This document shows positions 1 through 64,000 of a stretch of 64,000 bases of DNA, piece by piece. The stretch is from Camarhynchus parvulus (taxonomy: Eukaryota; Chordata; Aves; Passeriformes; Thraupidae), in the NCBI RefSeq assembly GCF_901933205.1, contig NW_022148248.1:186001-250000 (forward strand), given 5' to 3'. The notes below the pieces were generated by a model. That model was not told the DNA's origin. It saw only the letters and a program-made list of their open reading frames with translations, and made no database searches. Each line of letters begins with the position of its first letter. The stretch's first letter is position 1. Made by a program: the position numbers and the translations under genes.

Positions 1-255
1 GAAGAGGACCTGGAGTTACACCAGAAGGGTTGGATCCATGTTGGACCAAGACCCTGCTCCAGCCCTGACGATTTCTGACCCATTTCCAGCTTGAATGTGA
101 CCATGGAGATCCACCATATGGACCAAGAATCTGCTCCGGCCCTGATGATTCTTGGCCCATTTCCAAGTAGGAAATAGCTTGGACATGACCATGGAGATCC
201 ACCTGAAGGGTGGGACAGCTTTGGAGGATGAGGATGAATTTCCTCCAGCCCTTAC
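1..255. repeat. Intron of mucin A with degenerate repeats
   Basis: No coding exon is visible here. The phrase gaccatggagatccacc recurs near 101 and 188 and again near 1,720, and atttctgacccatttcca / tcttggcccatttccaa variants alternate with it. This is an intronic minisatellite family shared with intron 1318-1897, which also contains no recognisable exon. Confidence 0.5.
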
Positions 256-559
256 AAGCACTGAGGACCTCCCCGGGTGATGCGGCACGTCCCACGGTTG
301 CAGTCGATGGTGCTGGCGGTGCCCGGCGTGCAGTTGGACATGCAGGACAACCCGGAGCTCGTCAGGTTGGGGAAGAAGAATTCCTGGTAGCCCTCAGGTG
401 CTTGGCTCCGGCAGTAGGCTGGAGAGGAGACAGAGGTCACCTGGAGGTCCTCTGGAGACCCCAAACCCACCCGGATCTCACCCACCCACTCACCATCTCC
501 ATCGAATTCCAGCGTGGTGGTGGTGATGTTCACCTCGGAGGAGTTGAAGCACAGGTCAC
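256..559 (-). CDS. Mucin A post-SEA linker and second EGF-like exon
   Basis: Exon 494-559 codes for LCFNSSEVNITTTTLEF with two N-glycosylation sequons; exon 256-418 codes for AYCRSQAPEGYQEFFFPNL and ends CNRGTCRITRGGPQC. Cysteine spacing follows the membrane-proximal module of MUC17. The exon ends in phase 2 with a gtaagg donor; the partner transmembrane exon is outside the window. Confidence 0.8.
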
Positions 560-3500
560 CTGCAAGAGAGGCCAAACAGGTGGAGGACACAGCCCCACAG
601 CCCCTCTCTGGGGTGTCCAGGGTGGTTTGGCTGCGTGGGAAGGTGTCCCCCACCCCATGGATGGCCCTGGTTGTCCCCAGCCCCGCGGTGGGACGGTGAC
701 AAGGTACCGTTGGTGCAGTTGAATTGCGTTGCCGCCACCTCGATCTTCTCCTGCACCTTGGCCGTGATGTTCTGGAGTTTCTCCTGGCTCTGGGAGGTCA
801 CCCTCAGGGACACGATGATGATGTGGTCCACCACTACGCTGCCACGCCTGGACAGAAATGCCACCATCCCGATCTGAATGTTCTTTTCCCATGGAATGAC
901 CCCAAAATCGCCGTCCTGGTGACCCCGGCGCTCACCTGAGATTGGTCACCTTGATGCCCTTGTAGCCCTCGATGCCGGCGTAGACCACGTCCATCTGGAA
1001 GAGAAGATGTCTCCAGGTGGGATGGTTGGTTCCGTTCCCTTCTCACCCTCCTGGATCTCCCTCATTTTGGGTGTTGCCCCCCAAAATCCATCCCGGTGGA
1101 CACCATGCAAGAGCTTGGAGAAGTTCTTGGAGAACTTGGGATGCACCTGGCTGCTCCGCCAGGTAGATCCCGACCTCAGGTGGGGTCTCGTGTCCCTTTA
1201 CCTGCTTGGTGAATTCCTGGACGAACTCCTTGTAGGTGGATGAGCTGCTGTTCTCAAGGTCCTTGGTGAAGTCCCGGTTGGTGACACGCAGCTCCACCTG
1301 CACCGTCCCGTTGGTCTCTGGGAAGGTCCAAAACCAGCCCATGAAGGAAGGTGGGGCAGAGAGACCTTCCCAGGCAGGTGGGACCCATAAATCTCCCCCT
1401 AAATCCCCTGAATTTGGGGGTCGTTGTGACAGAACCAGGAAAAACATCCTCCACCCATCGGAAGAGACCATCGGTGATCCCAGCAAGGATTGGGCTGTGT
1501 CCCATTCCCCAAAATTCCCACCTGGTCCTGCCAGGTGGATCCTGATCCTGCTGATGGTTTGGAGCCGGGTCATCATCCACGTCCCCAAAAATTTCCAGGT
1601 GGGGACCTCAGGTAGATCCCACCTCACCCTGGTGGAACCACCACCTCCTCCCAAATTTTTGGGTTCTGAGAGACACTGATGATTCTTGACCCATTTTTCC
1701 AAGCAGGAAACAGCAAATGACCATGGAGATCCACCTGAAGGGTTGGATCCATGTGGGACAGCTTTGGACGAGGAGGTGGATCTACAGAGGAGGTTCTTTG
1801 AGATACGGTCACACCTGGAGAACACCTCCAGATCTTCCTCACCCGTCAGATCTCATCCCAGCATTGGACGCATCCCAAAAAACGATGGAATTCCTACCAG
1901 CTGTGGTCTCGATGGTGTTGCTGATGTCATCACACCTGTCCCCGGTGAAGCCCAGGGGACACTGGCAGTGGCCGTTGACCCAGGTGCCACCGTTGCTGCA
2001 GATCCCTGGAAGGAGAGGAGATGGAGGAGGAACCGGAATGGACGTGGAAAGGGAGAAGGAGGGGTGGGAAGTACCTGGAGTGGTGCTGGAGTGGGGAGTG
2101 GTGGTCGTGGTGGTGGAGATGGCGGTGGTGGCGATGGCGGTGGTTCTACGGGTGGTCCTAGGTGTAGTAGTAGTGGTGGTGGTTGTATGGTTGGAGGTGG
2201 TGGTCATAAGGGTCATGGCGGTGGTCCCAGAGATGGTGATGGTCACAGGTGTGGTGGTGTTGGTCCCAGGGGTGGTGGTGGTGGTCACAGGTGTGGTGGT
2301 GTTGGTCCCAGGGGTGGTGGTGGTGGACCCAGGGATGGTGATGGTCACAAGAGTTGTGATGGTCCCAGATGTGATGGTGTTGGTCCCAGGGGTGGTGGTG
2401 GTCTCAGGGGTGGTGATGGCGGTCCCAGGTGTGGTGCTGTTGGTCCCAGTGGTGGTGGTGGTCCTAGGTGTGATGGTGGTAGTCTCAGGAATGGTGATGT
2501 TGGTCCCAGGTGTGGTGCTGATGGTCCCAGGGGTGATGGTGGTGGTCTCAGGGGTGGTGGTGGTGGTCCCAGGGGGGGTGGTGGTAGTCCCAGGGCTGGT
2601 GTTTGTCCCAGGGATGGTGGTGGTAGTCCCAGGTGTGGTGGTGGTTGTCTCTGGGATGGAGGTGGCGGTCCCAGGGATGGTGACATTGGTCCCAGGGCTG
2701 GTGGTGGTGCCAGGGATAGCACTGGTGACCTCAGGGAGGGAGATTTCAGGGATGGTCATGGTGGTGCCAGGGGTGGTGGCCGTCCAAGGGAAGGTGGTGG
2801 TGGACTCAGTGAGGGTGGCGATCTCAGGGCCGGTGGTTTCAGGGGTGGTTGTGGTGGTGCCAGGGGTCGTGGTGGTCTCTGAGATAGTGCTGGTGGTCTC
2901 AGGGATGGTCATGGTCTCAGGGATGGTGGTCCCAGGGAAGGTGGTGGTGGTCTCAGGGAACATTGATGTCTCAGGTCTGGTGTTTGTCCCAGATGTTGAG
3001 GTGGTGGTCTCAGAGAAGGAGATGGTGGCGTCAGGAACTGTGGTGGTCCCAGTGGTCATAGAAATGGTGTCAGGACTGGTGGTGGCGCCAGGGATGATGC
3101 TGGGGGTCTCAGGGAAGGTGGTTTCAGTTGTGGTTGTGGTGGTGCCAGGGACCGTGGTGGTCTCTGAGATGGTGCTGGAGATCCCAGGGAAGGTGGTGGT
3201 GATCTGAGGACTGGTGGTCCCAGAGATGGTCATGGTGGTCTCAGGTGTCCTCATGGTGATGGTCTCAGGGAACGTTGATGTCTCAGGGCTGGTGTTTGTC
3301 CCAGGTGTTCTGGTTGTGGTTCCAGGGAAGGTGGTGGTCCCAGGGGTGGTAGAAATGGTCTCAGGGCTGGTGGTGGACCAGGAGATGGTGCTGCTGGTCT
3401 CAGGACCGGTGGTTTCAGGGATGATTGTGGTGGTGCCAGGGGTTGTGGTTGTCTCAGGTGTGGTGGTGCCAGGGAAGGTGGTGGCCATCTCAGGACTGGT

Positions 3501-6500
3501 GGAGATCCCGGGGAATGTGGTGGTGGTCTCAGAACTGGTGGTCCCAGGGAAGGTCATGGTGGTCTCAGGTGTCCTCATGGTGGTGGTCTCAGGGAACGTT
3601 GATGTCTCAGGGCTGGTGTTTGTCTCAGGTGTTCTGGTTGTGGTCCCAGGGAAGGTGGTGGTGGTCTCAGGGCTGGTGGTGATGGTCTCAGGACCGGTGG
3701 TCCCAGGGAAGGTGGTGGTGGTCTCAGAACAGGTGGTTTCAGGGATGGTCGTGGTGGTGCCAGGGGTTGTGGTTGTCTCAGGCGTGGTGGTGCCAGGGAA
3801 GGTGGTGGTGATCACCTCAGGACTGCTGGAGATCCCAGGGGTGGGGCTGGTGGTCGCAGGACTGGTGGTCTCAGGGATGATCGTGGTGGTCTCAGGGGTG
3901 GTGGTGGTCTCAGGGAACGTTACTGTCTCAGGGCTGGTGTTTGTCCCAGGTGCTCTGGTGGTGCTTCCAGAGAAGGTGGTGGTGGTGTCAGGGACAGTGG
4001 TGGTCCCAGGGGTGGTAGAAATGGTCCCAGAGGGGGTGGTGGTCTCAGGAATGGTGCTCATGGTCTCAGGACCGGTGGTTTCAGGGATGGTCATGGTGGT
4101 CCCAGGGAAGGTCGTGGTGGTCTCAGGGAACGTTGCTGTCTCAGGGCTGGTGTTTGTCCCAGGTGTTGATGTGGTGGTTCCAGAGAAGGTGGTGGTGGTG
4201 TCAGGGACGGTGGTGGTCCCAGGGGTGGTAGAAATGGTCTCAGGGCTGGTGGAGATCCCAGGGAAGGTGCTGGTGGTCTCAGGACCGGTGGTTTCAAGGA
4301 TGGACATGGTGGTGCCAGGGGTTGTGGTTGTCTCAGGTGTGGTGGTGCCAGGGGAGGTGGTGGCCATCTCAGGACTGGTGGTGGTGGTCTCAGGGATGGT
4401 GCTGGTGGTCTCAGAACTGGTGGTCCTAGGGATGGTCATGGCGGTCCCAGGGAAGGTCGTGGTGGTCTCAGAGAACGTTGATGTCTCAGGGCTGGTGTTT
4501 GACTCAGATGTTCTGGTGGTGGTTCCAGAGAAGGTGGTGGCGGTCTCAGGGACTGTGGTGGTGCCAGGGGTGGTAGAAATGGTCTCAGGGCTGGTGGTGG
4601 TCCATGGGATGGTGCTGGTGGTCTCAGGACCGGTGGCTTCAGGGATGGTCGTGGTGGTGCCAGGGGTTGTGGTTGTCTCAGGCGTGGCGGTCCCAGGGAA
4701 GGTGGTGGTGGTCTCAGGGAAGGTGGTTTCAGGGGTGGTTGTGGTGGTACCAGGGGTCATGGCGGTCTCTGGGATGGTGGTGGTGGTCCCAGGAAAGGAG
4801 GTGGTGATCTCATAACTGGTGGTCCCAGGGAAGGTGGTGGTGGTCTCAGGGAAGGTGGTTTCAGGGGTGGTTGTGGTGGTCTCGGGGAACATTGCTGACT
4901 CAGATATGGCACTGGTGGTCCCAGGGAAGGTGGTGGTCTCAGAACTTGTGGTTTCAGGGAATGTTGTGATGGTGCCAGGGAAGGTGGTGGTCATCTCAGG
5001 ACTGGTGGTGCCAGGGAAGGTCATGGTGGTCTCAGGGGTCCTCATGGTGGTGGTCTCAGGGAACGTTGTTGTCTCAGGGCTGGTGTTTGTCCCAGGTGCT
5101 CTGGTGGTGCTTCCAGAGAAGGTGGTGGTGGTGTCAGGGACGGTGGTGGTGCCAGGGGTGGTAGAAATGGTCTCAGGGCTGGTGGAGATCCCAGGGAAGG
5201 TGCTGGTGGTCTCAGGACCGGGTGGTTTCAGTGGGAGGAAGGTGGTGCATGGGGGTTGTGGTTGTCTCAGGTGTGGGTGGTGCCAGGGGAGGTGGTGGCC
5301 ATCTCAGGACTGGTGGTGGTGGTCTCAGGGATGGTGCTGGTGGTCTCAGAACTGGTGGTCCTAGGGATGGTCATGGCGGTCCCAGGGAAGGTCGTGGTGG
5401 TCTCAGAGAACGTTGATGTCTCAGGGCTGGTGTTTGACTCAGATGTTCTGGTGGTGGTTCCAGAGAAGGTGGTGGCGGTCTCAGGGACTGTGGTGGTCCC
5501 AGGGGTGGTAGAAATGGTCTCAGGGCTGGTGGTGGTCCTTGGGATGGCGCTGGTGGTCTCAGGACCGGTGGCTTCAGGGATGGTCGTGGTGGTGCCAGGG
5601 GTTGTGGTTGTCTCAGGCGTGGTGGTCCCAGGAAAGGAGGTGGTGATCTCGTTACATAACTGGTGGTCCCAGGGAAGGTGGTGGTCTCAGGGCTGGTGCT
5701 TTCAGGGATGGTTGTGGTGGTCTCGGGGAACATTGCTGACTCAGATATGGCACTGGTGGTCCCAGGGAAGGTGGTGGTCTCAGAACTTGTGGTTTCAGGG
5801 AATGTCGTGATGGTGCCAGGGAAGGTGGTGGTCATCTCAGGACCGGTGGTGCCAGGGAAGGTCATGGTGGTCTCAGGGGTCCTCATGGTGGTGGTCTCAG
5901 GGAACGTTGCTCTCTCAGGGCTGGTGTTTGTCCCAGGTGCTCTGGTTGTGGTCCCAGGGCTGGTGGTGGTGGTCTCAGAGAAGGTGGTGGTGGTGTCAGG
6001 GACCGTGGTTGTACCAGGGGTGGTAGAAATGGTCTCAGGGCTGGTGGTGCCAGGGAAAGTGGTGGTGGCCTCAGAATTGGTGAACATAGGGAATGTCATG
6101 GTGGTGGCCTCAGGGCTGGTGCTCGTGGTCCCAGGGAAGGTCGTGGTGGTCTCAGGGAACGTTGATGTCTCAGAGCTGGTGTTTGTCCCAGATGTTGAGG
6201 TGGTGGTGCCAGGGAAGGTGGTGATCATCTCAGGACTGGTGGTGCCAGGGAAGGTCATGGTGGTCTCAGGGGTCCTCATGGTGGTGGTCTCAGGGAACGT
6301 TGATGTCTCAGGGCTGGTGTTTGTCCCAGGTGCTCTGGTGATGCTTCCAGAGAAGGTGGTGATGGTGTCAGGGACAGTGGTGGTGCCAGGGGTGGTAGAA
6401 ATGGTCTCAGGGCTGGTGGTGGTCCATGGGATGGTGCTGGTGGTCTCAGGACGGGTGGTGTCAGAGATGGACATGGTGGTGCCAGGGGTTGAGGTTGTCT

Positions 6501-9500
6501 CAGGTGTGGTGGTGCCAGGGGAGGTGGTGGCCATCTCAGGACTGGTGGTGGTGGTCTCAGGGATGGTGCTGATGGTCCCGGAGATGGTGGTAATGTCAGG
6601 GGGCGTCATGGTGGTGCCAGGGGTTGTGCTTGTCTCTGGGGTGGTGGTGGTCGCAGGGAGGGTGGTCCCAGGGAAGGTGGTGGTGGTCTCAGAGGGGGTG
6701 GTGGTCATCTCAGGACCGGTGGTTTCAGGGATGGTCATGGTGGTGTCAGGGGTCATGGTGGTCTCAGGGAACGTTGATGTCTCAGGGCTGGTGTTTGTCC
6801 CAGGTGTTGATGTGGTGGTTCCAGAGAAGGTGGTGGCGGTCTCAGGGACGGTGGTGGTGCCAGGGGTGGTAGAAATGGTCTCAGGGCTGGTGGTGGTCCA
6901 TGGGATGGTGCTGGTGGTCTCAGGACCGGTGGCTTCAGGGATGGTCGTGGTGGTGCCAGGGGTTGTGGTTGTCTCAGGCGTGGTGGTCCCAGGAAAGGTG
7001 GTGGTGGTCTCAGGGAAGGTGGTGGCGGTCCCAGGGAAGGTGGTGGCGGTCTCAGGGAAGGTGGTTTCAGGGGTGGTTGTGGTGGTACCAGGGGTCATGG
7101 CGGTCTCTGGGATGGTGGTGGTGGTCCCAGGAAAGGAGGTGGTGATCTCATAACTGGTGGTCCCAGGGAAGGTGGTGGTCTCAGGACCGGTGGCTTCAGG
7201 GATGGTCGTGGTGGTGCCAGGGGTTGTGGTTGTCTCAGGCATGGTGGTATCAGGGAAGGTGGTGGCCATCTCAGGACTGGTGGTGGCCTCAGGGATGGTC
7301 ATCCCAGGGAAGGGGGTGGTGGTCTCAGGGGTCATGGTTGTCTCAGGGAACGTTGATGTCTCAGGGCTGGTGTTTGTCCCAGGCATTGTGGGGGACATCG
7401 CATTGGGGGGGTGGTCTCAGGACTGGAGGTCTCAGAGATGGTGGTGATGGTGTCAAGAGTGGTGGAAATGGTCTCAAGACCGGTGGCCATCCATTGGTCA
7501 CTGGTGGTCTGAGGACTGGTGGTCTCAGGGATGGTAGAAATGGACTCAGGACTGGTGGAAGTCCATGGGTCACTGGTGGTCTCAGGGATGGTTGTGGTTG
7601 GGTCAGGGGTGGTAGAGGTGGTGTCAAGGGTTCTAGAAATGGTCTCAGGACTGGTGGAGGTCCATGGATCACTGGTGGCCTCAGGGATGGTCGTGGTGGT
7701 CTCAGGGATGGTGGTGGTGGTGTCTGGGGTGGTAGAAATGGTCTCAAAGATGGTGGTGGCCCATGAGTCACTGGTGGCCTCCAGACTGGTGGTGTCAGGG
7801 ATGGTGGTGGTGGTCTCAGGGATGGTGGTGGTGGTCTCAGGGGTCTTAGGAACTGTCTCAGAACTGGTGGAGGTCCATGGGCCACCGGGGGTCTCAGGAC
7901 TGGTCATGGTGGTGTCTGGGGTGTTAGAAATTGTCTCAAGACTGGTGGTGGCCCATGGGTCACTGGTGGCCTCAGGATTGGTGGTCTCAGGGATGGTCAT
8001 GGAGATCTCAGGGGTGGTGGTGGTGTCTGGGGTGGTAGAAATGGTCTCAAGACTCGTGGTGGTCCATTGGTCACCGGTGGTCCATGGGTCACTCATGGTC
8101 CATGGGTCACTGGTGGCCTCAGGACTGGTCATCTCAGGGTTGGTTCTGGTGGTATCAGGTGTTGTAGAAATGGTCTCAGGACTGGTGGAAATCCATGGGT
8201 CACTGGTGGTCTCAGGACTGGTGGTCTCAGGGGTGGTGGTGGTGGTCTCAGGGGTGGTGGAAATGGTCTCAGGACTGGTGGACATCCATTGGTCACTTGT
8301 GGTCCATGTGTCACTGGAGGTCTCAGGGACGGCTGTGGTGGTGTCAGGGCTGGTAGAAACGGTCTCAGGAGTGGTGGAAGTCCATGGGTCACTGGTGGCC
8401 TCCAGACTGGTGGTCTCAGGGGTGGTAGAGGTAGTGTCAGGGGTTCTAGAAATGGTCTCAGGACTGGTGGTGGCCCATGGGTCACTGGTGGCCTCCAGAC
8501 TGGTGGTCTCAGGGGTGGTCGTGGAGGTCTCAGGGATGGTGCTGGTGGTGTCTGGGTTGGTAGAAATGGTCTCAAGACTCGTGGTAGTCCATGGGTCACT
8601 CGTGGTCCATGAGTCACTGGTGGCTTCAGGATTGGTCATCTCAGGGATGGTTCTGGTGGCCTCAGGTGTTGTAGAAATGGCTTCAGGGCTGGTGGAAATC
8701 CATTGGTCACTGGTGGCCTCAGGACTGGTGGCCTCAAGCATGGTGGTCTCAGGGATGGTCGTGGAGGTCTCAGGGATGGTGGAAAAGGTCTCAAGACTCA
8801 TGGAAGTCCACTGGCCGCTGGTGGTCTCAGGACTGGTGGTCCCAGGGATGGTTCTGGTGGTTTCAGGGATGGTGGTGGTGGGGTCAGGGGTGGTGGAAAT
8901 GGTCTCAGGATGTCTGGTGGTCCATGGGTCACTGGTGGTCTCAGGGATGGTTGTGAAGGTCTCAGGGATGTCCATGGTGGTGTCAGGTGTGGCAGAAATG
9001 GTCTCAAGACTGGTGGACGTCCATGGGTCAGTGGTGGTGGTCCGTGGGTCATCGGTGGTCTCAGGCATGGTCGTGGTGGTGTCAGGGGTGTTAGAAACCA
9101 TCTGAAGACTGGTGGAAGTCCATGGGTCACTGGTGGCCTCAGGGATGGTGGTGGTGGGGACAGGGGTGGTGGAAACGATCTCAGGACTGGTGGTGGTCCA
9201 TGGGTCACTGGTGGTCTCAGGGATGGTGGTGGAGGTCTCAGGGATGGTGGTGGTGATGTCTGGGGTGGTAGAAACGGTCTCAAGGCTGATGGAGGTCCAT
9301 GGGTCACTGGTGGTCTCAGGACTGGTGGTCTCAGAGGTGGTTGTGAAGGTCTCAGGGATGGTGGGGGTGGTCTCAGGGGAGACAGTGGTGGAAAGGGTCT
9401 CAAGTCCGCTGGTGGTCCATGGGTCACTGCTGGTGGTCCATAGGTCACTGGTGGTCTCAAGCATGGTGGTCTCAGGGATGGTCGTGGAGGTCTCAGGGAT

Positions 9501-12500
9501 GGTGGAAAAGGTCTCAAGAGTGGTGGAGGTCCGTGCGTCACTGGTGCTCTCGGGACTGGTGGTCTCAGGGATGGTGGTGGTGGTCTCAGGATTGGTCATG
9601 GTGGTCTCAGGGGTGGTAGAAGTGCTCTCAAGAGTGGTGGTGGTCCATAGGTCACCTGTGGTGGCCCATGCATCACTGGTGGTGTCAGGGATGGTGGTGG
9701 TGGTCTCAGGGGTCTTAGGAACTGTCTCAGAACTGGTGGAGGTCCATGGGCCACCGGGGGTCTCAGGACTGGTCATGGTGGTGTCTGGGGTGCTAGAAAT
9801 GGTCTCAAGACTGGTGGTGGCCCATGGGTCACTGGTGGCCTCAGGATTGGTGGTCTCAGGACCGGTGGTGGTGGTCTCGAGAGTGGCAGAAATGGTCTCA
9901 GGACTGGCAGCAGTCCATTGGTCACCGGTGGCCTCTGGAGTGGTGGTCTCAGGGCTGGTTCTGGTGGCCTCAGGGGTGTTAGAAACGGTCTCAAGACTGG
10001 TGGTGGCCCATGGGTCACTGGTGACCTCAGGATTGGTGGTCTCAGGGATGGTTCTGGTGGCCTCAGGTGTTGTAGAAATGGCTTCAGGGCTGGTGGAAAT
10101 CCATTGGTCACTGGTGGCCTCAGGACTGGTGGCCTCAGGCATGGTGGTCTCAGGGATGGTCGTGGAGGTCTCAGGGATGGTGGAAAAGGTCTCAAGACTC
10201 ATGGAAGTCCACTGGCCACTGGTGGTCTCAGGACTGGTGGTCCCAGGGATGGTTCTGGTGGTTTCAGGGATGGTGGTGGTGGGGTCAGGGGTGGTGGAAA
10301 TGGTCTCAGGATGTCTGGTGGTCCATGGGTCACTGGTGGTCCATGGGTCACTGGTGGTCTCAGGGATGGTGGTGGAGGTCTCAGGGATGTCCATGGTGGT
10401 GTCAAGGGTGGTAGAAATGGTCTCAAGGCTGATGGACGTCCATTGGTCACTGGTGGTCTCTGAACTGGTGGTCTCAGGGATGGTCATGGAGATCTCAGGG
10501 GTGGTGGTGGTGGTGTCAGGGTTGGTGGAAATGGTCTCAAGGCTGGTGGTCGTCCATGGGTCACCACTGGTCCATTGGTCACTGGTGGTCCATGGGTCAC
10601 TGGTGGCTCCAGGTTTGGTGGTGCCAGGTCTGGTGGTGGTTCCAGGTGTCCTGGTTGCTCCAGTGGCTTCAGCAGCACCGGTTCCTGTGGACACAGCAGA
10701 AGACCTCTATCTAAGGTGGCTTTGGCATGTCCTGCTGTCCAGGTGTCCATTTGGAGCCTCCTCCATACCTGGAACGGTTTGGATCCATCCCAGCCCACCT
10801 GGAGCAGGTGGGACCTTCTGGAACGTTCCCTCCGAGCCACAACTCCTCGGTTTTGGGAACAACCATCTCCTCTTCCTCCTCTTCCTCCTCTTCCTCCCCC
10901 CAAGGGTGACAAAGCCCCCATTGTCCCCCACGGCCACCCCCGGATCTCCTCCAGGCACCGTTATCGACCTCAGGCGCCGTTATCAAATTTCAGGTAAGCC
11001 CGTTATCGATTCCAGCTCCGCCTTATCAGCCCCGGGAGCCTCTTATCAGCCCCAGGTGATCTCTTATCTCTTCCCCTTATCAGCTTTGCTTTCGTTTTTC
11101 GTTTCTCCCGCGTCCTCCTCAGCTGACACCTGTCCAGGTGAGCACCCACCCAGGTGAGCTCCCTGGTCACCCTCAGAGCCTTGGGGACACTTTGTCCTCA
11201 CCCGAGGGAAAAAAAAAAATTCCCTTTTTAATGAGAAAAAATTGAGTTTTTTCCTCATTAAAATGAAAAATTTTTCCCTCGTTAAAATTCCCTCCTGGGA
11301 AATTTTACGTCTTCGTTAAGAAAATCCCGAAAGAATAAAAATTTAACGAGGAATTTTTCCTCATTAATCCCGATAGAATAAAAATTTAATGAGGAATTTT
11401 TCCTCATTAATCCCGAAAGAATAAAAATTTAATGAGGAATTTTTCCTCGTTAAAATTCCCATCTGGGAAATTTTACGTCTTCGTCAAGAAAACCCCGAAT
11501 GAACAACAAATTGAGTTTTTCCTCATCTGAGGTTTTTGCTTCATTAAAATGAGGAATTTTTCCCTCATTAAAATTCCCTTCTGGGAAATTCTACGGCTTC
11601 GTTAAGAAAACCCCGAACGAACAAAACTAACTCTTTAAAAAAAAAAAACAAAAAAACCAAAAAAACACCAAAACACTTAAACCACCCCAAAAATGGCGTT
11701 TTTGAATTTGAATCTGAATTTTCTCAGCTTGGTGGCTCCTCCTCGAGGTTCTCCAGCTGCGGCCGCTTTGATGAGGCCGCTCCGGTGTAATTAGCGCGGC
11801 CTCTTAACGAAGTTTCCCGGCATCAAACGCTCCCCACCCGCTGGGACCGGTGGGGGGGTGAGGAGGAGGAGGAGGAGGAGGAGGAGGAGGAAGGAGGAAG
11901 GAGGAAGGAGGAAGGAGGAAGGGAGGAAGGAGGAAGGAGGAAGGGGGGTGAGGAACCGGGAAGAGACGCGGTGGAATTGGGGGAGGGGGCTCAGGGAATG
12001 GCACCAGGTGAGGATGGGGACGCGGGGGGGACAGGTGACGGAGGCGGCACCCCTGACCCATGACCCTGACCCATTTGGACTCTTAACCCATTCCATCCCC
12101 AGGGACCCCTGACCCATTCCCAGAGACCCCTGACCCATCCCCAGGGACCCCTGACCCATTTCCTTGGACCCCTGACCCATTCCCAGAGACCCCTGACCCA
12201 TTTCCAGAGAATTCTGACCCATTTCATGGACCTCCAACCGATCCCCAGAGACCCCTGACCCATTCCCAGAGACCCCTGACCCATTTCCAGAGAATTCTGA
12301 CCCATTTCATGGACCTCCAACCGATCCCCAGAGACCCCTGACCCATTCCCAGAGACCCCTGACCCATTTCCTTGGACCTCCAACCCATTCTCACGGACCC
12401 CTGACCCATCCTCAGAGACCCCTGACCCATGCCCATGGACCCCTGACCCATTTCTATGGATCCGCAACCCATCCCTGTAGATCCTGACCCATTTCCATGG

Positions 12501-13029
12501 ACCCCTGACCCACTCCCAGAGACCCCTGACCCATTTCCTTGGACCTCCAACCCATTCTCACGGACCCCCGACCCATTCCCGGAGACCCCTGACCCATTTC
12601 CATGGTCCTCCAACCCATTCTCACGGACGCCTGACCCATTTCCATGGACCTCCAACCCATTTCCAGAGATCCCTGACCCATCCCCATGGACTCTGATCCA
12701 TTTCCAGAGACCCCCGACCCATTCCCATGGACCGCCGACCCATTCCCATGGACCCCACAATGGGATGAGACCCTAGAGAGGGAGATTTCATGGAAAGAAT
12801 GGAGGAGATGCAGGTGAGCCCCCCTTCCACAGGAGATCCCCGCAGAAAATCCCCAGAGGAGAAAATCCCATCCCACCTTTTTTTTTCCAAAAAAAAAAAA
12901 CCACAAAAAAAATCCAATTAAAAAATCCAAGAATTCCCGGCCCCACTCACCCGTTCTTCCTCCAGGGACGAAGAGGAGGAGGAGGAGGGAAAAAAGGAGA
13001 GGAAAGATGGAAAGGTTCATTTTCCCCAT
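256..13029 (-). CDS. Membrane mucin A (MUC3/12/17 type), 3' end outside window
   Basis: A secreted-facing, membrane-anchored mucin of epithelial surfaces is predicted. Exons read right to left: signal peptide 12951-13029, PTS 2075-10684, EGF-like 1898-2005, SEA 1202-1317, 936-994 and 708-847, linker 494-559, second EGF-like 256-418. Exon phases are continuous across all junctions outside the PTS exon, and the SEA exon sizes match those of mucins B and C. The SEA carries GSVVV followed by DHIII, closely resembling the MUC17 SEA as I remember it. The transmembrane and tail exons must lie left of position 1. The PTS exon is broken by frame changes near 7,390, 5,640 and 5,220. Which human paralogue it equals cannot be decided from this sequence, so no symbol is given. 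The family assignment is firm; the exact start (13,029 or the Met at 13,020) is open. Confidence 0.85.
708..1317 (-). CDS. Mucin A SEA domain (three exons)
   Basis: Exons 1202-1317, 936-994 and 708-847 together code for the SEA domain. The first reads VELRVTNRDFTKDLENSSSS, the second VVYAGIEGYKGIKVTNL, the third RRGSVVVDHIIIVSLRV. In this family SEA folds and cleaves itself between Gly and Ser of GSVVV, leaving the two chains bound without a covalent link. Exon lengths of 116 and 59 nt are identical to those of mucin B. Confidence 0.85.
1898..2005 (-). CDS. Mucin A EGF-like module before SEA
   Basis: Reads ICSNGGTWVNGHCQC, then PLGFTGDRCDD, a four-cysteine EGF-like unit as in MUC17. The exon is 108 nt in phase 1 on both sides, the same length as the equivalent exon of mucin C. 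The acceptor follows ctctccttccag. Confidence 0.85.
2075..10684 (-). CDS. Mucin A PTS-rich exon
   Basis: One giant exon of about 8.6 kb, the heavily O-glycosylated stalk. The acceptor follows a tgtgtccacag tract at 10,685; the donor gtactt is at 2,069-2,074. There are two blocks. From 10,684 to about 7,430 the repeats are of the type TTSLETISTTPDTTTTIPET with frequent SDPWTTS. From about 7,400 to 2,075 they are of the type TTTFPGTTTPETTTTPGTT. Threonine dominates, with Pro at regular spacing. Frame changes occur near 7,390, near 5,640 (a 5-base insertion in an otherwise repeated unit) and near 5,220. The long plus-strand open frames over this interval are antisense shadows of this repeat. Confidence 0.85.
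10961..11081. promoter_or_regulatory. Cluster of seven GATA motifs in mucin A intron 1
   Basis: TTATC (GATAA on the minus strand) occurs at 10961, 10980, 11003, 11023, 11043, 11064 and 11077, roughly every 20 bases. GATA4/GATA6 drive many intestinal epithelial genes, so an intronic enhancer is a reasonable inference. The even spacing suggests the cluster grew as a 20-base tandem repeat. Confidence 0.4.
11200..11640. repeat. AT-rich tandem cassette in mucin A intron 1
   Basis: Phrases such as aggaatttttcctcattaa, ctgggaaattttacgtcttcg and aatttaatgaggaa recur several times. This is an island of high A+T inside a G+C-rich gene. The TTTTTCCTCATTAA phrases form local inverted pairs with TTAATGAGGAA. 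No coding content was seen. Confidence 0.65.
11860..11950. repeat. Polypurine tract
   Basis: An almost pure GGA/GAAGGA run on the plus strand within mucin A intron 1. It is a simple-sequence repeat with no coding meaning. Confidence 0.8.
12060..12770. repeat. About 21-bp minisatellite in mucin A intron 1
   Basis: Repeats of cccctgacccatttccatgga and the variant ttcccagagacccctgaccc fill the interval. Translated frames give periodic nonsense (GNGSGV type) and are not genes. Confidence 0.85.
12951..13029 (-). CDS. Mucin A exon 1, signal peptide
   Basis: Reads MGKMNLSIFPLLFSLLLLLF and then VPGGRT, a typical hydrophobic signal core, followed by a gtgagt donor in phase 1. The PTS exon accepts in the same phase. 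A second in-frame ATG at 13,020 gives MNLS and would also work. The VPGG/VPSG ending is shared with the signal exon of mucin B, which supports common descent. Confidence 0.8.
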
Positions 13030-13566
13030 CACGGCTCCTCCGGCGGCACCATGCCAGCGCCGGGACGCGCGCGTGGAGAAGCGACGGGAGAGGAGGAACC
13101 TTTGACCCCGGAGCTGGGAAGGGACCAAACCTCCCACCTGCCGCTGGTGACGCAGCCATGGAGTGGCCGAAGCCCTTCCAGGACCTCTCCTGGACATCGG
13201 GAACCCCCTTGGGTCACCCCCGGGTCATGGTTGGGTCATGGTTGGGTCACGGTTGGGTCATCATTGGTCATTCATGGGGTGACAACCACCAAACCCCATC
13301 CCAAGAGAAGACTCAGGTGGCCAAAACCAACATCTCAGACTCTTCCAAAATCTCCATGAGGGAATTCAGGGACCCCCTGGAGACCCCCCCAGAACTGAGC
13401 ACCAACCCCAAACTCTTTGGCCGCCCTTTTCTTGCGTTTCGAGCCGCTCCCGCGCAGCTGGCGATTTTCCCACCCAGAAAGCAAACATCGTTTTTTTTTT
13501 TTCCAGAGCTCTGGGAGGGGTGGGAAGGGCGGGAATTGGAATTTTGGGGGTGGCAGGAGGTCAGAT

Positions 13567-13572
13567 TTTATT
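13567..13572 (-). terminator. Poly(A) signal of mucin B
   Basis: AATAAA on the minus strand (plus strand tttatt in cagattttattgg). It is about 1.2 kb past the proposed stop and about 540 bases before mucin A's start codon. The 13,700-14,480 stretch between is C-rich degenerate repeat (ccccaaaacccc type) in the predicted 3' UTR. Confidence 0.55.
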
Positions 13573-13699
13573 GGATTTGGGGTTCCGCCCAGCCGGTGTT
13601 TGGCAAAGGGGCGTTTTGTGGGATTTCTTCCTTGTCCGCCGGCAGTTGGGTCCTCGCGGGTTGGTTTCGGGGTTGGGAATTCCATCCAAGCCACCCCTC

Positions 13700-14480
13700 G
13701 ACCCTCTAACCCCACCCACCATCCCCAAAATCCCAATTGTGATCCCAAACCTCCAATCTCAACCCTGAAACTCCGATCTCGACGTTCAGACCCCCAAATC
13801 GGTGCCCCAAACCCCAACAGTGACCCCAAAATCCAGCAGTGACCCCAAAACCCGACCCGGACTTCCAAAAGCCAACTTTGGGCTTTAAAGACTCAGCTGT
13901 GTCCTCCAGACCCCCAAACCCGATCCCAAGATCCCAACCGTGACCCCAAAATTCCGATCTCAACCCCCAAAACTCCAATCTCAACATTCAAAACGTCAAA
14001 TCGGTGCCCCAATCCCCAGTAGTGACCCCAAAACCTGACCCGGACTTCCAAAAGCCAACTTTGGGCTTGAAAGACTCAGCTGTGTCCTCCAGACCCCCAA
14101 ACTCGATCCCAAGATCCCAACCTTGACCTCAAAACCTCAACCTCAACCCTCAAACTCCCAATCTGGAACCCCGAACCTTCCATCTCGACTTTCAAAACCC
14201 CCAATCTCAACATCCAAAATCCCTCGTTTAACCCCAAACTTCAGCCACGATTTCAAGTTCCCGTCCTTGACCCCCCAAACCCCAACCTCAATCCCCAAAA
14301 ACCCCAATCTTGACCCCCAAAAACCCCAGTTTTTCCCCCAAAACCCCAACCCTGACCCCAAACCCCAAATCTCAACCTCCAGCACCTCAACCGTGACCTC
14401 AAACCCCCAACCTCGACCTCCAAAACCCCAAACCATGAACCCCCCAAACCCCCAGCCCCAAATCTTGACCCCCAAAATCT
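13700..14480. repeat. C-rich degenerate minisatellite (mucin B 3' UTR)
   Basis: Units like aaccccaaatctcaacc and ccccaaaaccccaa repeat imperfectly, with two long near-copies around 13,800-13,935 and 13,990-14,120. No coding exon was seen. Confidence 0.8.
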
Positions 14481-14797
14481 CGATCCCCCCCCTTTTTGGG
14501 TGATTTTTTCAGGAGATGAAATAAACACGTTAATAAATATAATTTCCACGGAAATTAGGATTTTCCAGCTCCGGCCGTGCTCCCAAAGCCGGATCCAACC
14601 CCAAAACCCCCCCGAGATGTCCTCTCCAAGGAGAAACCCCCCCAAAAAGGACCATGGGAGGATCTCTCCTCTCTCACAGAGGATCCCAATTCTGACATTT
14701 TTTCCCCCAAAAATGAGGGGTCCGAGGACTTCGGTCGCTGCCCCAATGGCGCCGAGGGTCTTGGGGGCTCCTTGGTCACCCCCAGGTATTTGGGGGG

Positions 14798-14827
14798 TCA
14801 CAGGGCTGCTGCACGTTCTGCCGCCAC
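14798..14827 (-). CDS. Possible last coding exon of mucin B
   Basis: After a strong acceptor (ccccattctccag) and in the required phase 0, the sequence codes VAAERAAAL and a stop. The MUC17 family ends with a similarly tiny exon. The acceptor is good, but nine residues are too few to confirm. Confidence 0.4.
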   Translation of the reverse strand: MAAERAAAL

Positions 14828-17800
14828 CTGGAGAATGGGGAGGGGGCTGAGGGTTAGGATTTGGGGTTAAAATCGGGGATTTGGGGTCAAAATCGGGGTT
14901 TTGAAGGTCAAAGTTGTGTTTTGGGGGGGGGATCACAATTGGGGTTTTGGGGGTTGATGTTGGGGATGGTCGAGGATGGGGGTTTGAAGGTCACGGTTGG
15001 GGTTTTGAAGTTCAAAATTTGGGGTTTGGGCTGGAGTTTGGGGTTTGGGGTTCAAAACTGGGAAGCTGGGGTCAAGGTTGGACATTTTGGGGTGAGAATT
15101 ATGGATTTGGGGGTCGAGATAGGAGTTTGGGGTTTTGAGGTCACAGTTTGGGCTCTGGAGATCCGAATTGGGGTGGTGGGGTCACAGTCGGGTGGTTTGG
15201 ACATTTTGAGGTCCTTGGTTGGGGTTTTGGGTGCCACAGTTTGGGTTTTGGGGTCAAAACCGGCGCTCCAGGTCAATTTCCAGGTCTCCCGTTTGGGTCC
15301 TGGACGTCCAAATTGGGGTGGTGAGGTCACAGCTGAGGGCTTGGGTATTTTGAGGTCATTGGTCGGGATTTTGGGCATCACAATTTGGGTTTTGGGGTCA
15401 AAATTGGCGTTCCAGATCAATTTTAGGCTGAAGACCACCCCCAAAACGACGTGCCCCCCATCACCCACCGGCGCCGGGGGTTCGGCCACCTCCGAGCTGG
15501 GCGTGTAGGTGTTGTATCCATAGGGACCTGCGCAGAGGAAGATGAGGAGGAGGAGGACCATGACCCCAGGAGGATTTTGGGGCATTTCCCCTCCCCGCGG
15601 ACGGTCTCACCGCCCGTTTCGGGGCCCACCTTTCCCGCCGCCTCCGCCGTTGACGTGGTAGATCCCGGTGACGCGGCTGTTGCGGCCCCCGTCCGGCCAG
15701 GTGTCCTCGCTGCGGAGCCGGGCAAGGTTCAGGGGGCTGGGGGTGACGCTGGAGGTGGTGGGGGGTGGTCTCAACCCTCCCACCCCCCCACCCCTCATTG
15801 GGACGAAGCAGCTGAACCCCAAATTTTGTGGTCCGACCGCGCCAAATCCCCTCCCTGCGACCCCCTCACCTGGCTCCAGGTGATTTTTTCCTCCCTCGGG
15901 CCAAGCGGACGGTGAGGACGATGCAGAGGATGAGGAGGACGAGGATGGTCAGGCCCAGCCCCAGCCCCACGCCCAGGCCCAGCCCCAGTTTGCTGATGTG
16001 GGTCTGGCAGCGGTCGCCGGACGAGAGGTACCAGGGCAGGTCCGGGCAGCTGCAGGGGGAGGGGACAGGTGACAGGTGACAGGTGACAGGTGACAGGTGA
16101 CAGGTGACAGGACATGGTGAGGGTCCTCAGCCCCACCCAGGGTGGGGACTGGGGGTGGGGTCCTCCCAGGAACCTCCTAGAATCACAGGAGGCTTCCCTG
16201 GAGATCCACCACCATGACCACGGGTTGGGATTGAGGTTTGAGGGGTGTGTAGGGTCAAGGGTTGGATTTGGGGGTCAAGGGTTGAGTTTGGGGGTCAAGG
16301 GTTGTGTTTGGGGGTCAAGGGTTGGGGATTTGGAGGGCAGGAGTTGGAGTTGGGGGTCAAAGTTGGGGGTTTGAGGGTCAAGGGTTGGGTTTGGGGATCA
16401 AGAGTTGAGTTTGAGGGTCCAGGGTTGAGTTTGAGGGTCAAGGGTTGGGTTTGGGGGTCAAGGGTTGGGTTTGGTGGTCATTGGTTTGATGTGGGGGTCA
16501 AAGGTTGAGTTTGGGGGTCCAGGGTTGGGTGTGGGGGTCAAAAGTTGGCTTTGGTGGTCATTGGTTGGAGTTGAGGGGCAGGACTTGACAGGAGCCAAGG
16601 GTTGGACCATTGGGGTCAAGGTTTTGGGGCCAAAGTTTTGGGGTTGAGGTTTTTGGGGCCAAAGTTTTGGGGCCCAAGTTTTGAGTTCAAGGTTTGGAGT
16701 TCAAAGTTTTGGGGTCGAGGTTTTGGGATCAAGGTTTTGGGGTCAAGACTTTGCGTTCTGGTGAAACCTTGGCCATCAGACGTTGGGATGTTGATCTCAA
16801 GAGCTCAAATTTGGGGCCAAACATTGCGATTCAACTTCTTTGCCCATTTGAGCCCAGCTTCAAGTCCCGCCTCAAGGTGTGACCAGTGGGCGTGGCCGGG
16901 GGTGTGTGGGCGTGTCCGGGGGTGGGCGTGGCCAACTCACAAGCACTGGGGCCCGTCGCGGGTGAGGCGGCAGAGCCCGCGGTGGCAGTCGAAGGTGCCG
17001 GGGACGTTGAGGGTGCAGTTGGTGACGCACAGGAGCCCGTTGGCCGTGCGGTACGGGAAGTAGAACCGGCTGAAGTTGGCCGGCGCGTGCGCCGGCAGAG
17101 CTCTGGAGAAGCCAAACCCCGGTCAAGAATCCCCCTGTCCTCATCCCACCCTCCCCAAGTGTCCACACCAAGGGATCCACCAAGGACATCTGGGACCACC
17201 CCAAGTGTCCATCCCAGTGTCCATCCCAGTGTCCATCCCAAGTGTCCACCTCAGTGTCATCCCAAGTGTCCACCTCAGTGTCCATCCCAAGTGTCCATCC
17301 CAGTGTCCATCCCAGTGTCCATCCCAAGTTTCCACCCCAAGTGTCCCCAGATGTCCCCAAGCCTCACCGGTGTCGTTGAGCGCCAGTGTGGTGGCCCTGG
17401 TGGCCCTGGCGGAGGTGGCGGTGAAGCAGAGCCCGTCTGGTGGAGAGGAGAACACGGGGTGGTCACTGACGGTCACCAGAGGTGGTGGGGACAGGCCGAG
17501 GGCAGGTGGGGTCACCTACCGGCCGCGGCGCTGCAGTTGTGGGGCTGGGACGCGGCGTTGGCCACGGCCAGCAGCTCCAGGGCTCGGCGCTCCAGGCTGG
17601 CGTTGGCGGGCAGGGGCCGCAGCTGGACGCGGTAATTGACCACCACGCTGCCGCGGCTGTGGGGGACAGGGACGGGGATTGGGGGTCCTCAGGTGACACA
17701 TCCCATCCCATCCTGTCCCACGGATCCCATCCCATCCCGTCCCACCCCGTGGACTCCATCCCATCCCATCCCAGATGTTCTTCACCCATCCCAGAGGTTC

Positions 17801-20800
17801 TTCTCCATCCCGTCCCACCCCATTGATCCCATCCCAGATGTTCCTCACCCATCCCAGAGGTTCTTCTCCATCCCGCCCCCCCCCCCATCCACCCCCTTGT
17901 CCCATCCCAGATGTTCCTCACCCGTCCCAGAAGTTTTTGTCCATCCCATCCCACGCCATGGATCCCATCCTGTCCCATCCCATGGATCCCACCCCATTGA
18001 TCCCATCCCAGATGTTCCTCACCCATCCCAGGAGTTTTTCTCCACCCCACCCCAATCCCACCCCCGGTCCCTCGCCCACCTCAGGCTCAGGACGTCGATC
18101 CCGCGGTAGCCAGGGACGTCCCGGTAGATCCCGTCCATCTGGGGACAGAGGGACACGGGTCACCTGGGGGGGGTCTCAGGTGGTCCCTTGGTGTGGAACC
18201 TTGGGGTCTTTTGGGATGGTCCCTCAGGATGGTCCTGGGGCCCACTTGGGATGGTCCCAAGGGTCCTTTTGAGGTGGTCCTGGGGTCTTTTGGGACGGTC
18301 CTGGGGATCCCTTAGGGTGGTCCTGAGGGTCTCTTGGGGTGGTCCTGAGGGTCCCTAGGGGTGTCCCCTTGGGATGGTCCTGGGGGTCCTCGTGGAGGAA
18401 CCTTGGGGTGATCCTGGGGGTCCTTGGGATGGACGCTTGGGATGGACACTTGGGGTGGTTCCTTAGGGTGATCCTGGGGATCCCTTGATGGATCCCCTGG
18501 GATGGAAACTTGGGGTGGACCCTTGGGGTGGTCCCAGGTGTCCTTGGTGGATCCCTTGGGATGGACACTCAGGATGGACCCTTGAGGTGATCCCGGCGGT
18601 CCCTCGAGATGTCCCCACACCCCGGGGTGGGGGTCTCACCGTCCGGCTGAACTCTGCGGCGAATCGCCGGTGCCCGGGGGACGAGGCGTCCCCCATGTCC
18701 TCCGCGAAGTCCCGGTTGGTGACACGCGCCATCATCGTCACGAAGGGACCCAGCTCTGCGGGGACAGAGGTGCCCGTGACACGGGGACACCTCAGAGGGG
18801 ACAGAGGGGTGACAGGTGGGCGTGTCCCACCCCTTACCTGCCGTCAGGTTGATGGTGGTGGCTCCGAACTCGCAGCGGGGACCGTCCATGTTGGGGGGGC
18901 ACAGACACGCCGTGCCCATCCAGAGCCCCCCGTTCAGGCAGGGGTCTGGGGGGGACGCGAGGGTTTGGGGACACCAAGGAGGTCACCAGGACCACCAGTC
19001 CCCCCCTCACAGTTACACCCACTTGGCCCCACCATCACCATACCCCTCAATTTTGGTGTGAAAACCCCAAAAACCCCAATTCTTGGTGCCAGCAGCCGTC
19101 CTGCTGTGGTGGGGGGCAACACCCCCAAAATCCCCATGGATTTGGGGAGGGGTCTTCCCACCCCAGCCAAAGCCACCATCCCAGTTCCATGGGACCACCA
19201 TCCCAGGTCCACCAACTTGTCTCCACCATCCCCACACCCCCAATTTTGGGGTGAAAACCACAAAAACCCCAATTCTTGGTGCCACTACCCCTCCTGCTGT
19301 GGTGAGGGGCAACACCCCCAAAACCTCCATGGATTTGGGGATGGTTTGGGGGGATTGTCTCCCCACCCCATCCAACCCCACCAACCTCTGGTGGTGGCCA
19401 CCGTGGTGGTCGTGGTTCTCCTGGTGCTTCTCGTTGTCTCCCTCGTCCGTCGTGGTGTCCTCGCCGTGGTGGGTCTGGGGTCTTCACAGCGGGGTCCGGT
19501 GTACCCGGGTGGGCAGAAGCACTCGGTGCCCACGGCGGTGCCGCCGTGGCGACAGGCGGTGGCCGGGTCGGGGGTGGCGCAGCGGGGTCCGCGCGGCCGG
19601 GCGGGCAGACGCAGCGGTCACCCACGGCCGTGCTGCCCTCGGCGCAGCGGTCAGCGGGGTCAGGGGTCTCGCAGCCGCGGCCGGAGAAGCCGGGGGGACA
19701 CAGGCAGTGGGTGCGGTTGGGCACGCCGCCGTTGTGGCACGCGACTGGGGGGACAAGGACGCGGTGAGGGGACATCGTGGGTGGGTGGGTGCGTGGGGGT
19801 CTTCCCTTCATCCATATTGGAGGAAACACCTGGGAAGGAGACCCCCACCCCAGAAGACCCCAGAACCTCCACCCTCCTCTTCTTCACCTCGACCCCTGGA
19901 GCTCCATGGGAAGGAGACCCCCACCCCAGGAGCTCCATCTTCCTCTTCCTCCCCACCACAAGAGACCCCTGGAAAGAGACCCCCACCCCAAAAGACCCCA
20001 GGAGACCCCAGAAGCTCCATCCTCCTCTTCCTCCCCACCCCAGGAGCTCCATAGGAAGGAGACCCCCACCCCAGGAGACCCTCCAGACCCCAGAGAGGAG
20101 ACCCCACCCCAGTGACCCCCCAGTTCACGCACTGGCCGGGGGGCTGGCGCCGTGGGGCAGGAAGAGGCAGATGGTGGCCACGGTGGCCACGGTGGGGACA
20201 GTGGAGCTGGTGAGAAAGTCCCCGGTGGTCCCGGCAGAGACGTTGGACAGCGCCCTGGTGGCTTCGGTGGCATTGGGTGAGCTCTTGGTGACATTCAGGA
20301 CGGTGCTGGTGGCATTGGGTGGGGCGGGCGTTGAGGTGACATCCACAGGGGTGACCGGGAGGGTGGACAGGGTGGTGGCCCTGGTGTCACTTTTCGGGGT
20401 GGTGGCCCTGGTGTTGTTCTCCATGGTCCTGCTGTGGCCTCCTGTGATGATCGTTGGCACGGCCGTGGTGTCACCTTCCAGGCTGGTGGCCGTGGTGTCG
20501 CTTTCCAGGGTGGTGGCCGTGGTGTCACTCTCCGTGATGGTGGCCCTGGTGTTGTTCTCCATGGCCCTCCTGTGGCCCTCCACGGTGGTCACACTGGTGT
20601 CACCTTTCAAGGTGGTGGCCCTGGTGTTGTTCCTCACGGCTGTGGTGTTCCTTGCCCTGGTGGTGGCCCTGCTGTGGCTTCCCAGATGTCCTGGTGGCAC
20701 CGTCACCGTGTCACTTTCCATGGTGGTGGCCACTGGTGTGGCCTCGGTGTCACCTTCCATTGGGGTGGCCTCGGTGTCACCCTCCATGGCCGTTGTCTCA

Positions 20801-23033
20801 CCATCCATGGCCGTGGTCTCATCCTCCATGGCTGTGGTGTCACCTTCCATGAGGTTTGGCTGAGTGGCCATGGTGTCACCGTCCATGGCTGTGGTGTCAC
20901 CCTCCATGGTGGTGGCCCTGGCGTGGCTCCTCACGTGCGAGGCAGTGACATTTCTCACTGGCGGCATCGGCGTGGTGGCCATGGGGACACTTCCGCTGAC
21001 CCTGGTGGCCTTCGCTGTGGTGGTCACCACATCATGGTCTGTGCCACCATTGACCACTGTGTCCCTCTCTGTGATGGTCACCACACCATGGTCCGCGCTG
21101 GCCAGCCTGTGACTGACTGTGCTGGGGCTGACCACTGTGGTGGTCACCACGTCATGGTCTGTGCCACCGTTGACCACTGTGTCCCTTTCTCTGATGGTCA
21201 CCACTCCATGGTCTGTGCTGGCCACCCCGTGACTGACTGTGGCCACCACGTCATGGTCTGTGCCACCGTTGACCACTGTGTCCCTTTCTCTGATGGTGAC
21301 CACGCCATGGTCCGTGCTGGCCACTCCATGACTGACCGTGCTGGGGCTGACCACTGTGGTGGTCACCACGTCATGGTCTGTGCCACCGTTGACCACTGTG
21401 TCCTCTTCTGTGATGGTCACCACGCCATGGTCCGTGCCACTGTTGACCACTGTGTCCCTTTCTGTGGTGGTCACTACATCATGGTCCGTGCCACCATTGA
21501 CCACTGTGTCCTCTTCTGTGATGGTCACCACTCCATGGTCCGTACTGACCACCCCATGACTGACCGTGGTGGCACTGACCGCACCGGTGACAGTGACATT
21601 CCTTCCCATGACGCCACCACGAGCGATGACCACGGTGGTGGCATTGCCCTCCACAGGCCTGGCCGTGGCATTCCTGGCTCTCCTCACCGATGGCACATCC
21701 ATGGTGCCACCTCCGGCGGCGGTGGCCGTCACCGCGCCGTTTGTCCCCGCCGTGTCACCGACGTACAGCGCCCTCCCGGCCACCGTGGTCGGTCCTGTGC
21801 CGGTGCACTCGCACCGAGGTCCCCAAGCTGTGGGGGGACACCGGCACGTCCCCTTCTTCTCCAAGGTGCCACCGTTGAGGCACGGCCCGAGCTCCTCCAG
21901 CTCCCGGCAGGTGTCCCCGCGGAACCCAGGTGGGCACACGCACCTTGTCCCAAAGGCGGTGGCCCCGTTGTGGCAGGCGCTGGCGGGGTCCTGGCGCTGG
22001 CACCGGGGTCCCCCAAAGCCCGGGGGACAGTAGCAGGTTGTCCCCACGGCGGTGCCACCGTTGCGGCAGGAGCCGGCGGGGTCGGGGGTCTCACAGAGGC
22101 GGCCGGAGTGGCCGGGGGGACAAACGCAGGTGTCCCCAACCGCGGTGCCACCGTTGGCGCAGGGGGCTGCAAGGGACGGGAGGGTGGCGTGGGAATGGGG
22201 ATGTCACCAATCGGGGACGGGGCTGGGGGACTGTCCCCAAATTGGGGAGGGGGTTGGGGTTGTTCCCAAATTGGGGAAGGGGCTGGGGGGCTGTCCCCAA
22301 ATTGGGGAAGGGGCACAAGGGTTTGTCCCCAAACTGGGAAAGGAACTGGGAGTCTGTCCCCAAACTGGAAAAGGGACACAGAAGACTGTCTCCAAACTGG
22401 GAGTGGCAACTGGGAGTCTGTCCCCAAATTGATTGGGAGAGGAAATTGGGAGTTTGTCCCCAAACTGGAAAAGGGACACAAGGTTCTGTCCCCAAACTGG
22501 AGAAGGGACCCAAGGGTTTGTCCCCAAACTGGAGAAGGGACCTGGAGGTCTGTCTCCAAACTGGGAAAGGGACACAAAAGTCTGTCCCCAAACTGGAGGA
22601 GGGAACTGGGAGTTTGTCCCCAAACTGGGGACGGGATCTGGAGATCTGTCCCCAAACTGGGAGTGGGACCTGGGGGTCCATCCCCCTCCTGCCCCACCTG
22701 ATCCCGTGGATCAATGTCCCCCAACCCAACGCCCTCGGGAGGGAACCCGCAAGCCCGGGAGGGGACATCGGGGTGTGACCCTCCCAAATCTGCTCCTTGA
22801 GGACCAGAACCCCCCATCCCAAGATGGGAAGAGGGGAGGGGACACAGGGTTGTGGTGGCCCCCAAAAATGTGCTGCAAGCTCATTGCCGGGAATCCCCGA
22901 AAAGAGCCAAAAACCCCCCCAAAAATTCCCAAAAAAGAGAATTCTAGAGGTGCCCCGTCTCACCTGACAGAGCCCCCGAGGGGACGAAGAGGAGGAGGAA
23001 GATGAAGATGAAGGCGCTGCCACCCAACTCCAT
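14798..23033 (-). CDS. Multi-EGF membrane mucin B (MUC3/12/17 type)
   Basis: A complete membrane mucin gene. Exons right to left: signal 22964-23033; EGF plus PTS 20133-22166; EGF 19386-19744; EGF 18838-18946; SEA 18640-18755, 18080-18138, 17520-17656; linker 17368-17436; EGF 16941-17102; transmembrane 15870-16049; tail 15630-15748, 15469-15527 and a doubtful last exon 14798-14827. Phases agree at all junctions except for one-base breaks in exon 19386-19744 (near 19,600) and exon 16941-17102 (near 17,085). The SEA carries GSVVV followed by NYRVQL. Against MUC17 it is unusual in having eight EGF-like units before the SEA instead of one, and a shorter PTS region. It sits about 540 bases upstream of the mucin A start, consistent with local gene duplication. 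No exact human orthologue can be named. Confidence 0.83.
14840..15420. repeat. G-rich degenerate minisatellite (mucin B last intron)
   Basis: Units like ttttggggtcaaaattggg are close to the reverse complement of the units at 13,700-14,480. The two arms face each other across the proposed last exon. Confidence 0.75.
15469..15748 (-). CDS. Mucin B cytoplasmic tail exons
   Basis: Exon 15630-15748 reads SVTPSPLNLARLRSEDTWPD and continues to GIYHVN. Exon 15469-15527 reads PYGYNTYTPSSEVAEPPAP. The second aligns by eye with the MUC3/MUC17 tail segment around YNNF/YSNF. Tyr residues in GIYHV and YGYNTY could be phosphorylation sites; that is inference. Confidence 0.75.
15870..16049 (-). CDS. Mucin B transmembrane exon
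   Basis: Reads FCPDLPWYLSSGDRCQTHIS, then KLGLGLGVGLGLGL, TILVLLILCIVL and the stop-transfer TVRLARGRKK. A single type I membrane span is clear. The donor gtgagg is in phase 2. A pure caggtgacaggtgaca microsatellite (about 16,065-16,112) lies just upstream of the acceptor. Confidence 0.88.
16230..16760. repeat. 18-bp minisatellite in mucin B intron
   Basis: Repeat of tttgggggtcaagggttg between the second EGF exon and the transmembrane exon. Non-coding. Confidence 0.85.
16941..17436 (-). CDS. Mucin B post-SEA linker and EGF-like exon
   Basis: Exon 17368-17436 reads GLCFTATSARATRATTL. Exon 16941-17102 reads, after a one-base frame break near 17,085, ANFSRFYFPYRTANGLLCVT and then CHRGLCRLTRDGPQC. 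The break falls in a CGGCGCACGCGCCGG stretch. Intron 17103-17367 holds an agtgtccatccc repeat. Confidence 0.72.
17520..18755 (-). CDS. Mucin B SEA domain (three exons)
   Basis: Exons 18640-18755, 18080-18138 and 17520-17656. Sequence: FVTMMARVTNRDFAEDM, DGIYRDVPGYRGIDVLSL, then RGSVVVNYRVQLRPLPANAS. GSVVV is the canonical SEA self-cleavage site. The introns between are 21-22 base minisatellites at about 18,180-18,600 and 17,690-18,060. Confidence 0.85.
18838..19744 (-). CDS. Mucin B EGF-like exons 3 and 4
   Basis: Exon 19386-19744 holds three more EGF-like units (ACHNGGVPNRTHCLCPPGFS; RCAEGSTAVGDRCVCPPG; ACRHGGTAVGTECFCPPGYT) and an Arg/Thr tail. Exon 18838-18946 holds one more (PCLNGGLWMGTACLCPPNMD). 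A one-base loss near 19,600 breaks the frame between the second and third unit; restoring the phase would need 360 nt where 359 are present. Intron 18947-19385 contains two near-copies of a unit of about 200 bases. Confidence 0.75.
18970..19385. repeat. Duplicated intronic unit in mucin B
   Basis: Two near-identical copies of about 200 bases share tgaaaaccccaaaaacccca, ttcttggtgcca and a ctgctgtggtg core. They lie upstream of the exon 18838-18946 acceptor. Confidence 0.75.
20133..22166 (-). CDS. Mucin B exon 2: four EGF-like units then PTS
   Basis: Opens with four short EGF-like units of the form C-x-NGGTAVG-x-TC-x-CPPG-x-x-G-x-x-C (for example SCRNGGTAVGTTCYCPPGFG). A Thr/Val-rich region follows, with repeats such as DHGVVTITEEDTVVNGGT and TTMEGDTTAMDGDT. 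The single frame runs from the acceptor at 22,167 to a gtgcgt donor at 20,127-20,132, in phase 1 at both ends. Unlike mucins A and C the PTS repeat is rich in Val, Asp and Gly. Confidence 0.82.
22185..22690. repeat. Minisatellite in mucin B intron 1
   Basis: Units of tgtccccaaactgggaaagg with a variable acacaag spacer. Non-coding; no other exon was seen in intron 22167-22963. Confidence 0.85.
22964..23033 (-). CDS. Mucin B exon 1, signal peptide
   Basis: Reads MELGGSAFIFIFLLLFVPSG then ALS, with a gtgaga donor in phase 1. The start codon has a purine at -3 and no competing in-frame ATG downstream within the exon. Confidence 0.85.
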
Positions 23034-23149
23034 CCTCGGCCGATCCTGGAGCAGCGACTGAGCCGGGTCCGGCGGCCACCGGGACTTTGTGGCCCAAACC
23101 CATCCCGGTCATCAACCGCAAGGTTGGGCAGCGCCGGTAAATAATTCCC

Positions 23150-23345
23150 TGAGTCACCAATTCTTATCAAACCCCTGGAACCCGGAAAATTTTTTAAAAA
23201 TAAATTAAATAATTAATTTAAAAAAAAAAAAAAGGGGCGTGAGAAGAGCCGGGACATTCCCCAAGGAATTCCAACTGGCCTGGTCACTCCGGAGCGGCCG
23301 CGGCCGGCCCAGCCCTGGCGCCGGGGTTGCTGATAAGATAACGAG
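23150..23345 (-). promoter_or_regulatory. Probable promoter region of mucin B
   Basis: Upstream of the 23,033 start are GATA motifs at 23164-23168 and 23332-23342 (gataagataac) flanking an AT-rich segment (23,186-23,235, ttaaaaataaattaaat). This is an inferred epithelial promoter; no TSS can be read. Confidence 0.35.
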
Positions 23346-23429
23346 GGGGAGCCGGGGGTGGGCACCGCCTTTGGGGCGGGGCCGGCGTCCTGAAAGTCCT
23401 GGAGATGCTGGAGCTGGGACTGGGGGGAG

Positions 23430-23640
23430 CTTGGGTTGGGTTAGGTTGGGTTGGGTTGAATTACGTTGAGTTACATTGAGTTGGATTGGGTTACGTTGAG
23501 TTGGATTGGGTTACGTTGGGTTGGGTTGGGTTACGTTGGGTTGGGTTGGGTTACGTTGGGTTGGGTGACATTGAGTTGGGTTGGGTTGGGTTACGTCAGG
23601 TTGGGTTGAGTTACGTTGAGTTGGGTTGGGTTGAGTTGAG
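23430..23640. repeat. TTGGG/TTGAG pentamer array
   Basis: Runs of gggttgggttacgttgagtt. The same five-base family fills ACHE intron 1 at 45,290-46,190. Confidence 0.85.
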
Positions 23641-23923
23641 TCATCGCGGGGTGACGGCCACGCGTCCCCTCCCAGCCAGGGGAGGGGGTTTTGGGGTGGG
23701 GAAGCGGTTTTGGGGTGTCCCCAGGGGGGTCCCTGGTGGGATTTGGGGGGTTTGGGGGGGGTTGTCACCTTCCGGGATGTTCCCGGTGTGTCCCAGTTCT
23801 CCCCAGTATGTCCCAGTTTGTTCTGGGTGCCACCTCCCAGTCCCTCCCAGTATCTCCCAGTCACACGGCCCCCCACTCCCAAAAACGAAGGAATTCACAC
23901 CAATTAAACCAAGCAATCGATTA

Positions 23924-23929
23924 TTTATT
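23924..23929 (-). terminator. Poly(A) signal of mucin C
   Basis: AATAAA on the minus strand (gataataaataatcg), 0.9 kb after the stop and 0.9 kb before mucin B's start. The interval 23,980-24,780 holds CCCAGT and ggggtcaatgtcccctct type repeats in the predicted 3' UTR. Confidence 0.6.
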
Positions 23930-24299
23930 ATCAACACATTGATTAATTACCATAAATAAATAGGGGGGGAGGGGCAGGAAAAGGGGGCGGGGCTCTTCCC
24001 CTCCCCCCTCCCCCTCCCCAAAAGGGATTTTTGGGGGGGTTCAACCCCCCCTGGGGACCCTCCAGGCTCTGCCCGGTGGGGGGAGGGGTTGGGGCTTCAT
24101 CACCCCAAATAAATAAATATTGAGGGGTTCCCTCCCCCAAGTCCCACAGAAAACCCCAAAATTCCCCCAAAATTCCACCAAAATCCCCCAAAAACCCCAA
24201 CCCCGAGGGTCTCACCCAGATCCTGACGCGTCCCGCGCGCCGGAGCAAACTGGGAGCTACTGGGAGCTACTGGGACATACTGGGAGTCAGTCCCAATTC

Positions 24300-25310
24300 T
24301 CACGTGGGTTTGGGGGGTCTCTCTTGGGGTTTGGGGGTCTCCTGGTCCATGTTGGGGTCTCCTGGTTAGGGTTGGGGTCTCCTGGTCCAGGTTGATGTCC
24401 CCTCATTGGAGTTGGGGTCTCCTGGTCCAGGTTGGGGTCCCCTCCTTGGGGTTTGGGGGTCTCCTGGTTGGAGTCAATGTCCTCTCATTTGGGTCGGGGT
24501 CTCCTGGTCCAAGTTGGGGTCTCCTGGTCCAGGTCAATGTCCTCTCATTGGGGTCAATGTCCCCTCTTTGGGGTCAATGTCCCCTCTTCGGGCTCGATGT
24601 CCCCTCATCGGTGTCGATGTCCCCTCACTGGGGTCAATGTCCCCTCTTTGGTGTCAATGTCCCTCACTGGGGTCGATGTCCCCTCTTTGGGGTCAGGGTC
24701 CCCTCACTGGTGTTGATGTCCCCTCATCGGGGTCGATGTCCCCTCTTTGGGGTCGGGGTCCCCTCGTGGCGCTCCAGGAGGTCCCACGGGGGGGTCACAG
24801 GTCAGGGGTCACCCTCGGCCTCGGGGTCCTCAGCTGGGGGAGGGGACAGAGTGAGAGGGGGGTCCTGGAAGGGGATTTGGGGTCTTTCTGGGGTCCTGGA
24901 AGGGATTTGGGATCCCTTTTGGGTCCTGGAAGGGGATTTAGGTCTCTTTAGAGTCCTGGAAGTGGATTTAGGGTCTTTTTTGGGTCCTGGAAGGGGGTTT
25001 GGGGTCTTTTTTGGGTTCTGAAAGGGGTTTGGGGTCCCTTTAGGGTCCTGGAAGTGGATTTAGGTCCCTTTAGCGTCCTTGAAGGGGGTTTGGGATTCCT
25101 TTTGTGTCGTGGAAGGGGATTTAGGTTCCTTTTAGGTCCTGGCAGGGGATTTGGGGTCCCTTTAGGGTCCTGGAAAGGGATTTAGGGTCATTTTTGGGTC
25201 CTGGAAAGGGATTTATGTTCCATTTAGGTCCTGGAAGGGGATTTAGGGTCTTTTTAGGGTCCTGGCAGGGGATTTCAGGTCATTTTGGGGTCCTGGCAGG
25301 GGTGTACATA
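24300..25310. repeat. Two minisatellites around mucin C last exon
   Basis: Left: ggggtctcctggtccaggtt and gtcaatgtcccctctttggg units (24,300-24,770). Right: ggtcctggaaggggatttag units (24,870-25,300). Only the small last exon interrupts them. Confidence 0.85.
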
Positions 25311-28300
25311 CCTGCAGGAAGGGATCCACCCGCTCCAAGGACGGTCTGAAGGCGGGGGACCCCCAGCCCCCCCTGTGGGGGTCCCGGGGGTCTCCTCCAG
25401 GTCTCGGGGTCCTCAAATTGGGTCTGGGGGCGGCGGGGGGGCGACCCCCGGGTTGGGGATGACGGAGCCGCGCGGTGGGGGCCAGGAGAAATCGTCGAGC
25501 TCGTACCAAGAACCCCCGAAATAGGGGGGGAGGTCACTGGGGGAGGGGAAACCGGGTGAGGATTGGGAGACCCCCGCCCCAAAATCCAAACTGGGAGATC
25601 CCCCCCAAACTGGGAAAACTGGAGTGGGAGACCCTCCCCCCAAACTGGGAACCCAAACTGGGAGACCCCTCCCCAAAATCCAAGCTGGGAGATCCCTCCC
25701 AAACTGGGAATCCAAACTGGGAGCCCCCTCCCAAGGCAGAACCCAAACTGGGAACCCCCCCAGAGATGGAAAACCCAAACTGGGAGACCCCTCCCCAAAC
25801 TGGGACACCCTAAATAATGGGGAATCCAGACTGGGAGACCCCTCCCCGAACTGGGAACCCAAACTGGGAGACCCCCCAAACTGGGAGACCCCTCCCCAAA
25901 CTGGGAACCCAAACCGGGAGCCCCCAAACTGGGAATCCAGACTGGGAGACCCCCCCCCCAAAATCCAAACTGGGCTACCCCTCCCAAGGCATAACCCAAA
26001 CTGGGAGACCCCTCCCCAAACTGGGAACCCAAACTGGGAGATCCCCCCCAAACTGGGAACCCAAACTGGGACCCCAAACTGGACCCCAAACCGGGAGCCC
26101 CCCTAAACTGGAACCCAAACTGGGAGACCCCTCCCCAAACTGGGAGCCCAAACTGGGAGCCCCCCAGACTGGGACCCCAAACTGGGAGCCCCCCCAGAGA
26201 TGGGAAACCCAAACTGGGACCCCAAACCGGAAGACCCCTCCCCAAACGGGGACCCCAAACCGGGAGCCCCCTCCCCAAACTGGGAGCCCCCCCAAACTGG
26301 AGCCCAAACCGGGAGCCCCCGTGCGGTACCTGCGGCAGCGCCGGCGCCGGCGGCAGAGCAGCGCCGGGATGAGGATGACGCAGGTGAGGAAGAGCAGGGC
26401 CACGGCCACGCCCAGCCCCGTGCCCACCTTGCTGACCCGGCCCGAGCACTGGGAGCCCGTGTACCAGTACAGCTCCTGGTCCGGGGCAGCTGCGGAGGGG
26501 ACAACGGTCACAACTCGGGCTCGAGGGGTGGTGGGACCCCGTGGTGGACGTTGGGACCCCATGGTGGACATTGAGACCCCCCAAGGGGGTGGGACCATTG
26601 GGACATTGGGACCCCACGGCAGGACATTGGGACCCCATGGTGGACGGCGGTGGAGTGGGACCCCGTGGTGGACATTGGGACCCCGTCATGGACATTGGGA
26701 CCCCATGGTGGACATTGGGACCCCATGGTGTGCGAATTGGGACCCCATGGTGGTGGATTGGGACCCCATGTTGGGACCCCATGGGTGGATGTTGGGACAT
26801 TGGGACCCCCATGGACATTGGGACCCCATGGTGGACATTGGCATGGGTGGTGGGACCCCATGGTGACACTGAACCTCATGGTGGACATTGGGACCGTTGG
26901 GACCCCATGGTGGACATTGGGACCCCATGGTGGACATTGGGACCCCGTGGTGGACGTTGGGACCCCATGGTGGACGTTGGGACCCCGTGGTGGACATTGG
27001 GACCCCGTGGTGGACGTTGGGACCCCGTGGTGGACGTTGGGACCCCATAGTGGACGTTGGGACCTCATGGTGGATGTTGGGACCCCGTCATGGACATTGG
27101 GACCCCATGGTGGACATTGAGACCCCCCAATGGGTGGTGGGACCCCATGGTGGACACTGGAACCTCATGGTGGACATTGGGACCCCATGGTGGACGTTGG
27201 GACCCCATGGTGGACATTGGGACCCCATGGTGGACATTGGGACCCCATAGTGGACGTTGGGACCTCATGGTGGATGTTGGGACCCCATGGTGGACATTGG
27301 GACCCCATGGTGGACATTGGGACCCCATGGTGGATGTTGGGACCCCGTGGTGAACACTGGAACCTCATGGTGGACATTGGAACCTCATGGTGGACATTGG
27401 AACCTCATGGTGGATGTTGGGACCCCGTCATGGACATTGGAACCCCGTGGTGGACGTTGGGACCCCATGGTGGACGTTGGGACCCCATCATGGACATTGG
27501 AACCCCGTGGTGGATGTTGGGACCCCATGGTGGACGTTGGGACCTCATGGTGGGTGTTGGAACCCTATGGCGGATGTTGAGAACCCCCAATGGGTGTTGG
27601 GACCCCATGGTGGACGTTGGAACCTCATGGTGGACATTGGGACCCCGTGGTGGACATTGGGACCCCATCATGGACGTTGGGACCCCTTGGTGGACATTGT
27701 CACCCCATGACAGGTTCTAGGAGCCCGTTGGAACATGTGGACATGACCCGTGGTGGCCGTTGTGACCCCATGGTGGACATTGTCACCCCATGACAGGTTC
27801 TAGGAGCCCTTGGTGGACATTGTGACCCCGTGACAGGTTCTAGGAGCCCTTGGTGGCACTCACAAGCACTGTGGTCCCTGGCGGGTGACCTGGCAGCGGC
27901 CATGGTGGCACTCCAGGCTCTGGGGCAGGTTGGGCGTGCAGGAGGTGACGCAGTGCAGGACCCCCGAGGTCACCACCGCCCAGAAGAAGTCACCGTAGCC
28001 GGCGGGGGCTCGCTGGTGGCACAGCTCTGGACAGAGGGGACAACAAGGGGACATTGAGGGGCGGGTGAGGGACAGGAGATGTTGGGTGGGCAGAGGGTGG
28101 TGGGATGGGCAGAAGGGTCCATGGGGTGTTAAGGAGGGTCCATGGGGTGGTCAGGAAGGTCCATGGGGTGGTCAGGAGGTGGTGGGGTTCAGGAGGGTCC
28201 ATGGGGTGGTCAGGAGGTGGTGGGGTGGTCAGGGGGATCCATGGGATGATCAGGAGGGTCCATGGGGTGGTCAGGAGGGTCCATGGGGTGGTCAAGGTCT

Positions 28301-31300
28301 CCACGCCAGTCTCACCATCCAGGTCCATCACCTCCCTCATGGCGCTGACCACGGGGTTGGGTCTCAGCACCAGGCACAGCACGGCTGGGGTGGGAGGAGA
28401 AGACATCAGAGACCACCCTTGGATGCCCCAGCTGGACCCCAGAGGTCCAGGGGAGGTCCCACAAGGGGTCCAGGAGGATCTGGGGGGGCTTTTGGAGGGT
28501 CACCCACAGGTGTTGTGCTGGCACTGGCCCTGGCCGGCCTCCGCCTCCCGCAGGTTCTCCACCATCTCCTTCGTGGTCTCCTGGAACTTCTCGGTGGTGT
28601 TGCTGCTCTGGGCCATGGTGAAGAACACCTGGTGTCCCACCACGATGCTGCCGGACCTTCAGGGAGGGGACACAGGAGGTCACAAGGGGGGGGTCTGGGG
28701 ACATCCCACCCCACCCCAGCTTTGGGGGTGGTCAGGGACCTCCTTACTTGAGGCTGGTGATCTCCACGCCCTCGTAGCCAGGGATGGTCCCATAGATCTT
28801 CTTGATCTGCAAGGACAGAAGGTCACCTTGGTGGTCACCTCCGTGGTCACCTTGGTGGCCGTGGTGGGACACTGTGGTCGCGCCACGTCCTCACCTCCTG
28901 CCGGAAGTGGTTCTGGAAGGAGAGGAAGGTCTCGGAGTCGGGGTCCTTCAGGTCCTCGGAGTAGTTGAAGTTGGTGAGGGTCACCTCCATGTCCACGGCG
29001 GCCATGATGGTCCCAGGGAACGCTGGAGGAGCAATGGGGTTGGTGGGGTAGGATGGGGGGGTGAGGACCTCCAGGGTGTCCAGGACCACCCCACCAAGGA
29101 AACCAGGAACCCCAAAGTGACCAGGACCTCCAAGATGTCCAGGAGCCCCAAAGTGACCAGGACCTCCATGATGTCCAGGACCACCAAGGAGACCAGGAAC
29201 CCCAAGGAGACCAGGACCTCCAAAGACACTAGAACCTCCAAGGTGCTGAGAACCCCATGAAGATCAGAACCCCAAAGAAGACCAAGACCCCCAAAACCAT
29301 CAAAACCCCCAAAAACCACCAGGACCCCCAAGAAGACCAGGACCCCCAAAGACACCAGGACCACCAAGAGGACCAGGACCACCAAGAGGACCAGGACCCC
29401 CAAAGACACCAGGACCACCAAAACCACCAGGACAACCAAGAGGACCAGGAACCCCAAAACCACCAGAACATCCAAGGTGCCCAAAACCCCCAAGAAGACC
29501 AAGACCCCCAAGATGCCCAGGAATCCCAAAACCACCAGGACCACCAAGAAGACCAAGACCCCAAAGACACCAGCACCACCGAGGTGCTGAGGATCCCCAA
29601 GAAGACCAGGAACCCCAAGATGCCCAGGTCCCCCAGGTGCGAGGTGGCCCCAGCACTCACGCAGGTTGGTGTCCACGGTGTCGGTGGAGAACTCGCAGCG
29701 TGGTCCGGCGTAGGACGGCGAGCAGAGACATCCGGTGCCACCGGGGGTCCCCCCGTTCTCACACAGCCCTGGTGGGACACGGGGACATCAGGGACAGCCC
29801 CGGGGACACCCCAGGAGAAGGTGGAGCTCACCTGGGGAGGACTCACCTGGTGGAGGTGGAACCGTGGTGGGGAAAGGGGTGGTGGAGATGGTGGGCGACG
29901 TGGAGGTCAGCAAGGTGGTTGCGGTGGTCCGTGAGGTCGTGGTGGGCTCTGGGAAGGTCGTGGAGGTCCCTGAGGAGGTCGTGGTGGTCTCTGGGGTGGT
30001 CGTGGTGGTCCTTGAGGTGGTCGTGGTGGTCTCTGGTGTGGTTGTGGAGGTCCCCGAGGTGGTTGGGGTGGTCTTAGGAGTGGTCGTGGTGGTCCCTGAC
30101 ATGGTTGTGGAGGTCCATGAGGTGGTCGTGGAAGACCCTGAGATGGTTGGGGTGGTCGCTGTGGTGGCTGTGGGTGTCCCTGTGGTGGTTGGGGTGGTCT
30201 TAGGGGTCGTCGTGGAGGTCTCTGATGTGGTCGTGGTGGTCCCTGAGGAGGTCGTGGTGGTCTCTGGGATGGACGTGGTGGTCACTGAGGTTGTGGAGGT
30301 CTCTGTGTTGGTCGTGGGTGTCTCCGAGGTGGTTGGGGTGGTCCCTGAGGTGCTCGTGGTGGAGCCTGAGAAGGTGGTGGTGGTCCCTGGGGTGGTCATC
30401 CCTGACATGGTCGTGGTGGTCCCTGAGGAGGAGGTGGTGGTCCCTGGGGTGGTCATGGAGCTCCCTGATGTGGTTGTGGAGGTCAGTGGGGTGGTCGTGG
30501 TGGTCTCTGAAGTCGTGGAGGTCCATGAGGTGGTTGGGGTCGTCTTATGAGTGGTCGTGGTGGAGCCTGAGGAGGTCGTGGAGGTCCCTGAGGTGATTGT
30601 GGAAGACCCTGAGATGGTTGGGGTGGTTGCTGTGGTGGTCGTGGGTGTTCCTGAGGTGGTCGTGGAGGTCATTGAGGTCGTGGGGGTCTCTGGTGTGGTG
30701 GTGGAGGTCCCTGACATGGTTGTGGTGGTTCCTGAGGTGGTGGTGGTCTTTGGGAAGATCGTGGTGGTCACTGAGGTCGTGGTGGTCTCTGATGTAGTCA
30801 TGACGGTCCCTGAAGTCGTGGAGCTCCATGAGGTGGTTGGGGTGGTCTTAGGAGTGGTCATGGTGGACCCTGAGGAGGTAGTGGAGGTCCCTGAAGTGGT
30901 CATGGTGGTCCATGACGTGGTCGGGGTGGTCTCTGATGTGGTCGGGGTGGTCACTGAGGTGGTGGAGGTCTCTGGGAAGGTCGTGGTGGTCACTGGGGTG
31001 GTCGTGGAGGTCCCCGAGGTGGTTGGAGTGGTCCATGACATGGTTGTGGTGGTCCCTGAGGTGATTGTGGAAGACCCTGAGATGGTTGGGGTGGTCGCTG
31101 GGGTGGTCCTAGGTGTTCCTGAGGTGGTCGTGGAGGTCATTGAGGTCATGGTGGTACCTGAGGTGGTCGTGGGGGTCTCTGGTGTGGTCGTGGAGGTCCC
31201 TGACACGGTTGTGGTGGTTCCTGAGGTGGTGGTGGTCTTTGGGAAGATCGTGGTGGTCACTGAGGTCGTGGGGGTCTCCGGTGTGGTCGTGGAGGACACT

Positions 31301-34300
31301 GAGGTGGTCGGGGTGGTCCCTGACATGGTTGTGGAGGTCCCTGAGGTGGTCATGGAAGACCCTGAGATGGTTGAGGTGGTCACTGAGGTGGTCGTGGGGG
31401 TCTCTGGTGGGGTCATGGGTGTCCCTGAGGTGGTTGGTGTCATCTCTGGGCTAGTCGGGGTGGTCCATGGGATGGTCGTGGTGGGCCCTGAGGTCGTGGA
31501 GGTCTCTGGGAAGGTGGTGGAGCTCGTGGAGGTCCCGGACATGGTTGTGGTGGACCCTGAGGTGGTTGTGGAGGACCCTGGGGTGGTTGTGGAGGTCACC
31601 GAGGTCATGGTGGTCACTGGTGTGGATGTGGGTGTCCCTGTGGTGGTGGTCGGAGGTCTCTGGGATGGTGGTGGTGGAGCCTGAGGAGGTTGGGGTGGTC
31701 TCTGGGGTGACCGTGGTGGTCTCTGAGGTCATGGAGGAACCTGGGGTGGTCGTGGTGGTCACTGGGGTGGTCGTGGAAGACCCTGAGGAGGTTGGGGTGG
31801 TCTCTGTGATGGTTGTGGAGGTCACTGAGGTCGTGGTGGTCACTGGTGTGGTTGTGGGTGTCCCTGAGGTGGTTGTGGAGGTCTCTGGGATGGTCGTGGT
31901 GGTCGCTGGAGTCGTGGAGGTCCCTGAGGTGGTTGGGGTGGTCTCTGTTGTGGTCGTGTGTGTCTCCGAGGTGGTCGTGGTGGTCCCTAGGGTGGTTGTG
32001 GAGGTCCCTGAGGTGGTTTGGGTGGTCTCTGTTGTGGTCGTGTGTGTCCCTGAGGAGGTTGGGGCGGTCTTAGGGGTGGCTGAGGTGGTCCATGAGGTCG
32101 TTGAGGTCCCAGATGTGGTCATGGTAGAGCCTGAGGAGGTCGTGGAGGTCCCTGGGGTGGTGGTGGAGCCAGAGGTGGTTGTGGAGGTCTCTGTGATGGT
32201 TGTGGAGGTCTCTGAGGTCGTGGAGGTCACTGGGGTGGTCGTGGAGGTCTCTGTGGTGCTCGGGATGGTCCCTGTGATGGTCGTGGAGCTCCCTGGGGTG
32301 GTTGTGGAGGTCACCGAGGTCATGGAGGTCTCTGAGATGGTCGTGGTGGTCACTGGTGTGGTTGTGGGTGTCCCTGAGGAGGTTGGGGTGGTCTCTGGGG
32401 CGACCGTGGTGGTCTCTGAGGTCGTGGAGGAACCTGTGGTGGTCGGGGTGGTCACTGGGGTGGATGTGGGTGTCCCTGGTGAGGTTGGGGAGGTCTCTGG
32501 GATGACCGTGGTGGTCTCTGAGGTTGTGGAGGTCCCTGAAGCGGTCGTGGAGGACGCTGTGGCGCTCGGGATGGTCCCTGTGATGGTGGTGGAGGTCTCT
32601 GAGGTGGTCGTGGTGGTTCCTGATGTGGTCCAGGTGGTCCATGAGGTGGTTGGGCTGGTCACTGGGGTGGTCGTGGAGCTCCCTGGGATGGTGGTGGTGG
32701 TCACAGGGGTGGTCGTGGGTGTCCCAGAGGTGGTTGTGGAAGACCCTGGGATGGTGGGAGTGGTCATTGTGGTGGTTATGGAGGTCACTGGGGTGGTTGG
32801 GGTGCTCTTAGGAGGGGTCGTGGTGGTCTCTGAGATGGTTGGGGTGGTCCCAGAGGTGGTTGTGGAAGACCCTGGGATGGTGGTGGACATCACCGAGGTC
32901 GTGGAGGTCTCTGAGGTTGTTGTGGTGGTCACTGGGGTGGTCATGGGTGTCCCTGAGGTGGTTGTGGAAGACCCTGAGGAGGTGGGAGTGGTCGCTGTGA
33001 TGGTTGTGGAGGTCACTGAGGTCGTGGAGGTCTCTGGGGTGACCGTGGTGGTCGCTGGGAGTCGTGGAGGTCTCTGCTGTGGTTTGGGAGGTCCCTGGGG
33101 TTGTCCTGCTGGTCCACTGAGGCGGTTGTGGTGGTCTTAGGGGTGGCTGTGGTGGTCCCTGGGGTGGTCGCCCCTGACATGGTCGTGGTGGTCCCTGAGG
33201 AAGAGGTGGTGGTCCCTGGGGTGGTCATGGATGTCCCTGACATGCTTGTGGAGGTCGGTGGGGTGGTTGTGGTGGTCTCTGGGATGGACGTGGTGGTCAC
33301 TGAGGTTGTGGAGGTCTCTGTGTTGGTCGTGGGTGTCTCCGAGGTGGTCGTGGTGGTCCCTGGGGTGGTTGTGGAGGTCCCTGAGGTGATTTGGGTGGTC
33401 TCTGTTGTGGTCGTGTGTGTCCCTGAGGAGGTTGGGGCGGTCTTAGGGGTGGCTGAGGTGGTCCATGAGGTCGTTGAGGTCCCAGATGTGGTCATGGTAG
33501 AGCCTGAGGAGGTCGTGGAGGTCCCTGGGGTGGTGGTGGAGCCAGAGGTGGTTGTGGAGGTCTCTGAGGTCGTGGAGGTCACTGGGGTGGTCGGCGTGGT
33601 TCCTGATGTGGTCGAGGTGGTCCAGGAGGTCATTGGGCTGGTCACTGGGGTGGTCGTGGTGGTCGGGATGGTCCCTGTGATGGTCGTGGAGCTCCCTGGG
33701 GTGGTCGTGGTGGTCTCTGATGTGGTCGTGGTGGTCCCTGAAGTCGTGGAGGTCCATGAGGTGGTCATGGTGGTGGTCCATGAGGTGGTTGGGAAGGTCC
33801 CTGAGGTGGTCGTGGAGGTCTCTGAGGAGGTCGGGGTGGTCTCGGATGTGGTCGGGGTGGTCACTGAGGTGGTGGAGGTCTCTGGGAAGGTCGCAGTGGA
33901 GGTTCCTGAGGAAGTGGTGGAGGTCACTGGTGTGGTTGTGGGTGTCCCTGAGGAGGTTGGGGTGGTCTCTGCTGGTGGTCTTGGGTGATGTGGTGGTGGG
34001 GTGGTACTGGGGTGGATGTGGGTGTCCCTGGTGTGGTTGTGGAGGTCTCTGGGATGACCGTGGTGGTCTCTGAGGTTGTGGAGGTCCCTGAAGCGGTCGT
34101 GGAGGACGCTGTGGCGCTCGGGATGGTCCCTGTGATGGTGGTGGAGGTCTCTGAGGTGGTCGTGGTGGTTCCTGATGTGGTCCAGGTGGTCCATGAGGTG
34201 GTTGGGCTGGTCACTGGGGTGGTCGTGGAGCTCCCTGGGATGGTGGTGGTGGTCACAGGGGTGGTCGTGGGTGTCCCAGAGGTGGTTGTGGAAGACCCTG

Positions 34301-37300
34301 GGATGGTGGGAGTGGTCATTGTGGTGGTTATGGAGGTCACTGGGGTGGTTGGGGTGCTCTTAGGAGGGGTCGTGGTGGTCTCTGAGATGGTTGGGGTGGT
34401 CCCAGAGGTGGTTGTGGAAGACCCTGGGATGGTGGTGGACATCACCGAGGTCGTGGAGGTCTCTGAGGTTGTTGTGGTGGTCACTGGGGTGGTCGTGGGT
34501 GTCCCTGAGGTGGTTGTGGAAGACCCTGAGGAGGTGGGAGTGGTCGTTGTGATGGTTGTGGAGGTCACTGAGGTCGTGGAGGTCTCTGGGGTGACTGTGG
34601 TGGTCGCTGGAGTCGTGGAGGTCTCTGCTGTGGTCGTGGAGGTCCCTGGGGTTGTCCTGCTGGTCCACGAGGCGGTTGTGGTGGTCTTAGGGGTGGCTGT
34701 GGTGGTCCCTGAGGTGGTCGCCCCTGACATGGTCGTGGTGGTCCCTGAGGAAGAGGTGGTGGTCCCTGGGGTGGTCATGGATGTCCCTGACGTGCTTGTG
34801 GAGGTCGGTGGGGTGGTCGTGGTGGTCTCTGATGTGGTCGTGGTGGTCCCTGAGGAGGTCGTGGTGGTCTCTGGGATGGACGTGGTGGTCCCTGGGGTGG
34901 TTGTGGAGGTCCCTGAGGTGGTTTGGGTGGTCTTTGTTGTGGTCGTGTGTGTCCCTGAGGAGGTTGGGGCGGTCTTAGGGGTGGCTGAGGTGGTCCATGA
35001 GGTCGTTGAGGTCCCAGATGTGGTCATGGTAGAGCCTGAGGAGGTCGTGGAGGTCCCTGGGGCCGTGGTGGACCCTAAAGTGGTCGTGGAGCTCCCTGAC
35101 AGGGCTGTGGGGGAGCCAGAGGAGGTTGGGGTGGTCTCTGTGATGGTTGTGGAGGTCACCGAGGTCGTGGAAGTCTCTGAGGTTGTCGTGATGGTCACTG
35201 GTGTGGTCGTGGAGGTCTCTGGGATGGTCGTGGTGGAGCCTGAGGAGGTTGGGGTGGTCTCTGGGGTGACCGTGGTGGTCTCTGAGGTCGTGGAGGAACC
35301 TGGGGGGTGGTCGTGGGTGTCCCTGAGGTGGTTGAGGTGGTCTCTGGGATGGTCGTGGTGGTCGCTGGTGTGGCTGTGGGTGTCCCTGAGGTGGTCAGTG
35401 TGGTCCCTGTGATGGTGGTGGAGGTCTCTGTGTTGGTCATGGTGGTTCCTGAGGAGGTCGTGGAGGTCTCTGTGGTGCTCAGGATGGTCCCTGTGATGGT
35501 TGTAGAGGTCACTAGGGTGGTCGTGGAGGTCTCTGGGATGGTCGTGGAGGACCCTGAGGAGGTTGGGGTGGTCCCTGTGGGAGTCGTGGAGGAATCTGTG
35601 GTGGTCAGGGTGGTCCCTGATGTGATCGTGGAGAGTTCTGTGGTGGTTGGGGTGGGCCCTGAGGTGGTTGTGGAGGTCTTAGGGGTGGTCGTGGAGGTCC
35701 CTGGGCTGGTGGTCGTGGTCCCTGAGGAGGTGGTGGTGGTGCCTAAGGTGGTCGTGGAGGTCACTGGGGTGGTCGTGGAAGACCCTGAGGTGGTTGAGGT
35801 GGTCTCTGGGGTGACCGTGGTGGTCACTGGAGTCATGGAGGTCCCTGAAGTGGTTGTGGAGGACGCTGTGGTGGTCACGGTGGTCCCTGTGATGGTGGTG
35901 GAGCTCCCTGGGATGGTGGTGGAGGTCACCGAGGTCGTGGAGGTCTCTGAGATGGTCGTGGTGGTCACTGGTGTGGTTGTGAGTGTCCCTGAGGTGGTTG
36001 AGGTGGTCTCTGGGGTGACCGTGGTGGTCTCTGAGGTCGTGGAGGAACCTGTGGTGGTCGTGGTGGTCACTGGGGTGGTCGTGGTGGTCACTGGGGTGGT
36101 CGTGGAAGACCCTGAGGAGGTGGGAGTGGTCGTTGTGGTGGTTGTGGAGGTCACTGAGGTCGTGGGTGTCCCTGAGGTGGTTGAGGTGGTCTCTGGGGTG
36201 ACCGTGGTGGTCTCTGGAGCTGTGGAAGTCCCTGCGGTGGTTGTGGAGGTCTCTGGGATGGTGGTCGTGGTCCCTGAGGAGGTGGTGGTGGCCCCTAAAG
36301 TGGTTGTGGAGGTCACTGGGGTGGTCGTGGTGGTCTCTGTGGTGCTCGGGATGGTCCCTGTGATGGTCGTGGTGGTCACTGGGATGGTTGTGGAGGTCAC
36401 CAAGGTTGTGGAGGTCTCTGGGATGGTCGTGGAGGTCACCAAGGTTGTGGAGGTCTCTGAGGTGGTCATGGAAGACCCTGAGGAGGTTGGGGTGGTCCCT
36501 GAGGTCGTGGAGGAACCTGAGGTGGTCAGGGTGGTCTCTGTGTTGATCGTGGTTGTTCCTGATGTGGTCATGGAGGGCCCTGAGGTGGTCGTGGAGCTCC
36601 CTGGGATGGTTGTGGTGGTCTCTGAGATGGTCATGGTGGTCACTGGGGCGGTCGTGGAGGTCTCTGGGGTGGTTGTGGTGGTTCCTGAGGAGGTCGTGGA
36701 GGTCTCTGTGGTGCTCGGGATGGTCCCTGTGATGGTCGTGGAGCTCCCTGGGGTGGTGGTGGAGGTCACCGAGGTCGTGGAGGTCTCTGAGATGGTCGTG
36801 GTGGTCACTGGTGTGGTTGTGGGTGTCCCTGAGGTGGTTGAGGAGGTCTCTGGGGTGACCGTGGTGGTCGCTGGAGTCGTGGAGGTCCCTGAAGTGGTCG
36901 TGGAGGACGCTGTGGTGGTCGTGGTGGTCCCTGTGATGGTCGAGGAGCTCCCTGGGATGGTTGTGGTGGTCTTAGGGGTGGTCGTGGAAGACCCTGAGGA
37001 GGTTGGGGTGGTCCCTGAGGTGGTCATGGAGGAACCTGTCGTGGTCGTGGTGGTCACTGGTGTGGTTGTGGAGATTTCTGTGGTGGTTGGGGTGGGCCCT
37101 GAGGTGGTTGTGAAGGTCACTGGGATGGTCGTGGAGGTCACCGAGGTCGTGGAGGTCCCTGAGGTTGTTGAGGTTGTCCCTGTGGTGGTCGTGGAGGAAC
37201 CTGTGGTGGTCGTGGTGGTCTCTGTGATGGTGGTGGAGGTCTCTGGGGTGGTGGTCGTGGTCCCTGAGGAGGTGGTGGTGGTCTCTGAGGTGGTTGTGGT

Positions 37301-39773
37301 GGTCTCTGTGTTGGTCATGGTGGTTCCTGAGGAGGTCGTGGAGGTCTCTGTTGTGCTTGGGGTGGTCCCTGTGGTGGTCGTGAAGGTCTCTGGGACAGTT
37401 GTGGTGGTCACTGGTGTGGTCGTGGTGGCCTCTGGGATGGTCGTGGGTGTCCCTGAGGTGCTGGTGGAGGAACCTGTGGTGCTTGGGGTGGTCACTGTGG
37501 CAATCGTGGAGGTCCCTATGGTGGTCAGGGTGGCCTCTGAGGAGGTTGGTGTCATCTCTGAGGTGGTCGTGGTGGTCCCTGAGGTGGTTGTGGAGGTCTC
37601 TGAGGAGGTTGGTGTCATCTCTGGGGCAGTTGTGGAGGTCTCTGTGATGGTCGTGGTCCCTGAGGAGGTGGTGGTGGTCCCTAAGGTGGTTGTGGAGGTC
37701 ACTGGGGTGGTCGTGGTGGTCTCTCTGTTGGTCATGGTGGTTCCTGAGGAGGTCGTGGGGGTCTCTGTGGTGGTCGTGGTGCTTCCTGATGTGGCTGAGG
37801 TGGTCCATGAGGTGCTCATGGAGGTGCTTGAGGTGCTCAGGGTGGTCCCTGTGGTGGGTGGAGTGGTCTCTGAGGTGCTCATGGAGGTCCCTATGGTGCT
37901 CAGGGTGGTCTCTGAGGAGCTTGGTGTCATCTCTGGGGTGGTCGTGGTGATCACTGAGGTGGTTGTGGAGGTCTCTGAGGAGGTTGGTGTCATCTCTGGG
38001 GCGGTTGTGGAGAACCCTGTGATGTTCGTGGTGGTCCCTGTGGTGCTCGGGGTGGTCTCTGAGGAGGTCGTGGAGGTCTCTGAGGTGCCCAGAGTGGTCC
38101 CAGTGATGTCCGTGGTGTCCCTGGAGCTCCCCTGGGCTCTGGTTGTCCCCAGGACGGCGGCTGCAGGGGAAGGTCCAGGGTGAGCAGAGACCCCGACCTT
38201 CCTCCTCCTCCTCCTCCTCCTCCTCCTCCTGCCCTTTGACCCACCCAATGTCCCCCAATCTCCTCCATCCTCCTTCATCTTCACCCTCCTCTTCCTCCTC
38301 CTCCTTCTCCAAGACCTTCATCCAAGGTTTCTTCTTCTCCCTGTCCAACCTCCTCCATCATCCTCACCTTCCTCCTCCTCCTCCTCCTGCCCTTTGACCC
38401 ACCCAATGTCCCCCCATCTCCTCCACCGTCCTTCATCCTCCTCCTCCTCCTCTTCCAAGACCTCCCTCTTCTGTTGATGCCCTTCATCCTCCCCCTGCTC
38501 TTCTTCACCTTCCTCCTCATCTCCTCCACCTTCCTTCATCCTCCTCTTCCTCTCTCCCTCATCCCACCCTCAGCACTGACCAACCCGACCTCACCTCGTT
38601 GTCTCCACCTTCCTCCTCCTCCTCCTCCTCCCCTTCCTCCCCCTCTGGCCTCTCCCCACCGTCTCCACCTTTCACCTCTTCCTCTTCCTCCTCATCATCC
38701 TCTTCCTCCTCATCCTCTTCCTCCTCCACGACCTTCAGATCTGAATCCGTCAAACCTCTCCCACCCCAACAATTCCTCCTGCTCTTCATCATCACCCTCC
38801 TCTTCTTCACCCTCCTCTTCCTCCTCCAAGCCCTTCAGACCGCGGACCCCTCCCAACCCCAACTCCTCCTCTTCCTCTTCTTCATCCCCTTCATCTTCCT
38901 CCTCCTCCTCCCCCAGGACCTTCAGATCTGAACCCCTCAAACCTCTCCCACCCCAATTCCTCCTCCTCTTCTTCATCTTCCTTTTCTTCACCCTCCTCCT
39001 CCTCTTCTTCATCTTCATCCTCCTCTTCCTTTCCTTCATCCTCCTCCTCCTCTTCTTCACCCTCTTCCTCCAAGACCCTCATCCCCCTGTCCCCTCCAAC
39101 CTGTCCCCACCATCCTCTTCCTCCTCTTCTTCACCCTCTTCATCCTCCTCCTCCTCTTCTTCATCCTCCTCTTCCTCCAGGACCTTCAGATCTGAACCCC
39201 TCAAACCTCTCCCACCCCAATTCCTCCTCCTCCTCTTCATCCTCTTCTTCTCCATCTCCCTTTTCTTCACCCTCCTCTTCTTCATCCTCCTCCTCCTCCC
39301 CCGATATCCCCCTGTCCCCTCCCATCTTCACCTGTGATGGGGCAGGTGAGGGACACCAGGTGAGGGCCACCAGGTGACCATCACCAGCTGATCATCACCA
39401 GGTGACCATCACCAGGTGACCACAACCAGGTGACCACAACCAGGTGACCATCACGAGGTGACCACCACCAAGATCCTCCCAGTGTCCCCCTGTCCATCCT
39501 CACCTGTGATGGTGCAGGTGACCACCACCAGGTGACCACCACCAGGTGACCACCACCAGGACTGTCCCAATGTCCCCTCCTCATGTCCCCCTGTCCCCTC
39601 CCAATGTCCCCCTGTCCCCCTGTCCATCCTCACGTGGACCACCACCAGGTGACCATCACCAGGTGACCACCACCAGGACCCTCCCAATGTCCCCTCCCGG
39701 TGTCCCCCCGTCCATCCTCACCTGTGATGGCGCAGGTCAGGGCCACCAGGACCGTCCCTCGTGTCCCCCCCAT
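24795..39773 (-). CDS. Membrane mucin C (MUC3/12/17 type)
   Basis: Complete gene for a large type I membrane mucin. Exons right to left: signal 39722-39773; PTS 29847-38160; EGF 29661-29768; SEA 28895-29022, 28748-28806 and 28508-28656; linker 28316-28384; EGF 27864-28026; transmembrane 26330-26489; tail 25312-25536; last exon about 24795-24833. SEA has GSIVV followed by GHQVFF. Phases are consistent except for one extra base near 26,480 and one C-run break near 25,430, plus several breaks in the PTS repeat (near 35,300, 34,000, 33,110 and 31,660). The gene is divergent from ACHE, the order I recall at human 7q22 between ACHE and MUC3A, which makes mucin C the positional counterpart of MUC3A. 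Sequence alone does not prove one-to-one orthology. Confidence 0.85.
25312..25536 (-). CDS. Mucin C cytoplasmic tail exon
   Basis: Begins SDLPPYFGGSWYELDDFSWP and ends SPAFRPSLERVDPFLQ, which resembles the MUC17/MUC3 tail segment with the F-x-P-[ST]-L motif. The two halves are in different frames; the break lies in a long C run near 25,430. The donor gtatgt is in phase 0 and the following short exon reads LRTPRPRVTPDL then stop. Confidence 0.65.
25560..26320. repeat. Minisatellite in mucin C tail intron
   Basis: Units of aaactgggagacccctcccc fill the intron between the tail and transmembrane exons. Non-coding. Confidence 0.9.
26330..26489 (-). CDS. Mucin C transmembrane exon, one-base frame break
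   Basis: Frame after the break reads DQELYWYTGSQCSGRVSK, then GTGLGVAVALLFLTCVILI and CRRRRRCRR. The exon is 160 nt where phase needs 159; the extra base lies in the CTGCCCCGGACC start. Span, stop-transfer arginines and exon position match mucin B. Confidence 0.75.
26550..27720. repeat. 20-bp minisatellite in mucin C intron
   Basis: More than 50 copies of gggaccccatggtggacatt. Because 20 is not a multiple of three, every frame reads the same 20-residue peptide; these open frames are not genes. Confidence 0.95.
27864..28384 (-). CDS. Mucin C linker and second EGF-like exon
   Basis: Exon 28316-28384 reads VLCLVLRPNPVVSAMREVMD. Exon 27864-28026 reads ELCHQRAPAGYGDFFWAVVT and ends CHHGRCQVTRQGPQC. 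The lengths, 69 and 163 nt, equal those of the matching exons in mucins B (69) and A (163). The intron between holds a 20-base ggtccatggggtggtcagga repeat (28,090-28,310). Confidence 0.82.
28508..29768 (-). CDS. Mucin C EGF-like module and SEA domain
   Basis: Exon 29661-29768 reads LCENGGTPGGTGCLCSPSYA (EGF-like). SEA exons 28895-29022, 28748-28806 and 28508-28656 read MEVTLTNFNYSEDLKD, IKKIYGTIPGYEGVEITSL and SGSIVVGHQVFFTMAQSSN. GSIVV is an accepted SEA cleavage variant. Intron 29023-29660 is a pentamer-to-decamer accaggacccccaa repeat. Confidence 0.85.
29847..38160 (-). CDS. Mucin C PTS-rich exon
   Basis: About 8.3 kb of Thr/Ser/Pro repeat, units of the type TTTPVTSTTTSGTSTTSETT. The acceptor is cttcccctgcag at 38,161; the donor gtgagt is at 29,841-29,846. 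Two long near-identical segments of more than 1 kb recur (about 32,020-33,140 and 33,400-34,720), indicating recent internal duplication. Frame breaks near 35,300 (GGGGGG run), 34,000, 33,110 and 31,660 split it into five open segments. Confidence 0.82.
38180..39310. repeat. 1.1-kb polypyrimidine tract in mucin C intron 1
   Basis: Nearly unbroken TCC/TTC repeats on the plus strand, hence polypurine in the transcript. Frames rich in Ser/Pro/Leu here are not genes. Several longer copies (accttcagatctgaacccct) occur near 38,730, 38,920 and 39,180. Confidence 0.9.
39330..39720. repeat. Array with copied exon-1 donor of mucin C
   Basis: accaccaggtgaccatcacc units enclose two extra copies of the exon 1 end and donor (cacctgtgatggngcaggt near 39,331 and 39,510) besides the true one near 39,720. 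Confidence 0.7.
39722..39773 (-). CDS. Mucin C exon 1, signal peptide
   Basis: Reads MGGTRGTVLVALTCAIT with a gtgagg donor in phase 1; the PTS exon joins as AAVLGTTRAQG. The start has a good context (gcc before ATGG). The exon end and donor are copied twice downstream in the intron. Confidence 0.75.
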
Positions 39774-40019
39774 GGCCGTGGCCACGTCCCGTCCCCAAGT
39801 GGGGCCGCCGCCAGCGGTGACAGTGACAATATCTGGGGTGGGGGGACAGGGGGTGGCCCCGGACCTTTGTCCCCAGGCGGGCGGGGGGTGGCGGGCGGTG
39901 ACACAGGCGGGTGACACACGAGGGTGACACACGAGGGTGACACAGAGCCCGAGAATGCGGCGGCCGCGCCCGGCCCGGAGCTTCCTCCATCAGCGGTGTC
40001 ACCGCGAGGGGACAAAGGG

Positions 40020-40985
40020 ACACGGGGTGGGGGGACAGGGAGGGGACATTGGGGTGGGGACATGGCAGTGGGGACATTGGGGTGGGGACATTGGGGATGG
40101 GGACATTGGGGTGGCACTGAGATCCATGGGGACACAGGGGTGGGGACATTGGGGTGGCACTGGGATCCATGGGGACATTGGGGTGGCACCGAGATCTGTG
40201 GGGACACGGAGATGGGGACATGGGGGTGGGGACATCGGGGTGGCACTGAGGTCCATGGGGACATTGGGGTTGGGGACATGGGAGTGGCACCAAGATCAGT
40301 GGGGACATTGGTGTGGGGACATCGGGGTGGCACTGAGATCTGTGGGGACACGGCGATGGGGACATTGAGGTGTTCCAGGGGTCACTGGGGACATCGAAGT
40401 GTCCTGGTGGCCATCAAGGACATGGGGATGGGGACATGGAGGTGGCACTGAGGTCCATGGGGACATTGGGGTGGGGACAGGAGGGGACACCGGGTTTGGT
40501 GGGTTTGGGGACATGGAGGTGGCACCGAGATCAGTGGGGACACGGGGGTGGGGACACTGAGGGGTCCTGGTGGCCACCAGGGACACGGAGATGGGGACAT
40601 TGGGGTGGCACGGAGATCCGTGGGGACATGGGAGGGGGACAGGGAGGATGGGGACACGGAGGTGTCCCAGCGCCCTCCCAGTGTGCTCCCAGTATGTCCC
40701 AGTCCATCCCAGTCCATCCCAGTCGCCTCCAATCCCCTCCTAATTCCCTCCCAGCTCCATCCCAGTGTCTCCCAGTCCCTCCCAGTATCTCCCAGTATCT
40801 CCCAGTTCCATCCCAGTCCCTCCCAGTCCATCCCAGTCCATCCAAGTTCCATCCCAGTATCTCCCAGTTCCATTCTAGTCCCCTCCCAGTATGTCCCAGT
40901 ACATCCCAGTCCCCTCCAATCCCCTCCCAGTATCTCCCAGTCCCTCCCAGTCCATCCCAGTTCCATCCCAGTGTCTCCCCGGGGG
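40020..40985. repeat. Minisatellites between mucin C and ACHE
   Basis: First ggggacattggggtggcact units (40,030-40,650), then the 10-base cccagtccat/cccagtccct family (40,665-40,985). No gene was seen. Confidence 0.9.
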
Positions 40986-40993
40986 TTTCCCCA

Positions 40994-41029
40994 TGACGTC
41001 ACCGCCGGGCCCCACCTGCGCCAGCCAAT
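40994..41029. promoter_or_regulatory. CRE and CCAAT box of a probable ACHE promoter
   Basis: A perfect TGACGTCA at 40994-41001 and CCAAT at 41025-41029, followed by GC boxes (ggggcggg near 41,035 and 41,073). The position between divergent mucin C and ACHE makes it a candidate shared promoter. The 41,220-41,700 stretch that follows is degenerate ccccaaaattcc sequence. Confidence 0.45.
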
Positions 41030-41859
41030 GGGGGAGGGGCGGGTGACCCTTGGCCGGCGGGACCAGAAAGGGGGCGGGGCCACACCTGGGGACACCTGGA
41101 CACACCTGAGGACAGACATGGGGACAGACATGGGGACAGACATGGGGACACGTCAGCGGCGGGAACCGCGACACGAGAGTGACACCTGGGGGGGGGGGGA
41201 AGGGACAGGTGTGAAAGGGACAATTCCCCCAAAATCCCCTTAAAATCCCCCCAAAATTCCGCAAATTCCCCCCAACCCCCCCAAATTTCAACCAGGTTCT
41301 TTAAAATTCCCCCCGAAAATCCCCCAAATTCCCACAAATCCCCTTAAAATCCCCCAGATTCTCCCAAAACACCCCCAAATCCCGTCAAAATCCCCCAAAT
41401 TTCCTCCAAAATTCCCCCTAAAATTCCCCCAAAAATCTCCAAAATTTTCTTAAAATTCCCCCAAAAATCCCCCAAAAATTTCCTTCAGAATACCCCAAAT
41501 TCCCTCGAACTCCTCTCAAATTCCCCTAAAATCCCCCAAATACCCCAGACCCCCTAAATCCCTCAAAATCTCCCCAAAATCCTCTCAAAGCCCCCCCCCC
41601 AAAATCCCCCCCAAAAATCCCCAAAATTTCCTTAAAATTCCCCCAAAATTCCCCATAAATCCTCTCAAATCCCCCCCAAAATCCCCCAAATTCGCCCCAA
41701 AATCCCCCCCTGGGCTGGGGGTGGGCAGCATCCCTCCCCCCCCCCCCTCCCGTTTTCCCGGCACGCGCGGGGGGGGGGGGGAGGGGCAGCGCTGCCGCAG
41801 GGGTGGGGGAGGGGCGGCTCCTTTGGCCCCTCCCCCCCCCCAATTTAACGCCGCCCCTC

Positions 41860-42041
41860 CCCCACCCCCCCCCGGTATTTTGCAGTCGCCGGAGCCGGAG
41901 CGAGGCCGGAGCCGCGAGGAGCGCGAGGGGGTCGGTGCCGCCCCTCCCCCCCCACCCCTCCCCCACCATCTCCATCCCCTCCCCCCAACCCCCGACCCCT
42001 CCCCATCCCCCTCTCCCCCTTGAAATGATCCCCCCCAGAGG
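41860..42041 (+). other. ACHE: Candidate non-coding first exon of ACHE
   Basis: A CpG-rich stretch (cggagccggagcgaggccgg) ends in a donor-like agagg|gtgagg at 42,042. Vertebrate ACHE genes have an untranslated first exon, and the coding exon begins after an acceptor at 43,714. The left limit is a guess. Confidence 0.3.
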
Positions 42042-42394
42042 GTGAGGCCCCATCGGCGCCCCTCCCCCACACCTGAGACCCCCACCCCCCACCCCATCAT
42101 TCCGGCCCCTCCCCATCTCCCCATCGCCCCTCCCCCACACCTGAGACCCCCCAATTCCCGCCCCCCATTGCCCCTCCCCCCGTGACGCGCCCCCCATCCG
42201 GGCCCCTCCCACATCGCCCCTCCCCCACCCCTGTGACCCCCCCCCATCCCCACCCCTGAGACCCCCACATCGCCCCTCCCCCCCGAGACCCCACCCCTCA
42301 TCGCCCCTCCCCCACACCTGCGACCAACCCCCCCCCACATCGCCCCTCCCTCTTTTTCCCCCTCCCCCCCACCCCCTCGGGTACCATTTTGGGG

Positions 42395-47039
<4,645 letters not shown>

Positions 47040-47790
47040 GGCACCCCAAAACCACCGGGGCACCCCAAAATCCATCCGGGACCCCCAAAATCCATCCAGG
47101 AACCCTAAAATCCACCTGGGACACCCCAAAATCCATCCGGGAACCCCAAAATCCATCCAGGAACCCTAAAATCCATCCGGGAACCCCAAAATCCATCCAG
47201 GAACCCTAAAATTCACCTGAGAACCCCAAAACCGCCTGGGATACCCCAAAATCCATCCAGGAACCCTAAAATCCATCCAGAGACCCCAAAATCCATCCAG
47301 GAACCCAAAAATCCATCCAGAGACCCCAAAATTCATCCAGGAACCCAAAAATCCACCCAGAAATCCTAAAATCCACCTGGGAACCCTAAAATTCACCTGA
47401 GAACCCCAAAACCACCCGGGGCACCCCAAAATCCATCCAGGAACGCCAAAATCCATCCAGGAACCCCAAAATCCATCCAGGACACCCTAAAATCCATCCA
47501 GGAATCCTAAAATCCATCTGGAACACCCCAAAATTCATCCAGGAACCCAAAAAACCTCACCCAGAAATCCTAAAATCCACCCAGGAACCCTAAAATTCAC
47601 CTGAGAACCCCAAAAATCCACCCAGGAACCCTAAAAACCTCACCAGGGACCCCCAAAACCCACTCAACGCCTCCAAAATTCCCCTGAACCCCCAAACCAC
47701 TCCCAGACACCCCAAAATCGTCCTCGGGCACCCCAAAAGAGCCCCGGACACCCCAAAAATCGACCCCAAACACCCCAAAATTCCCCCCCC
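47040..47790. repeat. Minisatellite in ACHE 3' UTR
   Basis: Units of ccccaaaatccatccaggaa, about 20 bases. The 3' UTR continues to the poly(A) signal. Confidence 0.9.
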
Positions 47791-47854
47791 CAAAACCTTC
47801 CAGGACCCCAAAATTTGGGGTTCCCCCCCCCGGTCTCGTCTTCGGTGTGACCCC

Positions 47855-47860
47855 AATAAA
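47855..47860 (+). terminator. ACHE: Poly(A) signal of ACHE
   Basis: AATAAA in ccccaataaaatctc, 0.8 kb after the stop. Confidence 0.85.
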
Positions 47861-48027
47861 ATCTCAAACCCAAACCTGACTCATGGGGGGGGACCCCAAA
47901 AATGGTGGGGGGGAGAACCCAAAAAACGGGGGAGACCCCAAATTTTGGGGAGGGGGGACCCCAAAATGGAGGCAGGACCCAAAACACGACACGGAGACAA
48001 AATTGGGGGGGGGGAAAACCCCAAAAT

Positions 48028-48033
48028 TTTATT
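48028..48033 (-). terminator. C17orf49: Poly(A) signal of BAP18
   Basis: AATAAA on the minus strand, about 150 bases after the BAP18 stop. It faces the ACHE signal about 170 bases away, so the two genes are convergent. Confidence 0.75.
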
Positions 48034-48183
48034 GGGGGACACAAAGGGGGGGGGGTCCCCAAGTTTGGGGATGACACCAAAAATTGGGAAGGGGGACCCC
48101 AAAATTGAGGGGGATTTGGGGAAACCCCCAAGTTTGGGGAGAAATTTGGGGTTTTTTGGGGGGGTCCTTTGGGGGCTCCGACT

Positions 48184-51100
48184 TCAGGCTGCTGGAAAAA
48201 GGGGAAGGGGTGAGGGGGGACCCCCCCCAAATTTAGGGAGAGCCCCCCCCAAATTTTGGGGTTTTTTTTTGGGGTCGTACCCTGGTCGAAGTTCAGCTTC
48301 TTGGGGGGGGGGTCCCCAAATCCTTCGACGTCCACGAGGTCCCCGGGGGGGTCGGAGTCACTCGGGGGGGGCTCTGGGGAGGGGAACCCCAAAATTAATT
48401 TGGGGACCCCAAAAGTAAAGGGGGGGAGCCTTAAAATTAATGGGGAGGGTCCCCAAAATTAAAGGGGAGGGGACCAAAGGAATCCCAAAATTCAAGGGGG
48501 GGACACCCCAAAATTAATGGGGGACCCCAAAATTACAGGGGGAGGGGCCAAAAATCCCAAAATTAAAGTGGGGGGAGTCCCTAAAATTAAAGAATGAGGA
48601 AAAAGAGACCCCAAAATTCAAGGGGGGGGCCCTAAATTAAAGGGGAGGGACCAAAAGATTCCAAAATGAAAGGGGGAGGGAACCCCAAAATTAAAGGAGG
48701 AATTAAATAACGGGGGAGAACGAAATAATATGAAATTAAATATAAAATTAAATAATGGGGGAAAAGCGACCCCAAAATTAATGGGGGGGGGGGCCAAAAT
48801 GAAAGGGGAGGGACCAAAAAAAGCCAAAATTAAAGGAGGGAGCCCAGAATTAATTGGGAGGGGTCCCCAAAATTAAAGAATGAGGGAAAAGAAACCCCAA
48901 AATTAAAGGGGGGGACGACCCCAAAATTAAAAAATAACGACCAAAGAAATCCCAAAATTAACAGAAATGAACCCCAAAAAAAAAACAAAAACAACCCAAA
49001 ATTCCTTACCTGCCACTTTCAGCTTCTTCCCGGGGGGCCCGGGGGGGTCGTGGGGAGCCCCCCCAGATCCGGGGGGGTTTTTTCGGGGTCCCTTTTTGGG
49101 GGAGTCGGCGCTGGGGGGGCAGGGGGACCCCGCTGTCCTCGTAGGCTTTGCGCTTGGCCGCCGCCTTCAGCTGCGCCCTGCGGGGATTTGGGGGATTTTT
49201 TGGGGAGGTTTTTTTGGGGAGGTTTTGGGGGTTTTTTGGGGGTGGGGGGACACCCTAAAATCTCTTCCCCCCCCCCGGACCCCCCCCTTACACCGTGCGG
49301 TCCTTGATGAGGGCGCTGAGGCGGTTCAGGTCCTCCCCGAATCGCGAGACGGCCCCGCGGAGCAGCGCCAGCTCCGGCTCCGTCCAGCGGGACCTGGGGG
49401 GGACCCCGCGGGGTTTGGGGGGGTCCAGAGGGAATCTGGGGGGGTCCTGGAAGGGTCTTGGGGGGATTTGAGGGGGTTTTGGGGTGATTTGGGGGGTTTT
49501 GGGAGGTTTGGAATCGCGACACAGCCCCGCGGAGCAGGGAGAGCTCCGGATCTGTCCAGAGAGACTTAGGGAGGTTTGGGGGGATCCTGAGAATTTTGGG
49601 GGTCCAGATGGAATTTTGGGGGGATTTGAGGGAATTTGGGGGTCCTGGAGAAAACTGGGGGGGGATTTTTGGGGTGATTTGAGGGGGTTTTGAGGGGTTT
49701 GGAATCATTAATCAGCCCCCTGGAGCAGCGCCAGCTCTGGTTCCATCCAGCGGGACCAGGGAGGTTTTGGGGGACCCCGGAAATTTTGGGGGGATTGGAA
49801 GGAATTTTGGGGGGTCCTAGAAAAGTCTTGGGGCGATTTGAGGGGGTTTTGGGGTGATTTGGGGGGTTTTGGGAGGTTTGGAATCGCGACACAGCCCCGC
49901 GGAGCAGGGAGAGCTCCGGATCTGTCCAGAGAGACTTGGGGAGTTTTGGGGGGATCCTGAGAACTTTGGGGGTCCAGATGGAATTTTGGGGGGATTTGAG
50001 AGAATTTGGGGGTCCTGGTGAAAATTTTGGGGGTGATTTGAGGGGGTTTTGGGGTGATTTGGGGGGATTTTGGGGGTCTGAAATCGCGACACGGCCCCGC
50101 GGAGCAGGGAGAGCTCCGGTTCCGTCCAGCGGGACCTGGGGGGACCCCGCGGGTTTTGGTGGGGGCCTTGAGGGGTTTTTGGAGGGATTTTGGGAAGTCT
50201 GGGGGGATTTGAGGGTTTTTTGTGGAGATTTGGGGGGATTTGGGGGGATTTTGGGGGTTTTTGGGGGGATTTTGGGGGTTTTTGGGGGCTTTGAAATCAG
50301 GACACGGCCCCGCGGAGCAGCGCCAGCTCCGGCTCCATCCAGCGGGACCTGGGGGGTTTTGGGGGGATCCTGAGAATTTTGGGGGTCCAGATGGAATTTT
50401 GGGGGGATTTGAGGGAATTCGGGGGATCCTAGAAAAGTCTTGGGGCGGTTTGAGGGGGTTTTGGGGTGATTTGGGGGGGTTTTTGGGGGTCTGAAATCAC
50501 GACACAGCCCCACAGAGCGACGACAACCCCCTCAAATCTCCCATGGGGATCCCAAATTTCCCCGAAATGACCCCAAAACCCTCCCAGGACCCCCCAAAAA
50601 TCCCCCATTCAAATCCTCCCCAAATTTCCCATAAATCCCCCCCAGGAGCCCCAAAATCCCCTGGAATCTCCCCTGGGGACCCCAAAATCTGCCAATGGGG
50701 ACCCCAAATCTCCCCCAAACCCCCCCAGTCCCTCCCAGTTTATTCCAGTCCTTCCCAGTCCATCCCAGTGCTCCCAGTTTGGTCCCATTTCCCTCCCAGT
50801 TTGATCCCAGTCCTTCCCAGTGCCCTCCAAACCCCTCCCAGTCCCTCCCAGTCCATCCCAGTATAAACCACTCCCTCCCAATCCACTCCCAGTCCCTCCC
50901 AGTTTATCCCAGTTCCCTCTGAGTCCCTCCCAATCCTCTCCCAGTTCATCCCAGTTGGATCCCAGTCCCTTCCAGTGCTTCCAGCTTGATCCCAGTTCAA
51001 TCCCAGTCCATCCCAGTTTGATCCCAGTTCCATCCCAGTGCCCTCCAAACCCCTCCCAGTCCCTCCCAGTGCTCCCAGTTCCCTCCGAGTCCCTCCCAGT

Positions 51101-52415
51101 TTGATCCCAGTCCATCCCAGTTTGATCCCAGTCCATCCCACTTTGATCCCAGTCCCTCCCAGTCCCTTCCAGTCCCTCCCAGTCCATCCCAGTCCCTCCC
51201 AGTCCATCCCAGTCCATCCCAGTCCATCCCAGTCCATCCCAGTCCCTCCCAGTCCATCCCAGTCCATCCCAGTCCCTCCCAGTCCATCCCAGTCCATCCC
51301 AGTCCCTCCCAGTCCCCCCCAGTCCCCGCACCCCCTCACCCCGCGGCGGAGCTGTCCGTGCCCGGGTGCAGCTGCATCGTCAGCTCCCCCAGGCGCGTGA
51401 AGGCGGCGCCGGCGGCCGAGAAAATCTCCCCGACCTGGAACGGCAAACTGGGATAAACTGGGAGCGACTGGGAGGGACTGGGAGCGACTGGGATGGAACT
51501 GGGAGGGACTGGGAGGGACTGGGAGCGACTGGGAGGGACTGGGATCAAACTGGGATGGACTGGGATGGACTGGGATGGACTGGGAGGGACTGGGAGGGAC
51601 TGGGATAAACTGGGATGGACTGGGATAAACTGGGAGCGACTGGGATAAACTGGGAGCGACTGGGAGGGACTGGGAGGGATGGAGGGACTGGGATGGAACT
51701 GGGATGGGACTGGGAGCACTGGGAGGGACTGGGATCAAACGGGGATGGACTGGGATCAAACTGGGAGCACTGGGAGGGACTAGGATGGAACTGGGAGGCA
51801 CTGGGAGGGACTGGGAGGGGTTTGAGGGGGGACTGGGAGAGAACTGGGATCAAACTGGGACGGACTGCGATCAAACTGGGAGCACTGGGAAGGACTGGGA
51901 AGGGATTGGGGTGGATTGGGAGGGACTGGGGGATACTGTGTTATACTGGGAGGAGGGTGGGTTATACTGGGAGGGACTGGGAGGGGACTGGGGGGAACTG
52001 GGAGCCCAAACTGGGAGCTCAGTAAAGCCCCACTGAACCCTAAACTGGGACCAGTAACAGGATCAAAATCCCATCTGGGACCAGTAGAGCCCCACTGGAC
52101 CCAAACTGGGACCAGTAACACCAAACTGGGACAAGTAAAACGCCATTTAACCCCAAACTGGGACCAGTAACGGGATTAAGACCCAAACTGGGCCCAGTAA
52201 CCCCCGAACCCCCGGAACCTTCCACGGCAGCCACTCCCCCACCCCGACCCCTCCCGCGGACGGACCGGAAGTGGCACCGAACCGGAAGCGCCTCCCCCCC
52301 ATTCCCAACCGCCGCCCCACCCCTCATCACATTCCTCAAAGGAAAAAACCCCAAAAATTCCCAAATCCGCCCAAAATTGCCCAAAACCCCTCACTTTAGT
52401 GGATGCTGACGTCAT
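48184..52415 (-). CDS. C17orf49: BAP18 chromatin complex subunit (C17orf49)
   Basis: BAP18 is a small SANT-domain protein found with BPTF/NURF and MLL chromatin complexes in the nucleus. Exons right to left: 52395-52415 (MTSASTK), 51340-51434 (VGEIFSAAGAAFTRLGELTM), 49292-49393 (SRWTEPELALLRGAVSRFGE, SANT), 49010-49177 (VAQLKAAAKRKAYEDSG, then a Pro/Lys-rich segment), 48281-48373 (DSDPPGDLVDVEGFGD, PPPKKLNFDQ) and 48184-48191 (AA, stop). All junction phases agree except exon 4, 168 nt where 167 are needed; the extra base is in a seven-C run near 49,110. Orientation behind RNASEK matches human 17p13.1, where read-through transcripts of the two are known. Confidence 0.93.
49500..50530 (-). repeat. 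Array of partial copies of BAP18 exon 3
   Basis: Six copies of the 3' splice site plus the first half of exon 3 lie in intron 2, at about 49,510-49,570, 49,705-49,757, 49,880-49,940, 50,085-50,142, 50,292-50,350 and 50,492-50,530 (degraded). Spacing is 180-210 bases. Each reads like SLWTDPELSLLRGAVSRF or SRWMEPELALLRGAV and then diverges into intron repeat. None has the second half of the exon or its donor. Confidence 0.85.
50715..52010. repeat. Inverted 10-bp minisatellite arms around BAP18 exon 2
   Basis: Left arm 50,715-51,330 is (cccagtccat/cccagtccct)n. Right arm 51,445-52,010 is (actgggatgg/actgggaggg)n, its reverse complement. The 95-nt exon 51340-51434 sits in between. Confidence 0.92.
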
Positions 52416-52556
52416 GGCCGCCCTCCCCGGCCCCTCCGGCCGCCGCCGCCGCCGCTCCGGCTCCTCGATGATGGCGGCGGGGGGAGGGGGACGCTCAGCC
52501 CCGCGCGTCTCGTTGGTACCTCCCTCACGAAGCCACGCCCCTTCCCTCTCATTGGT
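52407..52556 (-). promoter_or_regulatory. BAP18 promoter elements
   Basis: A perfect CRE TGACGTCA (52407-52414) overlaps the ATG, and a CCAAT box on the minus strand lies at 52551-52555 with GC boxes beyond it. The region is CpG-rich and lies immediately downstream of RNASEK's poly(A) signal. Confidence 0.45.
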
Positions 52557-52753
52557 CAGATCCGCATAAAACCCCGCCCACTCCCCCGCCCACTTCCGCC
52601 TCCCGCGGCCGCTCCGTTCCGCCGTCTCGTTGCTCCTCAACCTCCAGCGCCCCCCAAAATCCCCATTTTTCACCCCAAAATCGCCGCTTTTGAACCCAAA
52701 ACCCCCCTTTTCTCCCCATAAATCACCCGCGCGATCAATCCACAACAACTCTC

Positions 52754-52759
52754 TTTATT
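52754..52759 (-). terminator. RNASEK: Poly(A) signal of RNASEK
   Basis: AATAAA on the minus strand (ggataataaagag), about 125 bases after the RNASEK stop and 340 bases before the BAP18 start. Confidence 0.85.
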
Positions 52760-52882
52760 ATCCGAGCCCATCCGCGCTTCTCTGCGGCGCTCAGGGCGGG
52801 AGAAAATTGGTCCTCCAAAGGCGGGCGGAATGCGGGGGAAAAACGGGGATTTTTTTGGGGTGAAAAATGGGGATTTCGGGGC

Positions 52883-55386
52883 TCAGCGCACCATGTACTC
52901 CTTGCGCTTGTTGAGGCGGGTCTGGCAGAGGGAGAAGCCGCCCAGCAGCGCGTAGAGCCCCGCGGCGATGAAGCAATTGTAGCTGACCTGCTCGTACAGG
53001 CGGTAAATGCGTTCGGGGCCGCTGCGAAAAGGGGAAATTTCCAAATTTTTTTGGGGTGGAAAAAGGGGATTTTGGGGTTTTTTTTGGGAGGTTTGAGGGG
53101 GAGGGATTTTGGAGGATTTGGGGATTTTTGGGGGGTTAGAGTTTTAGGATCCTCCTTAAAAATCCATAAATTCCTCCTAAAGTCTTTCCCAAAATCCTCA
53201 AAATTCCCCCCAAAATCTTTCCCAAAATTCCTTCAAAAATTCCCAAATCCTCAAAACCCCCCTCAAATTCCCTCAGGACCCTCCAAGACCCCCCAGATCC
53301 CCTTCAAATCCTCCCAGGACCCCTCAATTCCCAAAATTCCCCCCCCCCCAGATGCCCTCAAATTCCCACCAGGATCCCCCAAATCTGCCCAATTTCCACC
53401 CAGGACTCCCCAAATTCCCCAAAATCCCTCCCGGGATCCCCCAAATCCCCCTCAGGACCCCTTTAAATACCCCCAGGAGCCCCCAAACTTCCCCAAATCC
53501 CCTTAAATTCCCCTCAAATCCCCCCCAGGACCCCCCAAATTCCCCCCAGGACCCCCCAAATCTCCTCAAATCCCCCCCAGGACCCCCCAAATTCCCCCCG
53601 GGACCCCCCAAATCCAATCCCCCCTCACCCATTGAAGTCCTCCTCGGTGAAGGGCACGTCCTCGATCAGCACGGCCGAGTGCACGTTGAAAAAAATGCCC
53701 AGCAACACCTTGGGGGGGAGAATTTGGGGGGTCCCGAGGGGATTTTGGGGGGTCCCGAGGGGATTTGAGGGGAGTTTGGGGGGGTTTGAGGGTCCCTGAG
53801 GGGATTTTGGGGGCTCCTGAGGGATCCTTGGGGAGATTTGGGGGATTTTGGGGGGTCCTGAGGGGATTTGGGGGGGAGTTTTGAGGGTCTTGGGGGAATT
53901 TAGGGGCAAGCTGGGGGTTCTGGGGGTCTCTCAGGGGGAATTTGAGGGGATTTTGGGGGGCTTGGGGGGGATTTGGGGAGGTTTTGGGGGATCCTGAGAG
54001 GATTTGGGGGGAGTTTGGGGGGTCGTGAGGGTTCCTTGGGGAGGTTTGGGGGGGATTTTGGGGGGGTCCTGGGGAAATTTGGGGGTCCTGGGGGTCCCTT
54101 TGGAGGATTTTGGGGGGGTCCCGAGGGGATTTAAGGGGAGTTTGGGGGTCCTGGGGGTTCCTTGAAAGAATTTTGGGAGAATTTCGGGATCCTGAGGGTC
54201 CCTATGTGAGAATTGAGGAGGTTTGGGGGTCCTTGGGATGGATTTGGGGTGTCCTGAAGGGATTTGGAGGAAATTTGGTGGTCCTGGGGGGTCCTCAGGG
54301 GGATTTTGGGGGTCCTGGGGTTTTTTTGGGGTGCTCTGAGCTGCCCCCCCCCCCCCAAAAAAAAGTGGTTTTTGGGAGTGGGGGAGGGGCCGGGGGTGAC
54401 TCAGGGGCAGCTGAGGGGAAGTTGGGGGGTGGGGGAGGGGTTTGGGGTTTTTTTGGGGGTGGGGGTTGGGGGTGTCCCCCACATTTCGGAAAGTTTGAAG
54501 CCCCCTCCCCCAAATATTCCTCACCCCCCCCCAGGACCCCCAAATTGCCCCCAAACCCCTCCAAGACTTCCCCCAAATTCCTTCTCAGTTCCACAAGGAT
54601 CCCCCAAAATCCCTCAGAACTCCCCCAAATTCCCTCCAAGTGTCCTCAAAACCCTTCCAGGACCCTCCAAAACGCCTCAAATCCCCCCCAAAACGCCTCA
54701 GAACGCCACAAAATCCCCTCAGAATCCCCTCCGGACAACCCCATGACCCATCCAAAACCCCCCAGAATCCCCCAAATTCCTTCCAAAGCCCTCAAATCGC
54801 CCCAAATCCCTCAGAATCCCCCTAAAACCCCTGCCAACCCCTCAGGATCCCTCCAAAACTCCTCCTAGACACCTAAAATCCCTCAGAATTCCCCCAAAAT
54901 CCCCCCCAGAACCCCCCTCAAACCCCCACCAACCCCTCAGAAACCTCCAAATCCCTCCGAGATCCCCCCAAAACCCCTCCTAGACCCCCAAAATCCCTCA
55001 GAATTCCCACAAAACCCCTCCAAATCCGTCCAAAATCCCCTTTTAACCCTTCAGAACCTCTTCAAACCCCTCAGCACCCCCCAAAATCCCTCCCGCCCCT
55101 TAAGGCCCCTCAGAATCCCCCCACAAAATCCTTCAAATCCCCCCAAAACCCCTTCAAACCCCCACGACTCCTCCAAACCCTTTAAATCCCCCACCAAAAT
55201 CGCCTTTTAACCCTTCAGAATGTGTTCAAACCCCTCAGAACCCCCCAAAATCCCTCCCGCCCCTCACGCCCCCCCCCCATCCCCTCACGGCCCCTCAGGG
55301 CCCCTCACCAACATCACGACGCCCCAGGCGCTGAGGACGAGCCCGCACGCGGCCATTTTGGGCCCGCAGCAGAGCAGCGACACCAT
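52883..55386 (-). CDS. RNASEK: Ribonuclease kappa
   Basis: A 98-residue two-span membrane protein; in animals it associates with the V-ATPase and is needed for endocytic uptake. Exons right to left: 55309-55386 ([20 protein letters not shown]), 53629-53708 ([20 protein letters not shown]) and 52883-53021 ([20 protein letters not shown] to [10 protein letters not shown], stop). Length and sequence fit the human protein closely, including SLLCCGPK and the KRKEYMVR end. Phases 0 and 2 are continuous and there is no frame break. RNASEK lies directly upstream of BAP18 on the same strand, as on human 17p13.1, and is divergent from the glucose transporter gene. Confidence 0.97.
53150..54475. repeat. 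Inverted degenerate arms around RNASEK exon 2
   Basis: Left arm (53,150-53,625) has ccccaggaccccccaaattc units; right arm (53,710-54,475) has gggggatttggggggtcctg units, the reverse complement. Exon 53629-53708 lies at the switch. From 54,480 to 55,300 the sequence turns C-rich again; no exon was seen there. Confidence 0.85.
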
Positions 55387-55633
55387 GGCGAGCTCGGCGA
55401 GTCCCTCCCGCCGCTTTTTTAGGGTTTTTTCGGGGGTTTTTTGGGGTTTTTTTCCCGGAGATTTCCGCGAACGCGCAGCGCCCCCCGCCCCTTTGGCTGC
55501 TGCGGGGCCGAGCCGGCGCAGCAGACTGAGGCCACGCCCCCTCTGCGCGGCCACGCCTTTTACATTAAACCACGCCCGTTCCATCAAACCACGCCCCCTC
55601 GGGCGGTACCATTGTCACTCGCGGGGGGGTGTG

Positions 55634-56013
55634 ATTGGTTGTGGGGCGGTTGTGAGGGCGTGGCCGCGCTGTTTGGCCACGCCCACCTGTCCAGCGCGTG
55701 TCCTCGGTGTCCCCTGGGTGTCCCTTAGGTGGCCACGCCCTCTGGTGACGTCACAAGGGGTGTCCCCGTGTGTCCCCCCCCTCCCAGGAAGAGTCAAATT
55801 TCCAAAATTGGGGCGCTGGCCCTTTAAATTCCCCTCCCCCCACCTCGAGGTCACATTGAGGTGACATTTCGGGGCGGGGAGGGGCTAAAAACAGCCCTGG
55901 GCACGCGCCCGCCCCTCCCCCACCCTCCCTGGGGACACCCCCGCCCCCAAACAGAACGGGACGGGGGGGGAGGGGCGGTGACGTCATCCCCCCCTCCCAA
56001 ATTTCTATTTTAG
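55634..56013. promoter_or_regulatory. Promoter elements between RNASEK and SLC2A4
   Basis: CCAAT box on the minus strand at 55634-55638; CRE TGACGTCA at 55746-55753 and 55979-55986. CTAAAAACAG (55885-55894) and TCTATTTTAG (56004-56013) each resemble a MEF2 site with one mismatch. MEF2 is the known muscle activator of mammalian GLUT4, so these deserve testing. Confidence 0.35.
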
Positions 56014-56029
56014 GGCAAAACCGTGGAAT

Positions 56030-56450
56030 TGGGGGGGGGGGAATTGGGGGGGGGAGGGGCCGGAATTTGGGGGGGGGGGGTGTCTCTGGGTGGGGGAGGG
56101 TCTGGAAATTGGGGGTCCCATGGGTGGGGGAGGGGCGGGAATTTGGTGTGGGGGGGTGGGAATATGGGGGTACCTTGAGGGTGGGGGAGGGGCAGAAATT
56201 TGGGGGGGGGGGGTCCTCTGAGGGTGGGGGAGGGGCTTAAATTGGGGGGTCCCTGGGGGTGGGGGAGGGGCTGGAATTTCAGGGGGGGGAGGGTGTCCTG
56301 GAGTGGGGGAGGGGCCGGAATTGGGGGTGGGGGAGGGGTGGGAATATGGGGGTACCCTGAGTGTGGGGGAGGGGCAGAAATTTGGGGGGTGTCCCCTGAG
56401 GGTGGGGGAGGGGCTTAAATTGGGGGTTCTTAGTTGGGGAGGGATTGGGG
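56030..56450. repeat. G-rich minisatellite upstream of SLC2A4
   Basis: Units of ggtgggggaggggcggaatt type, G-quadruplex-prone. The stretch 56,450-56,760 is CpG-rich with no coding exon seen. Confidence 0.85.
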
Positions 56451-56764
56451 GGGGGGTGGGGCCGTGGGTGGGGGGGGGGGAAAGTCCTGGGGTGACCCCT
56501 CCCCTCCCCCCCCTCCAACCTCACGCCAGGTAAATGGAAGAAAAGGCAGGAGGGGGGGCGTGGCTGTGCGGTGGGCGTGGCCGCGGGGGTGGGCGTGTCC
56601 CCGGCAAGCCCCGCCCCCGCGCCCCCCGCAGCCTCGGCAGAGCCCCCGGGACCCCCCAGGAGCCGCCGCCGCCTCCCGGAGCCGCCGCTCGGCCCCTCCC
56701 CCACCCCCACCCCTCCCCCACCCCCGCGCCCACCCCTCCCCCACCCCCCTGGGCGAGACCCCTC

Positions 56765-58500
56765 CCTTAATTAATGACCCCCGCCTGACCTTAATTAACG
56801 CTTGCGTAGCGCTAATTAACTGTTTATTGGCGCTAATGAACGTCTTGATCCCTTCCACGGGACTCCCCGAGCCTTAATTAACCCTTAATTAATCCTTAAT
56901 TAACTGCCTGACCCCCTCCGGGCACTCCCCGGGCCTTAATTAACCCTTAATTAATCCTTAATTAACTGCCTGACCCCCTCCGGACACTCCCCGGGCCTTA
57001 ATTAACCGTAATTAACGCTTGATTAGCGCTAATTAACTCTTAATTAGGATTAATTTGCCTTAATTAACCTCTTGGTCACCGCCACGGGACTCCGCGACTC
57101 TTAATTAACTCCTAATTAATCTTTAATTAACTCCCTGCCCCCTCCGGACACTCCCTGAGCCTTAATTAACCACTAATTAACTCTAATTAGCATTAATTTG
57201 CCTTAATTAACCTCTTGGTCACCCCCACGGGACTCCCCGCCCCTTAATTAACCCTTAATTAATCCTTAATTAACTCCCTGCCCTTTCTCCGGGATATCCC
57301 CCAGCCTTAATTACCCCTCATTTACCACTAATTACCCCTAATTAACGTTAATTACCCCCGATTCACCCCAAAGGACCCCCCTCAACCCCTAATTAACCCT
57401 AATTAACCTTAATTAACCTCCGGATTTCCCCAGCGGGTTTCCCCCTCCCGACCCCTAAATAACCCTTAATTAACTCCCCGACCTTAATTAACCCCTAATT
57501 AACCCGTAATTAACTCCTAATTAACCCCCTGCCACTCCTTGGTGTCCCTTAATTATCCACTAATTACCCCTAATTAACCCTTAATTAATCCACCCCCCCC
57601 TCCCAGCAACCCCCGTGGGAGCCCCTCATTAACTCCCCCCCTTAATTAATTTACTAATTAGCTAATTAATTCATTAATTAATTACCGCCCCCATGCCCAG
57701 AGGGTTCCAGCAGATCCAGGAGGAGGAGGAGGTACGGGGGGGTTAATTAGGGGTTAATTACGGGTAATTAGAGGTTAATTAGGGGTTAATTAGAGGTCGG
57801 GCAGTCCCGGGTTGGGTCAGGGGCTTAATTAAGGATTAATTAGCGGTTAATTAGGGGTTTGGGTGTTATGGGGGGGATCGAGAGGTTAATTAGGGGTTAA
57901 TTAACGTTCATTAGAGATCAGTGAGTCCCGGAGAGCGGTTAAGGGTTAATTAAGGATTAATTAAGGAATTATTTGAGGTTAATTAAGGGCTCGGGGAGGG
58001 GCGAACTGGAGCATAATTAGGGGTTAATTAGGGCTAATTAAGACTTAATTAGGAGTGGCGGAGTCCTGAGGTGGATCGGGGATTCATTAAGCATCAATTA
58101 GGGGTTATTAAGGGTTGATTAGGGGTCGGGGAGGGGGTCCTGTGGGGGCGGTTAATTCGGGGCTAGTTAGAAGTTAATGGAGTGTTAATTAGCGATTATT
58201 AGGGATTAATTAGGGGATTATTAGGGATTAATTAGGGGTTAATTAAGGGTCGGGAGGGTCCTGTGGGGGCGGTTAATTCGGGGCTAATTAGAAGTTAACG
58301 AAGTGTTAATTAGCGGTTAATTAGGGATTAATTAGAGGATTAATTAAGGGTCGGGGAGGGGTCCTGTGAGGGGGGGGGGTCAAGCCATTAATTAGAGCCA
58401 CATTAGAAGTTAATTAAGGGTTAATTAGAGGTTAATTAGGGATTAATTAGGGGATGATTGGGCACCAATTAGGCGTTAATTAAGCGTTAATTAGGGGGAG
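56765..58500. repeat. TTAATTAA-rich inverted arrays around SLC2A4 exon 1
   Basis: Left arm (56,765-57,690) is ccttaattaacccttaatta type; right arm (57,735-58,500) is ggggttaattaggggttaat type, the reverse complement. The palindrome TTAATTAA and half sites TAATTA recur dozens of times. Exon 57693-57731 lies at the switch. Confidence 0.95.
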
Positions 58501-61500
58501 ATTTTCGCCCCTATCGCGACGGGGGGGGGAGGGGCGGATGTCGCGACAGAGCCGCGGGAGGTGGGGGAGGGGCCGCGGGGGGCGGGGCGGGGGTGTGCGG
58601 GGGGTGGGGGAGGGGCGGGGCGCTTTGGCCACGCCCCCTCCGCAAATCCGACCCTGCCCCTCCCCCATCCCAGGACCTCCCCCAATTCCCCCTCCCCATT
58701 TTCCCCCAAACTCCCGGGTTTTTGGGGGGAATTTTGGGGAATTTTTGGGATTTTTGGGGCGAATTTTTGGGATTTCGGGGGCATTTTGGGGGAGATTTTT
58801 GGGGTGGATTTGGGGATTTTGGGATCTATTCTGGGGAGATTTTTGGGGATATTTTCTTGGATTTCTGAGGGGATTTTTGGGTCAATTTTTTGGGGTGGAT
58901 TCGGGGATTTTGGGATCTATTATCGGGAGATTTTTGAGGGATTTTGGGGAATTTTTTGGGGAGATTTTGGGGGCATTTTAGTGATGGATTTGGGGGTCAC
59001 TTTTGGGGGAGTTTTCTTGGATTTTTGGGGAATTTTTGGGGGGATTTTTGGGGTGGAATCGGGGATTTTGGGATCTATTCTGGGGAGATTTTTGGGGGTA
59101 TTTTCTTGGATTTTTGGGGATTTTTGGGGTAGATTTGGGGATTTCAGCGTCATTTTTGGGGGTATTTTCTTGGACTTTTGTGGGGATTTTGGGAGGGGAA
59201 TTAGGGGAGTTTTGGGGGGGGAAATTTGGAGAGATTTTTCGGAGGAATTTTTTGGGGATTTTGGGGTCAATTTCGGGCGATTCCGGGGATTTTTCAGGGA
59301 CCTTTTAAGGTGGATTTTTGCTGTTTCGGTGTCATTTTTTGGGGGGGGGTTTTGGGGGTTTTTGGTGTGATTTTTTTTTGGGAGGGGTCTCTAACCTCCC
59401 CCCCCCAGGAGGATGAGGGGGGTCCCGGCTCGTTCCCCGGGCGGGGGTCGCCGCCCCCCTCCCCCCCCCCGGCCTCGCTGACCCCCGCCCTGGCCCTGAC
59501 GGTGTTCGCGGCCTCGCTGAGCTCGCTCGGCTTCGGCTTCAACATCGGCGTCATCAACGCCCCCCAGAAGGTCGGAGACCCCTCCCCAAATTCCACGGAC
59601 CCCTCCCCTCATTCTCCAGACCCTCCCCTGGAAGACCCCTCCCCAAATTGGGGGTGATATCTCCCCCAAATTCTGCAGACCCCTCCCCAAATTCGGCAGA
59701 GAGCCCGCCCCAAATTGGGGTAAACCCCTCCGGGACCCCTCCCCAAATTCCGGAGAGCCCTCCCCAAATTCTCCAGATCCCCCTGGAAGACCCCTCCCCA
59801 AATTGGGGTGATCACCTCTGGGACCCTCCCCCCAAATTGGGGTAACACCCCCCCGCAGACCCCGCCCCTAATTGGGGAAGACCCATCCCCTAATTACTCA
59901 GACCCCGCCCCTAATTCCACAGACCCCCTCCCCAAATTGGGGGAGACCCCTCCCCTAATTCTCCGGATCCCCCTGGAAGACCCCTCCCCAAATTTGGCAG
60001 AATCCCCCCCTGGGAGAGCCTTCCCCAAATTGAGGTTAACTCCCTTCGGAGACCCCTCCCCAAATTCCACAGACCCCTCCCCTAATTACCCAGACCCCTC
60101 CTCCAGAGACCCCTCCCCAAATTGGGGTAACACCCCCCCGGAGACCCCGCCCCTAATTGGGAGACCCCTCCCCAAATTGTGGAGACCCCCTCCCGGAGAC
60201 CCCTCCTCAAATTGGGGAGACCCCGCCTCTCATTCTGGAGACTCCGCCCCTAATTCCACAGACCCCCTCCCCAAATTGGGGTAACTCCTCCCGGAGACCC
60301 CTCCTCAAATTCCACAGACGCCCCCCCCCATGGATCCCCCTCCCCAAATTGGGGTTCTCCCTCAATGAATTGCTGCCCCCTCCCCAAATTCGGCTGCCCC
60401 CTCCCATGGGTCCCGCCCCCGGGTACCCCCACCCCAAATTGGGGTTCTCTCCCCACAAATTTGGAGCCCCCTCCCCAAATTGGGGTGTCCCCCTCTCCAG
60501 TGGAGCCCCCTCCCCAAATTGGGGTGTCCCCCTTTCCAGTGGAGCCCCCTCCCCAAATTGGGGTTCTCCCCCCCAAACTGGGGTGTCCCCCTCCCCAGGT
60601 GATCGAGGTTGAGTACAGCGCCACCTGGGCCCGGCGCTGGGGGTCGCCGCCCCCTCCCCAAATTCGCGTTCCCCCTCAATGAATGGCTGCTCCCCCTCCC
60701 CACAGGTGCCCCCTCCCGAAAATCAGGGTCCCCCTCCCCAAAGTGGGCTCCCCCCTCCCCAAATTCGGGCGCCCCACCCATAAATGGGTCCCTAGGGTGG
60801 GGCTCCCGTTGCTAAAATTGGGAGCCCCCTCCCCAAATTGGGGTGTCCCCCTCTCCAGAGGAGCCTCCTCCCCAAATTGGGGTGACCCCGCCCCAGGAGT
60901 GCCCCCTCCCCAAACTGGGGTTCTCCCCCCCAGATTGGGGTGCCCCCTCCCCACATTGGGAGCCCCCTCCCCAGGAGTGCCCCCGCCCCACATTGGGGTG
61001 CCCCCTCCCCAAATTGGGGTGCCCCCTCCGCAGGTGATCGAGGTGGAGTACAACGCCACCTGGGCCCGGCGCTGGGGGTCGCCGCCCCCTCCCCAAACTC
61101 TCTCGCTGCTCTGGGCGCTCTCGGTCGCCATTTTCTCCGTGGGGGGGATGGGCACGGCCCTGGCGGGCGGGGCCATGGCCGAGCGCCTCGGCAGGTGAGG
61201 GGCGGGGCCTAAGGGGGGGCGGGGCTTGAGGGGGAGGGGCGTGAACGGGAGGGGAATTGAGGGCGGGGCTTGGAGGGAAGGTGTGGGCGGGGATTGGAGG
61301 GGAGGGGTTTAAAGGGTGTGGGCGGGGCTTAATTTGGTGTGGTGGAGTGGGCGGGGCTTGAAGGGAAGGTGGGTTGAGGGCGGGGCTTAAAGGGGAGGGG
61401 CAGAGGGGGCGGGGCTTAATGGGAGGGGGGTTGAGGGTGGGGATTGGAAGGGGAGGGGTTAACGGGGTGGAGGTGGGGCTTAGTGAGGTGTGGCAGAGTG

Positions 61501-63639
61501 GGCGGGGCTTCCGGAGGAAGGGCTTTAAGGGCGGGGCTTAATGAGGAGTGGTGGGTGTGGGAATTGGAAGGGGAGGGGTTAAAGGAGTGGGGGTGGGGCT
61601 TGATGGGGTGTGGCAGAGTGGGTGGGGCTTGCTTAGGGAGGAAAGGGATTTAGGGCGGAGCTTAAATGGGAGGTGGTTCGAGGGCGGGGTTTGGAGGGAA
61701 AGAGGTTAAAGGGGTGAGGGCGGGGCTTAACGGGGTGTGGTCTAGTGAGCGGGGCTTGAAGGAGATTGGCGAAATGGGAGTGGTTTAATAATTGGGGGGG
61801 CCTAATGGCACAAATGGGCGGAGCTTCAGAGGCGTGGTCACCCCTCCCATGGCCACACCCCTCCCCTTCCCCTCTCCCCCAGGAAAGGCGCCCTATTGGC
61901 CACCAACGGCCTGGCCGTGGTGGGCGGGGCCCTGATGGGCGGGGCCAAACTGGGCCCCACCTACATCCTCATCATCATTGGCCGCTTCATCGTCGGCGCC
62001 TACTCAGGTACGGCCGCGCCTGGGGGCGTGGCCAGGCTGGGGGGGCGTGGTCTGACTCAGGGGGCGTGGTCTGACTCTACATGGACTCGGCCTGAGTGTT
62101 TAGTGGGCGTGTCTTGTTTTGTGTGGGCGTGTCCTGTCTCTATGTGGGCGTGGCCTGGTTGTTTAGGGCACGTTAATTTTGGGGATTTTTTGGGGCGATT
62201 TTTGGGGTGGATTTTGGGGGGATTTTGGAGGAATTTTTGAGGAATTTTGGGGGAGCTTTTTGGGGGGGATTTTGGGAAAATTTGGGGCAGATTTTTGGGG
62301 AGATTTTGGGGAAATTTTGGGCGGATTTTTGAGATTTTTGGGGGGCATTTTTGGGGTGATCTCGGGGAGGATCCCCACGGGCCGAAGGGCATGTCCTGTC
62401 TCTGTGTGGGCGTGTCCTCTCTCCGAGGGGGCGTGTCCCGGCTGACCACGCCCCTTTCAGGGCTGGTCTCGGTGCTGGTTCCTCTCTACGTGGGCGAGGT
62501 GGCGCCGCTGCGCCTGAGGGGGGCGCTGGGCACCCTGCACCAGCTCGGCATCGTCCTGGGCATCCTGGTGGCACAGGTGGGAAATTCGGGGTTCTACGAG
62601 GGAAATTTGGGGTCCCAGGTGGGGAATTTGGGGTTCTAAGAGGGAAATTTGTGGTCCCGGGGAGAAATTTAAGGTCCCAGGGGGGAAATTTGGGCTCCCA
62701 GGGGGAAATTCGGGGTCCCAGGGGGGAAATTTGGGGTCCCAGATGGGAAATTTGGGTTCCAGGGGGAAATTTGGGGTCCCAAGAAGGAAATTTGGGGTCC
62801 CAGGTGGGAAATTTGGGGGCCCGGGGGGAGATTTGCAGCCTGCGGGGAGTGGGAGGGGCTTCGGTGGGCGGGGCTTGGATGGGGAGGGGCCGTTGGGGGT
62901 TGTGGGGATGCTCCGCCCACTCTGGGGGCTTGGGTGGGCGTGGCTTTGGGGGCGGGGCTTAATTTGCGGGGGCCGTTGTGGGCGGGGCTTAATGAGGAGG
63001 GGTCATTGGCGGTCGGAGGTTGGGGGTCACGGGGATGCGGGTGGGCGGGGCCTGGATGGGTGGGCGTGGCTTTGGAGAGCGGGGCTTGGGTGGGGCGGTG
63101 CCATTGTGGGCGGAGCTTGAGTGGGAGGGGCCTTTGAGTGGGGACATTTTGGTGTCCTGGGGTGCAGGTGGGTGGGGCCTGTCTCGTGGGCGTGGCTTTA
63201 AGGGGCATGGCTTTAGGGGGCGCGGCTTTAAGGGGGCCTCATTGCATCTCGTGGGCGCATTTGGGGTCAGGGCTGCGGGGGTCCCGAGGAGATTTTGGGG
63301 CGCTCGGGGGATGATTTGGGATCCCTGCAGCGACACCTCGCGACACACCCCTCCCCATGTCGCGATATACGCCAGTTCCATGGGCATATCGCCCCCTTCT
63401 GCCCGCCTATCCCGCGATACCCCGCGATATCCCGCGATATCCCGCGATATAAGTCGCGATATGGCGGCCTCTCCCGCAGGTGCTGGGGCTGCGGGCGCTG
63501 CTGGGGACGCCGAGGGCGTGGCCGGCGCTGCTGGGGGCGGGGCTGCTGCCGGCGGCGCTGCAGCTGCTGCTGCTGCCGCTGTGCCCCGAGAGCCCCCGGT
63601 TCCTGCTGGCGCGGGGCCAGCGCGGCCGCGCGCGCCGCG
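57693..63639 (+). CDS. SLC2A4: Insulin-responsive glucose transporter GLUT4, 5' part
   Basis: Facilitative hexose transporter of the major facilitator superfamily. Exons: 57693-57731 ([13 protein letters not shown]), 59409-59570, 61034-61194, 61883-62007, 62461-62576 and 63480-63639; phases 0, 0, 2, 1, 0, 1 agree at every join and no frame break occurs. The FQQI trafficking signal is specific to GLUT4 among class I carriers. Other hallmarks: [13 protein letters not shown] in helix 1, glycosylation sequon in [67 protein letters not shown] and [13 protein letters not shown] and [13 protein letters not shown] also favour GLUT4 over GLUT1. The donor after exon 2 (gtcgga) is weak. The remaining helices 7-12 lie beyond 64,000. 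Neighbours RNASEK and BAP18 are 17p13 genes, as is human SLC2A4. Confidence 0.9.
58680..59395. repeat. G/T-rich degenerate repeat in SLC2A4 intron 1
   Basis: Units like ttttggggagatttttgggg with three copies of a longer phrase ggattttgggatctattctg. Non-coding. Confidence 0.9.
59571..61030. repeat. cctccccaaattgggg array in SLC2A4 intron 2
   Basis: The whole intron is built of gacccctccccaaattgggg units. It contains the partial exon 3 copy at 60,599. The ggg and ccc halves make each unit weakly self-complementary. Confidence 0.95.
60585..60660 (+). pseudogene. Partial copy of SLC2A4 exon 3 with its acceptor
   Basis: After ctccccag at 60,598 it reads [20 protein letters not shown], then diverges into intron repeat. 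The true exon at 61034 reads [20 protein letters not shown]. The copy has lost the glycosylation Asn and all of the downstream helix, and has no donor. Confidence 0.85.
61195..61880. repeat. ggcggggctt array in SLC2A4 intron 3
   Basis: Units of gggcggggcttgaaggggag type. Similar sequence recurs in intron 5 at 62,850-63,250. No exon was seen. Confidence 0.85.
62165..62380. repeat. G/T-rich repeat in SLC2A4 intron 4
   Basis: Units like gattttgggggaattttt, the same family as intron 1. Non-coding. Confidence 0.8.
62577..62830. repeat. Minisatellite in SLC2A4 intron 5
   Basis: Units of ggtcccaggtgggaaatttg, about 20 bases, starting at the exon 5 donor (gtgggaaatt is itself the repeat core). Confidence 0.9.
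63330..63470. repeat. TCGCGATATC repeat before SLC2A4 exon 6
   Basis: Short tandem ccgcgatatcccgcgatatc with further tcgcgacacc and tcgcgatat copies, each centred on palindromic CGCG or GATATC. Related tcgcgac words occur at 58,515-58,550. Confidence 0.75.
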
Positions 63640-63659
63640 GTGAGTGCGGGGCCTTCGGC

Positions 63660-64000
63660 CTCCTCCTCCTCCTCTTCCTCCCTCGCGGTTCTTCCTCCTC
63701 TTCCTCGCCGCCTTTTGCCCTCGTTTCCTTCCTTCATTCCCTTCCTCTTCTTCCTCCTCCTCCTCCTCCTCTTCCTCCAATCCTGATTCTTCCTCCTCCA
63801 TCCCCTTCCTCCTCCTCTTCCTCTCCCAAATTTTCCTCCTCCTTCCTCTTCCTCTTCCTCTTCCTCTTCCTCTTCCTCTTCCTCTTCCTCTTCCTCTTCC
63901 TCTTCCTCTATCCCAATTTTTCCTCCTCCCCTTCCTCTGTCTCCTGCCCCTCCTCTTCCTCAATCCCCATTCTTCCTCCCCGCCTTCCTCTTTTTCCTTC
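63660..64000. repeat. (TTCCTC)n microsatellite in SLC2A4 intron 6
   Basis: Pyrimidine repeat with a near-perfect hexamer run at about 63,840-63,910. It extends to the window edge. Confidence 0.95.

What the first reader, a model, noticed from the sequence alone, without database searches (positions are those of the whole stretch)
57693..63639. A well-formed GLUT4 (SLC2A4) gene in what looks like a bird genome
The FQQI amino terminus, GLUT4-type residues and 17p13 neighbours identify SLC2A4, with six exons in perfect phase. GLUT4 has been widely reported as missing from birds, from searches of chicken and other assemblies. If the host is a bird, this is a gene hidden by extreme G+C and repeats, with consequences for how avian insulin-dependent glucose uptake is understood. 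I cannot tell whether later work has already reported it.
Basis: partly seen in the sequence, partly recalled or inferred. Interest (0 to 1): 0.9.

Follow-up and report, generated by a model that had tools for sequence, protein, structure and literature searches.

The report
Bird GLUT4 gene with stuttered introns
The window carries the first half of a real GLUT4 (insulin-type glucose transporter) gene of a bird that is not the chicken; bird GLUT4 was already reported for the chicken in 2021, so this is a further case, with repeat-filled introns that have copied pieces of its own exons.

Summary
Six SLC2A4 exons lie at the stated place, in one frame, with GT/AG splice sites. The window's own genome (1.05 Gb) supplies exons 7-11 downstream: 11 exons, C608:243693-256249. 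The protein is nearest to human GLUT4 (272 of 467 identical) and groups with it (SH 0.993, UFBoot 80); the same genome has GLUT1 and GLUT3 genes and at least part of GLUT2. It is not chicken: the published chicken GLUT4 peptide matches at 9 of 19 positions. The claim that birds lack GLUT4 was already overturned: Huttener 2021 cloned the chicken mRNA and detected the protein, and a 2026 paper places the gene on chicken chromosome 35. Added here: an 11-exon gene from another bird; copies of exon edges with their splice sites in introns 2, 7 and 10, matching published 'exon stuttering'; and a one-base frame disagreement in exon 11, before the GLUT4-like tail, of unknown origin. Of the neighbours, RNASEK and EIF5A fit human 17p13; ACHE does not.

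The parts
57693..57731 (+). SLC2A4 coding exon 1 ([13 protein letters not shown]), holds the FQQI motif
59409..59570 (+). SLC2A4 exon 2 (TM1), with an extra acidic and proline-rich stretch before TM1
61034..61194 (+). SLC2A4 exon 3 (NATW sequon in the first outer loop, TM2)
61883..62007 (+). SLC2A4 exon 4 (125 nt)
62461..62576 (+). SLC2A4 exon 5 (116 nt); the intron before it is absent from the same genome's GLUT1 and GLUT3 genes
63480..63639 (+). SLC2A4 exon 6 (CPESPR motif), 160 nt; exons 7-11 follow outside the window at C608:250356-256249
60599..60665 (+). partial copy of the 5' edge of exon 3 with its AG, in intron 2; 64 of 67 bases identical, 108 bits; no GT after it; read in phase it meets a stop after 27 codons
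57732..59408 (+). intron 1, 65% covered by tandem repeats (TTAATTAG-rich, then ATTTTTGGGG-like)
59571..61033 (+). intron 2, 92% covered by tandem repeats
52886..55386 (-). RNASEK, three matching stretches (55386-55306, 53708-53634, 53029-52886), neighbour on the other strand
43726..47036 (+). ACHE (acetylcholinesterase): matches within 43726-45319, at 46215-46469 (the end of this one runs into intron) and at 46923-47036, including the tetramerisation domain

Best explanation
This is the ordinary SLC2A4 gene of a bird other than the chicken. It encodes a class I facilitative glucose transporter, GLUT4, that most likely takes up glucose in muscle, as reported for chicken. Shown here: 11 exons, one open frame through exon 10 and TM12, conserved transport motifs, GLUT4 kinship, separate GLUT1-3 sequences elsewhere in the genome, feather keratin genes. 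Inferred: expression, intracellular retention and any insulin response. The locus behaves like a published avian dot-chromosome gene: high GC, fast protein divergence, introns filled by local repeats that have also copied exon edges.
For: Exons, frame and splice sites. Best PDB match GLUT4. Identity 272 of 467 to human GLUT4, 241 of 455 to GLUT1, 219 of 453 to GLUT3, 214 of 453 to GLUT2; of residues private to one human class I paralogue it shares 26 of 89 for GLUT4 against 6 of 62 (GLUT1), 10 of 101 (GLUT3), 18 of 139 (GLUT2); tree with human GLUT4, SH 0.993, UFBoot 80. Own GLUT1 (C21), GLUT3 (C1) and a GLUT2 part (C9, 161 residues) in the same genome. Intron between GAYS and GLVS absent from own GLUT1 and GLUT3. 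Feather keratin hits to 95%. Divergence from human 41.8% over aligned columns, 206 G/A/R/P residues in 484 without the tail, against 42% and 206 published for whole chicken GLUT4. EIF5A downstream.
Against: Bootstrap for the GLUT4 grouping is moderate (75% of 200, UFBoot 80) because the branch is long. The conserved tail (LL then TELQSLAAHEEP) lies one frame off the rest of exon 11. No RNA or protein data were available here.
Confidence: 0.92

Rival explanations
1. The gene is decaying or recently disabled in this bird: the exon 11 frame change is real and removes the dileucine and acidic tail, so the transporter would be mis-sorted or lost.
For: Exon 11 reads TM12 in one frame and the GLUT4-like end (ALLGPPEKDTELQSLAAHEEP, stop) in another; the first frame runs on without similarity.
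Against: Exons 1-10 are open with GT/AG splice sites. The disagreement falls within a C-rich stretch with several runs of four to six C, where base-count errors are common (inference). The tail is still recognisable, so the change would be very recent if real.
Confidence: 0.12
2. It is another class I transporter (GLUT1 or GLUT3), or a second copy of one.
For: Moderate bootstrap and a long branch.
Against: GLUT1 and GLUT3, and part of GLUT2, are found elsewhere in the same genome; GLUT4-private residues, FQQI start, extra intron and EIF5A neighbour.
Confidence: 0.02
3. The host is a non-avian reptile in which GLUT4 is long known.
For: AChE best matches a PDB chain, 4qww, that I recall as krait, which by itself says only reptile or bird.
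Confidence: 0.01

Closest known systems
Chicken GLUT4 (SLC2A4), Huttener et al. 2021, PMC8449477 (passages read)
   Same: FQQI start, N-glycosylation site, GARP enrichment, 42% divergence from human, GC-rich hidden locus
   Different: Different species: the printed chicken peptide (aa 262-280) matches at 9 of 19 positions here. Here the gene's introns and neighbours are seen too; the chicken full sequence, in a supplement, was not available to me
Avian dot-chromosome genes with sequence and exon stuttering, PMC12954441 (section 7 part 1 and passages read)
   Same: Introns 51-95% covered by tandem repeats; partial copies of the adjacent exon with its splice site, above their 42.1-bit cut-off
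   Different: Described there in chicken; here another bird, and 3 of 10 introns of one gene, against 190 of 5,572 dot introns in their screen. There repeat blocks were not seen to cross into exons; here TRF-38% of exons 4, 6 and 7 repetitive
Human GLUT4 (PDB 7wsm)
   Same: Fold family and motifs; exon layout as far as recalled
   Different: 272 of 467 residues identical; acidic and proline-rich insertion before TM1; altered tail

Membership tests
SLC2A class I (GLUT1-4) | Sugar_tr family fold and GLUT motifs (PESPR, QQLSGIN, GPGPxPWF, PETRGR; recalled) | tested here: met
   Pfam (exons 1-6); alignment
GLUT4 (SLC2A4) | Groups with GLUT4 in a class I tree | tested here: met
   SH 0.993, UFBoot 80, nine sequences; 75% of 200 bootstraps, N-terminal half, seven sequences
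GLUT4 (SLC2A4) | N-terminal FQQI motif | tested here: met
   MPRGFQQI, exon 1
GLUT4 (SLC2A4) | C-terminal dileucine and TELEY acidic motif | tested here: inconclusive
   LL and TELQ present but in a frame one base off the upstream exon
GLUT4 (SLC2A4) | Synteny with human 17p13.1 genes | tested here: met
   EIF5A downstream, RNASEK upstream; against: a YBX cold-shock domain and CLDN7 gave no match in C608:166001-280000, and ACHE is a 7q22 gene; map positions and these queries recalled
GLUT4 (SLC2A4) | Muscle and fat expression, insulin-driven translocation | not testable with these tools
   needs RNA and cell work
Exon stuttering | Copy of a lateral part of an exon with its splice site in the adjacent intron, over 42.1 bits | tested here: met
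   exon 3 108 bits, exon 11 83.3, exon 10 48.2, exon 7 46.4; best in 50 single-base shuffles of the ten introns 36.5; two distal exon 2 matches of 39.2 and 37.4 bits fall below the cut-off
Avian dot chromosome | Lies on one of the ten chicken-type dot chromosomes | not testable with these tools

The most novel reading that the evidence does not exclude
Stuttered exon edges in bird SLC2A4 act as decoy splice sites. Four copies keep the exact AG or GT of exons 3, 7, 10 and 11, and each, if used, runs into an in-frame stop. The number of copies may vary between individuals, as chicken stuttering introns do, so the repeat process would tune how much full-length GLUT4 a bird makes. It would also account for the 'complex alternative splicing' of chicken GLUT4 named in the title of a 2023 paper that I could not read.
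Probability: 0.2. Interest if true: 0.65.

Novelty: new member of a known kind. Interest (0 to 1): 0.42.

Why it matters
Papers still state that birds, or Neoaves, lack GLUT4: PMC10722388 (2023) says SLC2A4 is absent in Neoaves. An 11-exon gene in a second bird strengthens the 2021 finding and gives exon and intron sequence for testing expression. If the host proves to be a neoavian, it contradicts the 2023 statement directly; I could not settle that. The copied splice sites make a link between repeat instability and GLUT4 output testable.

Tried and rejected
Rejected: GLUT1, GLUT3 or GLUT2 identity; non-avian host; chicken as host. YBX2 and CLDN7 near the gene: no match to recalled queries, and no Pfam match in six frames of L009:6250-9900 (that call also missed the short first EIF5A stretch, so it is weak evidence). 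Exact forms of the avian CR1 3' octamer pair and the telomere repeat were not found in the window. Order of the bird: a growth-hormone search (two copies would mark a passerine) did not complete; the contig layout looks passerine to me by recall only, so I do not claim it. A second copy of exon 11: not completed. The exon 9 3'-edge match (23 of 24 bases, C608:252273) is left out of the stuttering count because it did not reach the 36-38 bits listed. A first full-length tree run hit the time limit with no output and was repeated with lighter settings. The first PF00083 search of the genome did not list this gene itself; only the best candidates were scored there.

Full report
They run from 57693 to 63639, with phases 0, 0, 2, 1, 0, 1, AG at all five acceptors, GT at all six donors, and 254 residues without a stop. 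The protein is a sugar transporter (Pfam) whose best solved match is human GLUT4 at 267.6 bits, then GLUT1 at 242.1.

The window is C608:186001-250000 of a genome of 1,051,565,912 bases. I fetched the next 30 kb and found exons 7-11 at C608:250356-250537, 251168-251272, 252051-252146, 254382-254585 and 256039-256249, with AG before each and GT after exons 7-10. The frame is open through exon 10 and through TM12 in exon 11. The end of exon 11 does not fit: the stretch that resembles the GLUT4 tail (a dileucine, then TELQSLAAHEEP and a stop) lies in another frame from TM12. Between them lies a C-rich stretch with several short C runs. Whether this is an assembly error or a real change is open.

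Identity. Over the gene up to PETRGRPF, 272 of 467 aligned residues equal human GLUT4, against 241 of 455 for GLUT1, 219 of 453 for GLUT3 and 214 of 453 for GLUT2. It shares 26 of 89 residues private to human GLUT4, against 6 of 62, 10 of 101 and 18 of 139 for GLUT1, GLUT3 and GLUT2. FastTree gives SH 0.993 and IQ-TREE UFBoot 80 for its grouping with human GLUT4 among nine sequences; the N-terminal half alone gave 75% of 200 bootstraps among seven. Support is moderate because its branch is long (0.95 against about 0.07 for the same bird's GLUT1). The same genome has GLUT1 on C21, GLUT3 on C1 and at least part of GLUT2 on C9. The intron between exons 4 and 5 is missing from that GLUT1 and GLUT3. 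GLUT3 (N-terminal half) was checked against PDB chains; GLUT1 and GLUT4 were compared by eye with the alignments; human GLUT5 was nearest to GLUT5 chains but not identical to the one shown; GLUT2 was not checked.

Host. It is not chicken: the 19-residue chicken GLUT4 peptide printed in PMC8449477 matches best at 9 of 19 positions, at residue 276, in the large inner loop where that paper puts it; the best ungapped match anywhere in human GLUT1-4 is 6 of 19. Divergence from human (41.8% of aligned columns) is close to the 42% that PMC8449477 gives for chicken, beyond its alligator (32%) and turtle (27%) values. The order of the bird remains unknown.

Neighbours. RNASEK lies upstream on the other strand in three stretches. 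EIF5A lies downstream, from C608:259901. In human both are on 17p13.1 (recalled). ACHE lies further upstream in the window, and beyond it are long tandem-repeat frames and EGF-like frames (one of two Pfam matches there is over its curated cut-off) that recall the mucins next to human ACHE on 7q22. So the neighbourhood joins two human regions.

Introns and exon copies. The ten introns are 51-95% tandem repeat by TRF; eight of the eleven exons are 0-3%, but exons 4, 6 and 7 are 28-38%. Blast of each exon against the gene and its surroundings (39 kb) found six further matches of 36 bits or more. Four exceed 42.1 bits, all in the intron next to the source exon: exon 3 5' edge in intron 2 (64 of 67 bases, 108 bits), exon 11 5' edge in intron 10 (50 of 53, 83.3), exon 10 3' edge in intron 10 (29 of 31, 48.2), exon 7 3' edge in intron 7 (28 of 30, 46.4). 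The other two, for exon 2, are of 39.2 and 37.4 bits and lie far downstream. In 50 single-base shuffles of the ten introns the best score was 36.5; such shuffles do not keep the repeats. All four copies keep the splice dinucleotide. This is the 'exon stuttering' that PMC12954441 defines in chicken, with its cut-off of 42.1 bits. That paper's main text names SLC2A4 once, for its place on chromosome 35; its list of stuttering genes is in a supplement that I could not open. EIF5A shows similar partial exon copies here.

What was known. Huttener 2021 (PMC8449477; passages) cloned full-length chicken GLUT4 mRNA, found it highest in skeletal muscle, and detected the protein by antibody and by peptides after immunoprecipitation. 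PMC12954441 (section 7 part 1 and passages) puts SLC2A4 on chicken chromosome 35. PMC6792250 (passages) notes that data on cDNA of SLC2A4, tied to an earlier set of 2,323 avian cDNA models, were not released by their authors, so others may have seen it in further birds. A 1999 paper on a GLUT4-like protein in avian muscle and a 2023 paper on alternative splicing of chicken GLUT4 are known to me only from their titles in a reference list. Against this, PMC10722388 (passages) states that SLC2A4 is absent in Neoaves, and a 2021 MBE title speaks of its loss (not held). My listings for avian GLUT4 showed no paper that, by title or the passages I read, gives a complete SLC2A4 gene of another bird, but they cover only open papers, no preprints or databases, and I opened few of them.

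Mechanism. The best reading is an ordinary working GLUT4: the transport motifs, the N-glycosylation sequon and the FQQI sorting motif are present. Retention and insulin response depend on the tail, whose frame is unsettled. Expression and function are inferred from the chicken work.

Noticed in passing
43726-47036: An ACHE gene with its tetramerisation exon lies between the mucin-like region and RNASEK, joining human 7q22 and 17p13 genes (recalled) in one bird locus.
   Followed up: partly
2100-10700 and 30000-38300: Two very long tandem-repeat blocks with long open frames, near EGF-like frames at 20.1-22.2 kb on the minus strand: likely membrane mucins like those near human ACHE, not tested further.
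   Followed up: no
L010 (C608:262660-262719, 265739-265813, 265928-265984): EIF5A downstream also has partial copies of its own exons in its introns.
   Followed up: partly
L009 6039-6249 (C608:256039-256249): Exon 11 reads TM12 and the GLUT4-like tail in two different frames.
   Followed up: partly
L009 2273 (C608:252273): A 24-base match to the 3' edge of exon 9 with one mismatch, in intron 9, below the blast scores listed.
   Followed up: no
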